IMG/VR virus record: IMGVR_UViG_3300003883_000001
Span: 1 to 40,748 of that record
DNA length: 40,748 nucleotides
From: a virus
Direction: 5' to 3' (one strand)
The notes under the pieces were generated by a model. It did no database searches and was not told where the DNA came from. It saw nothing but the letters and a program-made list of their open reading frames with translations. Below, piece after piece: positions 1 through 40,748 of the stretch; position 1 is the first letter of the stretch; the number at the start of each line of letters is the position of its first letter. Both the position numbers and the translations under genes were made by a program.

Positions 1-454
1 GGCTGACATGCCTACGGGTAGATATGGTAAGTGGAACGAACTACTAGAGGACTACAATAGGCGATTCGATAACGACGAACTGTCGGATATTATGGATGAA
101 CAGATTGCCGCACTAAAGGAGAACTCGGTAGACGGCGTTACTAGTGCTTTACTTATCGCTAAGTACATCAAGGAGCGCACAAGCATTGCTATGGACATTG
201 ATTTATTCCTTAGATTCTGTTCGGTGACTTATTTCACGCTAGATGAGGATTTGCTTTCCTATGACTGGGAGATAGGCACACGTAAGATCGAAAAGTTCAC
301 GAATTACGGGTTGAACGGTTTTTTTTTGAAAGAGCCTGTCAAAAAGTGGTTGCCACAAATACAATTATCTCCAGAAGATTTGGTCATTTATCAGACCAAA
401 AAGAAAGAACTACAACGAATCTTCAGAAGGCAAAGGGATGGAAAAGATACATAA
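1..454 (+). CDS. Tail assembly chaperone, G-like (3' part; gene begins at 40582 across the window ends)
   Basis: The frame is open to the left edge, so the ATG at position 8 is probably internal. The frame running off the right end (from 40582) joins it exactly: base 1 completes the GC left at 40747-40748, giving a 206-residue protein. No domain is recognised by sequence. Its place directly before the tape measure gene, with a second frame overlapping in the -1 register (to 645), is the classic arrangement of the lambda G/GT tail assembly chaperones, which coat the tape measure during tail-tube polymerisation. From about base 403 this frame looks less protein-like than the -1 frame, which suggests that the functional C-terminus is reached by frameshifting. 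Identification rests on synteny. Confidence 0.7.
   Translation, partial: ADMPTGRYGKWNELLEDYNRRFDNDELSDIMDEQIAALKENSVDGVTSALLIAKYIKERTSIAMDIDLFLRFCSVTYFTLDEDLLSYDWEIGTRKIEKFTNYGLNGFFLKEPVKKWLPQIQLSPEDLVIYQTKKKELQRIFRRQRDGKDT
319..403 (+). promoter_or_regulatory. Candidate -1 ribosomal frameshift sites
   Basis: Three slippery heptamers lie in the correct register within the overlap of the chaperone frame (stop 452-454) and the -1 frame (stop 643-645). They are a T9 run at 319-327 (T TTT TTT or T TTT TTG), C AAA AAG at 340-346 and C AAA AAG at 397-403. The last is favoured: upstream of it the zero frame reads like a protein, and downstream the -1 frame does. Slippage there would give a 270-residue GT-like fusion (190 + 80 residues). 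Confidence 0.55.
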
Positions 455-645
455 GAAACTATTACAGAAGGTCTTCAAACGAAGCTGAGTTCTTCCTTAA
501 ATTGTGTAATTTTAACCTCCAAGACGCGTACTTCTTACGATCACTGGGGGTTTACGAGTTTTATAACCATTACGAAGCCATGAGCCAAGAAACCAAAAGA
601 AAGATGGAAAAGAGCAAAGAACATGGCAGTAGAAATAGAGTATAA
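403..645 (+). CDS. Tail assembly chaperone T-like extension (frameshift product)
   Basis: This is the second half of the chaperone pair, read in the -1 frame relative to the upstream gene. A GTG at 346 could start the frame on its own, but the stretch 346-402 looks like a shadow of the upstream protein. The part after base 403 is rich in Tyr, Phe and Arg, as expected of a folded domain. I infer expression as a fusion by -1 frameshifting. Its end overlaps the tape measure start at 623 by 23 bases, so the genes are translationally linked. In lambda the T domain binds the tail-tube protein. Independent translation from 346 is the alternative. Confidence 0.55.
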   Translation, partial: ERTTTNLQKAKGWKRYIRNYYRRSSNEAEFFLKLCNFNLQDAYFLRSLGVYEFYNHYEAMSQETKRKMEKSKEHGSRNRV

Positions 646-2695
646 AGTAGACTACTCAGAGGTAGACGCGGCCGATGAGAGCATTAATCAATTAAAGTCC
701 GACACTGAAGAGGCTCAGGAGTCGACTTCTTTGTTTGGTGGTGCTACCGAGGCGTTAGGAGCGCAATTAAGCGGTCTCACAGATCGTTTCGGCGTTCTAG
801 GTGGTAGTATATCCTCATTCTCTTCCCAGTCCGTAGGAGCTATTAAAGGCGTAAAGGGACTAACCACAGGATTTAAGGCGTTAGACCTTATTCTAAAGGC
901 CTCAGTAATTGGGTTGATAGTTGCGGCAATCGTAACACTTGGAGTCAATCTTACCAAAACCGCAAAAGGTGCTGATTTCTTACGTAAGGCAATGGCAACA
1001 CTTGAGGGTGTGTTTAACGGCGTTGTAGACGTGCTTGTAAACCTCGATAAGATATTTAGCCGTAACATAATCGACGTATTTGATAAGAATATCAAGCAAG
1101 CCCAGCAATTAGCTAAGTTACAGAGAGGTGTAGCAGAGGCGAATAGACTATTAAGCATTGAATTAGCTAGAACTAGCATTGAGTTTGAGAAATTCAGCCA
1201 AATAGCGGATGATGCCACCCTATCACTCAGAGAACAGCAAGCAGCGGCTCAAGAAGCGGCCAAACTAGAACTCGCAGCGGCTCAGGATAGAAGGACAATA
1301 GCTTTAAACAACCTGAATATAATTAAGGCAGAAGTTGCGGCTACTAAATCACGTAATGAGGTAATATCCCAAGACACTAAGGACTCACTCGCTGAAGCTC
1401 AGATCGCTTACGATGAAGCGGCGGCTGAAATAGAGCTTTCACAGCTTAGAAACGCTCAGAGAATACGCCAGATTGATCAGGACACATTTGAACAGCGATT
1501 AGACTTCTTGATTGACTTCACTGACAACCAGAAAGCTGTTAATGAAAGGTTAATAGCTGACGAAACTATTGCTTTAGAGGAGAGAGAGCGACTATTAGCC
1601 CAAACGGTGATATTCACGGATAAAGCATTTGAGGATGCGTTTAAGGCGTTCGAGAAACAAGCGGGTCAAAGGCTCGATGTAAATATGTTGTTACAGGAGA
1701 GTGACGCAGATGTCGTTTCGAACTACCTAAGAGGCACGCAATTGTCCGAAATAGAGACTACTAGGTTCTTAGAGTTCATCAGGGAGCGTAGAACGTTTAC
1801 ACAGGACTTGGCCGAGCTTGAGAAAGACTTAGCTACAGAGAAGGAGGAAGATGAGTTGGCTAGAATGGAGCGTAGAAAGGAACGTGAGGCACGTGATTAT
1901 GAGGCTAGGGTAGAATTAGCCATCCTTAGACAAGACGATGAGATAAAGCAGGAAATAGCCAGAAGGAATTTATTACTTGCAGAGGTCGATTTAACCGAGT
2001 CAGAAAGACGGTTAATTATCGAGCAAAGTGAGACGAATATCACTGAGATAAAGAAAGCTGAAGAGGAGAAAAGGGTTAATCTTCAGCGAGAAGCCTTGCG
2101 GGTGGAGAATCAGAACCTACAACAGGTCGGTCAAATACTTAGCGGTTTCGGTGAAGCTGGCTTAGTCGCTCAGAAGGCTATCGCTTTTAGACAGGCCACG
2201 ATAAACACTTACCAAGGTGCTACTTTGGCATTAGCGAACATACCACCACCGTTCGGTTTTGCTGTTGCGGCCGCAGTTGTAGCGGCGGGACTATCAAACG
2301 TTGCACAAATAGCCAGCTCTGACACCGGAATACCGCCTGTAAACGTGCCTAACTTCCAGCCAGCACCAGCAGAGTTCAATAAAGGGGTTATTAATCTAGG
2401 TGGAGCAGATGGGATAGATAATATACCCGCTATGCTTACGCGTGGAGAAAGTGTAATGACTCAATCAGAGACAAGGGATTTCTACCCAACCCTAATGGCG
2501 ATTAGAAAGAGTGCTGTTGATCCTGATTTACTCAACGCTATTGCTGTTGGTAATACTCCAGAAGTCATAGACGCTTCAAAGGTTATCGAGGTGCCAACAC
2601 AACATTTTTCAATGGATGAAAACGGGTTCTCCCAGAAAGTTTACCATAATGGTAACCGAATTAGTCGTAAGCAAAACCGATTTAGCTGGAAATAA
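623..2695 (+). CDS. Tape measure protein
   Basis: This 690-residue protein sets tail length and is thought to help deliver DNA through the host envelope. It has the typical layout. An N-terminal part carries a membrane-like hydrophobic segment at about 91-109. A long charged, Ala/Glu/Arg-rich, coiled-coil-prone centre spans about 130-500. A second hydrophobic stretch lies at about 540-565. Near residues 592-612 the Gly-rich GGADGIDNIPAMLTRGE motif resembles the conserved C-terminal end of many tape measure proteins. At about 0.15 nm per residue the tail would be roughly 100 nm. The stop overlaps the next start by one base (TAATG). The ATG at 623 is the first in frame and overlaps the chaperone extension. 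Confidence 0.9.
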   Translation: MAVEIEYKVDYSEVDAADESINQLKSDTEEAQESTSLFGGATEALGAQLSGLTDRFGVLGGSISSFSSQSVGAIKGVKGLTTGFKALDLILKASVIGLIVAAIVTLGVNLTKTAKGADFLRKAMATLEGVFNGVVDVLVNLDKIFSRNIIDVFDKNIKQAQQLAKLQRGVAEANRLLSIELARTSIEFEKFSQIADDATLSLREQQAAAQEAAKLELAAAQDRRTIALNNLNIIKAEVAATKSRNEVISQDTKDSLAEAQIAYDEAAAEIELSQLRNAQRIRQIDQDTFEQRLDFLIDFTDNQKAVNERLIADETIALEERERLLAQTVIFTDKAFEDAFKAFEKQAGQRLDVNMLLQESDADVVSNYLRGTQLSEIETTRFLEFIRERRTFTQDLAELEKDLATEKEEDELARMERRKEREARDYEARVELAILRQDDEIKQEIARRNLLLAEVDLTESERRLIIEQSETNITEIKKAEEEKRVNLQREALRVENQNLQQVGQILSGFGEAGLVAQKAIAFRQATINTYQGATLALANIPPPFGFAVAAAVVAAGLSNVAQIASSDTGIPPVNVPNFQPAPAEFNKGVINLGGADGIDNIPAMLTRGESVMTQSETRDFYPTLMAIRKSAVDPDLLNAIAVGNTPEVIDASKVIEVPTQHFSMDENGFSQKVYHNGNRISRKQNRFSWK

Positions 2696-4965
2696 TGGTT
2701 CAATATAGATTCACATTAACTTACAACGCTGTAGACACCATTTTAACGCCTGAAGAAGAGCCTAAAAACTTCTCCAGTATACAAAGTGTCATTAAAAGAG
2801 ATTTTGCCACACACGGCACTTTCTATCAGTTTACGGATGGAGCATTACGTTTAGAGTTCCCCGGAACTGGTAAGACGGTTCTAAAGGATGCGTTCGATGC
2901 TGATGGCGTGGACGCTGTGGTTACGCTATTGGTTGAAAGAAGAGCTAGTGAATACGATTCTTACGTATCTGTATTCGAGGGTCAAGCTAATTTCATTGAT
3001 TATGAGATAAATCAAGACTACTTCGTTATAGATTTTGAGGAGATTAGCCTTCAAACCAAGATAATGGCTAGAAAGGAAGTGGAATACTCAACGGAAAAGA
3101 CCACTGACTTGGAAGGTAACGCTATTGCTCCTGATTATTCAAGCTTCAATTACAATTCACTGTCGTTCTATGAGCGATCAAGCTTACAGGCATTCTTTCC
3201 GGCTGGAGGTATTCAACTTATAACTATTCAGGAAGGCGCTCCAGTAACATTCCTAAATGACGGTGAAACAAATGGGTTTGAATCGGTATTAGATGAAATT
3301 ACTTTTATTGATGGTGATAAGGCTAACATAGAAGCATCTTATTCCTCTTCTTATTCAGTAGATATTGAGACGTTTAATGACGGCACCACTTCAGTGGATG
3401 GTTGGAGTACAGGCGCAGGATTTGAGTTCAAGGCAGATAAGGGCGTTAGAGAGTATTCGGTGGATGTTGATTTCACTATTGAGGGTGCTTTACGAGTGGG
3501 TGCGGCTTCAGGGTCTATATTCTTCACGACATTCGTTTATGACGTGATCAGGGGTAATGAGGTATTGGTAGAGGTGGATATCCAGACGGTTGGTTTAACA
3601 GGATCGGGCCAAGATTTCTCGTTTACTAAAAGCTTAGATATAAGCAAGACCACTAAAAGAATATACTTAGGTATTGGAACGACTGTTTCAACCGGATCAG
3701 ATGATGTTGCTGTGAATATCCTTGATGGTATCACAATAGAGACATCATGGAGAAGCCAATATCAAGATACCCTAGTCAATGGTAACCTTATCCATGAGGC
3801 TTTAGATCATAACTTACAATACATCACCGGAGAAGCTAATTTACTTCATTCTGATTTCTTTGGTAGAACCGGATTAGGGTATGATGTTGATGGATGTGGT
3901 GGGTTCTTCATGGAGACTAACGGTAATAACATTCGAGCTAACAGGAAAGGAATTATCGGGAGCTTAAAGAAGCGATTAGATTCACTTAACGCCATATTTA
4001 ATATCGGTCACGGGATACAATTCGACGATTACGACAAGTCAGCTTATCGATACAGGGTTGAGCAGGCTGAATACTTCTACCAAGACGCTGAATTAGCCTC
4101 ATTTGATAACATAGAAAAGCAGTCTTATAGTGAAAGTTACTTTAAAGACATGGCTTTTAACCAAGTATTGGTCGGATTCAGTGAGTTTGCTAAAGAGGAC
4201 GAATTACCGGGTAGTAAATTGGACTTCTTAACGGAGGGTAGCTGGTCTTTACCTATCGACGCATTGGTTCAGGGTGATGATGGTAATAGTTCATCGAGTA
4301 TTTACCGTATAGTTTCCGATTATATCGCATCGCCATACCTATGGGAGCGCACAAGAAGGGTACAGTTCTCCGAAGAGCCTACGAAAACAACCAAATATGA
4401 CGATGATTTATTTATCGTCCAGTTAGAGGACGCTTACCCCAACTTTAAACAGTTGGATGACGATAGTATAATTGTAAGTAATTCGGGCAATTTCGGAGAT
4501 CAGCCTAATTATGTCAGAGAAAGCTATTTTAATTTCTTAATTAGACCTATTTACAACCTAATAAATCACGGATTCTTGATAGCTCCTGCATTGTTTGGTA
4601 AGCTAGGCAGTTCACTTGTGAGGAATAGTAATTACAAAGTGAATGACTCATTTACTTACAGAAGAAATTTTCTTTCGTGCTTAGGTAGATCAGGTGATTT
4701 TGATGTTGATGGGGATATCCAGAAGTTTGAATTGGAAAACGGACTGCAATTATTTGATCCTGTTTTGATTAAATTTAAGGCATCAATGGATCGAGAGCAA
4801 GCTCAGGAGATCAAACTAGGACATCAGAACGGGTTAAGCGAAAAGAATTACGGATACATCAGCGTTACCGATCCAGATGGCAATACAAAGCAAGGATGGG
4901 TAATGGAATTGAAGTATAACCCGGTTGATCAGATAGGGGACTTTCAACTTTTGAAAAAGGCATAA
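2695..4965 (+). CDS. Tail tip / distal tail structural protein
   Basis: A 756-residue beta-rich protein directly after the tape measure, where siphophages encode the distal tail (Dit) and tail-associated (Tal) proteins. The first 130 or so residues alternate hydrophobic and polar residues and look like a Dit-type sandwich. The middle is acidic and rich in Tyr, Phe and Asp, and no enzymatic motif is visible. It starts with an ATG that overlaps the tape measure stop, and the next gene begins two bases after its end, so it sits inside the late operon. The role is assigned from position and composition. A receptor-binding or baseplate hub role is possible. Confidence 0.6.
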   Translation: MVQYRFTLTYNAVDTILTPEEEPKNFSSIQSVIKRDFATHGTFYQFTDGALRLEFPGTGKTVLKDAFDADGVDAVVTLLVERRASEYDSYVSVFEGQANFIDYEINQDYFVIDFEEISLQTKIMARKEVEYSTEKTTDLEGNAIAPDYSSFNYNSLSFYERSSLQAFFPAGGIQLITIQEGAPVTFLNDGETNGFESVLDEITFIDGDKANIEASYSSSYSVDIETFNDGTTSVDGWSTGAGFEFKADKGVREYSVDVDFTIEGALRVGAASGSIFFTTFVYDVIRGNEVLVEVDIQTVGLTGSGQDFSFTKSLDISKTTKRIYLGIGTTVSTGSDDVAVNILDGITIETSWRSQYQDTLVNGNLIHEALDHNLQYITGEANLLHSDFFGRTGLGYDVDGCGGFFMETNGNNIRANRKGIIGSLKKRLDSLNAIFNIGHGIQFDDYDKSAYRYRVEQAEYFYQDAELASFDNIEKQSYSESYFKDMAFNQVLVGFSEFAKEDELPGSKLDFLTEGSWSLPIDALVQGDDGNSSSSIYRIVSDYIASPYLWERTRRVQFSEEPTKTTKYDDDLFIVQLEDAYPNFKQLDDDSIIVSNSGNFGDQPNYVRESYFNFLIRPIYNLINHGFLIAPALFGKLGSSLVRNSNYKVNDSFTYRRNFLSCLGRSGDFDVDGDIQKFELENGLQLFDPVLIKFKASMDREQAQEIKLGHQNGLSEKNYGYISVTDPDGNTKQGWVMELKYNPVDQIGDFQLLKKA

Positions 4966-4966
4966 T

Positions 4967-6601
4967 ATGGCAATTACCAGCACACTAGCAAATAGAAATA
5001 ACTTTATCAGATGGAATAAAGTGAGCGGCCTTTATAGTGAGTCTCTCTTACCATCAATTAAAGTACCACCCCCTGTAGCTTCTAATGCATTCGATATATC
5101 TCAGCTATCTATAGAATCGAGTTTCTCATTTGGTGAGACAACTAAGAACGGGTTATTTATCAAACCTGATGGCACTAAGCTTTACGCCTTAATGGTTACG
5201 GGCGATTTGGTTAAGGAATACGACTTTGGAACACCCTTTGATGCTTCAACGCTCTCCTTTAATCAATCTTACGACCCAACAAGTGAGGATACTGACTTTT
5301 ATGGTATTTCATTTAGTTCAGATGGCACTAGAATGTATTTGGGGGGTAATGACAATAACGAGATATTTCAGTATTCATTAAGTACCGCATGGGATATAAG
5401 TACTGCCTCTTATAGTTCTTTTTCATACTTTATGGGAGCTGAACAATTGTCCGTAAGAGATATTTACATATCTGATGACGGGTCAAAGGCCTTTGTTTGT
5501 GGAGCTTCACCATCGGACACTATTTCAGAGTATGATTTCGGCACTAATTTCAATATTAGCACACTATCACACGTTCAAGATGCTTCTATTAATGGAAATG
5601 AACAAATAAGATTTGATTCAACAGGCACTAAACTGATCACCAGTAATAGTTTTCCATCAGGATTTAGCTACTATGATGTTTTAGTGCCGTTTGATGTGTC
5701 TTCTTTATCGTTAAACCAAACAAACTCATCCTTTAATAGTCAAGGGGTGTATTTCTTAGACGATGGGTTCACCTTTTTCACTAATCAAGGGTCTATTATT
5801 AGGAAAAGGGTTATACCAAACGACTCTATTCGACCTAAATACGGTAATGAATCACAATACGATGATATAGATTCTGTCGTGGTAAACTTCTTTAAGAATG
5901 ATGAGATTTCCTTTTACGCCAATCTCGACTCGTTAGAAGACAATGCCAACTTCTCTAGCTGGAGACTTGATTTAGTAGACGCTGAAACATTCAGTACGCT
6001 ATACTACGGAATAGGCACGCTAACCAAGGATATAATTAGCGGATCAGACTATAGATTTTATTTAGACTCTCTATCGATCCCTACAACTTGGGAAAGTGGT
6101 TGCTATCGCATGGTGATTGTTGATGAGTCCAACCAATCTGTACTGTACATAAGTAACCCGTTTAAATACAGCAGTCAATTAGCTCCATACACTGAAGCTA
6201 TTAGGTTTAGAAATAACGTGAATATCCTTAATTTTAACTACGAAACTTTAACATCATTTAAAAATGAGTTTCGAATCAGAGTAGTAAAGAGACAGGGGTC
6301 CCCAGTGGCCAATAGGATTGGATATGACTTAATAAATGGTAACTTCAATCCGGTAAGGACTACAACGGGAATAAAGCTTAAATTTGTAACTGATTTTTAC
6401 TCATTATTAGATCATGAAGCTTGGAATAGTGCGATAATTCAGGACTTGGAGATTTATAATGATGAAACAGGGACTTGGGAAAGCTTTACATTACCAGATG
6501 GAGGGGTTATTGAGATTGAATATGAAAAGAACTACCCATTAGGAACGGGTCAAGTGACCTTAGAGCAGGATAACACGTATAACAGTAATAAAAATGTCTG
6601 A
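4967..6601 (+). CDS. Tail protein with beta-propeller-like repeats
   Basis: A 544-residue protein. Residues about 40-280 contain five or six degenerate repeats of about 45 residues in which a segment such as FIKPDGTKLY, FSSDGTRMYL, ISDDGSKAFV or FDSTGTKL is followed by a variable stretch and a hydrophobic strand. This D-G-T/S-K/R pattern is typical of NHL/YncE-like beta-propellers. The C-terminal half (about 285-544) is a separate beta-rich region that may attach the protein to the tail. The gene lies after the tail-tip gene and overlaps the portal start by eight bases. A propeller at the tail tip would suit host-surface or glycan binding, which is inferred. No catalytic residues were recognised. 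Confidence 0.6.
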   Translation: MAITSTLANRNNFIRWNKVSGLYSESLLPSIKVPPPVASNAFDISQLSIESSFSFGETTKNGLFIKPDGTKLYALMVTGDLVKEYDFGTPFDASTLSFNQSYDPTSEDTDFYGISFSSDGTRMYLGGNDNNEIFQYSLSTAWDISTASYSSFSYFMGAEQLSVRDIYISDDGSKAFVCGASPSDTISEYDFGTNFNISTLSHVQDASINGNEQIRFDSTGTKLITSNSFPSGFSYYDVLVPFDVSSLSLNQTNSSFNSQGVYFLDDGFTFFTNQGSIIRKRVIPNDSIRPKYGNESQYDDIDSVVVNFFKNDEISFYANLDSLEDNANFSSWRLDLVDAETFSTLYYGIGTLTKDIISGSDYRFYLDSLSIPTTWESGCYRMVIVDESNQSVLYISNPFKYSSQLAPYTEAIRFRNNVNILNFNYETLTSFKNEFRIRVVKRQGSPVANRIGYDLINGNFNPVRTTTGIKLKFVTDFYSLLDHEAWNSAIIQDLEIYNDETGTWESFTLPDGGVIEIEYEKNYPLGTGQVTLEQDNTYNSNKNV

Positions 6602-8567
6602 TTCAAAGAGCTTCGAGCAGAAATTAGCACAACTTGTCGGTGATGAGAAGCACAGACATGCCAATTATAGAACGGTTGCAGATCACGCACACGATTTATC
6701 TGTGCATTTCTACGGTAAAAAGCCTGTAAAGCTTCTGGAAGAGCACAGACCTAATGAACAGGAGGAAATAAAGGACTACAGACTGAAGATTTGGAAGCCA
6801 ATAACTAAGTCTTTAGCAGATAAGGTGATTAATACAGTCAATAAAATCCTTAATCCACGCTATTTCTCCGTTAAGTTCCCTGAAAAATTCCCTTCTCAAC
6901 TTGTGGATGAGCAATATCAGCTTCCTACATACCTAGCTAATTACCCAGTGTACGGGACTATATGGAATTGGCTTAAAGAAACCTTCCTCAGAAAGGATTT
7001 TGCAGACCCTAACGCGCTTGTTTGTATACTTCCTAAATACATCGATGTAGAGGAGACTGAGCAATTCAAACCTATAGCTAAAATTTATAGCTCTGAGAAT
7101 GTTATAGATTTTTCTTATGGGGAATACTACATTATTCAACTACCTGAAGATGACAAAAAAGGTGAGATTATCTACCTAGACGGTAATTTCTACAATAAAT
7201 ACTACTACTCTGGAACCGAGGTTAAGCTAGTCATGTCTTATGAGCATGGATTCGGTGAGCCTCCTGCATTTTTCTGCGGTGGCCAAGTAGCAAACAATAG
7301 AAAAGGATATTTCTACGAATCATTTGTGGCTGGTGTTCAAGCTCACTGGGATAAGGTTGTCGAGATGACTTCAGATAAAGACGGATCAATCGTTAATCAC
7401 CTTTATCCAGAGCGTTACGAGTGGCAAACAGAGTGTGACCACTGCGATGGTAGCGGACACACCGAAGTAACGCACGACGAGGTAGGTGTTCCATTGCCTG
7501 AAGGTAAAGCGCATAGGGTTAAATGTCATCATTGTGAAGGAACGGGAAAGGTAACAGCTAGAGGTCCTTACGGAGCGTACGTAATAAGCGCTAACGCACT
7601 AAATCCAGACTCACCAATTCCAACCCCTCCAGTTGAGTACATAACAAAAGACTTAGAGCCGGTAACCAAGTTATCTGAAGAAATCACAGCCGAAAAAGAA
7701 GCGGGATTCTCAGCCATTAACATGGAAATACTAAACCGTGTTGGCGAGAATCAATCAGGCGTAGCAAAGGTTATTGACAGACAAGACCTAGACGCATTCT
7801 TACTGAGAATAAGCGGTCATATATTTGATTACGTTCTTCCTGAGCTGATGAAATTTACTTCTTACTGGCTGTATTCTTCGGTAATGGATACCGATAAGAT
7901 TGATGCCTACTTGGGAGAGATTAAAGTTTCAAAACCTGTTGAGTTCAATGTACTTTCAATCGATAATCTAGTGGAGGAGTACAATAGAGCTAAGGAGGTA
8001 GGGGCTAACGCTAATTACTTGAAGAATATTGAGTCTGAAATTATCAATATTAAGTACGCTAGAAACGAGGAAGAGCGTAAAAAGAATATGCTTATTGTTC
8101 AACTCCAGCCATTCCCGGATAAAACTGTAGATGATCTAATGACAGCTAAGTCTATCGGCGCTGTAAGGGAAAAAGATGTGATTTTAAATCAGAATATTGA
8201 TATGATAGTTGATAAGGCTATTGTTGAGGATGATAAATTCCTAGAGAAAACACAAGACGAGCAGTTGGATAAATTGTACGAAATAATCGAAAGGGATTAC
8301 CTAGAAACAGATATATCATTAATACCTACGGATGGTGATATGCCTTTAATACCGGGAGATACACTGGATGGTTCGGAAATACCTCAAGATGTTGACGCTG
8401 AAGCTGAGGCAAAAGCCAGATTGAAGGGTTCTGTCGGAGGAGTTCAGGGTATACTAGAGATACAAAAGTCTGTTCAGGAAGGTATAGCATCTAAAAACTC
8501 CGCGATAGCTGTACTAGAGGAGATATACGGATTTGATAAGACTGTAGCTAATAAGCTCCTTGGCTAA
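6594..8567 (+). CDS. Portal protein with a zinc-knuckle-like insertion
   Basis: A 657-residue protein assigned as the portal (the dodecameric DNA entry ring). Support comes from its size, its position just before a minor head protein, scaffold and capsid gene, and a C-terminal region around GGVQGILEIQKSV that I associate with Bacteroidota phage portals. Residues 281-314 carry two DnaJ-type CxxCxGxG elements (CDHCDGSG at 281-288, CHHCEGTG at 311-318), so four cysteines could bind one zinc. The helical, acidic region after about 460 would form the stem, wing and crown. The start overlaps the upstream gene and the end overlaps the next start (TTG at 8560). Confidence 0.8.
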   Translation: MSDSKSFEQKLAQLVGDEKHRHANYRTVADHAHDLSVHFYGKKPVKLLEEHRPNEQEEIKDYRLKIWKPITKSLADKVINTVNKILNPRYFSVKFPEKFPSQLVDEQYQLPTYLANYPVYGTIWNWLKETFLRKDFADPNALVCILPKYIDVEETEQFKPIAKIYSSENVIDFSYGEYYIIQLPEDDKKGEIIYLDGNFYNKYYYSGTEVKLVMSYEHGFGEPPAFFCGGQVANNRKGYFYESFVAGVQAHWDKVVEMTSDKDGSIVNHLYPERYEWQTECDHCDGSGHTEVTHDEVGVPLPEGKAHRVKCHHCEGTGKVTARGPYGAYVISANALNPDSPIPTPPVEYITKDLEPVTKLSEEITAEKEAGFSAINMEILNRVGENQSGVAKVIDRQDLDAFLLRISGHIFDYVLPELMKFTSYWLYSSVMDTDKIDAYLGEIKVSKPVEFNVLSIDNLVEEYNRAKEVGANANYLKNIESEIINIKYARNEEERKKNMLIVQLQPFPDKTVDDLMTAKSIGAVREKDVILNQNIDMIVDKAIVEDDKFLEKTQDEQLDKLYEIIERDYLETDISLIPTDGDMPLIPGDTLDGSEIPQDVDAEAEAKARLKGSVGGVQGILEIQKSVQEGIASKNSAIAVLEEIYGFDKTVANKLLG

Positions 8568-9459
8568 GGAAACGGACCATATAAACAAGAACGTCGAAAT
8601 TGTAGAGGGATCGGTAAACACGTTCTCTCAAGGCGTTGAGTCCACTCAGGTGGCTATATTACGCCGCGTCAACTCATCATTACGAAAACTAGAGGTTAGA
8701 AACGGTAAGGTTTTACCATCAAGGGAGAACCTAAAAATACTTAGAGGGTTAAATGAAGACTTAGCTAAGATCATCGTTAATCCGGCGTACAAAAAGAAGG
8801 TAAAAAGATACCTCAGAGCGTTTGATAAGCTCAAGAGACACAATAATTCATACTTTAATTCAACCCTTTCTAATTTCAACGCTAATAAACAGGTCTTTAC
8901 AACCATATTTAACGCTAGTCTTGAGGCTACCCAGAACTCATTGTTACAAGCTGGTATAAATCAATCCGTTATTACTCCCGTCTCCGACATAATCAGACAA
9001 GGCATAACATCTGGAATGTTTATTAACGACATGGAGGACGCTTTAAGAGTGGAAATAGTAGGCGATCCAACTGGAACCATAACCGGGAACCCTAGACAAG
9101 GACGGTTATTGCGCTACACAGGCCAAATAACACGGGATAGCCTCAATCAATTCAGTAGAAACTATGTGACATCGGTTAGTGAAGAGTATCGAATGGAGTG
9201 GTTTTTCTATGATGGCTCAATCATCCAAGACACCAGGGACTATTGTAAGCGAAGGGCTGGTAAATACTTCCATAGAAAAGAGGTTGAAAGAAGTGCAACA
9301 GATGAATGGGCTGGTAAAATACCCGGAACAAATAGGAGTACGATATTCACTTACTGCGGTGGATTTAATTGTCGCCATGAATACTTACCTGTTCTCATAG
9401 ATGTGGTCCCCCAGTCAGTGGTTAGGCGAAACCTAAAAAACGGTAATTACGAGGTATAA
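8560..9459 (+). CDS. Minor head protein, SPP1 gp7 / Mu gpF type
   Basis: A 299-residue head morphogenesis protein. The C-terminal part has the family signature: DTRDYCKRRAGKYF at about 222-235, a W-x-GK-x-PGTN stretch, then YCGGFNCRHEYLP at about 264-276. This is equivalent to the D-R-x-x-C ... NCRC pattern of Mu gpF-like proteins. These proteins join the procapsid at the portal vertex and in some phages travel with the DNA. The start is a TTG at 8560 inside the last codons of the portal gene. No in-frame ATG occurs until well into the protein, so TTG is the best choice, though an unusual one. The N-terminal 150 residues are helical and basic. Confidence 0.8.
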   Translation: MAKETDHINKNVEIVEGSVNTFSQGVESTQVAILRRVNSSLRKLEVRNGKVLPSRENLKILRGLNEDLAKIIVNPAYKKKVKRYLRAFDKLKRHNNSYFNSTLSNFNANKQVFTTIFNASLEATQNSLLQAGINQSVITPVSDIIRQGITSGMFINDMEDALRVEIVGDPTGTITGNPRQGRLLRYTGQITRDSLNQFSRNYVTSVSEEYRMEWFFYDGSIIQDTRDYCKRRAGKYFHRKEVERSATDEWAGKIPGTNRSTIFTYCGGFNCRHEYLPVLIDVVPQSVVRRNLKNGNYEV

Positions 9460-9487
9460 GTATTTTTTATTAAATTTGGATATTAAT

Positions 9488-9495
9488 TAAATTTA
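9488..9495 (+). promoter_or_regulatory. Putative -7 element before the 9499 gene
   Basis: TAAATTTA lies three bases before the ATG at 9499. A perfect Bacteroidota-type TAnnTTTG (TAAATTTG) lies further upstream at 9471-9478. Neither has a clear TTTG -33 partner. The 39-base gap after the minor head gene is one of few in the structural operon, so an internal promoter is plausible. Confidence 0.4.
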
Positions 9496-9498
9496 CTT

Positions 9499-9945
9499 AT
9501 GGCTACAGAGCAAACACTGGCCGAACTCCGAGCAAGGTACAAGGAGTTATACGGCGAAAACGCTAGCGGAAGAGCTAGGGAACAATTTCTAATCGAAAAG
9601 ATCAAGGAAAAGGAAGCAGAAATCGATACCACTGAAGAAGATGAGCTATCAGAAGAAGAATCAGAGCAAGAAGTCGGGGAGCAAGAAGCAACACCCGAAG
9701 AGCAATCGAAAGAAGTAACACCTGTAAACGTGGTTAAAAGCCCTAAAGAAGAAGGGTTCACGCATGGCGGTAAATTCTATCCTTTCATGGAAGGGAATCG
9801 TTACAATGTAATTTTTAAGGGACGAGTAAGAGACTTTTCAGCCAGTAGCATTGCTATTATTCAGAAGGATAAAGCCCTTTTTTCTGAATTTGAACTACCA
9901 AAAGGAAGTCCGGTTACTATTCAAGAAAAAAAAAGACGTGCATAA
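9499..9945 (+). CDS. Head-region protein with acidic linker, function unknown
   Basis: A 148-residue protein with three visible parts. The N-terminal helical segment (1-40) has a TLAELRARYKELYGE pattern resembling small SAP/Rho-N/HeH-like folds. Residues about 42-75 form a very acidic Glu/Ser/Thr linker. The C-terminal region (about 80-148) is basic and beta-prone and contains FMEGNRYNVIFKGRVRDF. The gene lies between the minor head protein and the scaffold, so a virion or assembly role is likely. The lysine/arginine-rich end could touch DNA or capsid. I do not recognise the family. The 53-base upstream gap with promoter-like elements suggests that it may head a transcript carrying scaffold and capsid. 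Confidence 0.6.
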   Translation: MATEQTLAELRARYKELYGENASGRAREQFLIEKIKEKEAEIDTTEEDELSEEESEQEVGEQEATPEEQSKEVTPVNVVKSPKEEGFTHGGKFYPFMEGNRYNVIFKGRVRDFSASSIAIIQKDKALFSEFELPKGSPVTIQEKKRRA

Positions 9946-9960
9946 GGTGCGGTAATTGAC

Positions 9961-10818
9961 ATGGCTGGAATAAAAGAAGTACTAGAAATCGTTTCCAAAA
10001 AGTTTGGAGATGATACTTTATCTGAAGCTCTTAAAGCTGATGATTTGTCTAAGGTTGAGTTTTCTGATGATGTGATTTCACAGATCACAGAGAAAGCAAG
10101 CAACCTACTTACGCCTGATGCGGCGTTGAATAACCCTTCACTTATCGAGAAATATAAGGATAGTGTACACCCTACAATTAAGAAGTCTATCTACGAAAGA
10201 GTAGAAACAGACCTTAAAGAGTTGGGGGGTAAACTAGGTGTTTCATTTGAAGATGGTGAGCAGGCTAATGACATGCTTAAAAAACTAAAGGATTTTAATC
10301 TACCCGCGCCGGAAAAGGGTGATACCAAGAAGTATACTGATGAGATTGACAGGCTTAACTCTGAATTAGCTAAGACAAAGGAGTCTAGCAAGGGAGAGAT
10401 TGATAAGTTAAAGAAAACTTATGAGCAGAAAGAGCTTAGTAATGTTATCGATAGAAGCTTATCCAAATTCAAGCTTGCAGAGGCTTACGATAAGGACTTG
10501 GTTAAAAAGGGAATCTTTGAGAATGTTAAAGGGGAACTATTTAGCAAGGCTGTTGTAAAGGTAGGCGAGAACGGAGGAATAGAACTCTTCCAGAAGGATA
10601 TGCCTGACAAGATGATCTACACTGAGGCTAACAAACCACTCACTTTTGACGAATTTGTAGAGCCTTTAATGAAAGATTACGTGAAGAAGAATGAGGAGAA
10701 GAAAAAAACTGTTAAATTTGAGGGAGCACCTAAATTAGACGAAACAAAGTTTCCACCTAATTCAATGGCTGCTCACTTAGCGAAGGCCCGTTCAGAGGCT
10801 TTCAACACTGGCTCGTAA
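9961..10818 (+). CDS. Prohead scaffolding protein
   Basis: A 285-residue, highly charged protein directly upstream of the major capsid gene, where scaffolds are normally encoded. It is mostly helical, with a coiled-coil-prone segment at about 125-160 (IDRLNSELAKTKESSKGEID), then a more ordered region and a Lys-rich C-terminal part. Scaffolds direct the curvature of the capsid shell and leave before or during packaging. No protease motif (Ser-His or Clp-like) is seen here, and no separate prohead protease was found in the window, so the scaffold may exit intact. Assigned by position, charge and coiled-coil character. Confidence 0.7.
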   Translation: MAGIKEVLEIVSKKFGDDTLSEALKADDLSKVEFSDDVISQITEKASNLLTPDAALNNPSLIEKYKDSVHPTIKKSIYERVETDLKELGGKLGVSFEDGEQANDMLKKLKDFNLPAPEKGDTKKYTDEIDRLNSELAKTKESSKGEIDKLKKTYEQKELSNVIDRSLSKFKLAEAYDKDLVKKGIFENVKGELFSKAVVKVGENGGIELFQKDMPDKMIYTEANKPLTFDEFVEPLMKDYVKKNEEKKKTVKFEGAPKLDETKFPPNSMAAHLAKARSEAFNTGS

Positions 10819-10833
10819 GGGCAAACCATTCTG

Positions 10834-10883
10834 ACAGCTTATTTGCTGTAAAATTTATTTCATAACACATTTAAAATTTTACA
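10834..10883 (+). repeat. Two overlapping inverted repeats in the capsid-gene leader
   Basis: ACAGC (10834-10838) pairs with GCTGT (10845-10849). A stronger 10-bp pair, TGTAAAATTT (10847-10856) with AAATTTTACA (10874-10883), ends three bases before the capsid ATG at 10887. The two share the TGT at 10847-10849, so they are mutually exclusive in RNA. Neither has a typical terminator T-tail. A 5' stabilising or translation-controlling structure is possible. An AT-rich promoter region (TAAAATTTTA at 10872-10881) overlaps it. Confidence 0.4.
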
Positions 10884-10886
10884 ATT

Positions 10887-11990
10887 ATGGCATTTTTCAC
10901 CGATTGGACGGAAAAGCTACAAGCAGTTAGAACGGCTTTGGCTGATAACGTCCAGATCAACGATCCAGAAAACTATTCGAAGCTTACCGGCTTCATGAAT
11001 TACCTGTTCAGTCCGATCAACCCTAAAACGATCAAGACTGTTATGCAGGATAGCGCTGACAAAAGCACTTATCGTCCGGTACAAGTTAAGTACCAACCAC
11101 ATTGGGGTGACGAGGATGTAGTAACTTCTGACTCTTCTGATTCTTGTGATCCAGTAGATCAACGAAGAAGTTCAATTCAGACTTTAGAGCCTAATTTGTT
11201 CATTTCATCTAAGTTCTCATTGGATGAGGATTACTTACGACAAAACACCGAAGATTGGAGTTCACCTGATAACGAGGTTATGAAGGGATTCCAGAAGGCA
11301 ATGCGAGTAGGTAGAGAGAAGATGAATGCTCAGTTGGTTTCTAAGGCTAACACTTTAATTGGTGCGAACCCTGCGGCTTCTGTAAGAACTGGTTCACCTG
11401 TTCAAGCTGGAGATTTTGCGGCTGTTGAAATGATCAATGCGGACGGTTCTCTTTCTGTGAGCAACTTCGACGTTATTGTTAACGATCTTGAAGATAACTT
11501 CATGCAGGGTACTCCAGCGATTATCGGAATGGGTAACGCTAGAAAGGTATTCAACCGACTTGCTGTTGGTAACTTGAATACTTCGGCAGGAGTTGATTTC
11601 GCTGAGATCGAAGAGCAGTTTAACTCTATCCTCTTTAAGGATCAGACGGCTGTTACTGAGCTTGGTGGCGCTAACAGAGTATTGGTTGCTTATCCGGGAC
11701 TACAGCAGTTCTTCAATTACAACTTGAACAAAGGATTCTTTGCTCAGCAAGTGACAGATTTGAGAATCAAAGGCACAATGCCTGATCCAATCTATCCTTT
11801 CGAGTGGGATTACATCATGGAGTACGATAGCAACTGTGAGTCTGGAAACGGACATCAGGGAACTTGGACTTTCCGAGTGTTCTGCTACTTCGATTTGTTC
11901 ACTCCTAACGAGGATGCATTCGGAGATGTTTACGGTGATCTTAACGGATTTACTGGACTATTGGGTTACGATATTACACAAGGCTCTTAA
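10887..11990 (+). CDS. Major capsid protein
   Basis: A 367-residue protein after the scaffold, with the size and mixed alpha/beta composition of HK97-fold capsid proteins. Visible features fit a shell protein: a helical N-terminal arm, an alternating beta region around 60-110, a long helix around MKGFQKAMRVGREKMNAQLV, and a C-terminal beta region containing PDPIYPFEWDY. The gene has its own 68-base leader with hairpins, as expected for the most highly expressed structural gene. No N-terminal pro-domain is obvious. The assignment is from position, length and composition rather than from a signature motif. Confidence 0.8.
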   Translation: MAFFTDWTEKLQAVRTALADNVQINDPENYSKLTGFMNYLFSPINPKTIKTVMQDSADKSTYRPVQVKYQPHWGDEDVVTSDSSDSCDPVDQRRSSIQTLEPNLFISSKFSLDEDYLRQNTEDWSSPDNEVMKGFQKAMRVGREKMNAQLVSKANTLIGANPAASVRTGSPVQAGDFAAVEMINADGSLSVSNFDVIVNDLEDNFMQGTPAIIGMGNARKVFNRLAVGNLNTSAGVDFAEIEEQFNSILFKDQTAVTELGGANRVLVAYPGLQQFFNYNLNKGFFAQQVTDLRIKGTMPDPIYPFEWDYIMEYDSNCESGNGHQGTWTFRVFCYFDLFTPNEDAFGDVYGDLNGFTGLLGYDITQGS

Positions 11991-12001
11991 ATTGAAATAC
12001 A

Positions 12002-12535
12002 ATGAGTGATTGCAAACAACAAATACCACCTTTTATTGATCTCGCTTGCGAATATGAAAGCGGCAGAGTTAATGCTTTCGCTCTGGTTACTGAAGAGAAG
12101 GCGGTTTTAGCAGACGCTAATCCGACTTTATGGTCAACGCCTTCTTTTTACACTGATGAGGATTATTCAGGAGATGTCTTAATCCATCAAAAGGTCAGTG
12201 GGTCTTACGCGGGCGCTGATACTGAAATTGCGGGTAAAGGAAACCAACAAAGCAGGATTGGCGGTAAAAATCACACCGTAACCCTAAGAGTTGAGAGTGT
12301 TAAAGGAAATAGCTCCTACTGGGATAAGCTTAATATTTCCACGAATTACAGAGCGGTCATCGTAACGGATGATTACGGGCTATTGGTAGTTTCTACTACT
12401 AACTGTTCGGTAAGTGCTAATCTTGTAATCGAGGATAATATCGAGTCTATCGTAGAATGGGAAGTAGTAATCAAATGGTCTGACATCAAAGTCCCTGAGA
12501 CTTACGATGTGCCTACAGGTATATTTGAAGATTAA
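12002..12535 (+). CDS. Virion structural protein after the capsid gene (tail-tube or decoration candidate)
   Basis: A 177-residue beta-rich protein starting 11 bases after the capsid stop. It is the last gene before a strong terminator, so it is co-transcribed with the capsid gene and likely made in quantity. The central region (about 75-130) alternates strand-like hydrophobics (HTVTLRVESVKGN, YRAVIVTDDYGLLVV) and the end returns to a strand pair (EWEVVIKW). This pattern suits a tail-tube subunit or a capsid decoration protein. No other tail-tube gene was recognised in the genome, which favours the tube assignment. The function remains unproven. Confidence 0.55.
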   Translation: MSDCKQQIPPFIDLACEYESGRVNAFALVTEEKAVLADANPTLWSTPSFYTDEDYSGDVLIHQKVSGSYAGADTEIAGKGNQQSRIGGKNHTVTLRVESVKGNSSYWDKLNISTNYRAVIVTDDYGLLVVSTTNCSVSANLVIEDNIESIVEWEVVIKWSDIKVPETYDVPTGIFED

Positions 12536-12570
12536 TAAGAACTTTCTTTTAGGTTAGGTTCATAAGCAAA

Positions 12571-12598
12571 GGCCCCGTTTTTTAGCGGGGTTTTTTTA
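12571..12598 (+). terminator. Rho-independent terminator after the head genes
   Basis: CCCCG (12573-12577) pairs with CGGGG (12586-12590). A T-G wobble and a T-A pair extend the stem around a TTTT loop. The hairpin is followed by seven T (12591-12597). It closes the structural transcript that includes the capsid gene. Confidence 0.85.
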
Positions 12599-12604
12599 TT
12601 TTTA
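12597..12604 (+). promoter_or_regulatory. Putative -7 element for the glycosylation cassette
   Basis: TATTTTTA begins in the terminator T-tail and ends five bases before the ATG at 12610. It matches TAnnTTTG except for the last base and has the same short spacing to the start codon as other promoter candidates here. No convincing TTTG lies about 19 bases upstream. Confidence 0.4.
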
Positions 12605-12609
12605 CAGGT

Positions 12610-13188
12610 ATGAAACTTACAATAGCGATCTTATCCATCCCGGAAAGGTTGCACATGCTACAGAAGCTACTAAACGAACTGGTCCACCAATCATTTAATA
12701 AGCCCGTTGAAATCCTATACATAGGTGATAACATGAGCATGACGGTCGGTGATAAAAGAAACATAGCCCTAGACTCATTTAAAGGTGAGTACATTGCGTT
12801 TGTTGATGACGATGATATGATAAGCGAGGATTACATAGATAGTCTCTTAGAGGCCATTGAAACAAGTCCTGACGTTATCACTTTCAGAGTTGATCAGTTG
12901 TACAACGGAAAGAAGGATAGAAAGCAAGTGTTTGAGCGTGTACACCGAAGGATTTTAGACCCTACTTTAAGAAGAAAATACGGATCGCCTGTTTTAACAA
13001 TGCCACCTAATCATCTTTGTTGCTGGAGAAGGAACGTTATAGACCAGAGATTTCCATCTAAGAACAAAGGAGAAGACCACGCGTGGGCTGAACGCATGTA
13101 TAATAACGACCTTAAAATACACGAGATAGATAAGGAGCTTTATGTCTATCAGTATGACAGTAAGATAAGCCGCACCCAAACAAGATGA
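12610..13188 (+). CDS. Glycosyltransferase, GT-A fold (family 2-like)
   Basis: A 192-residue compact GT-A protein. The N-terminus (MKLTIAILSIPER) is the first strand of a nucleotide-sugar-binding fold. FVDDDDM at 65-70 is the metal-binding D-x-D region, and GEDHAWAERM at about 154-163 matches the (E/G)D position of the general base in family 2 enzymes. It should transfer a sugar from a nucleotide donor in the cytoplasm. The specificity is not readable. It is the first gene of a seven-gene cassette with overlapping stops and starts (the next start overlaps by four bases) that follows a terminator and promoter. Confidence 0.8.
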   Translation: MKLTIAILSIPERLHMLQKLLNELVHQSFNKPVEILYIGDNMSMTVGDKRNIALDSFKGEYIAFVDDDDMISEDYIDSLLEAIETSPDVITFRVDQLYNGKKDRKQVFERVHRRILDPTLRRKYGSPVLTMPPNHLCCWRRNVIDQRFPSKNKGEDHAWAERMYNNDLKIHEIDKELYVYQYDSKISRTQTR

Positions 13189-13844
13189 GACTTTTAACTA
13201 GTTACTTTCACGATAAAGAGCGAAAGAAGGAATTTGATTTCTGCTTAGAGCGCAATATGGAGAATGATTACATAGATGAGATACTGCTTTTCTATGAGTC
13301 AGGTGATTTACCAAAGCTTAACGACAAGGTTAAGATACTCCACTACGATAGACCCACATATAGGGATTTCTTTGAGCAGTTCAAAGAGGGCGAGGTTAAT
13401 GTAGTTGCAAATACGGACATCTTTTTCGATGAATCCGCAATACTTATGAATCGCGTTAAAGATCATCAGTGCTATTGCATAACCAGACACGAGTACGACC
13501 CAGAACAGTTATTACCATTCAGTAGTAAACCTCAATGGTCACAAGATGTTTGGGTGATGAGGAAGAAACCATCTAAATTAGAGGTGTATGAATACGTTGT
13601 AGCTATCAATAACCTCAATAAGAAGTATGAAACAATCCCCTTTTATCTTGGCGTTGCTGGTTGTGACAACCACGTAGCGTACTTATTATCAAAGAACTTT
13701 ATGCTCATCAATCCTTATTTTGACATCAACTGTATTCACGTTCACGAGAATGAAGAGCGTGATTACAATATGAAATACAGAATAACCGGGCAGATGGGCA
13801 GTAGATATGGAATATTAAAACACGTAAAACCATCACGTATATGA
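13185..13844 (+). CDS. Putative glycosyltransferase
   Basis: A 219-residue protein whose sequence fits a GT-A-like enzyme. Residues 71-82 (VNVVANTDIFFD) look like the strand and D-x-D-type metal site, and WSQDVWVMRK near 118-127 resembles a substrate-side strand found in similar proteins. It overlaps its neighbours by four bases on both sides (ATGA junctions), so it is co-translated with the family 2 enzyme before it and the dehydratase after it. Donor and acceptor cannot be inferred. It is less clear than the neighbouring enzymes, but context supports a sugar-transfer role. Confidence 0.6.
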   Translation: MRLLTSYFHDKERKKEFDFCLERNMENDYIDEILLFYESGDLPKLNDKVKILHYDRPTYRDFFEQFKEGEVNVVANTDIFFDESAILMNRVKDHQCYCITRHEYDPEQLLPFSSKPQWSQDVWVMRKKPSKLEVYEYVVAINNLNKKYETIPFYLGVAGCDNHVAYLLSKNFMLINPYFDINCIHVHENEERDYNMKYRITGQMGSRYGILKHVKPSRI

Positions 13845-14830
13845 AAGCTTTTATTACAGGTATAAACGGACAGGACGGAAGTTACCTAGCTGAGTTATTA
13901 TTATCTAAGGGGTATGAGGTCCACGGACTAATTAGGAGAACTTCAGAGCCGCTAATGGGTAAAATCAAGCATTTGGAGAAGTCTGTAACACTCCATCACG
14001 GAGATATGACCGATAGTAGTTCACTACATTCGATTATAGATAAGGTGAGGCCTGATGAAATCTACAATCTAGCCGCCATGTCTCACGTTGGCTGGAGTTT
14101 TAAAAACCCTGAGTACACAATGGACGTAAACACACTGGGTTTAGTGCGGATTATAGAGGCTGTTAGAACCACTGGTATTGATTCTAAGATTTATCAGGCG
14201 TGTTCTAGTGAGATGTTTGGGAAGGTTCAGGAGATTCCGCAGAAGGAAACAACACCGTTCTATCCTAGATCACCTTATGGAGCCTCAAAAGAGGCGGCTT
14301 TTCAGACAGCTAGGATTTACAGGGAGTCTTATGACATGAAAATCTACTGCGGATTCCTGTTTAACCATGAGTCTGAGCGAAGAGGTGAGGAGTTTTTGAG
14401 CCGGAAGGTATGTAAGGCTGTTGGTGAAATACACAGGGGTGAGCGAAACTTATTGGAGATTGGTAACATGGAGGCAAAGAGAGACTGGGGGTACGCTAAG
14501 GAGTACGTGGAATGGATTTACGAGATTATGCAACATGAGACACCGGATGATTTCGTGATATGTACAGGAGAACATCATTCGGTTAGAGAATGGATTGAAT
14601 TAGCCTTTAAGGAAATAGGCGATGAGATAAGATGGGAAGGTTCTGAAGTTGATGAGAGAGGTTATAATCAGAACGGTATTGAGAGAGTAAGAATAAACCC
14701 TAAATTCTATCGTCCAGCAGAAGTTGACACATTACTTGGTGATAGCTCTAAGTCTAGGGAGATTCTAGGTTTCGAGCCAAAGGTTAAGTTTAAAGAGTTG
14801 GTTTCTATAATGACCAAAGCAGAGCTATGA
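13841..14830 (+). CDS. gmd: GDP-mannose 4,6-dehydratase
   Basis: A 329-residue extended short-chain dehydrogenase that converts GDP-D-mannose to GDP-4-keto-6-deoxy-D-mannose, the precursor of fucose, rhamnose and perosamine type sugars. The NADP site TGINGQDGSYLAE is at 6-18. The catalytic region CSSEMFG is at 121-127. Tyr146 and Lys150 form the Y-x-x-x-K pair (SPYGASK), and FNHESERRGEEF at 174-185 is the GMD-type substrate loop. RPAEVDTLLGDSSKS near the end is the conserved GDP-sugar-binding segment. The length is close to the usual 340-370 residues. It sits between glycosyltransferase genes and overlaps both neighbours by four bases. Confidence 0.92.
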   Translation: MKAFITGINGQDGSYLAELLLSKGYEVHGLIRRTSEPLMGKIKHLEKSVTLHHGDMTDSSSLHSIIDKVRPDEIYNLAAMSHVGWSFKNPEYTMDVNTLGLVRIIEAVRTTGIDSKIYQACSSEMFGKVQEIPQKETTPFYPRSPYGASKEAAFQTARIYRESYDMKIYCGFLFNHESERRGEEFLSRKVCKAVGEIHRGERNLLEIGNMEAKRDWGYAKEYVEWIYEIMQHETPDDFVICTGEHHSVREWIELAFKEIGDEIRWEGSEVDERGYNQNGIERVRINPKFYRPAEVDTLLGDSSKSREILGFEPKVKFKELVSIMTKAEL

Positions 14831-15153
14831 CACACGAGGATAACAGGAGGGTATTAGTAGATGTGGAAAACCCTGAAGGTGGACGCATTAAAATAGTGAT
14901 TGCTAAAAAGGATTGTATTTTAGGCAAGCATTACCATAAGATTAAGACGGAAATATTCACCCTTTCACACGGCGAGGCTGATGTTAGATATAGAGACATC
15001 AATAAAAAGAGATTTAAAACTGCAAAGTTGTTACCCGGTAATACCATTGTAATTACACCAGACACTTTGCATGAATTTTTCATTAGAAAAGGATCGGTCT
15101 TACTCTGTCATGTAGATAGAGATTACGACCCTTCGGACGACTATCATGAATAA
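14827..15153 (+). CDS. Small cupin, probable sugar-modifying
   Basis: A 108-residue single-domain cupin. GKHYHKIKTEIFTLSHGEA (33-51) is cupin motif 1, with His35, His37 and Glu42 as likely metal or active-site residues. PDTLHEFF (78-85) is motif 2, with His82. The C-terminal DRDYDPSDDYHE resembles ends of sugar ketoisomerases and WxcM/CapF-like cupins. It directly follows the dehydratase, so it may isomerise or bind the 4-keto-6-deoxy sugar made by that enzyme. That is inference, because many cupins are not enzymes. It overlaps the next gene by eight bases. Confidence 0.65.
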   Translation: MTHEDNRRVLVDVENPEGGRIKIVIAKKDCILGKHYHKIKTEIFTLSHGEADVRYRDINKKRFKTAKLLPGNTIVITPDTLHEFFIRKGSVLLCHVDRDYDPSDDYHE

Positions 15154-16174
15154 TACAATTGAACTATTACCTAATGGGGATTTTAAAGTGATCCCAAGCA
15201 AATTGAAAGTTTTACACGTTGGCTTAATGGTCAATAAGAAGCTTAATGTAGGATTATCGAAAGCCTTTCGAGAGTCATGCGACTACAGAGAGGTTGAACT
15301 TAACCACCAAGCGATACAGGAGTTAACCAGAATTGATTTCAACCCTGATATTGTATTTGTACAAGTGCAAAACGAGAAGATAGGGAGCTTGAAAACAAGC
15401 CTTCTTAACGAACCTCTTCAGCTATTAAGAGATAAGGGCGCATTTGTTATTAATTGGACCGGAGACATCCGTAATGATGTGCCTAAATGGATGTATGAAT
15501 TCAATGCTGATTTAACGTGCTTCAGTAACATGCGAGACGTTAATAATTTCAGGGGTAAATCAGACTTCCTTCAAATAGGTATTGATCCTGTAAATTTCAA
15601 TCCTAATCACAAGCTTGAAGATTTACCAGCCAGAAACATGATGCCCAAAGGACTGCCGAAAGTAGTGTTTATGGGTAACAATGCTGGACATTTCCCTCTA
15701 AGTAGGTATAGAATGGACATGGTGAAGAGACTTCAAAGAGAGTTTGGAGATGATTTTTGGGTGTTTGGCAACGGATATCCGGGGTCAAAAGGAAGTTTAA
15801 ACGCCAGCCCGGCCGACCCTTACCACATGCAAAGCTTAGAAAGCTATATTTACAGGACGTCAAAGGTGGTCATAAGCATATCACACTACAATGAGGATAG
15901 ATATTTCTCTGATAGGCTACTTAGAGCTATGGGTTCAGGTGCTTTTGTTCTAAGTCACAACTATAAAGGCATAGAAAAGGATTGGGATGTAGGGAAAGAC
16001 TTGGACGTTTTCGATAATCTGGACGAATTGGTCGATAAAATCGAGGAACACACGGAGATTAAAGCGATTAATGCGTACATGCTTGGAAGGGAAGCGGCCA
16101 ACAAGGTCCATAACAACCACACATATTACCACATGGTACAGGATATTATTAATTTATACAATAAACACAAATGA
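15146..16174 (+). CDS. Glycosyltransferase, GT-B fold (CgeB-like)
   Basis: A 342-residue protein with the look of CgeB-type glycosyltransferases. The N-terminal domain begins with KVLHVGLMVNKKL. A linker carries a substrate-handling strand (VINWTGDIRNDVP), and the C-terminal nucleotide-sugar domain starts near KVVFMGNNAG. The signature YFSDRLLRAMGSGAFVLSH at about 253-271 is the donor-binding helix and the Gly-Ala turn of this group. Unlike its neighbours it has a GT-B rather than a GT-A organisation, so the cassette combines both folds. It overlaps the cupin gene upstream and the next gene by four bases. Confidence 0.8.
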   Translation: MNNTIELLPNGDFKVIPSKLKVLHVGLMVNKKLNVGLSKAFRESCDYREVELNHQAIQELTRIDFNPDIVFVQVQNEKIGSLKTSLLNEPLQLLRDKGAFVINWTGDIRNDVPKWMYEFNADLTCFSNMRDVNNFRGKSDFLQIGIDPVNFNPNHKLEDLPARNMMPKGLPKVVFMGNNAGHFPLSRYRMDMVKRLQREFGDDFWVFGNGYPGSKGSLNASPADPYHMQSLESYIYRTSKVVISISHYNEDRYFSDRLLRAMGSGAFVLSHNYKGIEKDWDVGKDLDVFDNLDELVDKIEEHTEIKAINAYMLGREAANKVHNNHTYYHMVQDIINLYNKHK

Positions 16175-16971
16175 AGACTTTAGCATACATGCCATTGCAC
16201 TACGGTGCGGACTACTTACTGGAGGCTTGTCGATCTGTATTGCCCGCAGTGGATGAATTTTTAATTCTTTACACGCCTCATCCTAGTTACGGACATAAAG
16301 GACGCATACCACTGCCTAAGTCCGAATCAAGGGACCAGCTATTCAAGCTTTATGAGTCGTTAAATGACTACCCTGAAGCAGGAGCGAAGTTGTCTTGGAT
16401 TGATGTAAACTCAAACAGGGAGAATGAGCACCGCGAAACTGGACACAGATACGCTAGAGAACATAAATTCGATATGTCTATAGCTGTTGATTCAGACGAA
16501 GTGTGGGATACTGAGAGTGTTTTTAAGTCCCTAGACGAAGCGCAAGGGCATCACGCCTTCATGACTACTTGGAAAGGCTGGAAGCACTTTTACAGGTCGT
16601 TTAATGAGTATTGCACCGATGGATTCCAGCCTGTTAGGATATTCAATTACAATAATAAGCTGGGGTCTACGGGATGTGTGGATAGTTCAGTGATATACCA
16701 CATGGGATATGCTATCAGAGAGGAGTTAATGGCGTACAAGCTATCGTGCCATGGGCATAAGAACGAAATGAATCCGGGCTTTTATAATGAGTGGGCAAAC
16801 TACAACAGAAAAGATTGGCAAGCATTCTTGGATTATGACTTCACTCAAGATAAAGACTGGACACTTCACCCGGTGAGTAAGCAAGTATGGATAGAGACTA
16901 AACTACAGGATGTTAATGAGCTTCCTGACTTACTTAAAAATCACAAATTCTTTGGATTGGAAAAGATATGA
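16171..16971 (+). CDS. Glycosyltransferase, GT-A fold (family 2-like)
   Basis: A 266-residue protein. The strand SIAVDSDEVWD (103-113) holds a D-S-D-E metal-binding motif of GT-A enzymes. The first strand MKTLAYMPLHYGADYL is followed by a helix with the C-R-S-V-L-P-A pattern typical of the fold. TTWKGWKHFYRSF and the later HPVSKQVWIE lie where acceptor-binding segments would be. It overlaps both neighbours by four bases. Sugar and acceptor are unknown. Its size and motif suggest one transfer step in a glycan built from several enzymes. Confidence 0.7.
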   Translation: MKTLAYMPLHYGADYLLEACRSVLPAVDEFLILYTPHPSYGHKGRIPLPKSESRDQLFKLYESLNDYPEAGAKLSWIDVNSNRENEHRETGHRYAREHKFDMSIAVDSDEVWDTESVFKSLDEAQGHHAFMTTWKGWKHFYRSFNEYCTDGFQPVRIFNYNNKLGSTGCVDSSVIYHMGYAIREELMAYKLSCHGHKNEMNPGFYNEWANYNRKDWQAFLDYDFTQDKDWTLHPVSKQVWIETKLQDVNELPDLLKNHKFFGLEKI

Positions 16972-17561
16972 GTAACGCCGCGGTAATAGTAGACAGCAGG
17001 AAGATCGATATTTCGATTATCAAGGCTCACATGGATCACTTGCCGGGCTATGATCTACATATCTGGTCTACTCATTTACCCGAAAATACTGCGCATTACT
17101 TCCATACCTATGTTGGTGGTGGTGGATCGGACTATAATTCATTTCTAACAAGGCCGTCTTTCTGGAAAGAGCTATGCGATTACGACAATGTGGTTGTTTT
17201 TCAGCAAGACAGTATGATATTAAGGGATGGAATAGAAGATTTTGAGGGGTTTGACTATGTTGGTGCGCCGTGGAAGTTTGGCGTTCCGTGGGGTAGGCCG
17301 GATAGGGCTGGAGGTAATGGTGGGTTAAGCCTAAGAAATCCAAAAGCCCATTACGATCTAACAATAAAGAAACCTTACAGTGGAAAATATGGAAATGAAG
17401 ACGTTTATTTTAGCCACTATTTACCAAATGTTGCGCCTTTTGAAGTGTGTAGCCTATTTTCTTGCGAGACTGTATTTAAATTGGGTACGCTTGGTTATCA
17501 CGCAATAGAGAAACACCTACCAGTCAATGAAGTTAATCGAATAAAATCCCAATATTATTGA
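16968..17561 (+). CDS. DUF5672-type glycosyltransferase
   Basis: A 197-residue protein with the DUF5672 landmarks: VVVFQQDSMILR (75-86, the D-x-D equivalent), FDYVGAPW (95-102), GGNGGLSLRN (115-124) and NEDVYFS (143-149). DUF5672 proteins are GT-A-like putative glycosyltransferases often found in glycan gene clusters. This is the last gene of the cassette. It overlaps the previous gene by four bases and is followed by a 30-base gap with promoter-like sequence before the next structural gene. Confidence 0.8.
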   Translation: MSNAAVIVDSRKIDISIIKAHMDHLPGYDLHIWSTHLPENTAHYFHTYVGGGGSDYNSFLTRPSFWKELCDYDNVVVFQQDSMILRDGIEDFEGFDYVGAPWKFGVPWGRPDRAGGNGGLSLRNPKAHYDLTIKKPYSGKYGNEDVYFSHYLPNVAPFEVCSLFSCETVFKLGTLGYHAIEKHLPVNEVNRIKSQYY

Positions 17562-17578
17562 TTAATTTTACCATATAA

Positions 17579-17587
17579 TATTTTTTG
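17579..17587 (+). promoter_or_regulatory. Putative -7 element before the Ser/Thr-rich protein gene
   Basis: TATTTTTTG (TA, three bases, TTTG) ends four bases before the ATG at 17592. A TTG at 17558-17560 lies 18 bases upstream of it as a possible -33 element. The spacing to the start codon matches the other promoter candidates, implying an almost leaderless mRNA. Confidence 0.45.
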
Positions 17588-17591
17588 TTAA

Positions 17592-19025
17592 ATGGCAAAT
17601 TTAGGTAGATGGACTGGCGGGGTTGTTTCTATACTCCCTAATACAACATGGGCGGCCCCTAACGGAATGTTTCCCACTGAGGATAGAAACGATTCATCTA
17701 TCTACTCATTTACATCTTCTACATCGACGCTGACATTACCCAGTAGTAGTTTAGCTGATGGTTACCTACTTGTTGGTTCTTATGAACTGCATGATACTTC
17801 TAACGGAAGATGCAACCCACAGGCTAGGTTTATTCAGTCTGGCGGCACGGGAAATTTTGCTTCTAACTCTAGTTCAGGATACAACAGAGATAATTCAGAA
17901 GATCGCTCTTATGTAAAGTGTTGGGCTATTGTAGATAGTCCTTCAGCTTCCAGCACCTACCAGTTTCAATGGAGAAGAGATTCCGATGTGCCAACAGGTG
18001 GTACAGAAAGAGCTAATCTTGAGGTAGTACCACTTTATTATTCAGATATAGGTATATACACTTCTACTTCTACATCATGTGCGGGAGGGATAACACCTAC
18101 GTTGGTGACTGGCTTTTCAGGTACAGATGGAACTAATATCACAATTTCATCTAACCAAGTAACCGTAACGGGTGACAATAAAAGATATTTATGTCTGGGA
18201 GGTTATTACTGGCAGGGGATTGGTAATGCCCGAACCCAAAGATGGGGAGGGTTTGAGATAGATGGTAGCTTTGATGATGCCGCTAAAGGATATGCTTATG
18301 CTAGAAATGGCGCTAACGCAGATATAGGTGAGATTTATACACGTTTAATAGAAACAGACACAGCAAGCCGTACTATTGAAACAAATATCTACAGGGGTGA
18401 TGGTGTAGCTAATTTACAAGGAGGAGCAAATTCTACTGGTAACACCACTGGCTCAAATGCAAACCATGTAATGGTGGTTATTGAACTGAATGACTCTGCG
18501 GAGGTCTTTAGTTCAGTGACAAGCGCAAACACAAGTGCTCTCAACGCCTCACCAACTGATTTAAATATTACCACTACTTCTGGATTGGAGTTCAATGACT
18601 CAGCTTCATTTACTCGTGCATCAGATACAGGAATGAATGCGGAGGTAACTGGTGACTACTTATTTGGATCGAATATTTCAGCAGCATCTAACAACGTAAG
18701 CACGGGAGCAAGGTGGACAGCCTTTGCTGAGTTCACTGTTAATGGAATCCCTGATAGTAACTCATTCGCTGGAGATTATCTAAGAAATAATCAAGGCTCA
18801 CAAGACACCTTTGGATGGTCAGCTAACCTATTAGGTTTTGAATCATTAACCAGTGGTGATGATATTGGAGTTAGGGTTACAGAACTAGCTGGCACAGAGA
18901 ATGGTGGCAATGCAGTAAGCCCATCAGGATGGTCCTCACTATGGGGTATAAACCTCGACACGCTTCAACCTTCCTTACCGTCCTTTAACAGTTTTTATGC
19001 AAAAAATAGTAATTTCATAGTATGA
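17592..19025 (+). CDS. Ser/Thr/Asn-rich virion protein with three related domains
   Basis: A 477-residue beta-type protein very rich in Ser, Thr, Asn and Gly. It contains three diverged copies of a unit of about 100 residues (roughly 58-149, 199-300 and 356-456). Each begins with a Y-L-x-x-G-x strand, has an aromatic strand such as RWGGFEIDG or RWTAFAEFTVNG, and ends in a hydrophobic V-x-L/V-x-L strand. This suggests a repeated jelly-roll or lectin-like domain on the virion surface. It directly follows the glycosyltransferase cassette, making it a candidate acceptor for phage-directed glycosylation (inference). Its stop overlaps the next start (ATGA). No catalytic motif is visible. Confidence 0.6.
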   Translation: MANLGRWTGGVVSILPNTTWAAPNGMFPTEDRNDSSIYSFTSSTSTLTLPSSSLADGYLLVGSYELHDTSNGRCNPQARFIQSGGTGNFASNSSSGYNRDNSEDRSYVKCWAIVDSPSASSTYQFQWRRDSDVPTGGTERANLEVVPLYYSDIGIYTSTSTSCAGGITPTLVTGFSGTDGTNITISSNQVTVTGDNKRYLCLGGYYWQGIGNARTQRWGGFEIDGSFDDAAKGYAYARNGANADIGEIYTRLIETDTASRTIETNIYRGDGVANLQGGANSTGNTTGSNANHVMVVIELNDSAEVFSSVTSANTSALNASPTDLNITTTSGLEFNDSASFTRASDTGMNAEVTGDYLFGSNISAASNNVSTGARWTAFAEFTVNGIPDSNSFAGDYLRNNQGSQDTFGWSANLLGFESLTSGDDIGVRVTELAGTENGGNAVSPSGWSSLWGINLDTLQPSLPSFNSFYAKNSNFIV

Positions 19026-20464
19026 AAAAGAATGTTTCAGGTCAAACAATAGGAGCACAATTAATAGCTTTATCAGACGGTAGTAATGTCGTATCTGGAA
19101 CTACGAACGTATTCGTGACAGGTGATGGGGGTACTCAATCCGCAGGTTCGGCTACTGTTACTCATGAAGGGAATGGCTATTGGTCCTATACTCCTACACA
19201 ATCCGAAACAAACTTCGATCACGTAGCATTTACATTTGTAAATTCTCTCGCGGTTAGTGCTACAATTCAAACCTACACAACATTCCCACAAACTGCGGAT
19301 ATTAATATAGATTCAAGACTTAATAATTTAGATGCTTCTGTTTCATCAAGATCAACATTTAATCCGACCTCAGACACGGTTGCTAACGTAACAAATTGTG
19401 CTAATAATTCCGATATGAGAGGCACGGATAGCGTACCTACTAACCCTTTGTTAACAAACGATTCAAGATTAAATAACCTTGATGCTACTATATCATCCCG
19501 ATCAACATTTGATAGCTCTACTGATCAGGTTGTTGCCAGCAATATGAGAGGAACAGACGGGGCTAATACTGTAACACCACCTACTGAAGCTGAAATCTAT
19601 ACGTATTTTACATCTAGTAACAGGCAAGACACTTTTAAGGCTGATATTACATCGATTTTAACATCTTTAACCAATATTTACACCGATACGCAAAGAGTTG
19701 ACGGATTGATTGAGGATGTAAGCGGTAATCGATTTACAACTAAAGCACTCGAACAAGCCCCAAGCGGTGGCGGCGGTGATGTAAACGTGACCCAAGTAGG
19801 AGGAGTGGCTGTGACTAGTCCAGATGATTTGAAAGCAGACGTTTCAGCCATACCAACCAATCCATTATTAACCAATGATTCAAGGTTAGACAATTTAGAC
19901 GCAAGCATTTCTTCTATTGCGTCTCAAATATCAGGACTAAACGATCCAAGTACCACCGAAATAAGAGACGCTCTTTTAGCTGTATCGGATTCATTTAAGG
20001 CAAATGTATCAAGCCTTGCTACCAGTGCTGAAATCGCCGCATTAAACGATCCATCAACCTCAGATATTGTCACGGCCTTACAAGCAGTTGCAGACGATTT
20101 TAAAGCAGATGTATCAGCGTTAGCAACGAGTGCTGAAATAACCGCACTCAATGACCCGACTGTAAACGACATAGTAACAGGACTTCAAGCGGTCGCGGAT
20201 GACTTTAAAGCAGACGTTACAAACTTAGACGCTACTATTTCATCTAGGTCTAGTCAAGTATCTCAAGATTTAATTTTGAAATATCACGATAACACAACAA
20301 GATTTTTAGGTCAAGACGGAACGACAGAGGTTATACAAGAATTGTCTTATTTTATGCAAGTTTTAGATAATGACGGATCAACACCTTTAAAAACCATTGC
20401 ATTTAGAGATGTCTCCAATAATCCAGTAACTTTGAGTTTAGCAACTAAATATGTAAGCATATGA
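19022..20464 (+). CDS. Fibre-like repeat protein
   Basis: A 480-residue protein with a beta-rich N-terminal domain (1-85), a repeat region and a C-terminal domain (about 410-480). The motif DSRLNNLDASVSSR occurs at 97-110 and 147-160, with variants at 287-298 and 401-409. A 35-residue unit (LNDPST-I--AL-AVADDFKADVSALATSAEI) repeats three times at about 305-407. Such heptad-like and 35-residue repeats occur in trimeric phage fibres. Position between the surface protein and neck genes fits a head or tail fibre. The start overlaps the previous stop, and the stop overlaps the next small gene (ATGA). Confidence 0.65.
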   Translation: MKKNVSGQTIGAQLIALSDGSNVVSGTTNVFVTGDGGTQSAGSATVTHEGNGYWSYTPTQSETNFDHVAFTFVNSLAVSATIQTYTTFPQTADINIDSRLNNLDASVSSRSTFNPTSDTVANVTNCANNSDMRGTDSVPTNPLLTNDSRLNNLDATISSRSTFDSSTDQVVASNMRGTDGANTVTPPTEAEIYTYFTSSNRQDTFKADITSILTSLTNIYTDTQRVDGLIEDVSGNRFTTKALEQAPSGGGGDVNVTQVGGVAVTSPDDLKADVSAIPTNPLLTNDSRLDNLDASISSIASQISGLNDPSTTEIRDALLAVSDSFKANVSSLATSAEIAALNDPSTSDIVTALQAVADDFKADVSALATSAEITALNDPTVNDIVTGLQAVADDFKADVTNLDATISSRSSQVSQDLILKYHDNTTRFLGQDGTTEVIQELSYFMQVLDNDGSTPLKTIAFRDVSNNPVTLSLATKYVSI

Positions 20465-20604
20465 TTTTAACACCTTCACTTAATAGTTGTCTTTTAGCAG
20501 GGGGTGACACTCCGATTGTAATAGGAGTCCAATCAGATGTTGTTGTTGGATTGGTTACTAGTCAGGATATTATTCAAGGAATTGTAGAATGTAGCGATAG
20601 TTAA
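20461..20604 (+). CDS. Small protein, unknown (47 aa)
   Basis: A 47-residue frame that starts in an ATGA overlap with the fibre stop and ends two bases before the next ATG, so it fills the gap exactly. It is hydrophobic and rich in Val, Ile and Gly (DVVVGLVTSQDIIQGIVE). It contains no clear membrane anchor and no recognised motif. Tight coupling on both sides supports real translation. A small structural or connector peptide is possible. Confidence 0.6.
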   Translation: MILTPSLNSCLLAGGDTPIVIGVQSDVVVGLVTSQDIIQGIVECSDS

Positions 20605-20606
20605 TT

Positions 20607-20969
20607 ATGATTACAAGATATTTAGGTCAGCCATTACCAGTTGTAGTAAAATTCCCTTCAAACCCTTTATCTGTTTACGGCGGCGATTACGACGAAATAG
20701 AAGAAGTTAGAATGAACCTGAAAAGAAATCTTGAGAGCGATTCAGATGATAGGTATATCCAAAAATCTTCTTTAAATAGCGGTGTTTTAATAGATTCGGT
20801 TGATAATAAGTTTACCATGATATTATTAACTACTGATTACACGAACATCACAGCTAATAGAGATTATTACCTAACTTTAAATGTTAAAATTCCTTCTTAT
20901 TCTGATTTTATTGAATTAGATATAGAAGACAGAAAAATAAGGATTATACCAGACACTAATAGGTCATGA
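20607..20969 (+). CDS. Structural-region protein, unknown (120 aa)
   Basis: A 120-residue beta-prone protein. It opens with MITRYLGQPLPVVVKFP and contains alternating strands such as NKFTMILLTTDYTNI and YYLTLNVKIP. This composition resembles small sandwich domains of baseplate or neck proteins, but no family is recognised. It lies between the small 47-residue gene and a neck protein gene, overlapping the latter by four bases, so a virion or assembly role is likely. Confidence 0.55.
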   Translation: MITRYLGQPLPVVVKFPSNPLSVYGGDYDEIEEVRMNLKRNLESDSDDRYIQKSSLNSGVLIDSVDNKFTMILLTTDYTNITANRDYYLTLNVKIPSYSDFIELDIEDRKIRIIPDTNRS

Positions 20970-21934
20970 TAAGTTGTTTAAATAATTATATAGGATTAAT
21001 AGGGGTTCAGGATGAGTCATTATCTGGAAGATACGTGAATGATCTATCCGGTATAACAACACAGAGAGTCAAGGAGTCATACGAAGAGGATGACACCTAC
21101 GAACCGTTATCGGCTTGGTATTCTATTGAGAGAGCAGCTATAAACAAGTTTGAAAAAAGGGTTTTATCATGGGCTAAACGCTTCATGATGAATTATTCAA
21201 ATTTAGGTACTACCATTTCAGGGCAATATCGAGACAAGACACTGGTTGGCACAACCAATGAATGGAAAGGTGTTTTCTTTAACTATGACTTCAAGATCAA
21301 CAAAGCCCTTATGATCAAAGCTCAGTGGGCTAACTTGTATTCGGAGGGTGATGTACTAGGCACAACTATAAGAGCTTACAATGCGGCTACTGGAGACCTG
21401 ATAGAAACCAAAACCGTAGACTTAGTAAGCGGAGACAATCGCATTTATCTAGGTTGGGAGTTCCCAATATGGAGGTATCCAAAAGTATTTATCGTTTACG
21501 ACGCAAATGCTGTAACAACCATCAAGCAGGATTCATATGATTTCAGCACCCGAACAAACCTTGAATTCAAAAAGATAAGCAAAGCAAGCGCTATACTTAG
21601 TGACAATCTAGCTAATAGTGGAAGTGATAACGGATTGCTTTTGACCTATTCAATTAGTTGTTCGTTAGATAATTTCATCTGTAACAGAGTTGAAATATTT
21701 GAGGAGCCTTATTTATATTGCCTTGCTTCTGAGATTTTGAGACAATCTATACATAGTGAGTCTATAAATAGGTATACATTACTAGACTATGAAGAAGCTG
21801 AGAAGCTCAGAAACGAATATGAAGAGGAATACGAGGAGATGATTGAGGAGATACTTAGAAGCTTAACGATGGAAAGCGATGGTATTTGTTTCAAGTGCAA
21901 CAGATTAGTTAATCATAGACCGATGTTACCGTAA
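20966..21934 (+). CDS. Neck / head-tail connector candidate
   Basis: A 322-residue protein starting MISCLNNYIGLIG and containing a GRYVNDLSGITT segment, which I associate with structural proteins of Bacteroidota phages. The middle (about 100-180) is beta-rich. An acidic helical stretch follows (about 268-300, rich in Glu), and the C-terminus has an ICFKC pair that could bind metal. Position directly before a tail-completion gene suggests a role at the head-tail neck. Assigned by context only. It overlaps the next gene by one base (TAATG). Confidence 0.5.
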   Translation: MISCLNNYIGLIGVQDESLSGRYVNDLSGITTQRVKESYEEDDTYEPLSAWYSIERAAINKFEKRVLSWAKRFMMNYSNLGTTISGQYRDKTLVGTTNEWKGVFFNYDFKINKALMIKAQWANLYSEGDVLGTTIRAYNAATGDLIETKTVDLVSGDNRIYLGWEFPIWRYPKVFIVYDANAVTTIKQDSYDFSTRTNLEFKKISKASAILSDNLANSGSDNGLLLTYSISCSLDNFICNRVEIFEEPYLYCLASEILRQSIHSESINRYTLLDYEEAEKLRNEYEEEYEEMIEEILRSLTMESDGICFKCNRLVNHRPMLP

Positions 21935-22362
21935 TGAATGATCTTGATAGAGCGATAGACATGCTGGAGAAAATTAAGAGTCCGGAAGTGTTTAATCCGG
22001 TCGCTCTTACTATTCATCAGCAGATAAAGAGAAGAATTTACACTGAGGGCAAGAACGCTAAAGGTGCTAAGATTGGTAATTACGCACCAAGCACACTGAA
22101 GACGCGTAATAATCCTAAAAATAGGGGTCGTGTTCCTCAAAGCAGAAACATAATCCTTCAATTCAGCGGCCAAATGGTTCGTGATTTCACACCTATTAAG
22201 CAGGGTGACTTTATTTTAGGTAGCGGTTTTAAAAACACTGTCAATAATCGCAAAGCACGATGGATTGAAAGACAGCAAACACAGAAAATATTCGAAATGA
22301 CCACCGCTGAGGAGCGACTTTTCGAGAATCTTTTACAGAAACAGGTGGATAGACTATCATAA
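21934..22362 (+). CDS. Tail completion / virion morphogenesis protein (Mu gpG / HK97 gp10-like)
   Basis: A 142-residue protein with the pattern of phage virion morphogenesis (tail completion) proteins: a helical N-terminus (LDRAIDMLEKI), a basic region with IYTEGKNAKGAKIGNYAPSTL at about 32-52, then ILQFSGQMVRDF and a C-terminal helix. In many homologues the G-x-x-I-G-x-Y/W-x-P-S segment is the recognisable mark, and it is present here. The protein would help to join or finish the tail at the neck. It is followed four bases later by the neck-adhesin fusion gene. Confidence 0.65.
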   Translation: MNDLDRAIDMLEKIKSPEVFNPVALTIHQQIKRRIYTEGKNAKGAKIGNYAPSTLKTRNNPKNRGRVPQSRNIILQFSGQMVRDFTPIKQGDFILGSGFKNTVNNRKARWIERQQTQKIFEMTTAEERLFENLLQKQVDRLS

Positions 22363-22366
22363 ATCA

Positions 22367-24256
22367 ATGGCACAACGACTAATTACCGAGGCAATAGATG
22401 ATATAAATGCACTCATTGAGGCTAGTTACAGCGTTGAGGGTATCACTTACTACAATTTAGCTAAGAGAATCCCTAAAAACGAGGGGATTGCGGTAATTGC
22501 TAGAGATGGAAGAAATATCTCCGGTAGTCTTGTTGAGCTAAAAAAGAGCAATAAAGGGGTAATTTATCACCGGATCATTGAGCAGAAGAAAGATAAGACC
22601 CCGGGGAAGGGAAGGGATTCAGTTCTGACTATAAGAACAACGCTTAGATTAGTTGCGTGGATAAAGCGACCTCAAGGATCGGTAGCTAGAAAGGATTGGG
22701 ATGATCAAGAACTAATGAACGAATGCGCTCAAATTGTAAACTCTAATTCATGGGCGGATAAATCCGAGATCGCTAAGGTTACTAGTAATAGCAGTGATTA
22801 TTTAGGTATTCTTGAGGAGGAAATAGGCATTGTCGATAAGAACAAAAAGCTACCTTATGAGCTAACTTTATTTACTATCGACTACGAGGTTGTTCAGAAG
22901 CAAAGATGTTCATACAAGACAGGCCAAACGGTTACAGCCATAACGTCGCTTAGTGTAAGCCCTTCGAATCAGGAGGGAACTTCAGGTTCTATTAGCGATA
23001 TAACCATAACAACCGATCAACCAGCGAATATTTCCATACCTAATCTACCCTCAAACCTGAATCTGACTCAGCTATCTAACACACAATGGAAGATAACCGG
23101 AACTTTTTCAGGTAGTTCGCAACAATTCGGAGTTATTGCGCAGGGCATTGCTGGCGGGTTATTAGAGCAATGTGTTAATTTAACTATTCCTTCTTCCTCA
23201 ACTCCGGTAACCGGGCTTAGTTATACAAATGACGCTCAAACCATATGGCAAAATACCGGAAGCTCAGGTGTTTTTACTGCTATGGAAGCTCAACCAACTC
23301 CTTCTAACGCGACTGGTTCATATTCTAGTATTGATTTGCCTGATGGCCTATCCTTAAACTCTAGTACAGGAGAAATAACCGTTTCTGATTTTAGTTTAGT
23401 ACCTTCAGGAGCTTCTAATTTTACTGTAACGATTACCGGATCGTCAGGCTTTACAGGTTCTGCTAGTGCTAATTTATCTGTAACTAAAAATACCTTGTGG
23501 ACACCATCAGAGCCTTTAGAAGTAGGGAATATAGTATATGGATTTAACGCTGATGATGGTATAACTTTAAACTCGATATTCCCCAATCTGGTAGATTCAT
23601 GGGAAGATGAGTACGGCTCAACTGGAATCGCTAATTTCACAAACTCATCCAGAAAATGTTTATACACAACAAATGGAGGGCAGAATATTTTAAATTCTTT
23701 GGGTATAAGACAGGGATATTTAGTTGATATGGGTTCAGACATAGACCTAGATACAGATGATTTTTATTCTTTTTTTGGAGGTAAAATAGACGACACTGTT
23801 CAAGGAACGTTAATAGGAACTACAAATAACCAGTTTGAATTTCCTCAATTATTTGGCTCTAGTAACGATCAGATAGGTATATCGGGAGCCGTCCAAAATG
23901 ACGGCGGGGGAGCTTCCTTCTTTAGTTCTTCTTTTGATGACTTCACATTTGCACCTAAATTCACTAAGAAAATAGTCGTTAATACGCGTGTTAATTCTGG
24001 TCAATTTCAGGTAAGATTTAACGATGATTTAGCGGTGGATATAACTCCATCATTAGTGAATACATTTATTCCACAGGAGCATCAAATAGGTGGTTATCAG
24101 AATTTCGGGCAAGTTTCTACGAGGTTTATTCTTGCTGTAACAAACCCTAATCAGAATGATATAGATAGGATTACCGGATGGATGGCATGGGATATGAATA
24201 TTCAGGATGAGTTGCCTCTAAGTCATCCTTATAAAAATTTACCCCCTTTTATATAA
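22367..24256 (+). CDS. Neck/tail-terminator-like protein fused to Ig-like and LamG-like domains
   Basis: A 629-residue mosaic. Residues 1-190 are globular and, from position after a tail-completion gene, probably form a tail-terminator or neck domain. Residues about 190-277 and 280-385 look like two Ig-like domains. The second carries LPDGLSLNSSTGEITVS, the usual mark of putative Ig (He_PIG) domains. Residues about 390-629 resemble a concanavalin/LamG domain, and the end DIDRITGWMAWDMN followed by LPLSHPYKNLPP matches the common tail of phage LamG domains. Ig and LamG domains usually bind carbohydrate, so the fusion would place adhesins at the neck. It abuts the next gene with a one-base overlap. 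Confidence 0.65.
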   Translation: MAQRLITEAIDDINALIEASYSVEGITYYNLAKRIPKNEGIAVIARDGRNISGSLVELKKSNKGVIYHRIIEQKKDKTPGKGRDSVLTIRTTLRLVAWIKRPQGSVARKDWDDQELMNECAQIVNSNSWADKSEIAKVTSNSSDYLGILEEEIGIVDKNKKLPYELTLFTIDYEVVQKQRCSYKTGQTVTAITSLSVSPSNQEGTSGSISDITITTDQPANISIPNLPSNLNLTQLSNTQWKITGTFSGSSQQFGVIAQGIAGGLLEQCVNLTIPSSSTPVTGLSYTNDAQTIWQNTGSSGVFTAMEAQPTPSNATGSYSSIDLPDGLSLNSSTGEITVSDFSLVPSGASNFTVTITGSSGFTGSASANLSVTKNTLWTPSEPLEVGNIVYGFNADDGITLNSIFPNLVDSWEDEYGSTGIANFTNSSRKCLYTTNGGQNILNSLGIRQGYLVDMGSDIDLDTDDFYSFFGGKIDDTVQGTLIGTTNNQFEFPQLFGSSNDQIGISGAVQNDGGGASFFSSSFDDFTFAPKFTKKIVVNTRVNSGQFQVRFNDDLAVDITPSLVNTFIPQEHQIGGYQNFGQVSTRFILAVTNPNQNDIDRITGWMAWDMNIQDELPLSHPYKNLPPFI

Positions 24257-24579
24257 TGGAATTAAGATTTAACAATGAATACGAAAGAATGGGCGCACAG
24301 GATATAATAGAAAATATCCTTAGAAGCGAAAGTATATGGTTTTCAAGAAAAAACCCTAGTGTTAATTCGGTTGTTTATGATAATGTACCTCAATCAATTA
24401 TCGATATAGCTCAGTCATCTCAAGACTGGCAATTGATAGATGCTATAGGTAGGCGAGTTACTTTAGAAAAGTACGTAATTGAAGAAGCTCCGGAAATATT
24501 CAGAAATGCACAAGATAAAATGAGCGCCGCAATAGAAATTCAAACAAAACTTAAAGATATTATAACAGTGGAGATATGA
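24256..24579 (+). CDS. Hypothetical protein (107 aa)
   Basis: A 107-residue, mainly helical, mildly acidic protein beginning MELRFNNEYERMGAQDIIENIL. It overlaps the adhesin fusion upstream by one base and the membrane protein downstream by four, at the border between structural and lysis genes. No domain is recognised. A small neck or tail accessory function is possible, but nothing in the sequence decides it. Confidence 0.5.
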   Translation: MELRFNNEYERMGAQDIIENILRSESIWFSRKNPSVNSVVYDNVPQSIIDIAQSSQDWQLIDAIGRRVTLEKYVIEEAPEIFRNAQDKMSAAIEIQTKLKDIITVEI

Positions 24580-25217
24580 ATGACGAGGTTTTGAAGGTGT
24601 TGAATTCATCTGGGTTAGCCCTGATACTAACAGGGATTGGTTGGTTTATTCGTCGTGTTTACACTGATTACAAAGAGAATAGGAAGCAAAAAAAGAAGGA
24701 AAATTACTTGATAGGTCTTAGATCAATAGCTAAGGTTTACAATGCTATGGAGAGCCTTCAGGAAACAGATGAGATAACACGCGTATTACTACTAGAAATA
24801 TCTAACGGTGGAAACTGCCCAATGCCCGGTAGTCGAATGTACGCCAGCGCAATAAACGTAAAACATGACGATCAATTAGCTGGACGCGAACTACTTAGCA
24901 AGTACGAGAAGGTACAGATAGATGATCATTATATAAACATGTGTGTTTCAATAAAGGAAGCAGGGGAGCCTTACAAAATCGACGTAAACAACGAAAATAC
25001 TTCTGACTCATTACTTAAATCTTTTTACACCGCTGAGGGTATAACGTATTCCGAGATTTATCACGTTTACACCGATGGGGAGGAAGAGAAAATGTTTATA
25101 ATCAGCATAAGCACCATGAATGAGGGGGAGTTATTCAGGAGAGATGGTATTAGAGCTATTATAAGAACAGAAGTAAACGTGATTAGAAGCGCATTCGAAA
25201 AATACAGAAATTCGTAA
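24576..25217 (+). CDS. Membrane-anchored protein with a GAF-like domain
   Basis: A 213-residue protein. A single transmembrane helix at about 13-29 (GLALILTGIGWFIRRVY) is followed by a very basic stretch (about 33-43), which places the C-terminal 170 residues in the cytoplasm. That region has a helix, then a strand-rich domain with RVLLLEISNGG and MFIISISTMNE, loosely resembling a GAF/PAS sensor fold. It is the first gene of the lysis region. Control of lysis timing or superinfection exclusion are possibilities, and neither is shown. It is separated from the lipoprotein gene by 33 bases. Confidence 0.5.
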   Translation: MNDEVLKVLNSSGLALILTGIGWFIRRVYTDYKENRKQKKKENYLIGLRSIAKVYNAMESLQETDEITRVLLLEISNGGNCPMPGSRMYASAINVKHDDQLAGRELLSKYEKVQIDDHYINMCVSIKEAGEPYKIDVNNENTSDSLLKSFYTAEGITYSEIYHVYTDGEEEKMFIISISTMNEGELFRRDGIRAIIRTEVNVIRSAFEKYRNS

Positions 25218-25250
25218 CCCTTTCCTTTTTACCCCGTATTAAATAGTATT

Positions 25251-25682
25251 ATGAAAAAATTACTAATTATACCATTCTTACTAACATTTTGCTCTGAGCC
25301 GTTTCCTGAAAGCGATCAGGAGCTAATCCCATACCTTCAAATGATCGACGCTGAGGCGGCTATTAGAGGAATTAGAACAAATGTTTCAGAAACCGTTTCC
25401 ATACAGTATAAACATGAAATATACTGTGGCACCAACGAACAAAAAAGAGGGTGTGCTTATCAGAAATTTAGAGGAGGTATCGTTCACATTGATGACTACT
25501 ACAAGTATGATAGACCACAACAGGAAGAGATAGAAATAATTATCTGGCATGAGGTTGGTCACACATTTGGATTTGATCACACTTCAGACAGCTTGAATTT
25601 AATGAATGATCTAACAGTAACCGTAGAAGAGTACCGCAAAAACAAAAAATACCTCATAGACAAATTTTTTGGTGTAAATTAG
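25251..25682 (+). CDS. Lipoprotein with a metzincin-type zinc protease motif
   Basis: A 143-residue exported protein. MKKLLIIPFLLTFC is a lipoprotein signal peptide, with Cys14 as the lipidation site. The preceding Phe is atypical, but lipoboxes in Bacteroidota are loose. Acidic residues follow. HEVGHTFGFDH at 100-110 fits the metzincin consensus HExxHxxGxxH (His100, His104 and His110 bind zinc, Glu101 is catalytic), and Met118 could be the Met-turn. Cys59 and Cys68 may form a disulfide. It sits between the GAF-like membrane protein and the holin/endolysin pair, so a part in envelope breakdown is likely (inference). No spanin genes were recognised. Confidence 0.75.
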   Translation: MKKLLIIPFLLTFCSEPFPESDQELIPYLQMIDAEAAIRGIRTNVSETVSIQYKHEIYCGTNEQKRGCAYQKFRGGIVHIDDYYKYDRPQQEEIEIIIWHEVGHTFGFDHTSDSLNLMNDLTVTVEEYRKNKKYLIDKFFGVN

Positions 25683-25686
25683 AGGC

Positions 25687-26115
25687 GTGGGTCTCTTCAA
25701 TAAAATAACCAAAGTAGCTAACGTAGCTGACGAGTATGTAGAAACCGGGCAAGAACGTCAGGCTACTCTAACATCTCGTCATTTAGCTGATATGCAGTCG
25801 GACAACTGGCTTGCAAAAGCTATCAGGCCATTAAGCCTACTTCTTTTACTTTCAACGGTTGTTTTAATGAGCATACTGTCTTCATTTGGATACGAAGCCG
25901 ACCCGATAATTTTCGGTGAATTAAGCGTTCTTTTAGGGAGCGCTTTTGGTTTTTATTTTGACTCAAGAAAGCGTGAAAAGATAGCTAGTCAAAAAGCTAA
26001 GGCAGCTATAGAGATTCAAAAGATGAAGACCAAACAGGAGATTAAAAAGGAAAGGAAAATGCTTAGGCAAGATCGAAGAAGAAAGCGAAGAGAAAGGAGG
26101 GATCAAGATGGGTAA
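25687..26115 (+). CDS. Holin-like membrane protein
   Basis: A 142-residue protein with a GTG start at 25687, four bases after the lipoprotein stop. An amphipathic N-terminus is followed by two hydrophobic helices at about 47-67 and 74-91 with a short loop between. A long, very basic tail rich in Lys and Arg follows (about 93-142, coiled-coil-prone). The W-x-x-x-x-I-R-P-L segment before the first helix and the GFYFDSRKREK segment after the second resemble holins of the gene-transfer-release type. It overlaps the endolysin start by eight bases, which strongly supports a holin role. Confidence 0.7.
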   Translation: MGLFNKITKVANVADEYVETGQERQATLTSRHLADMQSDNWLAKAIRPLSLLLLLSTVVLMSILSSFGYEADPIIFGELSVLLGSAFGFYFDSRKREKIASQKAKAAIEIQKMKTKQEIKKERKMLRQDRRRKRRERRDQDG

Positions 26116-26533
26116 TTTTCAGTGGGGTAAATCCTCCTTAAACAGAATGAAAGGCGTAAACCCTCAATTAATTGAGTGCGCTAATCGATCGCTTGAAGAG
26201 TCTAGTTATGATATGACTATTCCGTGGATGGGCGGAGTTAGAGAACCAGAAGAACAACACGCTATATTTAAGGAGGGTAATAGCAAGTGCGATGGTTATC
26301 GCCTGCTTTCCTACCATCAAAAAGAAGCCTCAGATAACGGATACGGTAACGCGTTAGATGCTATCCCGGTAGATGGAGGTTACAACAACACAAGGGCAAT
26401 GAACCACTTTGCTAGAATTATGCTTATAAACTGGCAGGAAATGATAGCTGAAGGCACTGCCGAAGGAGTTATGATATGGGGCGGAACTTTCGGGGAGTCA
26501 GGATGGGATAAACCACATTATGAAATAAGATGA
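26108..26533 (+). CDS. Endolysin, M15-type peptidase
   Basis: A 141-residue peptidoglycan peptidase of the VanY / L-alanyl-D-glutamate endopeptidase group. The N-terminal GKSSLNRMKGVNPQL is typical. SYHQ at 68-71 and GNALDAIP at 80-87 provide the zinc ligands His70 and Asp84, and WDKPHYEI at 133-140 gives His137. Glu or Asp in the last motif would be catalytic. It lacks a signal peptide, so it needs the holin to reach the cell wall. It is translationally coupled to the holin (overlap of eight bases) and to a tiny membrane peptide at its end (ATGA). Confidence 0.9.
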   Translation: MGNFQWGKSSLNRMKGVNPQLIECANRSLEESSYDMTIPWMGGVREPEEQHAIFKEGNSKCDGYRLLSYHQKEASDNGYGNALDAIPVDGGYNNTRAMNHFARIMLINWQEMIAEGTAEGVMIWGGTFGESGWDKPHYEIR

Positions 26534-26616
26534 CAATTCAAATAGACCCTTATGAGATTAAAAAAATACTAGCTACACTGGTAACTGCGATTCTGTTGAT
26601 CTCATTATTGTTCTAA
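26530..26616 (+). CDS. Small membrane peptide (28 aa)
   Basis: A 28-residue frame that starts in the ATGA overlap with the endolysin stop. Residues 12-28 (KILATLVTAILLISLLF) form one hydrophobic helix, and the N-terminus is short and polar. It is the last gene of the lysis cluster before a terminator. It could be an accessory holin, antiholin or pinholin-like peptide. The evidence is the coupling and the helix only. Confidence 0.5.
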   Translation: MTIQIDPYEIKKILATLVTAILLISLLF

Positions 26617-26662
26617 ACATTAAGAATTGAATCTATTTAATGTCTAGTCAATCAAAGACCTT

Positions 26663-26691
26663 AAAAAAGGGGGTAGCCCAACAAAACCCCC
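26663..26691 (-). terminator. Terminator of the leftward replication operon
   Basis: On the - strand GGGGG (complement of 26687-26691) pairs with CCCCC (complement of 26669-26673) around a 13-base loop. A run of six T follows (complement of 26663-26668). It lies about 25 bases beyond the stop of the leftward HNH gene. Confidence 0.75.
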
Positions 26692-26717
26692 ATTGAAATC
26701 AACTTAAAGGGCTTTTT
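26675..26717 (+). terminator. Possible rightward terminator after the lysis genes
   Basis: AGCCC (26675-26679) pairs with GGGCT (26709-26713), followed by T at 26713-26717. The 29-base loop makes it weak. It interleaves with the leftward terminator, as expected between convergent operons. Confidence 0.4.
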
Positions 26718-27369
26718 ATCCTTCTTCACATATTTCATCATACAGTTTTTGTAATGACGATGCGAGTTGTTTATTCGTTATATACAGGAATCTCTTTTTA
26801 AATCCCTCAGTATCGTGTATAGCTGTGAATAGCATTCTACTGTACGCGTTTTTGTGATGGCTAAACTTACCATCCTTGTAAGACTCCCACTCCATGTGGC
26901 ACTTTCTACAGCTAAATGAACCATTATTCCTAGTCCAAATGAGTTCGGCCTTATGAAGCGTCTTGCACCTAGCCTGAGAAATCGTATGGTCGAAATCATT
27001 AGCTTGAGCCTTACCACAACATTCACACCACATCTTTATCAGCCAGTCTTTTCGCTCGTTGGATAGCTTTCTTTTGACTTGTTGATCGGTGTATTTGTTT
27101 CCCTCTGAATCGTAAGAGTAATTTGGCATGGGTTTATAATGGTTAAAATAATGACTAATTCCAGATCGCTCCATTTTCAAGTACCCAGCCACCTCAAAAG
27201 AGGTAGCATTAGGGTACTTTTCATAAAACTCAATAACTGATCGGTATTTAACTTCAGGCATTGGGCGCTTTCTGCTTTGTGTATCAAAATAGCAATTTAA
27301 TTCATCTCTATGCTTTTGCATGATTTGAAGAAAATCGTATTCTCTTTCGTCTATAAGTTCGAAGTTCAT
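26716..27369 (-). CDS. HNH endonuclease-like protein
   Basis: A 217-residue protein. The N-terminal half has an HTH-like stretch (about 54-76, NATSFEVAGYLKMERSGISH) that could bind DNA. The C-terminal half has an HNH-type core: Cys115-x-x-Cys118, Asp127-His128 as metal/catalytic pair, Asn148-Asn149, and Cys154-x-x-Cys157-His158. It is the last gene of the leftward replication operon and ends at a terminator. It may be a homing-type or packaging-associated nuclease. Its start overlaps the end of a small frameshifted frame (ATATGA). Confidence 0.7.
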   Translation of the reverse strand: MNFELIDEREYDFLQIMQKHRDELNCYFDTQSRKRPMPEVKYRSVIEFYEKYPNATSFEVAGYLKMERSGISHYFNHYKPMPNYSYDSEGNKYTDQQVKRKLSNERKDWLIKMWCECCGKAQANDFDHTISQARCKTLHKAELIWTRNNGSFSCRKCHMEWESYKDGKFSHHKNAYSRMLFTAIHDTEGFKKRFLYITNKQLASSLQKLYDEICEEG

Positions 27370-27537
27370 ATCTCTAAAAGAGACTCAATTCTTTGAACAT
27401 CATCGTAGGTATGAACCTCTTTGTCTAGGTATTCATAAACTTTTTCAAGCATTGATTTAGTTAAGGGCTCATCCTCTTTACCAAGACCTCTTGATTCGTA
27501 TTCATATTTCTCTTTCTCGTTGTTCGTAAACGTTCAT
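27366..27537 (-). pseudogene. Small gene interrupted by a +1 frameshift
   Basis: An ATG at 27537 begins 13 bases after the ATPase stop but its frame ends after 11 codons (MNVYEQREREI). The +1 frame is open from there to a TGA that overlaps the HNH start, reading like a real acidic protein (KEDEPLTKSMLEKVYEYLDKEV within it) with no usable start codon. Skipping one base before the early stop would give about 56 residues. It may be a decayed gene, a sequence error or a +1 recoding event. A 28-residue internal start at an ATG is also possible. Confidence 0.45.
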
Positions 27538-27549
27538 AATAAAATTGTT

Positions 27550-28413
27550 TTAATAATACCTTCCTGTCTGCCAGTCGTAATTAAGGGTAATTGTTGATGG
27601 TCTACCTAAATACTTCTGGTCTTTAAGTTTAGCGACTTCTAAATCTATTTGATCCTCACTAGACATATCACCGTTGAAGGATTTATGTCTATGCATTATC
27701 AATATTCCGTCGCATTTGTTGTTATGCATGGCTCCACCATGAGGCATAAAAACATTGCACGGTGGGTATTGACCATCTTTATTTGGTGTTGGTGATTTAG
27801 GGTGCTCGACGTAAAGAACAATGCCCTTTATCCTTTGCGCAAACTGCTTTAGTCTGGTAAGCGTTAACCTCAAGGCCTCAACCATATTCACATTATAGCT
27901 ATTAGAAGTAAGCCAGTTCATAGGGTCGATAACAAAAAACTTGTAGTCTTCCAACGCGAGTGCGTCAAATTCCTGTATAATCTGATCAAGACTAGGCATT
28001 CCGTTCTGGTCATTTATTTCGACTATTCTAAAATTATCATTAACAACCTGTTCGGGTGGAGTGATATGCAATGAAGCCGCCAATGTTATTAGCTCATGCA
28101 TGAATACCGGAGTCCTAGATTCAGGAGTGAAAAATACAACCTTACCCTTATTGAATCTGTAGTAATTCATTGCTAAGAATTTACTCATTTCAGACTTGCC
28201 AGATTGTGGGTAACCGGTAAGTAAAACCAACTGCTCTTCACAAAAATTAAAGTGCGGGTTTAACTGTGAAATACCTGTCGATATTGGAACTATTAATTGA
28301 CCTTTGTTGTGTAGGTCAATTTCGTGTTTGTAGTCATTTACCTGTTTGACATCTACAGCAAAGTTTTTATTTTGCTCTGTAAGCGATTTAAAGAGGCTCT
28401 CAGCGTCGTTCAT
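27550..28413 (-). CDS. DnaB/RecA-fold replicative ATPase
   Basis: A 287-residue protein with the ATPase core of DnaB-like helicases. Walker A is GYPQSGKS at 67-74, a post-Walker Glu lies in VVFFTPESR, and Walker B ends at Asp163 in FFVIDPMNW. KLKDQKYLG near the end resembles the conserved Arg/Lys segment of hexameric helicases. It lacks the N-terminal primase-interaction domain of DnaB and is shorter than the 450-residue norm, so it is closer to Twinkle/short RecA-like phage helicases. It would drive fork unwinding in the phage replication operon. It overlaps the upstream gene by 14 bases. Confidence 0.75.
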   Translation of the reverse strand: MNDAESLFKSLTEQNKNFAVDVKQVNDYKHEIDLHNKGQLIVPISTGISQLNPHFNFCEEQLVLLTGYPQSGKSEMSKFLAMNYYRFNKGKVVFFTPESRTPVFMHELITLAASLHITPPEQVVNDNFRIVEINDQNGMPSLDQIIQEFDALALEDYKFFVIDPMNWLTSNSYNVNMVEALRLTLTRLKQFAQRIKGIVLYVEHPKSPTPNKDGQYPPCNVFMPHGGAMHNNKCDGILIMHRHKSFNGDMSSEDQIDLEVAKLKDQKYLGRPSTITLNYDWQTGRYY

Positions 28414-28726
28414 TAGTAAAATGGTCTAGTACCCCACAAAATTCTAAAACTGTCTTAGAAGCGATTTCTATCTGCTCATCGAGCATTTGCGATTTTCGGT
28501 AAAGTTCGCCTGTTCTCATGGCATTTGCACTTATCCATCCCTCTGCATACTGCTCGAGTTTTGACAAAAGAAGATTAACCAATTGCAAATCTTTCTCCTT
28601 GGTGAATTCACCTTTGTATTTCAGTCCGTTTTGGAAAGCTGTCATCTCTGGTGATGTCTTAACTTTTTGTAGGTCTGATTTGATTGTCTTGGCTATCATG
28701 TGATCGCCGAATATTTCTTTGTCTAC
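28400..28726 (-). CDS. Replication operon protein, unknown (108 aa)
   Basis: A helical protein of 108 residues. I place the start at the ATG at 28726 because it overlaps the stop of the upstream replication protein by four bases (ATGGTAG); the in-frame extension to 28819 would overlap that gene by about 100 bases. It has a KTSPEMTAF segment, a Leu-rich helix (LQLVNLLLSKLEQYAE) and a Cys near the end. No family is recognised. Position between a DUF6291-type protein and the helicase-like ATPase suggests a loader or adaptor, which is inference. Confidence 0.6.
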   Translation of the reverse strand, partial: VDKEIFGDHMIAKTIKSDLQKVKTSPEMTAFQNGLKYKGEFTKEKDLQLVNLLLSKLEQYAEGWISANAMRTGELYRKSQMLDEQIEIASKTVLEFCGVLDHFTNERR

Positions 28727-29316
28727 CATGTTCTTGTTTTTTGGGTTTGTAAGTAAGGGAGCGTGTTGAGCAATTTGGACTTCCAGTTTTTTATTTCCTT
28801 GCCGTTGCCGTCTTTCCATCCGTTCTCCTTCCAGCTTTGGAACTTCAGCCTCACATCCTCCGGGCTAACATCTTTCTTTTTGTCTACCGCATAAGATAAA
28901 AATTCATCAATGGAGGGTATATATATATCCCTATCCTTATCCCTATCCTTATCCCTATCGGTATAATTCGTATCGGGTCGTATACGTTCGTATACGTTCG
29001 TATCCCATCGTTTTTTTATGTTTTCTCTGTTCTTTTTACACTTGTCCATCCACTTCTCCAAATCTCGCTTTAACGTGGTTTTTAGCGGTGTAAAGGCTAT
29101 TTCTGTTAGTCTATCAGGTGCTACGGGATCGAGATCGTTGACGTATTTTAACAGGTGTTTTATAAGCCTTCCCGCCTCTTCATCTGACAATGAATCAAAG
29201 GTATGAACCCAATCACAGTAGGCATTAAATGTTTTTTTTCCTTGCATATAAACTATCGTTTTATGGACTATCTTAAATGAGAAATGAGGGGCAACCCGAT
29301 AGTTAAAGGCTTTCAT
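28723..29316 (-). CDS. Phage replication protein with DUF6291 domain
   Basis: A 197-residue protein. Residues about 28-105 match the DUF6291 pattern (FNAYCDWVHTFDSL, then DEEAGRLIKHLLKYVND, IAFTPLKTTLKRDLEKW and ending in KKRW), a domain found at the N-terminus of phage replication initiators or replisome organisers. A short Asp/Lys/Arg linker follows at about 115-130, then a C-terminal segment (IPSIDEFLSYAVDKK ... WKSKLLNTLPYL) typical of such proteins. The linker is encoded by tandem DNA repeats. The first ATG is at 29316. The ATG at 29247, right before the conserved domain, is an alternative start. Confidence 0.7.
   Translation of the reverse strand: MKAFNYRVAPHFSFKIVHKTIVYMQGKKTFNAYCDWVHTFDSLSDEEAGRLIKHLLKYVNDLDPVAPDRLTEIAFTPLKTTLKRDLEKWMDKCKKNRENIKKRWDTNVYERIRPDTNYTDRDKDRDKDRDIYIPSIDEFLSYAVDKKKDVSPEDVRLKFQSWKENGWKDGNGKEIKNWKSKLLNTLPYLQTQKTRTW
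28929..28964. repeat. Three 12-bp tandem repeats (candidate origin, part 1)
   Basis: CCCTATCCTTAT occurs at 28929-28940 and 28941-28952, with a variant CCCTATCGGTAT at 28953-28964. An alternating TA run at 28918-28928 precedes them. They lie inside the replication protein gene. Because 12 is a multiple of three, this part also repeats in the protein (Arg-Asp-Lys-Asp). Confidence 0.7.
28961..29010. repeat. Five 10-bp tandem repeats (candidate origin, part 2)
   Basis: Units are GTATAATTCG, TATCGGGTCG, TATACGTTCG, TATACGTTCG and TATCCCATCG, end to end from 28961. The unit length is not a multiple of three, so the repeat is maintained at DNA level, about one helical turn each. It suggests binding sites for an initiator, as in lambda O. 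Confidence 0.65.
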
Positions 29317-29366
29317 CTGGTAGCTACTCCAAACTAAGCCCCTCCGTCTACAAATTTAGTTAAAAA

Positions 29367-29498
29367 TTACCAGCTTTTAATCGGCAACTCTTTGATGTAT
29401 TCATTGGATAACATGATCCTTTTTCCGCTATCATCCTGTCTTTTTCCGTACCACTTTATCCAGTCTTTTCGGTGTTTTTCCGTATCAAAGTATTCCAT
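29367..29498 (-). CDS. Small basic protein (43 aa)
   Basis: A 43-residue frame between SSB and the replication protein, starting three bases after the SSB stop. It is rich in Lys, Trp and charged residues (HRKDWIKWYGKRQDDSGK) and ends in ELPIKSW. No motif is recognised. Its tight spacing behind the SSB gene makes translation likely. A role in DNA transactions is possible from charge and context only. Confidence 0.55.
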   Translation of the reverse strand: MEYFDTEKHRKDWIKWYGKRQDDSGKRIMLSNEYIKELPIKSW

Positions 29499-29501
29499 AA
29501 T

Positions 29502-29879
29502 TTAAAAGGGTAAATCGTCTGTGGTATTTTCTGAATCATTCTGCTCGGAATCTTTAATTGGACCGCCTAGCATGGTAATATTAGACCCTAGAATTTCAGT
29601 GGTGTATCTGGTCACCCCGTCTTTTTCCCAAGATCGAGTTTTCAACGATCCTTCTATGTACATTTTAGAGCCTTTTTTAATGTACTGCTCAATCACTTTA
29701 GCAACCTTACCCCAGAATACAATTTGATGCCATTCTGTGGACTCCTGAACGGCTCCTTGCTGGTCTTTGTATTTACTAGTGGTAGCCAATGTAAAGTTTG
29801 CCACTGACTTGCCATTTTCTAGGTGTCTGACCTCTGGGTCTTTACCTACGTTTCCTATTAAAATTACTTTGTTTATCAT
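29502..29879 (-). CDS. ssb: Single-stranded DNA-binding protein
   Basis: A 125-residue SSB with the OB fold and the usual landmarks: MINKVILIGNVGKDPEVR at the N-terminus, NFTLATT, WHQIVFWGKVAKV and YIEGSLKTRSWEKDG. A Gly/Asn/Asp linker leads to the acidic DDLPF tail that recruits partner proteins. It coats ssDNA during phage replication and recombination. It lies 11 bases after the Rad52-like gene, a pairing common in phage recombination systems. Confidence 0.95.
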   Translation of the reverse strand: MINKVILIGNVGKDPEVRHLENGKSVANFTLATTSKYKDQQGAVQESTEWHQIVFWGKVAKVIEQYIKKGSKMYIEGSLKTRSWEKDGVTRYTTEILGSNITMLGGPIKDSEQNDSENTTDDLPF

Positions 29880-29890
29880 TATTATTAAAT

Positions 29891-30469
29891 TTATTTTCTC
29901 GGATTCTTCGAATTGTAGGGGTTAGAGTTAAATCTTTCGACCTCTTTACCATTTTTTAGTTTTTGGATTGCAACCAATTTAAACCCCCCTGTTTCTGGGT
30001 GTTCCCAATCTAATTCCCATTTCCAGTTATTTGGTTTTAGGAAACCTGTTGTTTTGTAGGAATCCCCATTTTTCTTATACTCCTTTTCGTTTAGTATTAT
30101 CTTTATGGGTGGAAATTCGTACAAACACCTACCTATTCCCCACATGAACCCAGCCCTCTTAAACGCGTCAGAGTACTCACCTTTTTCAGATTCAAAATCA
30201 CTAGGCGTTCCGTTTGACCATTTCCAAACCCATTTATCTTCACACCATATACCTATGCCGCACTGAAGAACTCCTTTAGTGTCTCTCTTGTATTCATTCT
30301 GCCAATTTTCAGGGCCGCACACTTCGTCAAGTTTATGCATGTCAACCCTAGCGTCCTTATAAGCCAGTATTGTGCAAAAAACATTATCCCCATATGCGTT
30401 AATACCCTTTGGTTTGAAATCAATATCAGACGATTCTAAAGGGTTACTGAGTTGATGTAAGTTTTCCAT
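29891..30469 (-). CDS. Rad52/Rad22-like ssDNA annealing protein
   Basis: A 192-residue protein with the Rad52-family core: AYKDARVDMHKLDEVCGPENWQNEY (residues 36-60, in two parts), then WKWSNGTPSDFESEKGEYSDAF and KRAGFMWGIGRCLYEFP up to about 120. These segments match the annealing domain that binds ssDNA and catalyses strand pairing. The C-terminus is basic. With SSB next to it, it likely mediates single-strand annealing, recombination-dependent replication and genome circularisation. It overlaps the small upstream gene by 26 bases. Confidence 0.85.
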   Translation of the reverse strand: MENLHQLSNPLESSDIDFKPKGINAYGDNVFCTILAYKDARVDMHKLDEVCGPENWQNEYKRDTKGVLQCGIGIWCEDKWVWKWSNGTPSDFESEKGEYSDAFKRAGFMWGIGRCLYEFPPIKIILNEKEYKKNGDSYKTTGFLKPNNWKWELDWEHPETGGFKLVAIQKLKNGKEVERFNSNPYNSKNPRK

Positions 30470-30602
30470 TTTTTATCAGTGTTTTAATTCTTTGAGATTC
30501 AATTTTTAGAGATAGTATTTTATCGACAGGTAAAACCTTGTCGGACTCAAAATCATCGTAAAAATCATCGATGATCTCAAGTAGGTTCATTACTTCTTGC
30601 AT
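30444..30602 (-). CDS. Small protein, unknown (52 aa)
   Basis: A 52-residue frame linking two operon genes. Its ATG overlaps the stop of the upstream gene by one base (TAATG), and its end overlaps the Rad52-like start. The N-terminal half is acidic (LLEIIDDFYDDFESD) and the C-terminal half is basic. No family is recognised. Coupling on both sides is the evidence for expression. Confidence 0.55.
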   Translation of the reverse strand: MQEVMNLLEIIDDFYDDFESDKVLPVDKILSLKIESQRIKTLIKNGKLTSTQ

Positions 30603-30931
30603 TAATATCCGTATTTTAATGGTGTTTTACCAGCCTCCTGACTTCCTTCTCTAGGCTTGAAGCAGTCTAAAATGTATTTTTCTATTGCTTGATAGTAATA
30701 TCGAGGGATGTCATATGATTCATCATTTATCTCGAAATTCATTCCCGAAATGGAGAATATTTCATCGTTATCAGATTTATCACAACCAACAGTTAGAATG
30801 CAATCACCCCACTGAAAATCAAAGCAGTTATGAAAATCACCAACAATCTCAGGTGCTATTTTACCACCTAAAAGCTTTTCCTCGAAAAACTTATTAATAT
30901 GGTCAATGTGTTCTCTGGATAATTTTTTCAT
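30602..30931 (-). CDS. First gene of the leftward early operon, unknown (109 aa)
   Basis: A 109-residue protein beginning MKKLSREHIDHINKFFEEK, acidic and with three Cys (CFDFQWGDCILTVGC around 36-50). No known domain is recognised. It is the first gene transcribed leftward from the divergent control region, directly after a perfect TAnnTTTG promoter element, so it is expected to be made early and strongly. Host takeover or replication control are both open. Confidence 0.6.
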   Translation of the reverse strand: MKKLSREHIDHINKFFEEKLLGGKIAPEIVGDFHNCFDFQWGDCILTVGCDKSDNDEIFSISGMNFEINDESYDIPRYYYQAIEKYILDCFKPREGSQEAGKTPLKYGY

Positions 30932-30935
30932 GTTT

Positions 30936-30943
30936 CAAATGTA
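30936..30943 (-). promoter_or_regulatory. Leftward early promoter, -7 element
   Basis: On the - strand TACATTTG matches the Bacteroidota -7 consensus TAnnTTTG perfectly. TTTTG (complement of 30962-30966) lies 18 bases upstream as the -33 element. Only four bases separate TTTG from the ATG, so the transcript is nearly leaderless. Confidence 0.75.
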
Positions 30944-30955
30944 GACTTTTTTAAA

Positions 30956-30981
30956 TAAATGCAAAATTAATTTTGCATTTA
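30956..30981. promoter_or_regulatory. 26-bp perfect palindrome, putative operator
   Basis: The half-site TAAATGCAAAATT is followed by its exact reverse complement. Each arm contains the TTTTG/CAAAA -33 element of one of the two divergent promoters. A dimeric regulator bound here would control both. The adjacent HTH protein is the obvious candidate. Confidence 0.75.
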
Positions 30982-30995
30982 CTAAATTATTTTAG

Positions 30996-31003
30996 CATAT
31001 TTG
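30996..31003 (+). promoter_or_regulatory. Rightward early promoter, -7 element
   Basis: CATATTTG has one mismatch to TAnnTTTG. TTTTG at 30971-30975 is the -33 element, 20 bases upstream. Four bases (TCTC) separate it from the ATG at 31008. Confidence 0.6.
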
Positions 31004-31007
31004 TCTC

Positions 31008-31205
31008 ATGAAACAAAAATTAACTGTTCATGAAGCAATACTTAATTCCGGTTTTAGGAAGGGATTTGTTGCGGATCAGCTAGGTGTTTATCCATCTACT
31101 ATAATTAGGTGGAACAATAAGGAAACAAGACCATCTAAGATGATGCTTACAGCGCTTTGTGAGTTACTTGATATTTATGAAGAAGAAATTGACCTAAAAG
31201 AATGA
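31008..31205 (+). CDS. Small HTH transcriptional regulator (Cro/CI-like)
   Basis: A 65-residue protein that is essentially one helix-turn-helix domain. The helices are at about 7-14 and 17-26, with recognition helix at about 29-36 (PSTIIRWNNKE). C-terminal helices follow (LTALCELLDIYEEEI). It lacks a dimerisation or cleavage domain, resembling Cro more than CI. It starts five bases after the rightward -7 element next to the palindrome, so it likely controls both its own promoter and the leftward operon. The stop overlaps the next start by four bases. Confidence 0.75.
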   Translation: MKQKLTVHEAILNSGFRKGFVADQLGVYPSTIIRWNNKETRPSKMMLTALCELLDIYEEEIDLKE

Positions 31206-31606
31206 AACTAAATTTATCCGATACCGTAGAACAAACTAAAGCTAGGGAGTACTTTCAGAAACTAATAGCTGAAGGCGCTCAAATAGAGCTTAAAAAGTTC
31301 AAGCCTAGTCGATCTAACCAGCAAAACAGGTATTTTCATCTGTGCTGTACGTTGCTCAGTGATTACAGTGGGTACACAACGGATGAGGTGAAGATGATAA
31401 TCAAGAATCAGTTAGAGTTTATGTCTTACCTGAAGGGCAAGCATAAGTTCTACAAGTCAAGCGCAGAGTTAAACACGGAGGAGTTCACTCTTTTGATAGA
31501 TTTTACTAGGGAGTTTGCGCATCAACACGGTGTTAATATCCCTACTCCAGAAGAGTATTTTAATAATCAGTTTGAAATCGATAAAATTTTTGATCATATA
31601 TTATGA
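31202..31606 (+). CDS. NinB-like recombination protein candidate
   Basis: A 134-residue protein with RSNQQNRYFHLCCTLLSDYSGY near 38-59 (given here in outline: R-S-N-Q-Q-N-R-Y-F-H) and a C-terminal helix region ending in HGVNIPTPEEYF. The QQNRYFH core and helical layout recall phage recombination proteins of the NinB type. In lambda NinB modulates recombination and binds ssDNA. It is coupled to the HTH gene by a four-base overlap. The assignment is tentative, because many unannotated phage proteins share this motif. Confidence 0.45.
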   Translation: MKLNLSDTVEQTKAREYFQKLIAEGAQIELKKFKPSRSNQQNRYFHLCCTLLSDYSGYTTDEVKMIIKNQLEFMSYLKGKHKFYKSSAELNTEEFTLLIDFTREFAHQHGVNIPTPEEYFNNQFEIDKIFDHIL

Positions 31607-31668
31607 CAGGAAATTGCTGGGCATTTAAACACTACACCCTATCTGGTATAAACAGGTTAAAGCATTGA
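31603..31668 (+). CDS. Possible microgene (21 aa)
   Basis: A 21-residue frame starting in an ATGA overlap with the previous stop (MTGNCWAFKHYTLSGINRLK). It is too short for any domain. The coupled start is the only support. Confidence 0.25.
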   Translation: MTGNCWAFKHYTLSGINRLKH

Positions 31669-31704
31669 CTTTTTACACCTTAAAGGGTATAACGAAATGA
31701 AAAT

Positions 31705-31854
31705 ATGACACTTGATAAACCCAAAACACAACTATCGAAGCGAGGAACTATCCAATTATGCATAGAAGGATATGTGTTTACTTTGCTTATGACAGGAGAA
31801 AAACTTGATAATTGGCAAACAGTAAACGCAATAGTTCTACGATCAATGAATTAA
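31705..31854 (+). CDS. Small protein, unknown (49 aa)
   Basis: A 49-residue frame filling most of the gap between the NinB-like gene and the homing endonuclease. It reads like a compact beta-type protein (RGTIQLCIEGYVFTLLMTG) with a C-terminal helix (WQTVNAIVLRSMN). No motif is recognised. Codon use resembles its neighbours. Confidence 0.5.
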   Translation: MTLDKPKTQLSKRGTIQLCIEGYVFTLLMTGEKLDNWQTVNAIVLRSMN

Positions 31855-31870
31855 CGTAAATACATTCAAT

Positions 31871-32335
31871 ATGAACCTAGTACAAAACTTCGGTAAAGAC
31901 GCATTGGAAGAGTGGAGAGATATAAAAGGCTTTGAAGGACACTATCAGGTTTCGAATCTTGGTAACGTTAGGTCACTTGATCGACAGATAAGAATTAAGG
32001 GTAAGCATCAGAAGTTCAGAAAATCAAAGGGTGTAAATCTTGTTAAAACCCCTGATTGGGATGGATACCTAAACGTAGGTCTTTGTTTGAACGGAAAGGT
32101 GACAAGGAGAACCGTTCACCGTCTTGTGGCTATGGCATTTATTCCCAATCCTGAGAATAAAGCAACTGTAAACCATAAAGACTCCAACCGAGCCAATAAT
32201 AAGCTTTTAAACTTGGAGTGGGCTACGATTTCGGAAAATGCAAAACATGGCTATCGCTTCGGAAATGTAAGACCACCAAGTCAAAAGGGAAACTTCAAAA
32301 ACAAAAGAAAATCTAACCCAAGTTACAGGACTTAA
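31871..32335 (+). CDS. NUMOD4/HNH homing endonuclease
   Basis: A 154-residue free-standing homing-type nuclease. The N-terminal NUMOD4 module is EEWRDIKGFEGHYQVSNLG (13-31) followed by NVRSL, which binds DNA in this family. The HNH core follows at about 97-127: VNHKDSNRANN and NLEWATISENAKHG, with His and Asn residues in metal-binding positions. Such genes spread between phages by cutting empty sites. The C-terminal tail is basic. A short remnant of a related gene lies at 33590. Confidence 0.85.
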   Translation: MNLVQNFGKDALEEWRDIKGFEGHYQVSNLGNVRSLDRQIRIKGKHQKFRKSKGVNLVKTPDWDGYLNVGLCLNGKVTRRTVHRLVAMAFIPNPENKATVNHKDSNRANNKLLNLEWATISENAKHGYRFGNVRPPSQKGNFKNKRKSNPSYRT

Positions 32336-32343
32336 ATATCACG

Positions 32344-32362
32344 ATAAATACACAATCTAAAA
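32344..32362 (+). repeat. 19-bp leader repeat, copy 1
   Basis: ATAAATACACAATCTAAAA precedes the ATG at 32372. An identical copy at 32524-32542 precedes the ATG at 32552. Both start 28 bases before their ATG. Shorter relatives (TAAATAC) precede the genes at 31871 and 32883. Confidence 0.7.
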
Positions 32363-32371
32363 AATAACGAT

Positions 32372-32527
32372 ATGGAACAAAGAGACATGAAGTTAGCCCG
32401 GCACATTTATGATCAAGTAATGAGAGTGCTTAATGAATCTCCTCCAACAAGGAATCTAGGCAAAGGATTAAAAGATCACGAAATAAACGATTGGTTAGAG
32501 GTTCAACTGAATGAGTTCAAAACATAA
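32372..32527 (+). CDS. Small protein, unknown (51 aa)
   Basis: A 51-residue charged helical protein (MKLARHIYDQVMRVLNE, later KDHEINDWLEVQL). It begins 9 bases after the first 19-bp leader repeat. No family recognised. Unlike most neighbours it is not overlapped by another gene start, but the shared leader with the next gene supports expression. Confidence 0.5.
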   Translation: MEQRDMKLARHIYDQVMRVLNESPPTRNLGKGLKDHEINDWLEVQLNEFKT

Positions 32528-32542
32528 ATACACAATCTAAAA
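32524..32542 (+). repeat. 19-bp leader repeat, copy 2
   Basis: This copy is identical to 32344-32362, with the stop codon of the preceding gene (32525-32527) inside it. It is followed by AGGAGG (32545-32550), one of the few strong Shine-Dalgarno-like sequences in the window, two bases... directly before the ATG region at 32552. Confidence 0.65.
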
Positions 32543-32551
32543 TTAGGAGGT

Positions 32552-32665
32552 ATGAAAGAACAATTTGAAGTATCACTAGATATGTACGAGCCAAAACATG
32601 AACACCTTAAAACGGTAAGAAAACAGGCAGAATTTATTGAAAGAAATTATACTAAAATAGATTGA
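32552..32665 (+). CDS. Small protein, unknown (37 aa)
   Basis: A 37-residue polar, mainly helical protein (EHLKTVRKQAEFIERN in its second half). It follows the second copy of the 19-bp leader and a purine-rich GGAGG sequence. No family recognised. The stop lies two bases before the next ATG at 32668. Confidence 0.45.
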   Translation: MKEQFEVSLDMYEPKHEHLKTVRKQAEFIERNYTKID

Positions 32666-32667
32666 AT

Positions 32668-32877
32668 ATGGGGTTTTGGAGTGATTTACTTTTTGGATCA
32701 GACGAATATCACCAAAGAAAGCATGAGGAGTTTTTAATGAAACTCAATCTTCAAGAAGATGAAATTATTTGTGATGCATGCGAAGGTGAAGGGTGGGTTA
32801 TAGCTCACTGTGGAGATATGAAATGCGGAAAATGCAACGGAAAAGGTAAGTTAAAAACCCCCTCAAACCAGAACTAA
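32668..32877 (+). CDS. Small zinc-knuckle protein, DnaJ-type CxxCxGxG (69 aa)
   Basis: A 69-residue protein starting MGFWSDLLFGSDEY. Its C-terminal half has two DnaJ-like elements, CDACEGEG and CGKCNGKG, which together could bind one zinc. It lacks the J domain and other parts of DnaJ, so it is not a co-chaperone homologue but a free zinc knuckle, as often seen in small phage proteins. A TTG two codons upstream is in frame, but the ATG at 32668 is more likely. The portal of this phage carries the same motif type. Confidence 0.65.
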   Translation: MGFWSDLLFGSDEYHQRKHEEFLMKLNLQEDEIICDACEGEGWVIAHCGDMKCGKCNGKGKLKTPSNQN

Positions 32878-32882
32878 ATACG

Positions 32883-33140
32883 ATGATAGATATGAAATGG
32901 ATTAGTGTAAAAGAGAGATTGCCGAATCAACTACCAGACATTTTACGAATAGTTATCAAAAAATACCCCAAAGGAACACAATTCAACCCTTGGGGCCATA
33001 CAGAAGGAGTATTCGTTCAAAGCACTGGAATATTTAAACAATTGAAAAGTGGATCAATACTTTGTATGACTTCAGATACTTCAGGAAATTTTGTTTATAC
33101 ACCCGAATACGGATTTGCGGAAAAGATGTCTAAAGCATAA
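32883..33140 (+). CDS. DUF551-like protein
   Basis: An 85-residue protein with KWISVKERLPNQ at 5-16, the hallmark of DUF551, a small phage domain of unknown role. A strand-rich part follows, including a conserved-looking GVFVQSTGIF. The start could also be the second Met (three codons in). The gene begins five bases after the zinc-knuckle gene and is followed four bases later by the next. Confidence 0.65.
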   Translation: MIDMKWISVKERLPNQLPDILRIVIKKYPKGTQFNPWGHTEGVFVQSTGIFKQLKSGSILCMTSDTSGNFVYTPEYGFAEKMSKA

Positions 33141-33143
33141 GTT

Positions 33144-33593
33144 ATGAAACTGAGAGTAACACATTTTTACGATCCAGAGCCGATTGAGTTCGACGACAGA
33201 ATTGATAATCGAATTATATGGCATAATAAAGGAGAACACGATAAAGCCCATTCAGCATGGAAGGCACGACAACAAAAGCCAGATCACAAGGAATTTAGAA
33301 AATTCATAAAATTTGATCATATAATATCAGAACAGACAAATGAGTATAAGAAAGCCCTCCAACACTACGATGAGAACAGGAGGCGATATGACGGGTTTGA
33401 GAAAATGAGTAGGTCATTAGAAAAGTATTCCGATGGCACTTTGGATATAACATTTGGTCGCAATGACTATGTGCATATCAAGTTTGATTTTGAAGATTCA
33501 GGACTACTGAATTTGGAATTTTATAGAGGCTTATCCGTCTCCCTTTTTGAGCAAATCATGTATGAAAATAACATTAAAATAAAAAAGGTATGA
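33144..33593 (+). CDS. Hypothetical early protein (149 aa)
   Basis: A 149-residue charged protein, helical and Lys/Glu/Arg-rich in the centre (SEQTNEYKKALQHYDEN), with strand-like segments at both ends (MKLRVTHFYDPEPIEF and YVHIKFDFEDSG). No family recognised. It lies among early accessory genes. Its stop overlaps a 14-codon frame that looks like the remains of a NUMOD4 gene. Confidence 0.55.
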   Translation: MKLRVTHFYDPEPIEFDDRIDNRIIWHNKGEHDKAHSAWKARQQKPDHKEFRKFIKFDHIISEQTNEYKKALQHYDENRRRYDGFEKMSRSLEKYSDGTLDITFGRNDYVHIKFDFEDSGLLNLEFYRGLSVSLFEQIMYENNIKIKKV

Positions 33594-33634
33594 TCGAGGT
33601 GTGGAAGGATATATCTGGTCTGAGAACAACATAG
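33590..33634 (+). pseudogene. Remnant of a NUMOD4/HNH homing endonuclease gene
   Basis: A 14-codon frame (MIEVWKDISGLRTT) starts in an ATGA overlap with the preceding stop. V-W-K-D-I-S-G-L is the typical N-terminal start of NUMOD4 homing nucleases (compare EEWRDIKGFEG at 31871), but a stop follows at once. The rest of the gene appears to have been deleted. Confidence 0.45.
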
Positions 33635-33653
33635 AACTAAGAACTATAAACTA

Positions 33654-33944
33654 ATGAAGCTACACTTGACTTTAAAAAAGAAATGGTTTGATATGATTTC
33701 CTCTGGAGAAAAGAAGGAGGAGTATAGAGAAATCAAGCCCTACTGGACTAAGCGACTGTTAGATAGTTCAGGTACCCCAAAGCCATTCACTGAGGTGGTT
33801 TTTAAAAATGGATACTCAAAAGATGCGCCCTCGATAAAAGTGGAGTGTTTAGGCATACAACAAGATTTAGGTATGCTCACATGGGGCGCTGAACCAGATA
33901 CAGAGTATTACATAATTCAACTAGGTAGAACTATAAACAATTAA
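33654..33944 (+). CDS. ASCH-domain protein
   Basis: A 96-residue single ASCH domain. MKLHLTLKKKWFDMI, then SGEKKEEYREIKPYWTKRL, is the classic N-terminal signature, with the G-x-K-x-x-E-Y-R core at 18-25. The middle strand VVFKNGYSKDAP and the closing YYIIQLGR complete the small beta-barrel. ASCH domains bind RNA or modified nucleosides, and some are nucleases or amidohydrolases. In phages their role is mostly unknown. Confidence 0.8.
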   Translation: MKLHLTLKKKWFDMISSGEKKEEYREIKPYWTKRLLDSSGTPKPFTEVVFKNGYSKDAPSIKVECLGIQQDLGMLTWGAEPDTEYYIIQLGRTINN

Positions 33945-33948
33945 GAAG

Positions 33949-34161
33949 ATGACAAAAGAAGAAATACAAAATTTAAAAGAAAGTATCAATCATATTTCAC
34001 AACGGCATGTTAGAATTACGCGCTTAAATAAAGAATGGAAAAAAGCATTAATTGAATTATGTGACCATGCATTAGCCCTTGACACGATTGAAGAGGACTC
34101 TCAACATATACCAGCCGCCACTACCGATGTAACCAGTAACGACATAGATAAGCAGTTATGA
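33949..34161 (+). CDS. Hypothetical protein (70 aa)
   Basis: A 70-residue protein with an amphipathic N-terminal helical half (EIQNLKESINHIS, EWKKALIELCDHALAL) and a flexible Ser/Thr/Asp tail. No family recognised. It starts four bases after the ASCH gene and overlaps the next small gene by four bases (ATGA). Confidence 0.5.
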   Translation: MTKEEIQNLKESINHISQRHVRITRLNKEWKKALIELCDHALALDTIEEDSQHIPAATTDVTSNDIDKQL

Positions 34162-34298
34162 GAGCATCACTCGGCAAGTGTGTTTTACATGCGATAGAAG
34201 TACAAGGAAAGTCTATTCAAAGAAAGAATCCTCAAAACGCATTTAAAAAATTAAAGTACGGTCATCTACATTTTTTCAAGAAAAGAAAAGCACTATGA
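34158..34298 (+). CDS. Small basic protein (46 aa)
   Basis: A 46-residue, very basic frame (many Lys, Arg and His, e.g. SIQRKNPQNAFKKLKYGH) coupled by ATGA junctions to genes on both sides. The charge suggests nucleic-acid contact. No motif recognised. Confidence 0.5.
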   Translation: MRASLGKCVLHAIEVQGKSIQRKNPQNAFKKLKYGHLHFFKKRKAL

Positions 34299-34876
34299 TA
34301 ATAATGAACAAACTAAGTAGAGAGTACGCAGAGGAGTTATTCAAGAATCCTCTAACATTTTCATATAACAAAACCGAAAGAGCAATACACAAGAGAGGAT
34401 TAGTTGAGGGCTACATGGCATGCGCTGAACACGCTATTAAACTATACGATCCTGAAAAGATGTATAACTGGCTTACTTCAGAGAAAAGAGAGCCAGCGCA
34501 AACGCACTTTACTGCCGGACCTGAAAGGAATGTAGCTAGAGAGTTGGAGTTCCTACTTCATCAGGTAAGTGAACACGCTAGGGAGTGGAAAGAAAAGTAC
34601 GAATACCTAGACGGACTAATCCAAAGAGCAGAATCGGCGGCTGTAGATGAAATGAAACAAGAGCTAAAAGTTGCCAATCAGCTTAATAAAACTCTTCGTG
34701 ATCAAGTAAAGCAATGGGAGAAAGTTCCAAGTTTGAAGCAGTTAAGGGAAGAGAATGAGAGGTTGAGAGACGCATTAGAAAAATCTAAGGCATTGTTATT
34801 AGAGCTTGGTTTCTCATACAACGCATTTGAGATAACCAGAATAGATCAAGCACTAAACCAACAAGAACCTAAATAA
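34295..34876 (+). CDS. Coiled-coil early protein, unknown (193 aa)
   Basis: A 193-residue, mostly helical protein. Residues about 80-165 form a likely coiled coil (ELEFLLHQVSEHAREW, VDEMKQELKVANQLNKT, LREENERLRDALEKS). The N-terminal part reads KLSREYAEELFKNP with a helix of unknown role. No family recognised. The start overlaps the previous stop, and a second in-frame ATG lies nine bases later. Confidence 0.55.
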   Translation: MIIMNKLSREYAEELFKNPLTFSYNKTERAIHKRGLVEGYMACAEHAIKLYDPEKMYNWLTSEKREPAQTHFTAGPERNVARELEFLLHQVSEHAREWKEKYEYLDGLIQRAESAAVDEMKQELKVANQLNKTLRDQVKQWEKVPSLKQLREENERLRDALEKSKALLLELGFSYNAFEITRIDQALNQQEPK

Positions 34877-34920
34877 GTACTATTTACATTTTAGTACCAT
34901 TTTAATGAGACAAACAAATT

Positions 34921-35319
34921 ATGAAAGCATTAACACCTGAGGAAATTGCAGAGAAATACGTACATGGTAAGCATAATGCTTTAACCGATTCGCAAGAAAA
35001 GAAGGATATGGTTAATGATATCAATCGTTATGTTAAATCAAATAGGTGGGAAGAGAAGGATAAGATTATCGAACAGCAAGAAATAGAAATCTGCGATAGA
35101 AACTATCTAATAGCTGAACTAAGCGGAGAGGATTGTAAGAACCCTGAAGAGCTAAAGGAAAGGTTACTCAATGAAGGTTTAGGAGTGAAGGAACTACTCA
35201 AAGAGATGGCAGAGGCTTTAAATCATTCCCTTTCAGAAATAACGATAATAGATGAAGAAGGAAATGTAACCTCTAAAAAACAAAAGGTTCTATCAAAGTA
35301 TAAAGAGATGATGAAATGA
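34921..35319 (+). CDS. Hypothetical early protein (132 aa)
   Basis: A 132-residue charged, helical protein (PEEIAEKYVHGKHNALT at the start, then LKERLLNEGLGVKELLKEM). No motif recognised. The 44-base upstream gap contains a 6-bp inverted repeat, GTACTA (34877-34882) with TAGTAC (34892-34897), and a TACATTTT promoter-like element with one mismatch, but no -33 partner. It overlaps the next small gene (ATGA). Confidence 0.5.
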   Translation: MKALTPEEIAEKYVHGKHNALTDSQEKKDMVNDINRYVKSNRWEEKDKIIEQQEIEICDRNYLIAELSGEDCKNPEELKERLLNEGLGVKELLKEMAEALNHSLSEITIIDEEGNVTSKKQKVLSKYKEMMK

Positions 35320-35456
35320 AATACTTTGTTTACATCGAGTCTTTAGAGGGCAATTTTACTTGGACGTTTAACTTCACAGCTAAAACCAGAAAGGACGCTG
35401 AAAGCAACTTTAAACAGCCTGTTTTTGAATTAATTGAAGAAATTAAGGTAAATTAG
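35316..35456 (+). CDS. Small protein, unknown (46 aa)
   Basis: A 46-residue frame starting in an ATGA overlap. It has an aromatic strand-rich N-terminus (KYFVYIESLEGNFTWTFNF) and a helix (ARKDAES-like) then a final Glu-rich helix (FELIEEIKVN). It looks like a compact folded domain. No family recognised. Confidence 0.55.
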   Translation: MKYFVYIESLEGNFTWTFNFTAKTRKDAESNFKQPVFELIEEIKVN

Positions 35457-35463
35457 CAGTACA

Positions 35464-35682
35464 ATGAAAACCTCAATAGAAGACGGAGGAGTTGTTAAAT
35501 GTCCTTTTAACGGGTGTAAGAAGAGCGGATACCCGATAAAGTCTTGTCAGTTTTTAAGAGACGCTAAAATCAAATACGAAGGTTGCAGGGAGAACGAATA
35601 TCGCAAATGCCTTCACGGCGATAATGGCAAACACTATTTTTTGAAGTATAAGAAACCAAAAATAACTAATCATGAAAATTAA
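35464..35682 (+). CDS. Cys-rich small protein, possible zinc binder (72 aa)
   Basis: A 72-residue protein with five Cys (Cys13, Cys18, Cys28, Cys41 and Cys49; pattern CPFNGC then SCQFL, GCREN, KCLHG). The spacing suggests one structural zinc. The rest is basic. The gene ends inside the start of the metallophosphoesterase gene (11-base overlap), so they are co-translated. Confidence 0.55.
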   Translation: MKTSIEDGGVVKCPFNGCKKSGYPIKSCQFLRDAKIKYEGCRENEYRKCLHGDNGKHYFLKYKKPKITNHEN

Positions 35683-36556
35683 AGAACACTCTAGTAATAG
35701 TCATTCATTTAATTTACAAACTCAGAATTTCGAAGACAAAACAGTCCCTTTATTATTGGTGTCAGATGTTCACTTTGATTCCAAAGACTGTGATAGGGAA
35801 TTACTAAAGTCTCATTTTGACATCATAAAACAAAAAGGAGGCTACATAATGTCTTTTGGTGACTGGTTTGATGTAATGGGATGCCACAAGGACCCAAGAA
35901 GTAAAGGCCAAGACGTTAGACCAGAATACCTAAGACAGGATAGGGGTTATCTCGACTTAATTGTAGAGGATAGCCTTAATTTTTTAGAGCCATACATGGA
36001 AAACTTCATTTTTCACGGATATGGGAACCACGAAACTGCAATAATCAAGCATAGAGACACCGATATACTAAACACTCTTTGCTTTTTAATGAGGCAAAAA
36101 GGCTCAAATGTAGTTAAAGGCGGGTACTCTGGATTTTGTAACATTAAAGTATTCAGGTCAACATCAAGTTACTCAACGTATTTAATCGCTTACCATCATG
36201 GCGGAGGCGGTAATGCACCTAGATCAAAAGGGATACTACACGCAGACATTGACGTAAAGAATTATCCCGATGCTAATATGATCGTTAGCGGACACAATCA
36301 CCAAAAAGGATATTGGCCTATCGTTTGCTACAGAAGAAGCGAATTAGGAAAGATTACTCACGAAACAAAGTACTGGGTTAAAACCGGCACATATAAAAGG
36401 AATGATCACCTACCGCTAATCGGAGGGTGGGCTGTAGAAAAGAAATTTGACCCAACACCAAAAGGAGGGTTCTTCTTGAATTTAAGGATGAATAGACATA
36501 ATAAGTCAGAAGGAAAAACACTAACTGTCGAGGCGGAATTAATTGATGCTAAATAA
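35672..36556 (+). CDS. Metallophosphoesterase
   Basis: A 294-residue calcineurin-like phosphoesterase with every metal-binding motif in order: SDVHFDS (Asp32, His34), GDWFD (63-67), GNHE (118-121), YHHGG (His175) and GHNH (207-210). It should hydrolyse a phosphomonoester or phosphodiester using two metals. Phage members act on nucleic acids, cyclic nucleotides or protein phosphates. The substrate is not readable. It lies in the early region beside other nuclease genes, so DNA repair or counter-defence are possible. Confidence 0.85.
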   Translation: MKIKEHSSNSHSFNLQTQNFEDKTVPLLLVSDVHFDSKDCDRELLKSHFDIIKQKGGYIMSFGDWFDVMGCHKDPRSKGQDVRPEYLRQDRGYLDLIVEDSLNFLEPYMENFIFHGYGNHETAIIKHRDTDILNTLCFLMRQKGSNVVKGGYSGFCNIKVFRSTSSYSTYLIAYHHGGGGNAPRSKGILHADIDVKNYPDANMIVSGHNHQKGYWPIVCYRRSELGKITHETKYWVKTGTYKRNDHLPLIGGWAVEKKFDPTPKGGFFLNLRMNRHNKSEGKTLTVEAELIDAK

Positions 36557-36562
36557 CAATCC

Positions 36563-36997
36563 ATGAAAGAATGTAGTATCTGTAAGGAAACCAAGCCGTT
36601 CAATGATTTTGTCAAAAGGTCAAATCGAGCTTCAGGAAGACAGCCATATTGTAAAAAATGTCACAATAAAAGAACTAGAGATAAGTACAAGCCTAATATG
36701 ATGCGCGAGTACGATATTAATAGACTTTACGGTATGAGTTTAGCTGATTATGATAAATTATTCAAAGACCAACATGGAAGATGTGCTATTTGTAATACAC
36801 ATGTAAATGAACTTTCATCAAAAAGGAAGAAAAATTTATGCGTAGATCATTGCCATGAAACAGGAGAAATTAGAGGCTTATTGTGTGATTCATGTAATAG
36901 GGGTATTGGACTATTTAAGGATAATCCAAATATTTTAAATAAGGCATCGCTTTATTTAAGTAAACTGCAAACAGAACGGACAAGTAGCAAGAATTAG
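36563..36997 (+). CDS. Endonuclease VII-like HNH resolvase
   Basis: A 144-residue member of the recombination endonuclease VII family (T4 gp49 type). An N-terminal Cys pair (CSICKE, then CKKC at 30-33) precedes the core: CAIC at 74-77, VDHCHETGEIRGLLC at 94-108 (Asp95, His96, His98) and CNRGIGLFKDN at 111-121. These proteins cut Holliday junctions and branched DNA before packaging. It follows the metallophosphoesterase by six bases. Confidence 0.85.
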   Translation: MKECSICKETKPFNDFVKRSNRASGRQPYCKKCHNKRTRDKYKPNMMREYDINRLYGMSLADYDKLFKDQHGRCAICNTHVNELSSKRKKNLCVDHCHETGEIRGLLCDSCNRGIGLFKDNPNILNKASLYLSKLQTERTSSKN

Positions 36998-37017
36998 TCA
37001 TATATTTTAAAAAGCTT

Positions 37018-37236
37018 ATGAAATACAGAATAATAGAGTGTACTAGAAAAGGTGAGATATGGTATGAAATAGAAGAAAAACAATCCTTTCCTTTTGGTTT
37101 TTTTAGGTGGGAGCCAGCTACGGGGGATTTTGGCTATTATTTACCAACATTTCACAATAAAGAAGAAGCGGAAAGAAAGGTTAATGAGCTTACCTTAAAA
37201 CAGGTCAAACCAAAAAGAAAAATAATATATCCATGA
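37018..37236 (+). CDS. Hypothetical protein (72 aa)
   Basis: A 72-residue protein with an aromatic strand-rich core (KYRIIECTRKGEIWYEIEEK, then FGFFRWEP) and a Lys-rich end. Such small KGEIWYEI proteins occur in several Bacteroidota phages, as far as I can recall. Function unknown. It overlaps the next gene by four bases. Confidence 0.55.
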   Translation: MKYRIIECTRKGEIWYEIEEKQSFPFGFFRWEPATGDFGYYLPTFHNKEEAERKVNELTLKQVKPKRKIIYP

Positions 37237-37652
37237 AACCACAAGAATTAAGAATAGGGAATTTTATTAATCCAGAAATTGGAGAGCTTGAGCATGTGGG
37301 GCAAATTAAATATATTGGATATTCAGGAGTAGGTGTTGAATTAGATTGTGATGAGCCTGAATTATCCTTAAATCACGATTTAGACTTATCTGATATCAAA
37401 CCCATCCCCCTAACCGAAGAATGGCTAGAGAAGTTTGGGTTTAGTAGAAATTTGGTTTCCGCTTGTTGCGACTATAGCTTAGTTCTTGACCACGGTTACG
37501 AGCATGATTTATACTACATCTATAACCATAGCGAAGTAGATGGGAGTACTTCATGGATAAGAACTAAAGGAATTCGACATGTTCATGAATTGCAAAACAT
37601 TTATTTTTCCTTGACGGGCTATGAGCTAGAATTATATCAAGAAGAGCTATGA
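37233..37652 (+). CDS. Conserved phage protein, unknown (139 aa)
   Basis: A 139-residue protein with the layout of a common family in Bacteroidota phages: LRIGNFI at the start, IKPIPLTEEWLEKFGF in the centre (about 56-71) and HELQNIYFSLTGYEL near the end. No biochemical role is known to me. It is coupled to the previous gene by a four-base overlap and to the next microgene by ATGA. Confidence 0.65.
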   Translation: MKPQELRIGNFINPEIGELEHVGQIKYIGYSGVGVELDCDEPELSLNHDLDLSDIKPIPLTEEWLEKFGFSRNLVSACCDYSLVLDHGYEHDLYYIYNHSEVDGSTSWIRTKGIRHVHELQNIYFSLTGYELELYQEEL

Positions 37653-37750
37653 ATAACCAAGACAAATACACAATAGCCCTTACAGCAATGGGTATACTAC
37701 TTGCTGTAGTAATGCTTATACTAATAGGGCATTCAACTATTAATTACTAA
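37649..37750 (+). CDS. Small membrane peptide (33 aa)
   Basis: A 33-residue frame coupled to the previous gene (ATGA). Residues about 9-27 (IALTAMGILLAVVMLILIG) form one hydrophobic helix, with a polar N-terminus. Its function is unknown. It may act on the host membrane. Confidence 0.5.
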   Translation: MNNQDKYTIALTAMGILLAVVMLILIGHSTINY

Positions 37751-37779
37751 ACTGTTAACTTTACTTAAAAAACAACAAG

Positions 37780-38340
37780 GTGAATAAGCAAGTAGAGAAT
37801 GAGTTAGGGCTGAATATATCACAGAGAAAGTTCTGTAGAGAGTTTGTATTCGACTATAATGGCACTAGAGCATATAAGGAGGCTTACCCTGAAGCGAGTA
37901 CTGAATCGGCCGTTGTTAGTGCTTCAAGGCTGTTAAGTAAGGATAACGTAAAGGCTTATATAAAGAGTTTAGAGGCAAAGACAGCTGAATTGGCTGGAAT
38001 TAGTCGATTAAAGATAGCTGAAGAGTTCAAAAAGATCGCTTTTAACAGCGTTGCAAACCTTCATGACACTTGGGTAACCCGAAAGGAGTTTGAAGAGCTT
38101 ACGGACGCTGAGAAAGCCTGTATATCGGAGATTCAAACACAGCTAAGAACATCCAGAGGAACAGACGGCAAGCTTACTGAAGTGGAGTATGTCAAAATCA
38201 AGATGTACGACAAGACTAAAGCACTAGATTCACTCAATAAGATGTTTGGATTCAATGAGCCTGAAAAAGTTGAGCATCTTGGTACCGGATTGGTACCTAT
38301 TCAGATAGGGAAGGCGAGCGAGAGAGATGCTGATAAATGA
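37780..38340 (+). CDS. Terminase small subunit
   Basis: A 186-residue protein of the Terminase_2 type. The N-terminal HTH region reads LNISQRKFCREFVFDYNGTRAY, then KEAYPEASTESAVVSASRLLSKDNVKAYI, the typical small-terminase signature. It recognises the packaging site and hands DNA to the large subunit. A GTG at 37780 is the best start, right before NKQVENE; no ATG lies nearby. It overlaps the large subunit gene by 14 bases. Confidence 0.9.
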   Translation: MNKQVENELGLNISQRKFCREFVFDYNGTRAYKEAYPEASTESAVVSASRLLSKDNVKAYIKSLEAKTAELAGISRLKIAEEFKKIAFNSVANLHDTWVTRKEFEELTDAEKACISEIQTQLRTSRGTDGKLTEVEYVKIKMYDKTKALDSLNKMFGFNEPEKVEHLGTGLVPIQIGKASERDADK

Positions 38341-39586
38341 TGTTTACATACCCTATCTTGAAGATCAGTCCAGAATACTAGTATTATACGGTGGTGCTGG
38401 TAGTGGTAAGTCTGTATTTGGTGCTCAAAAGGTGATCATCAGAATGAAGACGGAGCCAGATCACAAGTTCCTATGTCTTCGTAAAGTTGCTACCACTGTT
38501 AAGGACTCTATATTCGCTGAGCTTCAGCAAGTCATTCACAGAGAGAATATGGAGGCTGAATTTAAGGTCAATAAGTCAGAATACTCCATTACTCACCTAC
38601 CAACCGGAAACATGGCCCTATGTAAGGGTTTAGACGAGCCTGAAAAGATCAAATCAATCGAGGGTATTACGGGCATGTGGCTTGAAGAGACCACAGAGTT
38701 TAACCCAGAAGACTTGGATCAGCTACAACTACGTATCAGGGGTGAGAAATCCAATTACGTACAGTTCCTATACACATTCAACCCTATTAGTGAGGATAAC
38801 CATGTTGTTAAGCGGTTTATAGTCGATCAGGAGCAATTGCCAGAAGACGTGACAGTCGTTAAGACCACCTACAAAGACAATCACTTTCTAACTGTACGGG
38901 ATAAAGCCGTACTAGAAGCGTACAAAGACACTAACCCGTTGTTCTATCAGGTGTATTGCTTAGGCGATCCCGGCGTTGTTGACAAGACAGGAAAGTTCCT
39001 ATACAACTTTGAGGAGCGTTTACACGTGGATAAGTGCACTAAGGACGGTAGAGAACCGATAAGACTTAGTTTTGACTTCAATATCGACCCGTTTTCGTGC
39101 ATTGTGTACCAAAGCGATAAAGGCTCGCTACACGTACTTGAGGAAATAAGGCTAGGTAATAGCGATATTTACCAGATGTGCGACGTAGTGCGCTCTAAAT
39201 ACCCTCCAAAGGAACATTTCTATATAGCCACAGGAGATAGAACGGGATACAATCAAACTGGAGTTGTTAGAGGTAAGACATCCTACTGGAATATCATCAA
39301 ACAACAGCTAGGATTAAAGGATGCTCAGTTAAAGCTCCGTAGTCGTAACCTTGACCTTATAGAAAGCAGGGTATTATGTAATGCGGCGTTAAAGACTAAG
39401 GACGTTTGCATAGACAAATCATGCGAAACCCTGATAAGGGATTGTAAATACGCTACAGTGGACCAGAAAGGCGTACTAGTTAAAGATAGAGTAAAGAATA
39501 AGAACGATTTTCTCGACTGCTTTAGGTACGCTTTAGACGCCGAATATCCAGAACTTACAAGAAGGCCAATAAAATTTGAAAAATAA
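38327..39586 (+). CDS. Terminase large subunit
   Basis: A 419-residue packaging motor of the PBSX/Terminase_3 type. Walker A is GGAGSGKS at 22-29, Walker B ends at GMWLEETTEF (116-125), and a coupling motif follows at YTFNP. The C-terminal RNase H-like nuclease is marked by SFDFNIDP at about 248, GDRTGYN and DFLDCFRYAL near the end (Asp residues binding metal). It overlaps the small subunit gene. A headful mechanism is likely for this family and fits the apparent circular permutation, but the ends were not determined here. Confidence 0.95.
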   Translation: MLINDVYIPYLEDQSRILVLYGGAGSGKSVFGAQKVIIRMKTEPDHKFLCLRKVATTVKDSIFAELQQVIHRENMEAEFKVNKSEYSITHLPTGNMALCKGLDEPEKIKSIEGITGMWLEETTEFNPEDLDQLQLRIRGEKSNYVQFLYTFNPISEDNHVVKRFIVDQEQLPEDVTVVKTTYKDNHFLTVRDKAVLEAYKDTNPLFYQVYCLGDPGVVDKTGKFLYNFEERLHVDKCTKDGREPIRLSFDFNIDPFSCIVYQSDKGSLHVLEEIRLGNSDIYQMCDVVRSKYPPKEHFYIATGDRTGYNQTGVVRGKTSYWNIIKQQLGLKDAQLKLRSRNLDLIESRVLCNAALKTKDVCIDKSCETLIRDCKYATVDQKGVLVKDRVKNKNDFLDCFRYALDAEYPELTRRPIKFEK

Positions 39587-39588
39587 TG

Positions 39589-39619
39589 TAACCTTATTTA
39601 AACGCTATCGTTAAGGTTA
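39589..39619. repeat. 8-bp inverted repeat after the terminase gene
   Basis: TAACCTTA (39589-39596) and TAAGGTTA (39612-39619) flank a 15-base spacer. There is no T-run, so it is not a normal terminator. It may be a protein-binding site or a packaging-related element between the terminase and the next gene. Confidence 0.4.
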
Positions 39620-39659
39620 AGGGTAGAAAATAGAATCTGTACCGTCAAATTAGCAAGTA

Positions 39660-40028
39660 ATGAAAGCGGCAATGAGTAATAAGGTAAGAGATTTGGTCCA
39701 AAACAAAGGAGGTACTGTTACAATTGCTCGATTACAGAAATCATCTACTCCTGGAACGGTAATTAAAACCGAAGAACTTTCTATTAAAGTTGCAAGAAGA
39801 ATTACAGCAACAAAAGCCAACGCTATAAAAAGTAAAAGAAGCAATCAAAAAAGCAACATCATGAAATTACCACTTAGAAAATTACCACTTATGGCATGTA
39901 TAACTTTAGCTATACTAACAGGACTTTCGGGTGTGATTACAGACAGTAACTACTTATTAGTTACATCTAGTATCTACACATCAACAGGAATTATTATCGC
40001 TTACTTAGAAATATCAAGAGAAAAGTAG
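39660..40028 (+). CDS. Membrane protein, unknown (122 aa)
   Basis: A 122-residue protein. The first 75 residues are very basic and soluble (many Lys, Arg, Thr), followed by two hydrophobic helices at about 76-92 and 96-114 with a short loop. No family recognised. It lies alone between the terminase gene and a terminator. The upstream 73-base gap holds an inverted repeat and no convincing promoter. A second Met at residue 68 could be the true start of a 55-residue membrane protein. Confidence 0.45.
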   Translation: MKAAMSNKVRDLVQNKGGTVTIARLQKSSTPGTVIKTEELSIKVARRITATKANAIKSKRSNQKSNIMKLPLRKLPLMACITLAILTGLSGVITDSNYLLVTSSIYTSTGIIIAYLEISREK

Positions 40029-40066
40029 TATAATTACGTTCTCTTCGTATTAGTTAGTGATTTAGG

Positions 40067-40093
40067 CCTACCCTTTGCGGGGTAGGTTTTTTT
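40067..40093 (+). terminator. Rho-independent terminator
   Basis: CCTACCC (40067-40073) pairs with GGGTAGG (40080-40086) around a six-base loop, followed by seven T (40087-40093). It ends the early/terminase transcript. Confidence 0.85.
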
Positions 40094-40136
40094 GTTTAAT
40101 ATTGTACAGGCGGTTTTTTCATAGATTAGTTAGGTT

Positions 40137-40168
40137 ACCGGGTGTTTTCATGGGCACCCGGTTTTTTA
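40137..40168 (+). terminator. Second, tandem terminator
   Basis: ACCGGGTG (40137-40144) pairs with CACCCGGT (40155-40162) around a 10-base loop, followed by T (40162-40167). It lies 43 bases after the first terminator and just before the promoter of the late genes. Confidence 0.85.
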
Positions 40169-40169
40169 T

Positions 40170-40177
40170 TATCTTTA
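40170..40177 (+). promoter_or_regulatory. Putative -7 element for the tail/late operon
   Basis: TATCTTTA (one mismatch to TAnnTTTG) ends four bases before the ATG at 40182, immediately after the second terminator. It has the same geometry as other promoter candidates. No clear -33 TTTG is visible. Confidence 0.45.
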
Positions 40178-40181
40178 CATC

Positions 40182-40460
40182 ATGACAGAACTAATATTAA
40201 ATGCCCTATGGATACTAGGCTTTAGCAAGTTGTTTGAGGCTGGTATGATATTCGAAGAGATCGACGTATGGATTATGACCAAACTAAACGTCAATCATCA
40301 CTGGTTATTAAAGCCGGTTTATGCATGCCCTCCATGCATGTCATCAATTCACGGACTTATTGGAGCTGTATTCTTTGGAATACCATTCATCCTGATCCCT
40401 GTTTACATTGTAATGCTAGCGGGGTTACTTTCATTCGCACAAAAACTAATGTATAGATGA
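40182..40460 (+). CDS. Membrane protein with CPPC motif (92 aa)
   Basis: A 92-residue membrane protein. A hydrophobic N-terminal helix (about 3-25) and a strongly hydrophobic C-terminal region (about 57-82) surround the segment KPVYACPPCMSSIHG, with Cys49 and Cys52. A C-P-x-C-x-S pattern next to a membrane helix is seen in DUF1360-like small phage and bacterial membrane proteins. It is the first gene of the late operon and overlaps the next microgene by four bases. Confidence 0.6.
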   Translation: MTELILNALWILGFSKLFEAGMIFEEIDVWIMTKLNVNHHWLLKPVYACPPCMSSIHGLIGAVFFGIPFILIPVYIVMLAGLLSFAQKLMYR

Positions 40461-40585
40461 TAGCTAAGTATCTAGGCCGATTAGTGGCCATCCTAATGAT
40501 TATCGTGGTGTCATACACTGCGATATTCTGGTTTATTAAAGCTGTTTTAACGGCTATTAAAGAAACAATCTTACTATTCGCATGA
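40457..40585 (+). CDS. Small membrane peptide (42 aa)
   Basis: A 42-residue frame joined to its neighbours by ATGA overlaps. Residues about 8-28 (LVAILMIIVVSYTAIFWFI) form one helix; the ends are polar. It lies directly upstream of the tail chaperone gene. Function unknown. Confidence 0.55.
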   Translation: MIAKYLGRLVAILMIIVVSYTAIFWFIKAVLTAIKETILLFA

Positions 40586-40748
40586 ATAACACGATCGCAA
40601 GACTATTCTACAGGCTTTATATTTTATTCACTGACAGCCCTGTAAAGAAGAACGCACTTCACCCGGATTACAAGAAGCACATTGAGTACGCTTTTAGTAT
40701 TCCTAACGAAGACGGCTCACCAACGGACTATTACTGCTTCACTGATGC
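40582..40748 (+). CDS. Tail assembly chaperone, G-like (5' part; continues at position 1)
   Basis: This frame starts at an ATG in an ATGA overlap with the upstream membrane peptide and runs off the window after 55 codons plus two bases. It begins MNNTIARLFYRLYILF and contains HPDYKKHIEYAFSI. Read on from the last base to the first base, the sequence stays in frame: the trailing GC plus base 1 makes an Ala codon, followed by Ala-Asp-Met-Pro. The joined protein has 206 residues. See the feature at 1-454 for its role. Confidence 0.75.
   Translation, partial: MNNTIARLFYRLYILFTDSPVKKNALHPDYKKHIEYAFSIPNEDGSPTDYYCFTD

Follow-up and report, generated by a model that had tools for sequence, protein, structure and literature searches.

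A perfect 26-bp palindrome occupies the middle of a short AT-rich gap between two divergent operons of this virus. Judged by its central dyad symmetry, by the promoter-like boxes on its outer flanks and by the gene of a Cro/CI-type HTH protein next to it, it is best read as an operator shared by both directions. The full model, i.e. an autoregulated two-way operator at which the 65-aa HTH protein would repress two divergent leaderless promoters, is given a probability of roughly 60%. That the palindrome serves as a common switch site had been proposed from the sequence-only reading, and the layout described below supports this proposal.

The intergenic palindrome and the adjoining genes

The gap (30932-31007, 76 bp, 20% GC) separates a leftward recombination/replication operon from a rightward operon headed by the HTH_3 gene (Table 1). 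The palindrome consists of the 13-bp arms TAAATGCAAAATT and AATTTTGCATTTA and is the longest perfect one in the window (the whole analysed stretch of 40,748 nt); the runner-up has 14 bp. Mononucleotide shuffling of the gap produced arms of at least 13 bp 6 times in 200,000 rounds, and seven perfect palindromes with such arms were present in 1.2 Mb of chromosome from four Bacteroidota genomes. Because of this rarity, the palindrome is not considered a chance product, with the reservation that a perfect palindrome arises more readily in AT-rich DNA than the odds for a random 26-mer would imply. Its centre is 37.5 and 39.5 bp away from the two ATGs, hence nearly symmetric. If transcription starts at the ATGs, the palindrome would extend from about -25 to -50 in the left promoter and from about -27 to -52 in the right one. 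Both the perfect palindrome between divergent genes and the small HTH gene beside it, the ORF of which starts 26 bp away, had been pointed out before and were recovered here.

Table 1. Positions of the palindrome, the candidate promoter boxes and the neighbouring genes in the window.
Feature	Position	Strand	Remarks
Left operon, remainder	27550..30602	-	52-aa ORF, Erf/Rad52 annealing protein, SSB, DUF6291 protein, 139-aa ORF, DnaB-like helicase
109-aa protein, first gene of left operon	30602..30931	-	no family match
TACATTTG, perfect TAHHTTTG -7 box	30936..30943	-	4 nt before left-gene ATG; predicted leaderless promoter of the recombination/replication operon
Imperfect extension of the palindrome	30951-30986		18-nt arms, two mismatches
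Perfect 26-bp palindrome	30956..30981	.	proposed shared operator
TAATTTTG inside palindrome, alternative -7 box for left gene	30962..30969	-	leader about 25 nt; flanks at 32nd percentile
TAATTTTG inside palindrome, alternative -7 box for HTH gene	30968..30975	+	leader about 27 nt; flanks at 43rd percentile
CATATTTG, -7-like box, C for T at -12	30996..31003	+	4 nt before HTH ATG; predicted leaderless promoter of the right operon
65-aa HTH_3 (Cro/CI-type) protein	31008..31205	+	proposed operator-binding autoregulator; Pfam, PHROG and PDB matches
NinB/Orf-like recombination mediator, second gene of right operon	31202..31606	+	PHROG 72, E 6e-16

A sequence search gave no match for the exact 26-bp palindrome elsewhere. 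Two shortened cores were tried as relatives of the operator and rejected: the 20-bp core was found in one virus (two contigs), inside a coding gene, and the 16-bp core in 27 contigs, none of which carried it in a comparable divergent gap. Two of the 16-bp matches were flanked by longer, terminator-like palindromes. Further operator copies were not found within the window, where half-sites were counted at chance level; an additional half-site with one mismatch (AAATACAAAATT) is located at 33962-33973 (+), and such sites occur at chance frequency. No Rfam element was matched.

The 109-aa protein had no match in Pfam, PHROGs or NCBIfam, and close relatives in viral contigs were found neither for it nor for the NinB-like protein. 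The NinB/Orf-like gene overlaps the stop codon of the HTH gene by 4 nt. At the gene of the Erf relatives (L002-L012) the divergent arrangement is absent, hence they provided no syntenic comparison.

For the 65-aa protein, HTH_3 was the best family, with a Pfam match (E 9.7e-5) of 22.8 bits just under the gathering cut-off of 23. Weak PHROG matches comprised phage repressors and CII-like regulators (E 0.005-0.02), and the closest solved structure was an uncharacterised DNA-binding protein (PDB 3bs3, E 0.0017). A single-sequence AlphaFold model was too poor (pLDDT 61) to confirm the fold. No close relative was found in viral contigs, phage records, genome contigs or 395 Bacteroidota genomes, and since homologues were lacking for the protein as well as for the operator, conservation could not be used as a test. 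Adjacency and size suggest that the 65-aa protein may be the ligand of the palindrome.

Promoter-like boxes outside and inside the palindrome

The sequence-only reading had placed a TTTTG on each strand of the palindrome, 18 and 20 bases from the respective -7 elements. Both spacers were correct on re-measurement: TTTTG at 30966-30962 (-) is 18 bases away from TACATTTG at 30943-30936, and TTTTG at 30971-30975 (+) is 20 bases away from CATATTTG at 30996-31003. When both strands of the window were searched for the strict pattern TTTG-N17-21-TANNTTTG, the minus promoter was the single match. Shuffled sequences yielded a mean of 1.4 matches, thus the position of this promoter is telling, not its existence.

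What had gone unnoticed is that each outer box ends exactly 4 nt before an ATG. In F. johnsoniae, transcription starts 4-5 nt downstream of the -7 box (PMC6847099), and with this spacing either mRNA would have no leader or almost none; the spacing of the Bacteroidota primary sigma factor (TAHHTTTG 4-5 nt before the start) fits the outer boxes only with leaderless mRNAs. Such mRNAs form a minority in Bacteroidota: they make up 5.5% in F. psychrophilum (PMC9723704), and 5' UTRs of <10 nt make up about 3.7% in B. thetaiotaomicron (PMC7366714). In the Bacteroidota sample, TAHHTTTG peaked 15-30 nt before gene starts, and a small separate cluster was present at exactly 4 nt (four genes; none at 0-3 nt).

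Flanking sequences were compared using about 650 Bacteroidota upstream regions. The training set of the flank model comprised 106 perfect boxes located at promoter distance within 1.2 Mb of four Bacteroidota genomes; it is a modest model (leave-one-out AUC 0.77), and its training genomes are not those of the phage host. The left outer box scored at the 95th and the right outer box at the 99.8th percentile of the intergenic background. The right box (CANNTTTG), the weaker of the two, is a -7 variant tolerated in Bacteroidota: CAHHTTTG was enriched 5-fold at promoter distance (1.13 vs 0.22 per kb) and TAHHTTTG 7.6-fold in the same sample.

Three of the eight TAHHTTTAC boxes in the window end 2-4 nt before a start codon (9488-9499, 12597-12610 and 40170-40182, all +). 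Those at 12610 and 40182 sit right on the T-run of a hairpin resembling a terminator, which would fuse a terminator to a putative leaderless promoter. The leaderless-type spacing recurs in this phage at 9499, 12610 and 40182, which was counted in favour of the outer promoters.

The palindrome itself contains a second pair of boxes, missed in the earlier reading: its centre CAAAATTAATTTTG is made up of two overlapping perfect TAHHTTTG boxes on opposite strands which have one TA step in common. The palindrome could accordingly be a bidirectional core promoter (CAAA-AT-TA-AT-TTTG) with starts at its ends, leaders of about 25-27 nt and any operator role superimposed; RNA polymerase bound in one direction would exclude the other. 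This reading is unlikely, but several features were counted in its favour. The box on each strand is perfect, 3 of the window's 19 TAHHTTTG sites fall within the 76-bp gap, and the implied leaders resemble the median of 24 nt in F. psychrophilum (PMC9723704) and the mode of 23 nt in B. thetaiotaomicron (PMC7366714), while the implied start separation of 23-25 bp is close to a common spacing of bidirectional promoters in E. coli (PMC12825309). However, the flanks of the inner boxes scored below typical promoters, the symmetric motif CAAANNTANNTTTG occurred in none of 132 divergent gaps (1.2 Mb of Bacteroidota DNA) and exceeded its reversed control only inconsistently across 61 Bacteroidota genomes, and 8 additional matched pairs outside the common boxes are left unexplained. 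The flank scores, the enrichment of CAHHTTTG and the absence of CAAANNTANNTTTG from divergent gaps favour the outer boxes; the inner pair nevertheless deserves to be taken seriously as a competitor.

The inner boxes also bear on the claim that the palindrome holds the -33 elements of both promoters. TTTG is indeed present at about -33 on both sides, within the region from about -25 to -52 covered by the palindrome, but the label is weak. Since the palindrome has its own -7 boxes, each TTTTG may be a -33 element or the end of a -7 box. Furthermore, TTTG at -33 was not enriched upstream of -7 boxes in Bacteroidota upstream regions and is likewise not evident in F. johnsoniae (PMC6847099), hence the arms are better not called -33 elements.

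The proposed switch and competing explanations

In the preferred model, a single central operator would lie between two divergent early promoters of the Bacteroidota primary-sigma pattern and be occupied by a small HTH protein, most likely the 65-aa neighbour, as one dimer or as two dimers binding cooperatively. Covering the stretch from about -25 to -52 in each promoter, the protein would block access of the polymerase in both directions, dampening its own operon (HTH, NinB-like and downstream genes) and, from the same operator, the opposite recombination/replication operon. If the outer -7 boxes are active, leaderless mRNAs would begin at the A of each ATG.

Several points were counted against this model. 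At 26-36 bp, the dyad exceeds the 16-18 bp that one Cro dimer usually occupies, so that two dimers or a different protein could be accommodated. The right -7 box lacks the T at -12, and TTTG is unenriched at -33 in Bacteroidota. The flank model is modest and derived from genomes other than that of the host, which is itself predicted. Finally, binding by the HTH protein is a prediction, with no homologue of protein or operator among the collections searched.

The operator might also act with the opposite sign or serve another protein: the HTH protein could activate one or both promoters from near -38/-40, either as a class II activator or in the manner of phage CII or the C proteins of restriction-modification systems, or a host or other phage protein could use the site. 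The dyad centre is at the position of a class II activator, the right promoter has a C at -12 and thus an imperfection that is common among activated promoters, weak PHROG matches to CII-like regulators were obtained (E 0.005-0.01) and the dyad would accommodate two dimers. Against activation, the CII-like scores were not better than the repressor scores, HTH_3 was the best family and the left promoter appears complete unaided; this alternative is considered improbable. Doubtful to a greater degree is a one-operator, one-regulator Bacteroidota phage switch in which the palindrome would be operator and bidirectional promoter at once, with the regulator and two opposed polymerases competing for 26 bp in a system lacking CI and integrase.

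A structural role of the inverted repeat near the replication genes (hairpin, cruciform or replication origin feature) is very unlikely. In its favour, the gap is very AT-rich, and in phage contigs with distant helicase relatives a small divergent HTH gene is separated from the helicase operon by long hairpins, the arms of which vary between groups with complementarity kept and the HTH protein nearly constant. However, those helicases share only 32-33% identity and belong to remote phages, the repeat studied here has no loop beyond 4 central bases, its RNA hairpin is weak (-8.5 vs about -17 kcal/mol in those contigs) and would be untranscribed if transcription starts at the ATGs, and neither iterons nor other half-sites above chance were found.

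In contigs L014-L016 and L018-L025, hairpins with perfect arms of 16-19 bp lie in the gap that separates the divergent HTH gene from the helicase operon. The arm sequences differ among three groups on both sides and the 63-aa HTH protein hardly varies, a pattern suggestive of selection acting on pairing, not on sequence.

Phage context and comparison with known systems

The host is probably a member of the Bacteroidota, as indicated by the promoter pattern and by some Erf relatives in Bacteroidota genomes; other Erf relatives were found in Gammaproteobacteria. The linear record lacks overlapping ends and comes without a completeness estimate. Head, portal, terminase, tail and lysis genes are present; a larger CI-like repressor or a partition gene was not identified in the record. 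It had been proposed that the switch operates without integrase and points to a regulated lytic or episomal life. The first part agrees with the absence of any Pfam match to a tyrosine integrase (PF00589) or resolvase (PF00239) in this linear record, but the lifestyle claim overreaches for a record of this kind, which is linear, lacks an end overlap and a completeness estimate, and in which neither a larger CI-like repressor nor a partition gene was identified; an episomal lifestyle is speculation.

The order of the virion genes in region 623-11990 (+) is unusual, with a tape-measure-like gene (623-2695) upstream of the portal gene (6594-8567), and the terminase gene is at the opposite end of the record. 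This is consistent with a circularly permuted genome with an arbitrary cut. A cassette of seven genes amid the virion genes (12610-17561, +) encodes glycosyltransferases, a GDP-mannose 4,6-dehydratase family protein, a cupin-like and a DUF5672 protein, which suggests glycan synthesis or modification by the phage.

Early gene control in Bacteroidota phages is poorly described, and promoters of these hosts are unlike the E. coli ones. With a compact symmetric operator and two predicted leaderless promoters, the region would lend itself as a simple model for studying repression at TAnnTTTG promoters as well as leaderless translation, an uncommon mode in these hosts. The operator/promoter unit may also be useful as an orthogonal part for synthetic circuits.

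The Cro-CI regions of lambda, 434 and P22 combine a small HTH protein with dyad operators overlapping divergent early promoters, several operators being present along with a CI gene. The lambdoid feature of a dyad operator between divergent early promoters is found here, the promoters being predicted from sequence. In contrast to the lambdoid regions, there is one site, the promoters are of the TAnnTTTG type, and no opposing CI/Cro pair was recognised: the opposite 109-aa gene matches no family, and no CI-like gene was identified among the ORFs scanned. An integrase/lysogeny module was not detected with PF00589 and PF00239 in the record, which is possibly incomplete.

A precedent, counted in favour of the model, is the telomere phage PY54, in which a palindromic Cro operator lies between divergent leaderless cI and cro mRNAs and the prophage is a linear plasmid (PMC4488713). 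Divergent genes, a small HTH protein, an intergenic palindromic operator (here proposed) and leaderless mRNAs (here predicted) are common to both. In PY54, a CI repressor gene is opposite cro and the promoters are of the sigma-70 type, whereas here the 109-aa protein heads an opposite replication operon and the promoters are of the TAnnTTTG type. The PY54 Cro operator is also shorter (16-18 bp) and controls one direction only (PMC4488713); the 26-bp dyad described here is central and extends across both promoters.

The CI/MOR switches of TP901-1 and phi13 (PMC8516035) likewise have palindromic operators amid divergent promoters and two small regulators, but they rely on three operators and on a CI that carries C-terminal domains, and no MOR-like partner is present here. 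The inner boxes resemble E. coli bidirectional promoters, in which boxes on opposite strands overlap and have bases in common (PMC12825309); those are sigma-70 -10 boxes, whereas use of the inner boxes here is putative and disfavoured by the flank scores. No account of such a switch in Bacteroidota phages was found in the literature searched, which does not prove its absence. By analogy with these systems, the control logic is most likely lambda/PY54-like and the region of a known kind in phages, set in an unfamiliar promoter context.
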